The notes below the pieces were generated by a model that was not told the DNA's origin, ran no database searches, and saw only the letters and a list, made by a program, of their open reading frames with translations. Source: a virus. From it: a DNA stretch of 22,956 bases. Location: IMG/VR virus record IMGVR_UViG_3300009543_000754, positions 1-22,956 of that record. One strand, 5' to 3'. Made by a program: the position numbers and the translations under genes. Positions 1 to 22,956 of this stretch are shown here, piece after piece (positions within the stretch are counted from its first letter, which is position 1; each line of letters starts with the position of its first letter).

Positions 1-64
1 CCTTAACTAAGTTAAAATGTCCTCTATGAGGTGGTTTAAATGCTCCCGGGTATAATGCTATCAT
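1..64 (-). CDS. Nucleotidyltransferase (cytidylyltransferase/NMN adenylyltransferase-like), N-terminal fragment
   Basis: The frame opens with ATG at 64 and runs off the left edge after 21 codons. The peptide contains PGAFKPPHRGHF, which carries the H-x-G-H nucleotide-binding signature (H13, G15, H16) of the HIGH nucleotidyltransferase superfamily. That superfamily includes NadM-type NMN adenylyltransferases and cytidylyltransferases. The start codon overlaps the stop of the upstream kinase gene as ATGA, so the two are probably translationally coupled. Marine T4-like phages often carry such enzymes, some of them in NAD salvage, but the substrate cannot be told from 21 residues. The family call rests on one strong motif. 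Confidence 0.75.
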   Translation of the reverse strand, partial: MIALYPGAFKPPHRGHFNLVK

Positions 65-1002
65 GCTAAAAATTCTTGTACTTTTTGATCTATTTCTCTC
101 GGTGTTGAATGTTTTAGTTTTTCTTGAAATATTGGACTGTAAATCATTTCAACAATATTATCTAATACTTCATCAGCTTTTTGTTTTCTCTTTTCACTAC
201 TATCTCTATACTTTGTTACTGCAGCTCTAATTTTATCCTGACCAGGTCCTACTCCGTTCTTCTGATATGCTTTTAAGAATGCTTGTTTAACAGCCTTATC
301 TTCTGATCTATTGTCCTTATCCCAATCAACGCTACCAACATGTTTTAAAAACTCTTCTTCTTCTTCAGGAGTCATTTCTACTGGTTTAAAGAAAGAAGAA
401 CCTCCAACGCCATTTTTATCGTTGAACTTCTGTAAGTAGTCCTTTACTCCGCTTAAACCATTTTTTGCAGCTGTATCAAACCCTTCAACTTCACTTTTAT
501 ATTTACCGCCTCTGTCAGACACAAAAATCGATAATCTACCTTTTAGTTGTTTATTAAAATCTTCTATCTTTGTATATACATTTCTCCAAGTAGAAAATAC
601 TGCATCACCAGGTATATTTCTTTCTCTAGCCATAAAGTTAGATACATAAGAAATCATAGGGTGTGCATACACCATTACCATATATACTTCATAACCTAGA
701 GAGAGAATCTCATCTAAGTTCTTCTGGAAGCCAGCTCCTGAAGCAGTTGTATCCCAAACGAAACTAGTTTTTTCTTGTGCTGCTGCCATTGCGTCTTTGG
801 ACGTTTGGTTGGCTGCGGGTCCTAGTTTGTTGTAATACGGGTGGTCTGGATCCTCCACGTACTTGTCTGGGTTGAACTGTGTTAGGCTGTCTAACCCTAA
901 CTGGTTTAGAAGGTATGTTTTGCCTGATCCTGCTCCTCCCGCCATTATTACTGCTTTCGGGCTTGATGATCCTTCTAGAATTATGTCTGATAATTTGATC
1001 AT
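61..1002 (-). CDS. P-loop kinase, zeta-toxin/AAA_33-like, with phage leader peptide
   Basis: This 313-residue protein has a Walker A motif GGAGSGKT at residues 22-29, followed by a typical small-kinase core: an NPDKY segment around 44-48, a VWDTT strand end near 82-86, and a strand rich in V, M and Y (EVYMVMVYAHP) near 105. The layout fits the zeta-toxin/polynucleotide-kinase-like P-loop family; the substrate is unknown. The C-terminal third is charged and helical. The first ten residues (MIKLSDIILE) match the starts of two other small proteins in this window and end in I-L-E, a possible prohead-protease site. The start is ATG at 1002, inside the 3' end of the lipoprotein gene. The stop overlaps the next gene's ATG. 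No Shine-Dalgarno is visible. An antitoxin partner is not evident. Confidence 0.8.
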   Translation of the reverse strand: MIKLSDIILEGSSSPKAVIMAGGAGSGKTYLLNQLGLDSLTQFNPDKYVEDPDHPYYNKLGPAANQTSKDAMAAAQEKTSFVWDTTASGAGFQKNLDEILSLGYEVYMVMVYAHPMISYVSNFMARERNIPGDAVFSTWRNVYTKIEDFNKQLKGRLSIFVSDRGGKYKSEVEGFDTAAKNGLSGVKDYLQKFNDKNGVGGSSFFKPVEMTPEEEEEFLKHVGSVDWDKDNRSEDKAVKQAFLKAYQKNGVGPGQDKIRAAVTKYRDSSEKRKQKADEVLDNIVEMIYSPIFQEKLKHSTPREIDQKVQEFLA

Positions 1003-1684
1003 TGTTCGTGTTATTTATTCTTGGTTTTCTCTTTTCTGTCTTTGTTATTACTTTATTGCTTAATGTATTACCTACTGTACCTGTTTGTGCTATTCTTCCT
1101 CTTCTTCCTGAATGATATGATACGTTAGTGTTTCTATACCTATTGTATCCGTTACCCCATCCATAATAATTATTCCATCCATAAGGATTATTCCAACTAT
1201 TACTTGACCAACGTCTATTATTCCAACTATAAGACCATCCCATTCCGTATCCATAGTTATTATATCCCCATCGATCATATCCAAATGGTGACCACCTATG
1301 AGGTGTATGCCAACCGTATCCCCATACCCAATCGTTCCACATTTGAGTTCTACTATAATACGGGTTGTAAAAGTTATACCTATTACCTAATGTTCTATTA
1401 TTCCAGTCAAATGATATAGGTTGACTTAAAGCATACTGAGCATAGTCGTATCTAAAGTTAAAATCAGTTCTTAGCTTTCTGTTAAGTTGAAAATAGTTCA
1501 GTGTATCTATCTTAACGTTAGCTGGTACTTCAATAAATGTCGTATTAGAATTGTATATTCCATCTACTGCTGCTGCATGATTTAGAGCTCCGTATTTAAA
1601 GTGAAGTGAACTACATGAAGCTAAGCAGATAATAGAAAAGTATACTATTGCAATTTTCAAAAAGACATTTATTGAGTTTTTCAT
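764..1684 (-). CDS. Trp/Asn/Tyr-rich lipoprotein
   Basis: This 306-residue protein starts with a lipoprotein signal peptide: charged MKNS, a hydrophobic segment, then the lipobox L-A-S-C with the acylated cysteine at residue 24. No acidic export signal follows the cysteine, so the mature protein may stay on the periplasmic side (inference). Residues about 95-185 are very rich in W, N, Y and G. The remainder is rich in R, N, Q, P and S. Such proteins are common in Bacteroidota and are usually of unknown function; an envelope role during infection, such as exclusion or lysis, would be a guess. The final 239 bases overlap the kinase gene in another frame. The tail keeps the same composition as the residues before it, which argues that the whole frame is real. 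Confidence 0.65.
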   Translation of the reverse strand: MKNSINVFLKIAIVYFSIICLASCSSLHFKYGALNHAAAVDGIYNSNTTFIEVPANVKIDTLNYFQLNRKLRTDFNFRYDYAQYALSQPISFDWNNRTLGNRYNFYNPYYSRTQMWNDWVWGYGWHTPHRWSPFGYDRWGYNNYGYGMGWSYSWNNRRWSSNSWNNPYGWNNYYGWGNGYNRYRNTNVSYHSGRRGRIAQTGTVGNTLSNKVITKTEKRKPRINNTNNDQIIRHNSRRIIKPESSNNGGRSRIRQNIPSKPVRVRQPNTVQPRQVRGGSRPPVLQQTRTRSQPNVQRRNGSSTRKN

Positions 1685-1687
1685 ATA

Positions 1688-2473
1688 TTATTTTAATTTT
1701 ATAGTTGTAGGGTAACTATTATAAATAGGTTCAGTATTAGGGTTCTCTAAAGAATATAACTTGTATATCATTTTAAACAATTCGAAATTTTCTTCTATTT
1801 CATCTATTTGCAATACTTTCCATCCCTTTCCTTGTATTACGTTCTTCTGTTTTGATGGACCTCTTGAATGTGCTTTTAGCCAAATAATACCTGTACGTTG
1901 TATTTTAATTCCTTTTGACTCTTCTAATGCTTTAGCATAAGATGCTAGTTGAAGATCAAATGACTTATGTACGCTATTTGATGTTTTAATATCTAATAAC
2001 CAAATTTCACCATTCATTTTAACTACTAAATCTGCTGTACCTGCATATTTGTGTTCGTCTGACCATACAAAGTCTTCTGCTGATATTAATTCAGGTTTAT
2101 GTGTTTGCCAAAAATCAGCGAACTTTAAAATCATTTCCCAAACAATTTGAGAATATTTAGCTCTACCGTAATCGTCCATCCACTTTACCTCGTTACCGAG
2201 TACTAACTGTTCACAAGCTTCGTGGACCTGTGTTCCTTGTTTACCTGCTTTACGCATAATAAGATCGGCGTTATGCCCAACATCCTTCATCCATGTTTCG
2301 AAGAATTTATTTTTGGGCATATATTGGAGTATGGTTGTAACGGACGGGTAAAATACTCCTTCACCTCTCTTATAGACACGTCGGTCTAAAAAATTAATCT
2401 GCTCTAACTCAGGGTTAAAGTCTAGTCTTTTCTTCTCGTTTTGTTCGAGAATGTTCATACCTTGTTTTATCAT
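1688..2473 (-). CDS. RecB/Cas4-like PD-(D/E)XK exonuclease
   Basis: This 261-residue protein shows the motifs of the PD-(D/E)XK nuclease superfamily in the expected order: a G-T-x-x-H-E segment (80-85), A-G-T-A-D with the first metal-binding Asp at 148, L-L-D-I-K-T-S with Asp161 and Lys163, and the Q-x3-Y motif of RecB/Cas4-type enzymes (Q175, Y179). It probably degrades or trims DNA during phage replication or recombination, or during breakdown of host DNA. It follows the primase gene with an ATGA overlap, which supports a role in DNA metabolism. The start is ATG at 2473; Met6 is an alternative. The family is clear, the exact role is not. Confidence 0.85.
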   Translation of the reverse strand: MIKQGMNILEQNEKKRLDFNPELEQINFLDRRVYKRGEGVFYPSVTTILQYMPKNKFFETWMKDVGHNADLIMRKAGKQGTQVHEACEQLVLGNEVKWMDDYGRAKYSQIVWEMILKFADFWQTHKPELISAEDFVWSDEHKYAGTADLVVKMNGEIWLLDIKTSNSVHKSFDLQLASYAKALEESKGIKIQRTGIIWLKAHSRGPSKQKNVIQGKGWKVLQIDEIEENFELFKMIYKLYSLENPNTEPIYNSYPTTIKLK

Positions 2474-3393
2474 AGGTCTAGTTTGTGCATCATTAGACCT
2501 GAAAAGTCTAACTCCTCTGCTGATTGTATGTGTTTAGTAAATTCTTCAAAGCCCATTTCTGATGGGTCTTTATCCTTCATTTTAATATTATATACTTTAA
2601 AGCCAGAGTTTAAAAACTTCTCAGCTGTTCTCATAGCTACATCTTGAGCGTCTTCATCTAAGGCTAAGTATATGTCTGTATTAGTACTTTGTAATATTCT
2701 TTTATATAATGCGTCTGATATAGTTTTTCCCAGTATAGGAATGGCATTACGGCGGATAGCCATAGCGTCAAATACACCTTCACATAGTATTATAGGCTTA
2801 TCCCAGTTAATTAAGTTTTCGAAAAAGATTATGTCTTTGGAAGCTTCCGGGTTTTTGTACTTAAAATAGTTTCCATCATAGCTTCTTGCAACAAAAAAGT
2901 TGAGTTGATTGGATTTAGAATAACTTGGGATAATAACTCGTCCTCCAAAGTTTCCAGTTGTTGCGTATCCAATACTATATTTAATAATATCATTATCGGT
3001 AAGTCCTCGTTCATATAAGTATTTTCTTACAAGATTAGCTATTACTGATTCTGAGGATGCTTCATAAAGCGATTGATACTCTTTGGGCAGCTCTATTATA
3101 GATAGTCCCTTATATTCTATACTAGTTCCTTTTGGTAAGTACTTTAGTATTTCGTTTGCTTGATCTTGTGGTGTTTTTAATTGTTTAAGTAAAGATCTAA
3201 TGGATTGTCCTCGAGTTTGACATACCCAACATTCCCAGAAGTTCTTACCCTCCTCGGTAGTTTGCATATTGATCTCTAATTTAGGTTTTCTATGATTGCA
3301 AAAAGGGCAATGAAAAGCGTGGTTAGCTCTTGCTCTTTTATGACTCTTACCTAAAATATTCTCAATGGACCCTAATAAAAATGTATAATCCAT
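2470..3393 (-). CDS. DNA primase, DnaG-type (T4 gp61-like)
   Basis: This 307-residue primase makes RNA primers for lagging-strand synthesis at the phage fork. An N-terminal zinc ribbon has C29-x2-C32 and C55-x2-C58. A central RNA-polymerase region follows, then a TOPRIM domain with the invariant glutamate in L-C-E-G (E205) and the metal-binding D-x-D pair at D246 and D248. The length is near that of T4 gp61 and much shorter than bacterial DnaG, since the helicase-binding domain is reduced. The partner helicase is not in this window. The ATG at 3393 lies just after a weak purine stretch. The stop overlaps the exonuclease start. T4-like origin is supported by the neighbouring baseplate genes. 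Confidence 0.88.
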   Translation of the reverse strand: MDYTFLLGSIENILGKSHKRARANHAFHCPFCNHRKPKLEINMQTTEEGKNFWECWVCQTRGQSIRSLLKQLKTPQDQANEILKYLPKGTSIEYKGLSIIELPKEYQSLYEASSESVIANLVRKYLYERGLTDNDIIKYSIGYATTGNFGGRVIIPSYSKSNQLNFFVARSYDGNYFKYKNPEASKDIIFFENLINWDKPIILCEGVFDAMAIRRNAIPILGKTISDALYKRILQSTNTDIYLALDEDAQDVAMRTAEKFLNSGFKVYNIKMKDKDPSEMGFEEFTKHIQSAEELDFSGLMMHKLDL

Positions 3394-3446
3394 AAAACCT
3401 GTCCGTATCTTTACTATAAGATAAGAACTTTATTTCTAATAGACAA

Positions 3447-3647
3447 CTATTCTTCGGTATTTAGTAGTAGGTCTTTTATTGCAGATGATACAGTTTGTTC
3501 TAGTATTGCTCTGTTTCCTGTATCTAAGTAATCTTCTAATTTATTTGTGATAGCTTCAGTAAGCTTATCTATATCATTACTAGATATACTAAGCTCTTCT
3601 CGAACTACGTACTTTTTATTTTCTAATATGATTTTTGATAGTTTCAT
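3447..3647 (-). CDS. Small conserved-type phage protein with MKLSKIILE leader
   Basis: This 66-residue acidic, helical protein starts one base after the stop of the preceding gene. Its first nine residues, MKLSKIILE, nearly duplicate the starts of the P-loop kinase and of the 115-residue protein next to it. The leader is followed by a charged helical region with no known motif. If the leader is a capsid-targeting sequence cleaved after I-L-E, this would be an internal head protein (inference). A 53-base gap separates it from the primase gene, and I see no clear promoter or terminator there. Function unknown. Confidence 0.65.
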   Translation of the reverse strand: MKLSKIILENKKYVVREELSISSNDIDKLTEAITNKLEDYLDTGNRAILEQTVSSAIKDLLLNTEE

Positions 3648-3648
3648 T

Positions 3649-3996
3649 TTATATGTTTTCTCTCTTGAAGTCGAATTTTATACTTGGGTACCATCTTCTT
3701 TCACCCGGATCTTCGTCAGCATAATTGGAATCCTGAGTAATTGTATACCCTTTATCCTTTATGTACGAAACCATTTCATTCCACTCAGCATCTTCGTATT
3801 CTATAGTTACCATAAATTGAACCTGTCCATAAGACATATCCTTACGAGGATCATCATCTTCTCTTCCTCCAGCATAATTGCCCATTGAAACTATAATTCG
3901 ACCAGCTTCAGGAAACTTTTTATCTAGTTCCTGTTGTAGTAGCTTTGCTTCGCCGTCTAGCTCTCCGTATTCAAATATGATATCTTTTAATTTCAT
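3649..3996 (-). CDS. Phage protein of unknown function with MKLKDIIFE leader
   Basis: This 115-residue protein begins with MKLKDIIFE, the same leader type as its downstream neighbour and the P-loop kinase. The rest is an alpha/beta-like sequence with predicted strands (residues 33-38 and 59-66) and a charged, Trp/Tyr-bearing C-terminus. I recognise no enzyme motif. The start codon overlaps the stop of the 45-residue gene as ATGA, and its own stop lies one base before the next start, so three small genes form a tight unit. Possible packaged head protein if the leader acts as in T4; otherwise function unknown. Confidence 0.7.
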   Translation of the reverse strand: MKLKDIIFEYGELDGEAKLLQQELDKKFPEAGRIIVSMGNYAGGREDDDPRKDMSYGQVQFMVTIEYEDAEWNEMVSYIKDKGYTITQDSNYADEDPGERRWYPSIKFDFKRENI

Positions 3997-4130
3997 CTTC
4001 CTTGACCTCTATATGCTTTCTTATAATTTCTACTGTTCTTCATTTTAGAACTTTTAGACTTTGAATGTACCCCTGGTCTTTTCTTTTTAGCTCCAGCATT
4101 GTACGTTCCTAGTTGTAGGACTTTTGCCAT
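3993..4130 (-). CDS. 45-residue highly basic phage protein
   Basis: The open frame ATG 4130 to TGA 3993 encodes 45 residues beginning MAKVLQLG, with a dense run of Lys/Arg (KKKRPGVHSKSKSSK) and ending in YKKAYRGQGR. It fits exactly between a 56-base spacer and the next gene, which it overlaps as ATGA. Very similar small basic proteins are, to my recollection, common in marine T4-like phages, but I could not check this. About a third of the residues are Lys or Arg, so nucleic-acid binding is likely. Function unknown. Confidence 0.75.
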   Translation of the reverse strand: MAKVLQLGTYNAGAKKKRPGVHSKSKSSKMKNSRNYKKAYRGQGR

Positions 4131-4186
4131 TATTTCTTTTTAATATAAATAGGGATAGTTTCTAATAAGCTGTGGTTATCTTAAAC

Positions 4187-4546
4187 TCACTCTATTATCT
4201 TATACATCTTAACTTTTAACTTACCTGTACCTTTAATTAATCTATGATAGACTCCTTTAGGTATAAATATACGAGAAAATTGTGATGGAGGCAAATTGTC
4301 TAATTGAAATTTCCAATCAGTATCGTGCATAGGTTCAACAATTCTGTCTTCTTTATCCCTATGCCATACAAATTCAAATGCAGGAGTATTGTTTGAAAAT
4401 TCTCTTACAACGTAGCCGTCTTTCTGAGTTTCAGAATAAGGTCTACCAGTATCCGCTAAAGTTTGATGATCCTCCAAGGCTTTTCCAATAACGTCCGATA
4501 TTACAGGACCAATATCCTGCTTTAGTTTTATCTTTTTTAGTAGCAC
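4187..4546 (-). CDS. Conserved-type phage protein with cupin-like C-terminus; start uncertain
   Basis: The frame ending at 4187 encodes a sequence with GYVVREF, a FVWHRDKEDR segment, DTDWKFQLDN and an IFIPKGVYHRLIKGTG segment near the end. The H-x-D and later Y-H-R placement suggests a small beta-barrel (cupin-like) fold, as an inference. The start is unclear: there is no ATG before the conserved part. The frame is open up to a TTG at 4618, and a GTG at 4546 gives a 119-residue product, which I list. Either choice overlaps the 3' end of the preceding gene by about 100-176 bases. No Shine-Dalgarno decides the matter. A 56-base non-coding spacer follows. Confidence 0.6.
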   Translation of the reverse strand: MLLKKIKLKQDIGPVISDVIGKALEDHQTLADTGRPYSETQKDGYVVREFSNNTPAFEFVWHRDKEDRIVEPMHDTDWKFQLDNLPPSQFSRIFIPKGVYHRLIKGTGKLKVKMYKIIE

Positions 4547-5228
4547 ATTTATGTCTAGCAGCAAAAGAAGCTCTTGCTCCTTTCTTTTTAAACTTAACTG
4601 AAAGTCCTGTATCTCCAAAAGAAACTTTCTTTACATTTCCTTTTTTCGATTTAACATAAACGTAGAATTTTTTACTGCCACCTCTCTTAGGCTTATTTAG
4701 AGCTACCTTTTTACCTTGGTATTCAAGCTCGTTCATATAACCTACAGAAGCTTTAAGCATATCGAATCCATTATAATCAAATGTTTCGTTTTGTAATGCA
4801 ACTGCTTGTTTTAATTTATCCATATCGATAGTACCTCCAATAGATTCAACTAGTTCTTTTACTAGTTCGAAGTCAACCATTTCTGATATTGATGTTGCTT
4901 CATCTATTGTGTCCTCGTTTTCAATCATTTCATCGATTAGAGATCCTATTTCGAATAATGGATTATATTTTTTTGACATCATTGGTAGGTCCAAAGGAAC
5001 TCTCATTCCATTATAGTCTCCATGCTCTCCGATATCAGTAGTCTCTAACAATTCTCTATCTTCTTCAGATAACTCTATCTCCTCGTTACTAAGAGCTTCT
5101 CGTGCTTCTTTGAATAGTTGTATAAAGGCTTCAGAGTTATAACGGTAGACATGCTCATGTAAAGAGAGTTTATTGTCTATGTGGTATTGTAGAGATGGGT
5201 ATCCTACTATGTCTTTTAATGTAATCAT
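4443..5228 (-). CDS. Phage protein with basic Cys/His C-terminal module
   Basis: This 261-residue protein has an acidic N-terminal half and a very basic C-terminal module from about residue 180. The module carries ARHKC (H226, C228), then YWSC (Y239-C242), and ends in an aromatic SGYW. The conserved-looking Cys and His residues suggest metal or nucleic-acid binding, though no named domain is certain. The N-terminus (MITLKDIVGY) loosely resembles the leader of three other proteins here but lacks the final I/L-x-E. The start codon overlaps the GIY-YIG gene's stop as ATGA. The 3' end overlaps the next gene in a different frame. Function unknown. Confidence 0.75.
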   Translation of the reverse strand: MITLKDIVGYPSLQYHIDNKLSLHEHVYRYNSEAFIQLFKEAREALSNEEIELSEEDRELLETTDIGEHGDYNGMRVPLDLPMMSKKYNPLFEIGSLIDEMIENEDTIDEATSISEMVDFELVKELVESIGGTIDMDKLKQAVALQNETFDYNGFDMLKASVGYMNELEYQGKKVALNKPKRGGSKKFYVYVKSKKGNVKKVSFGDTGLSVKFKKKGARASFAARHKCATKKDKTKAGYWSCNIGRYWKSLGGSSNFSGYW

Positions 5229-5719
5229 AAGTTAAAATCTTTTCTATAGAATTTACCGAGTACGTTATCATTCATGTATTGCTCATTATTATGTTCTAAT
5301 ACTCCATTAATAAATAGGTGCTTACATTCAAAATAAGTTAAAAGCTTCTTAGTAGGTACAAATTCTAAGATACGTTTTTCAAAATCTGATCTTAAATCTT
5401 TCGATTCTTTTACAAATTTTAATACGTCTTTATGTGACCCATAATAATCTCTCCAGTCTGATTCTTTTACAATTTTCTGTTTTAGAGGCGTTCGTCCTCC
5501 AATGCCTTTTGCTTTTCTTTCTTCTCTTAAAGCTTCAAGGGCTCTTTTTCCTAGTCTTTTATTACGCTCAAAGTATAGTACTTTTTTTCCTATGTACTTC
5601 AAGCCGGATGGCTTATGTAAGGTTTCATAAATAAAACCATAAGTGCCTTTCGGCATATCTGAAATCTCTGTTATAAGCCTACCCTGAAAAGTCCAGGTAG
5701 GGAGTGTTGGCATGTTCAT
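5225..5719 (-). CDS. GIY-YIG-like endonuclease
   Basis: This 164-residue protein carries a GIY-YIG type signature: Y-G-F-I-Y at 27-31 and K-Y-I-G-K-K at 41-46, a spacing typical of the family. A basic helix with many Arg/Lys follows (52-72), then DWRDYYGS (88-95), also common in phage members, and a Glu-containing segment near 114. Such enzymes cleave DNA, and many are homing endonucleases or resolvase-like repair nucleases. Its place directly after the tail fibre genes, 18 bases past the long fibre's stop, fits a free-standing mobile endonuclease, but it could be an ordinary phage nuclease. It is translationally coupled to the next gene by ATGA. Confidence 0.7.
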   Translation of the reverse strand: MNMPTLPTWTFQGRLITEISDMPKGTYGFIYETLHKPSGLKYIGKKVLYFERNKRLGKRALEALREERKAKGIGGRTPLKQKIVKESDWRDYYGSHKDVLKFVKESKDLRSDFEKRILEFVPTKKLLTYFECKHLFINGVLEHNNEQYMNDNVLGKFYRKDFNL

Positions 5720-5737
5720 AGTGATTAGGTTATGTCG

Positions 5738-7096
5738 CTAGAGCTTAGCTTTAAGCTCGTCAATCTGTAACTGCTGGTCTTTAGCAACTTCAATTAATAA
5801 CGCGACTAGTTTCTCATAACGTACTGCTTTAAATCCATCAGCTCTATCTACCACTATCTCAGGTAATACAGCTTGAATTTCTTGTGCTACAACACCGATG
5901 TCTCTACCTCGGTATGTATCTTGATTGTTATTCCAATCAAATGTATAACCACCTATCGCTTTTAATTTATCAATAGGATTAGCGATTGCGGTTATATTAT
6001 CTTTAAATCTTTTATCTGATGAAGCATATGCTACTATGTCTTGTGAACATTCTATAGGCACGCTAAAGAAAGCTTGGGTATCAGTTATTTTTGCTCTTGA
6101 GGTTCCGTCTACAGAAAATTCTAATTCATCTTGAACAGCAAATTCAAGTTTATGTGTTCCGGAAGTATTATAATATTTTATGTATCCGTAATTAGCAACA
6201 CTGTACCCTGTATTATACTCACCGAAGTTTAAACCCATTCCTGTATTAGCACCAAAGCTAATATCAGCATTCATGGAGTTGGTTCCACCTATGTTTAAGT
6301 AATTCTGTTCTACTCTAGTTGCAACTGCGTATCCTTCATCTTGATGGTTACCCCAACCTGCTACTGTATCCCAATCATCTATATCCACTTGTGCGATACC
6401 AAAAGCTGGTGAAGCAGTAAATATTGGATCAGTTTCTGATGTAAGAGCACTACCTGCGTTTAAAGCATAAGATGCTGTAAGGGCGTTTGTAGCAAAAGAA
6501 GACGTGATAGCATAATCAGCGTCTACTGCATTTTGTGCTCTTCTTGCTCCGTCTGCGTAAGATGCTGTAGTAGCATAAGAAGCTGATACTGAATTACCAA
6601 TGGTTGCTCCAGATATTGTACCGTTAATAACTAAGTCTTGTACTGTCGTTACTCTATTAACAGTTAAGTCTCTATTAACAGTTACTTTGTCTGTTAGTAT
6701 GTCACCTTCTACGGTAAGATCATTTTTAATTATACCGTTATTTGAAATGTATAATTCACTTCCTGATATATCTGCAGAGCTAATTATGTTGCCGGTAGAG
6801 GATAGAGTACCAGTAAAATCATGAGTATCGTCACTAGTATTACCAAATTTAGTTGATCCAGATTCAAATATTACTGATGAAGTAATGTACTCTGTGTTAA
6901 ATTCTTGTGCTGTTATTGTACCGGTTACTGTTAAGTCTCCTTCTAATGTGTCTGTAGTATTCTTTAATCTACTGCTTTCTATTGAACTAGATAATGCTGT
7001 GATAGAATTATTAGTAGCAATACTAGAAGCTATTCTTGATGCCTTTTCTGTACCGTCTACTAAAGCAGTAGAGCTAGATAATGCTGTTATGTTGCG
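5738..7096 (-). CDS. C-terminal part of the broken long tail fibre (S74 domain)
   Basis: This is the continuing frame, open from just after a TAA at 7097-7099. It has no ATG start near its beginning, and the first plausible alternative start is GTG at 6388, far inside the shaft. It encodes repeats (ITALSSS, TASYA), a W-rich segment around DDWDTVAGWG, and the S74 chaperone. The lack of a start supports its being the detached end of the upstream frame, not a separate gene. Confidence 0.7.
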   Translation of the reverse strand, partial: RNITALSSSTALVDGTEKASRIASSIATNNSITALSSSIESSRLKNTTDTLEGDLTVTGTITAQEFNTEYITSSVIFESGSTKFGNTSDDTHDFTGTLSSTGNIISSADISGSELYISNNGIIKNDLTVEGDILTDKVTVNRDLTVNRVTTVQDLVINGTISGATIGNSVSASYATTASYADGARRAQNAVDADYAITSSFATNALTASYALNAGSALTSETDPIFTASPAFGIAQVDIDDWDTVAGWGNHQDEGYAVATRVEQNYLNIGGTNSMNADISFGANTGMGLNFGEYNTGYSVANYGYIKYYNTSGTHKLEFAVQDELEFSVDGTSRAKITDTQAFFSVPIECSQDIVAYASSDKRFKDNITAIANPIDKLKAIGGYTFDWNNNQDTYRGRDIGVVAQEIQAVLPEIVVDRADGFKAVRYEKLVALLIEVAKDQQLQIDELKAKL

Positions 7097-7270
7097 TTAA
7101 GAGTTAAGTTTTGTTGAGCATCTGCAAGTTCTAGAGCTGTAACAATTTGGTCTCTTCTTGTATGAGCTGAGCTAGATAATGCTGTAATAGAATTATTAGT
7201 AGCAACAATAGAGGCTACTCTTGATGCTTTTTCATTAGCATCTACTAAAGCAGTTGATTGCGATAGTGCT
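6987..7270 (-). repeat. Degenerate coding repeats in the fibre shaft
   Basis: The motif ctagataatgctgt recurs at 6987, 7074 and 7172. The outer copies share long similarity (6987-7060 against 7172-7245) and encode two near-identical segments, A-L-V-D-x-x-E-K-A-S-R-[IV]-A-S followed by ATNNSITALSSS. The spacings are 87 and 98 bases. The second is not a multiple of three, and one added base would restore the frame, which locates the frameshift in that unit. Confidence 0.7.
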
Positions 7271-7953
7271 GTTAGTCTTGCCTCTCTCTGATCATGAACC
7301 GAACCACTATAGTTATAATAATCTGTAGTATCGGTAATGCCAATTTGAATAGAGCTTGAAACTAAAGTTGGTTTATTACGTTGAGTATTAAAGTCTGTCT
7401 CTCCGTATATCTTAGTACCGTATAGGTCTCCGTCTGCTGTAATATTTTGAAATGCTAGGATAGTACCTGCTTGCATTCCTCCATCTGCTATAACATCATT
7501 GTTAGAAACTATATCTCTAGTTGCTCTAATTGAACCAGTAAATATATGAGTATCGTCTAAAGAATCTCCAAATCTTGTAGATCCTGATTTATATAAAATA
7601 GAACTAGATACTAATGTTGTCTCAAACTGATGAGCATATATTGTACCGTCTAGATATATATTTCCTTTTTGGAATGTACTAGCAGAAATAAATAATTCTT
7701 GGTCCCACCATTTGTAGTTAAAGCTACTTACACCTTCCCAATTTCCTTGGTCATCTTTCTTTAACTGTACATTACCTATTTGACCTCCTGCTTTAGGAAG
7801 TTCAATTGCTATTGTGTTGTCGTTAGAAGAAGATTTAAATAGAGATAAGGTAGTATTAGATACAGAACCACTTAGTACAAACTCACTAAAGTTCTGATCT
7901 ATTTCAGCATGTGTTAATGCTTGTCCTTTCGCTCCTCTAAACGTTACTGCCAT
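7087..7953 (-). CDS. N-terminal part of the broken long tail fibre
   Basis: This is the portion that would be translated as sequence stands: 288 residues with the virion-attachment N-terminus shared with the short fibre, a beta-rich shaft and the first copies of the A-L-S-S-S repeats. It ends abruptly at NLTLNAT just where the next repeat should begin. Without the downstream S74 chaperone, trimer folding would probably fail. It begins one base after the stop of the short fibre gene. Confidence 0.7.
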   Translation of the reverse strand: MAVTFRGAKGQALTHAEIDQNFSEFVLSGSVSNTTLSLFKSSSNDNTIAIELPKAGGQIGNVQLKKDDQGNWEGVSSFNYKWWDQELFISASTFQKGNIYLDGTIYAHQFETTLVSSSILYKSGSTRFGDSLDDTHIFTGSIRATRDIVSNNDVIADGGMQAGTILAFQNITADGDLYGTKIYGETDFNTQRNKPTLVSSSIQIGITDTTDYYNYSGSVHDQREARLTALSQSTALVDANEKASRVASIVATNNSITALSSSAHTRRDQIVTALELADAQQNLTLNAT

Positions 7954-7954
7954 C

Positions 7955-8611
7955 TTATTTATTTTCTATTGCAGATAATCTCTGCTCTAAGTCTTTTATA
8001 ATGCTGTTTTGCTCGTTTACTGAACTTATAAGCAATCCAACTAAGCCATTGTAGTCTACACTAAGATAGCCATTATTATCTTCATTGACAACTTCTGGTA
8101 CAGCTTTTCTTACATCTTGGGCTATTACTCCTAATTTGTTTCCAGGTATACCTTTCAATTTATAAATAGTTCCGTCAATCAAATCTAGCCTACCTAATGC
8201 ATTATCTATAGGAGATATATCTTCTTTTAAGTTCCTATCTGATGATTGTAGTATAGTACCGGTTGCTTTAATGTCTCCAGTGACTGTTAATTGGTAAGTT
8301 AAGTCAGGAGTATCTGTTCCTGCATTAATAGCTACTCTTCCTGCTTCATCTACTAATAGACCTTCTCTTGTTGTTATTCCTGAAGAACCTGTAAAGTAAG
8401 CTATTCTTCCTTCTTGACCTACGTCTTGTAGACCTCTTATTAAACTAATTTCTATTGAACCGCTATTAACTGGCACTTGAGAACTTGAAGGATAATAAAG
8501 TGTGAAAGTATTTCCGTCTGCGGATGCAGATGTAAAGTAAGCACCAAAGTTATTGTCTACTTCACTGTAGGTTAATGCTTGTCCTTTATCTGCTCTAAAA
8601 TTTATTGCCAT
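7955..8611 (-). CDS. Short tail fibre with S74 self-processing chaperone
   Basis: This 218-residue protein has the N-terminal block MAINFRADKGQALTYSEVDN shared with the next fibre, so both probably attach to the same tail site. A short beta-rich region follows. From about residue 122 comes a peptidase S74 (endosialidase-type intramolecular chaperone) domain with the catalytic Ser124 and Lys129 in SDRNLK. Its C-terminus is helical (SIIKDLEQRL), as in the family. S74 domains assist fibre trimerisation and then cleave themselves off just before the serine. After cleavage only about 123 residues would remain, an unusually short fibre; it may act as an adaptor. It starts one base after the preceding gene. 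Confidence 0.82.
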   Translation of the reverse strand: MAINFRADKGQALTYSEVDNNFGAYFTSASADGNTFTLYYPSSSQVPVNSGSIEISLIRGLQDVGQEGRIAYFTGSSGITTREGLLVDEAGRVAINAGTDTPDLTYQLTVTGDIKATGTILQSSDRNLKEDISPIDNALGRLDLIDGTIYKLKGIPGNKLGVIAQDVRKAVPEVVNEDNNGYLSVDYNGLVGLLISSVNEQNSIIKDLEQRLSAIENK

Positions 8612-8612
8612 T

Positions 8613-9644
8613 TTATATATCTAATTTTACTACAAATGTCATATCTACGTTATGTGACTTTGGTATTGGTCTGTTAGTTTTAGCTACTGCAATCAAATCA
8701 TTAGCTTCATTATACAGTCCTACTGTTGTAATATAAGGTTTAAATTCGTCTCCTAAAAGATTTTCCTTAATATTTTTAAACGAACCAGTCACAGCTGTGC
8801 GATTATAGGTATGATTTAATTCATATTCTTTAACTGTACAGTGTATATTATATGTATAAATAGGTAGTTTTGAAATCCAGGATACATTTATTCTAGCATA
8901 AGTAGAATAGTATCTTGCCAATATAGGGTCAGTAATTATAATTTGACCTTGATTATATATAATATCTCCAACTACTCTTTCTGTTCTTGTATAAGGGTCT
9001 GTTGATCCCGAAACTAATATCCTTCCGTCACCATCGTCAATTAACTCTATTCTTTGCTGACTAAAGTTACTTTGAGTAACAAATTGTTCTGCTGATTCGT
9101 CTATATAATCTCCTTCATCCTCTAAATAGTCATCTTTATCTAGTGGTTGAGAACCGTACCACCAGTTAACTCTTTCAATATAATCTTGAATATATATACC
9201 GTCTGAGGCATATCCGTCAACTACATAAGCGTCATCTACTGTTAATTCTGGTTCAAGTCTAAGTGATAGAGGTTTAATACCTATTCCGTATACTTCTTTA
9301 GGTATAGATATAACTGCTACTTCTTCTGCTATTGCTCTAGAACCTGTCTGAGTTAATGTAGAGGTAACTGAGATATCATGACTACCTGAAAATATTGGGT
9401 AGTCTGTTAATGAACCTACTGTGTTTCCATAGTAGTTGTGCTTTACACTATCGTAATTTAGCTTTTGATGGCGGTTATTGAGAAGGTCTAATGGGTAGGG
9501 ATATCCTGGTGTAGACCCAGAAAACCCTCTCATAACTTCTATTCCATAGTCAGATATATCACTACCTGATGCTACCCAATTCTTGTAGGAAAGGTAATCA
9601 GATACATATAGATCTTGCTTAGATAGTTTTTTGTATGCACTCAT
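8613..9644 (-). CDS. Tail structural protein, paralogue A
   Basis: This 343-residue protein begins MSAYKKLSKQDLYVSDYLSY. The middle is beta-rich with many S-G-S and T-G-S turns, typical of phage virion proteins. The last 60 residues hold a block, ITTVGLYNEANDLIAVAK, that matches the end of the next-upstream gene almost residue for residue. The two therefore share a C-terminal domain and an overall size, pointing to an old duplication. The place between tail proteins and fibres suggests a baseplate, collar or fibre-attachment component. I know of no enzymatic motif. It starts three bases after the stop of the preceding gene. Confidence 0.7.
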   Translation of the reverse strand: MSAYKKLSKQDLYVSDYLSYKNWVASGSDISDYGIEVMRGFSGSTPGYPYPLDLLNNRHQKLNYDSVKHNYYGNTVGSLTDYPIFSGSHDISVTSTLTQTGSRAIAEEVAVISIPKEVYGIGIKPLSLRLEPELTVDDAYVVDGYASDGIYIQDYIERVNWWYGSQPLDKDDYLEDEGDYIDESAEQFVTQSNFSQQRIELIDDGDGRILVSGSTDPYTRTERVVGDIIYNQGQIIITDPILARYYSTYARINVSWISKLPIYTYNIHCTVKEYELNHTYNRTAVTGSFKNIKENLLGDEFKPYITTVGLYNEANDLIAVAKTNRPIPKSHNVDMTFVVKLDI

Positions 9645-9647
9645 TCA

Positions 9648-10673
9648 TTAATAATCAAGCTTAATTCTTACCAAAGTTTCTTTTGTGAAATCTTTAAGTA
9701 ATGGTCTTGATAGTTTGGCTACAGCAAGTAGGTCATTATTATCGTTGTATAGTCCGACTGCTGTGATAAATGATTGAGGTGAATCAATCATTACGTCATG
9801 CCTTAGTTCACCAGAACCTGTAATTAAGGAAGGGTTAGTAGAATAGTTGAACTCTCCGTTTCTTGCTCTAACAAATACAAAGTTAGATGAGATAGTTTCT
9901 TCTGATTGTAATCTTATACTTCCTGAATGTCTTAGGAAGTCAAATACTTTACGTTGGTTAAGACCAGCAGATTGACCTGCTCTATCTGTGTTTAATTGTA
10001 TACCTCCGTTAGCTACTGTTTCGTCTAATGCTGTTCCGTTAAGTAATACTACTCCAATATCTGGAAGTAGTTTACCGTACGATCCTGATGCTTTTGTATA
10101 GCCTGTTTCTGATATAGACTTATTAACTCCGGTTTGTACTGAACCGGATACTAAATCATAAACACGTCCTGCATCTGTAAATGTTGTTGTAGATAAAACT
10201 GAACTGTTATCTATTACAGTAAGTCTATTAGCACTTCCTGATTCTTGTAATGATAGTTCAAATGAACCAGGTAAAAGTTTTTCTCTGTATCTTGCTCTAT
10301 CTATTGCTAATACATAAAAGTGATCTGAGGATACTCCTCCGAAATTAAAATTACTTTCTTCATCTCCTAATACTACATTTCTAAATTGTCCATATATAGT
10401 AGATGATGGAGAGTAACCAGGTACTCCGTTATTATAATCTAATGATCCTCCTCCTTGTTTGTCTGCATATGCAATAGAGAATTGTACTCTTGCCTCATTA
10501 GTAACAGCTTCTGCTTGATATATATCGTAATAATAATCTGCTGAAGTTCCGCCAATTTGAGTAGAGGAAGTAAAAAATGTATTAAGTGTTGTTGCGTCCC
10601 CTGTCCATAGAGGTGTAGTTACTGACTCTGCACTAACTACTATATCTTCTGTATCGAATCTTTTAAATGACAT
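9648..10673 (-). CDS. Tail structural protein, paralogue B
   Basis: This 341-residue protein begins MSFKRFDTEDIVVSAESVTT and ends with the block ITAVGLYNDNNDLLAVAK shared with the neighbouring 343-residue protein. The N-terminal and middle regions differ more from that paralogue. Composition (Ser, Thr, Gly, Asn, few Cys) is that of a virion protein. ATG at 10673 lies two bases after the preceding stop, with no Shine-Dalgarno. Its role in the tail or baseplate is inferred from context only. Confidence 0.7.
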   Translation of the reverse strand: MSFKRFDTEDIVVSAESVTTPLWTGDATTLNTFFTSSTQIGGTSADYYYDIYQAEAVTNEARVQFSIAYADKQGGGSLDYNNGVPGYSPSSTIYGQFRNVVLGDEESNFNFGGVSSDHFYVLAIDRARYREKLLPGSFELSLQESGSANRLTVIDNSSVLSTTTFTDAGRVYDLVSGSVQTGVNKSISETGYTKASGSYGKLLPDIGVVLLNGTALDETVANGGIQLNTDRAGQSAGLNQRKVFDFLRHSGSIRLQSEETISSNFVFVRARNGEFNYSTNPSLITGSGELRHDVMIDSPQSFITAVGLYNDNNDLLAVAKLSRPLLKDFTKETLVRIKLDY

Positions 10674-10675
10674 AA

Positions 10676-11332
10676 TTAGCTAGTTTTAGTAATGGTTACT
10701 GGAATTGTTAATCTTGCTCCGGAACCTCTACCTATTACAGTAACTGTTGTCTGTAATTGTTGTCTATCTCCAAATAAAGTATTAACAGATGTTGCAGTTA
10801 AATTTACTGCTGTTCCTATTACAGTTTTGGAAACATTAGTTCCAACTGTTGAAACACTATTTAATCTTTCTGCATCTTCTGTGTTAATACCTACACCTTG
10901 GAAAGAGTTAAGAACTCTTACATCGGCAATTGTAGCAGTATATCCTTCTGTTTCGAAGATTGAAGTTGCACCTAAATAGTTTAATGTTTGAGGAGTTAAA
11001 GCTAGAGAAGCTCCTTGTTTTAAAGTAATAGAACTATACCCAATATCAAGTACAGGTAGTTTAGAAGTACCTCTTGGTAATGTAGTAAGTTTATATTTCA
11101 TAATTTGTGTCTCATCAGGAAAAGCTTCCAATAGTGGCATGTTTTCAATTGCCTCTCCATAGAGTGCAGAACCTGAGGGATGTTGTGGATTGTATAAGGT
11201 GTAATCAATCTCGTCATCTGCTAATGCAAATTGAGTGATTTTAAAAGAACCGTCCCCTCTAGCTAACAGCTCTCTTCCTTTTTTTGTTAAGATAGCATCC
11301 ACAGTTACTATCGAATTATCTAAATATCCCAT
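10676..11332 (-). CDS. Tail/virion structural protein
   Basis: This 218-residue protein starts MGYLDNSIVTVDAILTKKGR and continues with GDGSFKITQFALADDEIDY, a N-terminal pattern I associate with virion proteins of marine T4-like phages and relatives, though I could not search for it. The C-terminal half is rich in Thr and Val with regular beta character. A 44-base AT-rich spacer precedes the gene. It includes TATATAAAA on the coding strand, which only loosely resembles a T4 late promoter. The translation start is preceded by A-rich sequence without a Shine-Dalgarno. Confidence 0.7.
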   Translation of the reverse strand: MGYLDNSIVTVDAILTKKGRELLARGDGSFKITQFALADDEIDYTLYNPQHPSGSALYGEAIENMPLLEAFPDETQIMKYKLTTLPRGTSKLPVLDIGYSSITLKQGASLALTPQTLNYLGATSIFETEGYTATIADVRVLNSFQGVGINTEDAERLNSVSTVGTNVSKTVIGTAVNLTATSVNTLFGDRQQLQTTVTVIGRGSGARLTIPVTITKTS

Positions 11333-11376
11333 TTGTTTATTTGTGTTTTATATAAATATGTGTTAATTAAAGTTTC

Positions 11377-12354
11377 TTAGTTTCTTTTATTTGTACCTCC
11401 AACTTGTCCTGATTCTGAAAGTGTATATATGACATCGTCTTCAATACCGTATACTTTTTGATTTGTAATTCTATTCATACTGTTCCCTTCAGAAGAAAAG
11501 AGAAAGTTACCTGCTACAGGGAAGTTAGGATAAACTAATTCAGAACCTGTTGTAGTTAAGGTTGTGTTGAAAAATACATCTATCGTTTTTCTTTCTGCTA
11601 TTTCTCTTATTGTATCATCTGGTGCATCTGTTGAATGGATACTACCTTGAAAGGATCTAAATCCAAGTGCGGGTTCATTACCTGTAATTCCGGTTGCTAA
11701 AACAGCATCGGTAAATTTCTGTTTATTATATTGAGTTACTGTTCTGGCGTTTGTTTCTTTAGTACCGGTATACTTAGCATTTATACTCCCTACTTTAGTA
11801 TACGAACAATTCTGTAATTGTGCTTCTTCTGCTTGTTCTTGAAGTATTGCTGTTAAGTTAGTAGGGTTATTTTGGCTGGCAAATCTATCTACTACCTGAG
11901 CTATTGCGTTTACTTTACTAGTTTCTGAGTTATTAATAAGAGGATTGTAGTCGCTATTATTAAATGATGATTGTACGTATGGTACAAATACAAAAGCAGA
12001 ACCAGATACTAAAGGCTCTCCACCTGGGCCAACTCCAGTTGGGTAATTATCAGTAAGAATCGGTTGAACTAAGTAATAGAAGTATCCGTTTTGTTTACGT
12101 TTACCTGTTATATCTACCGATACTTGCTCATTACCAAAGTCAAATCTAAGTGACTGTACCTCTCTTAATGCTGGTCCAATAGGTACTCCGTTTTTAGAAG
12201 TATCAGGAATGCTTATACCTAAAACTGTATAAGGAGGTATTGCTTCTCCTTGAGTATTAGAACCTGTATAGGATACACTACTGCTTAATAGAAGATTAAC
12301 TCTTCCATTTCCGTACTTTTGTGGGGCTGTTTCTATAAACTGTTCTCTAGTCAT
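11377..12354 (-). CDS. Putative tail/baseplate protein of unknown function
   Basis: This 325-residue protein begins MTREQFIETAPQKYGNGRVN. It is polar, rich in Asn, Thr, Ser and Gly, has one Cys (in QNCSYTK) and a beta-type C-terminus ending in GGTNKRN. No recognised motif is present. It directly abuts the 1037-residue protein gene (stop at 12355, start at 12354), so the two are likely co-translated parts of the same structure. A structural role is inferred from position in the tail cluster. Confidence 0.65.
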   Translation of the reverse strand: MTREQFIETAPQKYGNGRVNLLLSSSVSYTGSNTQGEAIPPYTVLGISIPDTSKNGVPIGPALREVQSLRFDFGNEQVSVDITGKRKQNGYFYYLVQPILTDNYPTGVGPGGEPLVSGSAFVFVPYVQSSFNNSDYNPLINNSETSKVNAIAQVVDRFASQNNPTNLTAILQEQAEEAQLQNCSYTKVGSINAKYTGTKETNARTVTQYNKQKFTDAVLATGITGNEPALGFRSFQGSIHSTDAPDDTIREIAERKTIDVFFNTTLTTTGSELVYPNFPVAGNFLFSSEGNSMNRITNQKVYGIEDDVIYTLSESGQVGGTNKRN

Positions 12355-15300
12355 TTATATAAATTTTGCAGTATATCTATATCCGTAGGTATCTTCGGTG
12401 TTATTATAAATAGTTAACCTATTGCTAGTTGTGACTAGGGTGTCATCTTGGTCAAACCAACCTACAAACCCTCCGTAGTATCCATATACCCCTGTTGCTT
12501 CTACAACTACATATTCATATTCGTTAAACTCATGTATATAGTCAAAACTAGTAACATCTGTATACTGTGCCATATCATCCTCTATTTCACGGCGGATGAT
12601 TTGTTCCCAATTTCTCATCTCATTTGCATGCTTTTCTGCTAGGTCTTCTGAGTTTCCTACTTCATCTACTTCTTCCCACCATTCAGCAGTACCTGTTCTA
12701 GGAGCTAGAGGAGGTATTGTCCAATAATCTCTAACAACTGCAGGAGGGTAAATTAATGAAACAGTTCCGTTACCTGTTCCTCCAGTTGCAAATCCATAGA
12801 ATTCTCCTTCATAATGAGCGTTAAGGCTAATAAGACAAGCAGGAGGAAGCGGTAGAGATAAGTTAAAAACGGTTATATCAAAAGTTAAATCTGGTTGAAC
12901 TAATGCTAAGTAGGGATTTAATTTACCTAATTCTCCATCTGTAGTAACTACAAAAGAACCGCTTAACTCTCCATTGTATTGTGGCTCCTCAGCAGTTATA
13001 TTATACTCTGCTAAACCTGTAGGAGTACCAATCGTTCTATTGTAGTTAGTAGTATAATCATAGCTAGAAGATAGATCATATGCACCAGCTGATGATCCAG
13101 TGGCAGACCCTATTTTAATAGATCCTGTTTCGATAGATTCTATTACTCCTACTTCTACTTGTTTTATTTTATTTCTAGATAGTTTATGACCTTTTATTAT
13201 AATACCTGTATCTACTTTTGTTCTTGCAGGTACAAAGTCTTTAATAATTTTAAATAAAGAACTATCAAAAAAGTTTAAAAGTCTTACAAAAGCTTTAGGG
13301 TGACGAGAATATTCTAATCTATGTTGCCATTCCCAATCTGCTTTTTCCCAATCTTTTTGTATATCTTCCCAAAAGTATCCGCTATTAACGATATCTTCAG
13401 CTAATTTCTTTAATGGTGGATAGTTTCTTTCGTATCTAGTTCTTGGATCACCTATGTAGTCATCTAAGTCAAAACTTCCACTTTCATTTAACTTTCCTGT
13501 CTTAAGGTCTATAAAGTCATCTGTACCTCTAGAAATATTAAACCCTACCTCTACATGATGTAAGTCATCTGTATATGTTTTATCTGGTCTAACAATAGAT
13601 ACAAATTTAGATAGTGTACTACCGGTAACTATACTACCTGTATTATCTGTTCTTATTTTAAGTTCTGAACTAGATGTTGTATAGCTTTCAGGGCCGAAGT
13701 ATTGCGTTTCACTTAAGTTTACTCCTCCAAATGTTTTTATACTTAATATTTCTGGTGTAATACCAAAGCAGTTAATTAAGGCTCTAAGACCTCTTTCTGT
13801 ACCTTTAGTTTTTATTAAGTAAGGTAAATTATGATATATTCTTTTATGAATCTCTTTTTCATAATCTAGTTTAGCTATAGGCTGTAAATGTTCTAAAGCT
13901 GTACTACCACTATTATATGATGCAGAAGTTGCAACAGACATTGTAGTAATAATCTCGCTTCCAGTTTCAGGTGTTTCACCGATAAAAGAAGCAAATATAT
14001 TATCCATATTCATATTTGAAGAATATAGATTTACACCAAAAGATTCTACTGCTGATCTAACTAAATCTTTAGATACCCCAAATTTTAATCTATTATCAGC
14101 ATCGTACTTATCTGATACTGCTTTAAAGTATACCCACATATTATCAAAATGCTGTCCAATCATATGAATGAACATAAGGTAAGCTTCATTGTTTTTGTCC
14201 TCTCTAATGAAGGTTGGAATAGTATTTGTTAATATATCAAAGTTAGATACATCGTAATTATTAGCTTCAGCAACCTTTCTATTAAACCAAGTTTCTGCTT
14301 GTAGAGTATCACTTACAATGTTTAAATGTGGTTTCTTAGTTGTTGATTTAGGCCAAGCATGACTACCGCTTTCAAAGTATAAGAACCTATCATAGTGGTC
14401 AAAATTAGTTACTATACCTTTAATAAGGGTATCATAATGTTCTATACTGCCTGAAGCACCTGCTGCATATGTTGAGCCTGGAGTTTGACTTCTTAGAACT
14501 TTTAATTGTTCATAAGATTCTATTAACTCTAATTTATATTTAAAGTTTCTTAGTCTTTCTTCTGCTGAAGAGAAATTTATAAAATCTGAGAAGTCAGTAT
14601 GGTCTATAGTAATTTGAGCACTCTTTTCGTTAAAAAGTGAATAGAGTTCGAAGTAAGAGTTTTCTACTGGGTAACTAAATAATTCGTTATAATTAAGAAA
14701 CTCAGTTGGATTACTGTCCATTTCTGGTAGCTCTAGATTAAAGTTAGGTCCTTTTAAATAAGGAACTTTAACTACTTCATCTATTAATGAACTTCTAACT
14801 TCAAATAGTTGATCATCTGATACTATTTCGTTTACTGTAAATGTATCCTTAACAGAAACACTACCCGGTAAAGGTTCATAACTCTTTAAGAATATAGCTA
14901 TACCTTGTGGAAGTTTCTCTACTCCTAAATTTAAACCAAGTACTGATGTATTTTCACCAAATTGTATTTTAAATTCTGAGAAGTAACTAGAGGCTTTTAA
15001 TTCTGCTATAATTTTATTAGCATACTCTTCTACTTTAGCATCAGGTATATTAGAAGCTAAAGCTCTAAATTCTGTTCTATCAGAGGAGATAGACTCAATA
15101 AAGAATTGACCTCCAAATTGACTTTCAGAAAATAAGTTATTAGTAAAGGAATATAGTAATCTAACATCTCCTCCTTGGAAACCATACTTATCTATATCTC
15201 TTTCTATATCTATAGTTAGTGTACTAGCACCAGATTCACCTGCAGACTGAGCATTACCAAGTAGAGAGTAGTCTTTGAAATACTCTTCTGATGTAATTAA

Positions 15301-15468
15301 ATCCCCTTCTAGGTTTGTTATATCTAATCTAACATTTGCTTGTGTAGTATTGAATACATTCTTAATCTCATATGAATTTATGAGTTCAGCATCTGCTACA
15401 CTAAGTACCTTAGCTTTAGGATTGTCTGCTATCTCTAGCGGTAATATGTCGTATCTGTACTTAGCCAT
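12355..15468 (-). CDS. Large tail/baseplate structural protein
   Basis: This 1037-residue protein is the largest phage gene here. Near residues 545-585 it carries LPYLIKTKGTERGLRAL followed by a Cys-Phe-Gly turn and a FGG motif. This signature recurs in large tail or baseplate proteins of diverse phages (established as a recurring pattern; named function unclear). The C-terminal region from about residue 850 is rich in Pro, Gly, Tyr and Trp and may be a beta-domain for host or fibre contact. By size and neighbours it might stand in for the T4 gp7 wedge protein, but no homology can be claimed from reading alone. ATG at 15468 follows an AT-rich leader with no Shine-Dalgarno. Confidence 0.7.
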   Translation of the reverse strand: MAKYRYDILPLEIADNPKAKVLSVADAELINSYEIKNVFNTTQANVRLDITNLEGDLITSEEYFKDYSLLGNAQSAGESGASTLTIDIERDIDKYGFQGGDVRLLYSFTNNLFSESQFGGQFFIESISSDRTEFRALASNIPDAKVEEYANKIIAELKASSYFSEFKIQFGENTSVLGLNLGVEKLPQGIAIFLKSYEPLPGSVSVKDTFTVNEIVSDDQLFEVRSSLIDEVVKVPYLKGPNFNLELPEMDSNPTEFLNYNELFSYPVENSYFELYSLFNEKSAQITIDHTDFSDFINFSSAEERLRNFKYKLELIESYEQLKVLRSQTPGSTYAAGASGSIEHYDTLIKGIVTNFDHYDRFLYFESGSHAWPKSTTKKPHLNIVSDTLQAETWFNRKVAEANNYDVSNFDILTNTIPTFIREDKNNEAYLMFIHMIGQHFDNMWVYFKAVSDKYDADNRLKFGVSKDLVRSAVESFGVNLYSSNMNMDNIFASFIGETPETGSEIITTMSVATSASYNSGSTALEHLQPIAKLDYEKEIHKRIYHNLPYLIKTKGTERGLRALINCFGITPEILSIKTFGGVNLSETQYFGPESYTTSSSELKIRTDNTGSIVTGSTLSKFVSIVRPDKTYTDDLHHVEVGFNISRGTDDFIDLKTGKLNESGSFDLDDYIGDPRTRYERNYPPLKKLAEDIVNSGYFWEDIQKDWEKADWEWQHRLEYSRHPKAFVRLLNFFDSSLFKIIKDFVPARTKVDTGIIIKGHKLSRNKIKQVEVGVIESIETGSIKIGSATGSSAGAYDLSSSYDYTTNYNRTIGTPTGLAEYNITAEEPQYNGELSGSFVVTTDGELGKLNPYLALVQPDLTFDITVFNLSLPLPPACLISLNAHYEGEFYGFATGGTGNGTVSLIYPPAVVRDYWTIPPLAPRTGTAEWWEEVDEVGNSEDLAEKHANEMRNWEQIIRREIEDDMAQYTDVTSFDYIHEFNEYEYVVVEATGVYGYYGGFVGWFDQDDTLVTTSNRLTIYNNTEDTYGYRYTAKFI

Positions 15469-15471
15469 TTA

Positions 15472-15816
15472 TTAAAAATCGATATCAGGTTTATTAGCTT
15501 CTATTAACTGTTCTTGGTAAGATAGTATTTGTTCTCTTAATTGACTAATTTCATCTAATAAAGGTTGAATATCTTCTGTGTCTTTTTCAAAATCAACTAA
15601 CTCAGTACTCTTCATAATAAGGTAATGATGTGATTTTGTTTCTCCGTCAGGAGAGATTTCGTAATATAATCTTTCGTAATCCGCAAAGAACTCTTCAATC
15701 GTAGTTGGCTGTATTTCTTCTTTTACTTGTCCATAGGCCTTGAAGGACCTATCCACAACTTTATTGAATGCAGCTTTATCGTAAACCTTTTTCTTTATTT
15801 GAATGTCTCTAGCCAT
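15472..15816 (-). CDS. Small tail-cluster protein with C-terminal coiled coil
   Basis: This 114-residue protein starts MARDIQIKKKVYDKAAFNKV. The last 35 residues (LLDEISQLREQILSYQEQLI) have heptad spacing of Leu/Ile and many Glu/Gln, so a coiled coil is likely. The gene overlaps the end of the preceding gene by eight bases and lies three bases before the large structural gene. An adaptor or bundle-forming role in the baseplate is plausible but inferred only. Confidence 0.65.
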   Translation of the reverse strand: MARDIQIKKKVYDKAAFNKVVDRSFKAYGQVKEEIQPTTIEEFFADYERLYYEISPDGETKSHHYLIMKSTELVDFEKDTEDIQPLLDEISQLREQILSYQEQLIEANKPDIDF

Positions 15817-16864
15817 TTCTTACTACTTTGAATAAATTATCTTCACTAAATATTACTGTGCTATTATCCAAGGTTGTCTTAACTTTTAATTTATAGTAAC
15901 GTTCTGGTGCTAGCATTTCCATATCTATATCAAAGTAGCTACCTTCTCCGTCTGCATTAATATTAGTGAAAGGGCTAAACTCTACTATTGTTTCGTTACT
16001 AAAATGATCTACTATAGAATAATAAGAAGCTGCTGGTAAAGCGTAGTTCGTTTTATAAATAGACTCAGTAGAAAATGTTCTAGTTGGAAAGTTAGGTTTT
16101 GCTGATATTCTAAATCTAGCAGATCCTTTATTTACATATTGTCTTTTTTGATTAGATATATAGACTCTTGAATTATCTGTATCTAATTCTGATACACCTG
16201 GGTTATAGAAATCGTTAACTTCTTTAAACTCTAAGTAAGGTTTAAATATAGTATTAGTATCGGACCCATAGTACTTAAGGGAAATAGAAGCATCTGTATA
16301 ATCTTCGTATTGGTCTTCTAATTTAAGTATTAGTCCGTAATTAGTAATTGAACCACTATAATGAGCTTTAACTATTTCTGTTACATCTATAGCTAAATCT
16401 AAACTATTATCTCCTACTTTCATTGTAGAGGTAGAGAATGTATTTGCAATATAGCTTCCTCCATCTGCACTCCATGCTGTCCCTATTCCATCCCTGTCTT
16501 TCCATGTAACACCGGTGGTATTAGTAGGTATATCATTTACCTTACCTACCCCATTTTGCCATGACTCTGATACGGGATATACCTCTATATTAAAGTTAAA
16601 AGGGAGTTCAGAAGCTTCAGCTATAGGTAAATGAAGAGAACAAGATATAAGACCACCTGTCTTACTATCTACTACTTTTCTAATATCTTCTGTATTAAAA
16701 TCCATTAATATCCTTTTCGATCTTCCTTTATCATCATCACTGCTATCAGGATATCCAGCAATCTCCAGTATTTCATCTTTACCGGCGTTACCGTACACAC
16801 CGGCTACATCTGGTGCTGACCAGATTGTACTGTCTTGGTTTGGGTAAATTCTATGTATGGCCAT
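15809..16864 (-). CDS. DNRLRE-like structural protein
   Basis: This 351-residue protein begins MAIHRIYPNQDSTIW. The first 200 residues show the pattern of DNRLRE-type beta-sandwich domains: an initial I-Y-P-x-x-D-x-T-I segment, R-I-L-M-D-F as an early core strand, then SESWQNGVG and GVTWKDRDG, and a late Y-G-S segment followed by KPYLEF. The remaining part looks like a second beta-domain. Such domains occur in phage tail and baseplate proteins and in adhesins. It starts one base after the stop of the gp6-like gene, so it belongs to the same tail unit. The domain call is moderate. Confidence 0.65.
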   Translation of the reverse strand: MAIHRIYPNQDSTIWSAPDVAGVYGNAGKDEILEIAGYPDSSDDDKGRSKRILMDFNTEDIRKVVDSKTGGLISCSLHLPIAEASELPFNFNIEVYPVSESWQNGVGKVNDIPTNTTGVTWKDRDGIGTAWSADGGSYIANTFSTSTMKVGDNSLDLAIDVTEIVKAHYSGSITNYGLILKLEDQYEDYTDASISLKYYGSDTNTIFKPYLEFKEVNDFYNPGVSELDTDNSRVYISNQKRQYVNKGSARFRISAKPNFPTRTFSTESIYKTNYALPAASYYSIVDHFSNETIVEFSPFTNINADGEGSYFDIDMEMLAPERYYKLKVKTTLDNSTVIFSEDNLFKVVRNG

Positions 16865-16865
16865 A

Positions 16866-18074
16866 TTATAATGTTGTTACTCTTCCTTCTATATCAGTGT
16901 CTGGGTATTTCAATTCAAAAATACAAGGATCGTAAGAAGGGTAAACTATGTTATCTTTAGTAGCCCCTGCTGTATCGTATCCGTATTCAGAATATCTTCC
17001 TCCTACCTTATTTGTTATCTTTATATTTTTAACTGTTTGTACCCCTTTGACTTGGTCTAGCAATGTATAGACTGAGGATAGGTTAATTGGTTGGTTAATG
17101 TTCCATCTCTTTATATCGAAATGTTCCCTTAGAGCGTTATTACATTGAAGTAATACATCTCTAGATCCGTAATTAGGTAATGTTAGTATTTCAAACTTAA
17201 CTCCGATATTTACTATAAATGCATCTTTCATATCAATTGCATCAGTAATCATCATATATTGACCTAAGTAGTTTTTCAAGTTACGTTTCAATGTATCTGT
17301 AGCTACAATTAAATGTCCATCTATATTATATGCTAAGGTATACATTGATAGAGCTAAAGGATTACGTTCTAATGGTCCAGAGTTAGAGTTAATTACCATT
17401 TCATTAGTAACAAATGTCTTAGCGATTGAACCAAATTGAGCGGGTAGTGATAATGCTCTTACTGTATAGTCATTTGTTGTAACTGCTCTTTTTTGTTCTG
17501 CAAAAGACCTTAGAGAGTTTTCTCTTAACTCTTCTATTGTATCTCCATCTTTACCTCCTGCAGCTGGTTTATCGTTTGTGAATCCTAATGTACCTACTTT
17601 ATCGGTATTAGCAGGTGTGCTTCTTAATATGATGCCGTTTGCGTTAATAGTGTTTGCCGGAACGTTTGCTGCTACACCTCCACCAACTAGGTATCTAACT
17701 GTCAATGTTGTATTAGAAGGAGCTATACCATATGTCTTAGTAAATAAGAAGTTGGTTGGGTCATATGCTTTATCGAGTTTATCTACTGCATACTTATTTC
17801 CGTACTTCTTTATAGTAGTAGGATCAGGTAGAAACTCTTCATCGAATGCTTCGGTAACACCGGCTCCGAATTGTATTTGTAATACTCCTTTAGATGTAAA
17901 CCTAGTTATAAATCTTTTAGATATTCTCTTTAATTTAAGTAGAGCAGGAACTAGATCATTATCTGAGTTATTATTAGTTTCTTCTTTAAATACAGTGTCT
18001 TGAGCTAGAAAAGGAACTTCTGTCCATTCTTCTCCATCGCTATCAGTAATAGATAAAACTCTAATTATCCCCAA
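16866..18074 (-). CDS. Baseplate wedge protein, gp6/J-like, 5'-truncated
   Basis: The 402 visible residues show features of the gp6/baseplate-J family: a region with GKDGDTIEELRENSLRSF followed by the AVTTNDY segment (residues about 175-205), after which comes a long alpha/beta C-terminal part with DQVKGVQTVKNIKI. In T4, gp6 forms the inner wedge ring of the baseplate. T4 gp6 is about 660 residues, so 200 or more N-terminal residues may be missing. The apparent TTG start at 18074 lies inside the plastid petN sequence, and the phage-derived reading probably begins at the codons for IIRVLSITDSD. The upstream part is lost at the contig join. Confidence 0.75.
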   Translation of the reverse strand: MGIIRVLSITDSDGEEWTEVPFLAQDTVFKEETNNNSDNDLVPALLKLKRISKRFITRFTSKGVLQIQFGAGVTEAFDEEFLPDPTTIKKYGNKYAVDKLDKAYDPTNFLFTKTYGIAPSNTTLTVRYLVGGGVAANVPANTINANGIILRSTPANTDKVGTLGFTNDKPAAGGKDGDTIEELRENSLRSFAEQKRAVTTNDYTVRALSLPAQFGSIAKTFVTNEMVINSNSGPLERNPLALSMYTLAYNIDGHLIVATDTLKRNLKNYLGQYMMITDAIDMKDAFIVNIGVKFEILTLPNYGSRDVLLQCNNALREHFDIKRWNINQPINLSSVYTLLDQVKGVQTVKNIKITNKVGGRYSEYGYDTAGATKDNIVYPSYDPCIFELKYPDTDIEGRVTTL

Positions 18075-18080
18075 ACTACA
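18060..18080. other. Join between phage and plastid DNA
   Basis: On the minus strand petN reads to V-V-W-G, then TAA appears where R-[NS]-G-[LF] is expected, and the sequence at once becomes the phage baseplate frame. Both genes are interrupted at the same point, within a few bases of 18,068-18,074. No transposon end, repeat, integrase or attachment site is visible at the join. A contig chimera is the simplest explanation. Confidence 0.85.
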
Positions 18081-18145
18081 AGAGAAAGAGAGAAACTAAA
18101 GCTAACCATTAAGAAAGCCCAACCTGCACTAACAATATCTGGCAT
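18065..18145 (-). CDS. petN: Cytochrome b6f complex subunit PetN, C-terminally cut
   Basis: The frame ATG 18145 to TAA 18065 encodes 26 residues, with D-I-V-S near the start, one hydrophobic membrane helix and FSLSLVVWG at the end, matching PetN of the cytochrome b6f complex. PetN is normally 29-31 residues and ends in a short tail after V-V-W-G. Here the last three to five residues are missing because the phage sequence begins, and the stop comes from phage DNA. A Shine-Dalgarno AAGGAA lies six bases upstream. The gene follows psaB by 37 bases, so they may be co-transcribed. Confidence 0.85.
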   Translation of the reverse strand: MPDIVSAGWAFLMVSFSFSLSLVVWG

Positions 18146-18151
18146 AATAAA

Positions 18152-18157
18152 TTCCTT
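18152..18157 (-). promoter_or_regulatory. Ribosome binding site of petN
   Basis: AAGGAA on the coding strand, six bases before the petN ATG. It supports this very short frame as a real gene. Confidence 0.7.
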
Positions 18158-18182
18158 CGATTGATTTTATTTTATTCTAATA

Positions 18183-20387
18183 TTAACCGAATTTACCAGA
18201 AGTTGAAGCGATAAGGAATGCAGCATATGTAAATACATATCCTACAGAGAAGTGTGCTAAACCAACTAAACGTGCTTGAACAATTGATAAAGCAACTGGC
18301 TTATCTTTCCAACGAACTAGGTTAGCAAGCGGTGTACGCTCGTGTGCCCATGCAAGTGTTTCAATAAGCTCTTGCCAGTAACCACGCCATGAGATAAGGA
18401 ACATGAAACCTGTAGCCCAGATAAGGTGTCCAAATAAGAACATCCAAGCCCAAACAGATAAACTGTTCATACCAAATGGGTTGTAACCATTAATTAGCTG
18501 AGATGAGTTTAGCCATAGGTAATCACGTAGCCAACCCATTAAATAAGTTGAAGACTCATCAAATTGGCTAGCATTTCCTTGCCAAAGTGTGATGTGCTTC
18601 CAATGCCAATAGAATGTTGTCCAACCGATTGTGTTTAACATCCAGAAAACAGCTAGGTAGAAAGCATCCCATGCAGAAATGTCACAAGTACCGCCACGGC
18701 CTGGACCGTCACAAGGGAAACTGTAACCAAAATCTTTCTTATCCGGCATTAGCTTAGAACCACGAGCATCTAAAGCACCCTTAACAAGAATAAGCGTTGT
18801 TGTATGAAGACCAAGTGCAATTGCATGGTGTACTAGGAAATCACCAGGCCCAATAGTTAGGAATAGTGAATTTGTACTACTGTTAATTGCATCTAGCCAA
18901 CCTGGTAACCAGATTGATTGACTTGCAGCTAATGCTGAACTATCAGCAGATGATAGTAGAACATCAAAGCCGTATAAAGACTTACCTTGAGCTGCTTGTA
19001 CCCACTGAGCAAAGACTGGCTCAATAAGGATTTGCTTTTCAGGTGTACCAAAAGCTTGCATTACGTCGTTATGTACGTATAAACCTAATGTATGGAAACC
19101 TAGGAATAATGTAACCCAACTTAAATGTGAGATAATAGCTTCTTTATGCTCTAGCATACGTGCAAGAACGTTACCTTCATTTAGTTCTGGATCATAGTCA
19201 CGAATAAAGAAGATTGCACCGTGAGCAAAAGCACCAGTCATGATAAAACCAGCAATATATTGGTGGTGCGTGTAAAGCGCTGCCATTGTAGTAAAATCTT
19301 GTGCCATAAAAGCATAAGGTGGAAGCGAGTACATATGCTGAGCTACCATTGAAGTAATAGTACCAACAGATGCAAGAGCTAGACCTAGCTGGAAATGAAG
19401 TGAGTTGTTTACTGTATCGTAAAGTCCCTTATGACCAGCACCTAGACGACCAGATGGAGCAGTGTGTGCATCAAGAATTTCTTTCATACTGTGACCGATA
19501 CCAAAATTAGTACGGTACATATGACCAGCAATAATGAAAACAACTGCAATAGCTAGATGGTGGTGAGCCATGTCTGTTAGCCATAAACTTTGTGTTTGTG
19601 GGTGGAAACCACCAAGGAAAGTTAAAATAGCTGTACCAGCACCTTCAGATGTACCAAACATATGTCCAGCTGTATCTGGGTTTTGTGCATAAACTGACCA
19701 GTTACCGCTAAAGAATGGAGCTAAACCAGCTGGGTGAGGAAGTGTGCTTAGGAAATTATCCCAACGTACATGCTGACCTCGAGATTCTGGAATTGCAACG
19801 TGAACTAAGTGACCAGTCCATGCTAATGAACTTACACCAAATAATCCTGATAAATGGTGGTTAAGTCGAGACTCAGCATTCTTAAACCATGAAAGGCTTG
19901 GACGGAACGCAGGCTGTAAATGAAGCCATCCTGCAAAAAGTGTTCCTGCTGCAACTAGAAGAAGGAATAGTGAACCTTGGTATAGGTCAACATTCGATCG
20001 CATACCAATAGTGTACCACCACTGGTAAACACCAGAGTAAGCAATGTTTACAGGACCTGAGGCCCCACCACGTGTAAACGCTTCAACTGCAGGTTGACCA
20101 AAATGTGGATCCCAAATTGCATGTGCAATAGGACGAATATGTAGAGGATCTTTAACCCATGCTTCAAAGTTACCTTGCCACGCTACATGGAAAAGGTTTC
20201 CTGATGTCCATAGGAAAATAATAGCTAATTGGCCAAAGTGTGAAGCAAAGATCTTTTGGTAAAGATTTTCTTCTGTCATTCCGTCATGACTTTCAAAGTC
20301 ATGAGCAGTTGCTATCCCGAACCAAATACGACGAGTCGTTGGGTCCTGGGCTAGACCTTGGCTAAACTTTGGAAATTTTGTTGCCAT
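18183..20387 (-). CDS. psaB: Photosystem I P700 apoprotein A2 (PsaB)
   Basis: This 734-residue protein is one half of the photosystem I reaction-centre heterodimer in the thylakoid membrane. It binds P700, the primary acceptors and, with PsaA, the 4Fe-4S cluster FX. The FX loop [12 protein letters not shown] is intact with Cys559 and Cys568. The P700 axial histidine is His654 in the FGHLIW segment, with the A0-ligand Met662 eight residues on. Full length for the family, with 11 expected membrane helices and no internal stops. The start is ATG 20387 with a Shine-Dalgarno 11 bases upstream. It follows psaA by 133 bases. Sequence is plastid-like. Confidence 0.98.
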
Positions 20388-20398
20388 AGTCTTTTCAT

Positions 20399-20404
20399 CT
20401 CCTT
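20399..20404 (-). promoter_or_regulatory. Ribosome binding site of psaB
   Basis: AAGGAG on the coding strand, 11 bases before the ATG, a slightly long but acceptable spacing. It fixes the psaB start. Confidence 0.75.
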
Positions 20405-20442
20405 GAATTTTCGTTTAATACTTTTAATCTCGGTTTTCAATT

Positions 20443-20462
20443 TGAAGCCATTACTGGCTTCA
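20443..20462. other. Hairpin 1 in the psaA-psaB spacer
   Basis: A perfect inverted repeat: TGAAGCCA, a four-base loop, and TGGCTTCA. On the transcript strand it lies 59-78 bases after the psaA stop. On the coding strand it is not followed by a U-run, so it looks more like an RNA-processing or 3'-protecting hairpin than a terminator. Confidence 0.65.
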
Positions 20463-20478
20463 TTTTTTGTCACATGAA

Positions 20479-20498
20479 TTTAAATCGTTCGATTTAAA
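20479..20498. other. Hairpin 2 in the psaA-psaB spacer
   Basis: A perfect inverted repeat TTTAAATCG / CGATTTAAA with a two-base centre, 23-42 bases after the psaA stop. Being near-palindromic and AT-rich, it is weaker than hairpin 1. It may mark the 3' end of a processed psaA transcript. Confidence 0.55.
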
Positions 20499-20520
20499 AC
20501 CAACTCTTGACTAGGGAATT

Positions 20521-22776
20521 CTATCCAACTGCAATAATACGAGCTAGGAAGAATGACCAGGTTGTTGCAATACCACCTAATAAGTAGTGAGTTAGACCAA
20601 CTGCACGACCTTGAGTAATGCTTAGTGCTCGTGGCTGAATGCCTGGAGCAACTTTAAGTTTGTTATGAGCCCAAACAATTGACTCGATAAGCTCTTGCCA
20701 GTAACCACGTCCACTGAAAAGGAACATTAAACTGAATGCCCAAATGAAGTGAGCACCTAGGAAAATTAGACCGTAAGCTGATAAAGCTGAACCGTATGAC
20801 TGAATAACTTGTGAAGCTTGCGCCCATAAGAAATCACGTAGCCAACCGTTTACAGTGTTAGCACTTAGACCAAAGTTTCCACCAGTAATGTGTGAAACAC
20901 CTTTAGCTGTTAAGTTACCCCAAACATCAGATTGCATCTTCCAACTGAAATGGAAAATAACGATTGAAATTGAGTTATACATCCAGAAGAGTCCAAGGAA
21001 AACGTGATCCCAAGCTGAAACTTGACATGTGCCGCCTCGACCTGGACCATCACAAGGGAATCGGAAACCTAGGTTTGCCTTATCCGGGATTAGTCTAGAA
21101 CTACGGGCAAATAGAACACCTTTCAGAAGAATTAGAACTGTAACGTGAATCGTAAAAGCGTGAATATGGTGAACCATGAAATCCGCCGTACCTAACGAAA
21201 TCGGCATCATTGCAATCTTACCACCAACAGCAACAATATCTCCACCCCAAGTAGGACTAGTACTTGATAGAGCATTAGGAGCAGTTAAGTTTGGAGCTAA
21301 GTAATGAGTCTTTTGAACCCACTGTGCAAAAACAGGCTGAAGTTGAATCGCAGTATCTGAGAACATATCCTGCGGTCGGCCTAAAGCTGACATTGTATCG
21401 TTATGAATGTATAGACCGAAACTATGGAAACCTAAGAAAATACAAATCCAGTTTAAGTGAGAGATAATTGCATCACGGTGACGAATTACTCGATCTAAAA
21501 GGTTGTTGTAGTTATTAGTAGGATCATAATCACGAACCATGAAAATAGCGGCGTGAGCAGCAGCACCTGTAACACAAAAACCACCAATCCACATATGGTG
21601 TGTAAATAGTGAAAGTTGTGTACCATAATCTGTTGCAAGATAAGGGTAAGGTGGCATTGCATACATATGGTGTGCAACGATAATTGATACAGAACCCATC
21701 ATTGCTAAGTTAATAGCTAATTGAGCATGCCAAGATGTCGTTAGAATTTCATATAAACCTTTGTGGCCTTCACCAGTAAAAGGACCTTTATGAGCTTCTA
21801 GAATTTCCTTCATACTATGACCAATTCCCCAATTTGTACGGTACATATGACCGGCTACAAGGAAAAGAACAGCAAGTGCTAAATGGTGGTGAGCAGTATC
21901 ACTAAGCCATAAACCACCTGTTACAGGGTTTAAGCCACCACGGAAAGTTAAGATATCTGTGTACTCTGCCCAGTTTAGGGTAAAGAATGGAGTTAAACCT
22001 TTGCCAAAACTAGGAAAAAGTTGAGCCATTAATTCACGGTTTAGTAAAAACTCATGAGGAAGAGGAATCTCTTTTGGATCAACCCCAGCATCTAAAAGTT
22101 TGTTTACTGGTAACGCAATATGAATTTGGTGACCAGCACATGAAAGACAACCTAGACCTAATAAACCAGCTAAGTGGTGGTTAAGCATAGATTCTACATT
22201 CTGGAACCACTCTAATTTAGGAGCAGCTTTATGGTAATGGAACCAACCAGCAAAGAACATAAGGCCAGCCATGATAAGGCCACCAATTGCTGTACTGTAT
22301 AATTGAAGTTCACTAGTAATACCGCTTGCACGCCAGATTTGGAAGAAACCAGAAGTGATTTGTACACCTTGGAATCCACCACCAACGTCACCGTTCAGAA
22401 TTTCTTGGCCAACAATTGGCCAAACAACCTGAGCACTTGGCTTAATATGAGTTGGGTCACTTAGCCATGCTTCGTAGTTTGAAAAACGAGCACCATGGAA
22501 ATACATACCACTAATCCAAAGGAAAATGATAGCTAATTGGCCAAAGTGAGCACTAAATACTTTACGTGAAATTTCTTCAAGATCTGTTGTATGACTGTCA
22601 AAATCATGTGCATCTGCATGCAGATCCCAAATCCATGTAGTTGTCGCAGGCCCTTTCGCAAGGGTACGTGAGAAATGACCAGGCTTTGCCCATTTCTCAA
22701 ATGATGTTTCAACTGGATTTCGATCGACAACAATTTTTACTTTTTTTGCTTCTCGTTCCGGTGGGCTAATTGTCAT
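20521..22776 (-). CDS. psaA: Photosystem I P700 apoprotein A1 (PsaA)
   Basis: This 751-residue protein pairs with PsaB to form the photosystem I core. The FX loop [12 protein letters not shown] is intact (Cys575 and Cys584). The P700 axial histidine is His676 in the LGAHFIW segment, followed by the A0-ligand Met684. Length equals that of plastid PsaA. The N-terminus ([20 protein letters not shown]) and the segment [17 protein letters not shown] are of plastid type; picocyanobacterial PsaA has longer, different loops there. ATG 22776 is preceded six bases upstream by AGGAGA. An upstream region of 180 bases reaches the window edge. Confidence 0.98.
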
Positions 22777-22782
22777 TGAGAA

Positions 22783-22788
22783 TCTCCT
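22783..22788 (-). promoter_or_regulatory. Ribosome binding site of psaA
   Basis: AGGAGA within GAGAGGAGATT, six bases before the ATG. It fixes the psaA start. Confidence 0.8.
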
Positions 22789-22904
22789 CTCTTCAGACGA
22801 GACACACGAAAGGCTTTTCTTTCTAAAAAAACCAGTAGTAAATGGTTCTATGTTTTGGCTGTCAGAATCAACTTTTTTAAAGTATTACTTTCATAAAAAA
22901 GGAG

Positions 22905-22931
22905 TCTATAAAAAATCTAAGATTTGGACAA
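22905..22931 (-). promoter_or_regulatory. Weak candidate promoter upstream of psaA
   Basis: TTGTCC (22926-22931) and TATAGA (22905-22910) are separated by 15 bases on the coding strand, roughly like a bacterial-type plastid promoter but two bases short of the usual spacing. The remaining leader (22777-22904) shows no other feature I can support. Confidence 0.25.
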
Positions 22932-22956
22932 ATAAGAATGAACAGACACAACAAAG

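Follow-up and report, generated by a model that had tools for sequence, protein, structure and literature searches.

A virus record in IMG/VR that is very probably a chimeric contig of phage DNA and green-alga plastid DNA

Results

A record with two sources

The window analysed here is an IMG/VR virus record, linear and 22,956 bases long. Its two halves are of separate origin, and the phage half goes on differently, and intact, in three near-identical contigs. The halves match different source genomes, phage contigs in one case and a green-lineage plastid in the other, and a single breakpoint cuts genes of these two unrelated genomes, petN and a phage baseplate gene. At its opposite end the contig is phage DNA, which runs on as phage in the IMG/VR contig 3300009606_000349, so that the window contains no second plastid junction. 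It is very probable that the record is a chimeric metagenome contig of phage and green-alga plastid, a conclusion that is strongly supported rather than proven. One breakpoint truncates both a virion gene and petN, in one assembly only, and the phage half still has an identity of at least 99.8% with free phage contigs, as would be expected of a chimeric fragment or a mis-assembly. We infer that the join was made in vitro or in silico and not in a cell. The features on both sides of the join are collected in Table 1.

Table 1. Features of the window on either side of the join
Feature	Position	Strand	Evidence
Phage segment, native gene order, related to Immutovirus	1..18068	-	At least 99.8% identical to bases 7971-26039 of 3300009606_000349; synteny with immuto
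3' two thirds of gp6-like baseplate wedge gene	16866..18068	-	PHROG 6 and 219, baseplate wedge subunit; relatives carry the gene whole (605 aa)
Breakpoint	18068..18069	.	Identity to three near-identical phage contigs ends at 18068; base-level comparison
petN, 3'-truncated	18069..18145	-	PF03742, E=1.1e-9, model 2-25 of 29; translation
psaB, green-lineage plastid type	18183..20387	-	PF00223; PDB scores
psaA, green-lineage plastid type	20521..22776	-	Best PDB scores to green-algal chains

The phage half

The genes at positions 1-18068 are phage genes and lie on the minus strand; they include zeta-toxin/ATPase-like, exonuclease, primase, tail fibre and baseplate genes. Contig 3300009606_000349 (33,422 bp) spans this whole region without interruption at its bases 7971-26039, with an identity of 99.8-99.98% piece by piece and 22 differences in all, i.e. 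21 substitutions and one 1-bp gap. Two further contigs match it over shorter lengths, 3300009080_000157 over 3,338 bp at 99.91% and 3300003216_000082 over 4,631 bp at 99.05%, and all three are independent, coming from other data sets. The BLAST identity of each of the three with the window ends at base 18068, and comparison of the contigs to the base puts the join between phage and plastid exactly between bases 18068 and 18069. In more distant contigs (77-81% DNA identity) the alignment also reaches 18068, and the gp6-like gene is whole.

The closest named phages have Flavobacterium, which is non-photosynthetic, as their host. One of them, Flavobacterium phage vB_FspM_immuto (Immutovirus), has the same order of gp25-like gene, gp6-like gene and downstream structural genes, and its gp6-like protein is 58.7% identical to that of the window; it differs in that its gp6-like gene is whole (about 607 codons by annotation), whereas the window has two thirds of the gene and then plastid DNA.

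Some smaller observations concern the phage half as such. At position 7092 the window has one base fewer than 3300009606_000349, which splits a 738-codon tail-fibre-like gene into the ORFs 7087-7953 and 5738-6388; an error in sequencing or assembly may account for the missing base. Differences from that contig are concentrated at 6158-7186, in the tail-fibre-like gene, which contains most of them along with imperfect internal repeats of about 114 bp that are 84% alike. Near the start of the window two ORFs that share a strand but not a frame, a lipoprotein-like one (764-1684, rich in W, N, R and Y) and the zeta-toxin/ATPase-like one (61-1002), overlap by about 240 bp, and the true extent of one of them is probably smaller than annotated.

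The plastid half

Positions 18069-22956 hold the 3'-truncated petN, psaB and psaA. The highest PDB scores of PsaA are to chains of 6ijj and 7yca, and those of PsaB to 8htu and 6l35, entries that we take to be the photosystem I of Chlamydomonas, Ostreococcus and moss. The best cyanobacterial loci reach 86.6% identity for psaA and 88% for psaB, and the cyanophage P-TIM68 only 66% and 72%, respectively. On the strength of these scores and identities the plastid most likely belongs to the green lineage; a cyanophage or cyanobacterial origin of psaA and psaB is ruled out by the same two measures.

When psaB of the window was searched against IMG/VR, no other contig matched, and the search with psaA returned one cyanophage-like contig, 3300030060_007213. 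At its positions 1-4090 this contig has psaA and psaB of cyanophage-like type and, after them, an ORF that by eye resembles a T4-type RegA, and it is thus of the known kind of cyanophage photosystem I cassette. The psaA and psaB of another contig, which is assigned to the bin of an uncultured Clostridia genome, are 85-87% identical to those of the plastid; this contig probably contaminates the bin and comes from a cyanobacterium or a plastid, or else the genome is misnamed.

In this green-lineage plastid petN lies directly downstream of psaB (18145-18183). This neighbourhood was absent from 80 cyanobacterial loci and from P-TIM68, a green plastid that has petN beside psaB was not found in the literature searched, and neither was an intact plastid relative across petN found. 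petN is not among the 71 shared plastid genes that PMC4194372 used for its set of 47 taxa, and the linkage of petN and psaB may therefore help to identify the alga.

One breakpoint, two broken genes

The three near-identical contigs run past 18068 into the same upstream part of a whole gp6-like gene of 605 codons, which in 3300009606_000349 is preceded by a gp25-like gene. In the window the first ~205 of these 605 codons, present in all near-identical relatives, are absent, and the minus-strand ORF that can be drawn there (16866-18074) begins at a TTG, at 18074, that falls in plastid sequence. Of 65 gp6 relatives examined, 64 are closed by an upstream stop codon before their contig ends, the 65th running off its contig, and all 64 carry a further 158-223 upstream codons; the break of the window was seen in none of these 64, which have enough upstream DNA to judge. 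On the other side of the join, petN (minus strand, start at 18145) translates to MPDIVSAGWAFLMVSFSFSLSLVVWG, 26 codons, after which a TAA is supplied by the phage DNA.

Composition switches as abruptly as homology, as judged by tetranucleotide profile, GC and AT skew. Every 2-kb window before the border correlates at 0.89-0.96 with the phage profile and at 0.55-0.68 with the plastid profile, and after the border the relation is reversed, with each profile including the windows tested against it. No direct repeat of at least 12 bp was found that links the two sides, and the longest word that the phage region around the break has in common with the initial 600 bases of the plastid side measures 10 bp. 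At the breakpoint itself, the phage continuation (plus strand, ATTCTCTTC...) and the plastid sequence that stands in its place (CCCCAAACT...) have nothing in common. Neither the ORFs nor the family matches of the window include an integrase, at the join or elsewhere. Neither the 26-base junction word nor the 33-base plastid word adjoining the junction had a match in the other IMG/VR contigs scanned; for the junction word this is weak evidence, as records very near the window may be omitted from the scan.

Much of this had been anticipated in the first-pass annotation of the stretch. It held that petN loses its last residues at the join, and indeed the match to the PetN model ends at position 25 of 29, the last four positions being absent; that neither recombination machinery nor a flanking repeat is present, which agrees with the searches for an integrase and for direct repeats of at least 12 bp; and that gp6-like proteins are longer, as the 605-codon gene that is whole in near-identical contigs confirms. 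The intact gene, which it proposed to seek in related phage contigs, was found there as predicted, with three near-identical contigs running through the break. The annotation's statement that the gp6-like gene loses its start was right as to a truncation at the join, but understated the damage, with ~205 of 605 codons and everything upstream gone.

Discussion

Obviously, an abrupt join of this kind has to be weighed against the possibility that it existed in a living cell, and the best surviving form of that possibility, although we consider it very improbable, is that a phage fragment with virion genes was inserted very recently, by non-homologous repair, at the 3' end of petN in a green plastid genome. 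The lack of common sequence at the join is what one would see in end joining, and phage-like primase genes, as well as other DNA of bacterial origin, are known from green plastids (PMC5088586, PMC4487195 and PMC4194372). Those primase genes, in the plastids of Nephroselmis, Pyramimonas, Oedocladium and Tydemania, resemble the present case in being phage-like DNA in green plastid genomes, but there the plastid genomes are fully assembled and the genes are of replication type, whereas the window has virion structural genes on one contig with an unsupported join. In the portions of the green-plastid literature covered by our search, no phage virion genes in plastid DNA are described.

Against an insertion stands the phage half itself, whose identity to free phage contigs of other data sets is still at least 99.8%, with only one 1-bp gap, and any insertion would therefore have to be extremely recent. 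It would also break petN, which encodes a subunit of the cytochrome b6f complex. There is neither an integrase nor an attachment repeat, in the sense of a direct repeat of at least 12 bp across the join, and the junction was not found elsewhere in the IMG/VR records scanned. Lastly, of the two junctions expected of an insertion one is present in the window, although nothing can be read from a fragment about the DNA past its end.

One may also consider that the phage itself carries plastid photosynthesis genes, in the manner of the photosystem I cassettes of cyanophages, since psaA and psaB are known in cyanophage P-TIM68 and in IMG/VR contig 3300030060_007213. P-TIM68 is like the window in having psaA and psaB together with phage genes, but its cassette is psaJF-C-A-B-K-E-D, in an intact phage genome and with phage-type sequences, whereas here plastid-type psaA and psaB occur with petN next to a broken phage gene. 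We find this scenario scarcely credible, given the low identity to P-TIM68 noted above and the top scores to green-algal and moss chains, the destruction of the phage's own baseplate wedge gene that such an insertion would entail, the non-photosynthetic Flavobacterium hosts of the closest named phages, and the three near-identical phage contigs without psaA, psaB or petN at this site. Hardly any weight can be given either to plastid DNA having been packaged in phage particles and joined there, in a process like generalised transduction, for which nothing speaks beyond the join itself, as the relatives infect Flavobacterium, plastid DNA is out of reach of a phage inside an infected bacterium unless that DNA had been taken up, and a packaged chimera would still require recombination.

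We therefore return to the chimeric contig, in which an Immutovirus-like phage fragment and a fragment of a green-alga plastid genome, both in the sample, would have been joined end to end, either through a chimeric library fragment or read or through an error made by the assembler. De Bruijn assembly usually depends on a word common to both sequences; since the join has none, a physical chimeric fragment must be assumed, which counts against the chimera. So does the existence of acquired phage-like or bacterial genes in green plastid genomes (PMC5088586, PMC4487195 and PMC4194372). Chimeric library reads are, on the other hand, a documented cause of chimeric virus-host contigs in RNA-seq (PMC8376068). 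Those contigs share with ours an abrupt, homology-free join of virus to unrelated DNA that is seen in one assembly only; they differ in that they were demonstrated with reads and come from RNA-seq, whereas the window is DNA and its chimeric nature is deduced from assembled contigs. The proposal of the first-pass annotation, a chimeric contig of algal plastid and phage DNA, has thus held up, with the intact gp6-like gene in sister contigs and a plastid side of the green lineage that is neither cyanophage nor cyanobacterial.

If the join were true, it would be the first case of phage virion genes in plastid DNA, as far as the portions of the literature searched go. Almost certainly, however, it is not a biological feature, and the contig is a laboratory or assembly artefact that holds nothing biologically new. 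As an artefact its value is only that of a warning: the IMG/VR record should be split at 18068/18069, which would keep psaA, psaB and petN from being counted as photosynthesis genes carried by a phage.
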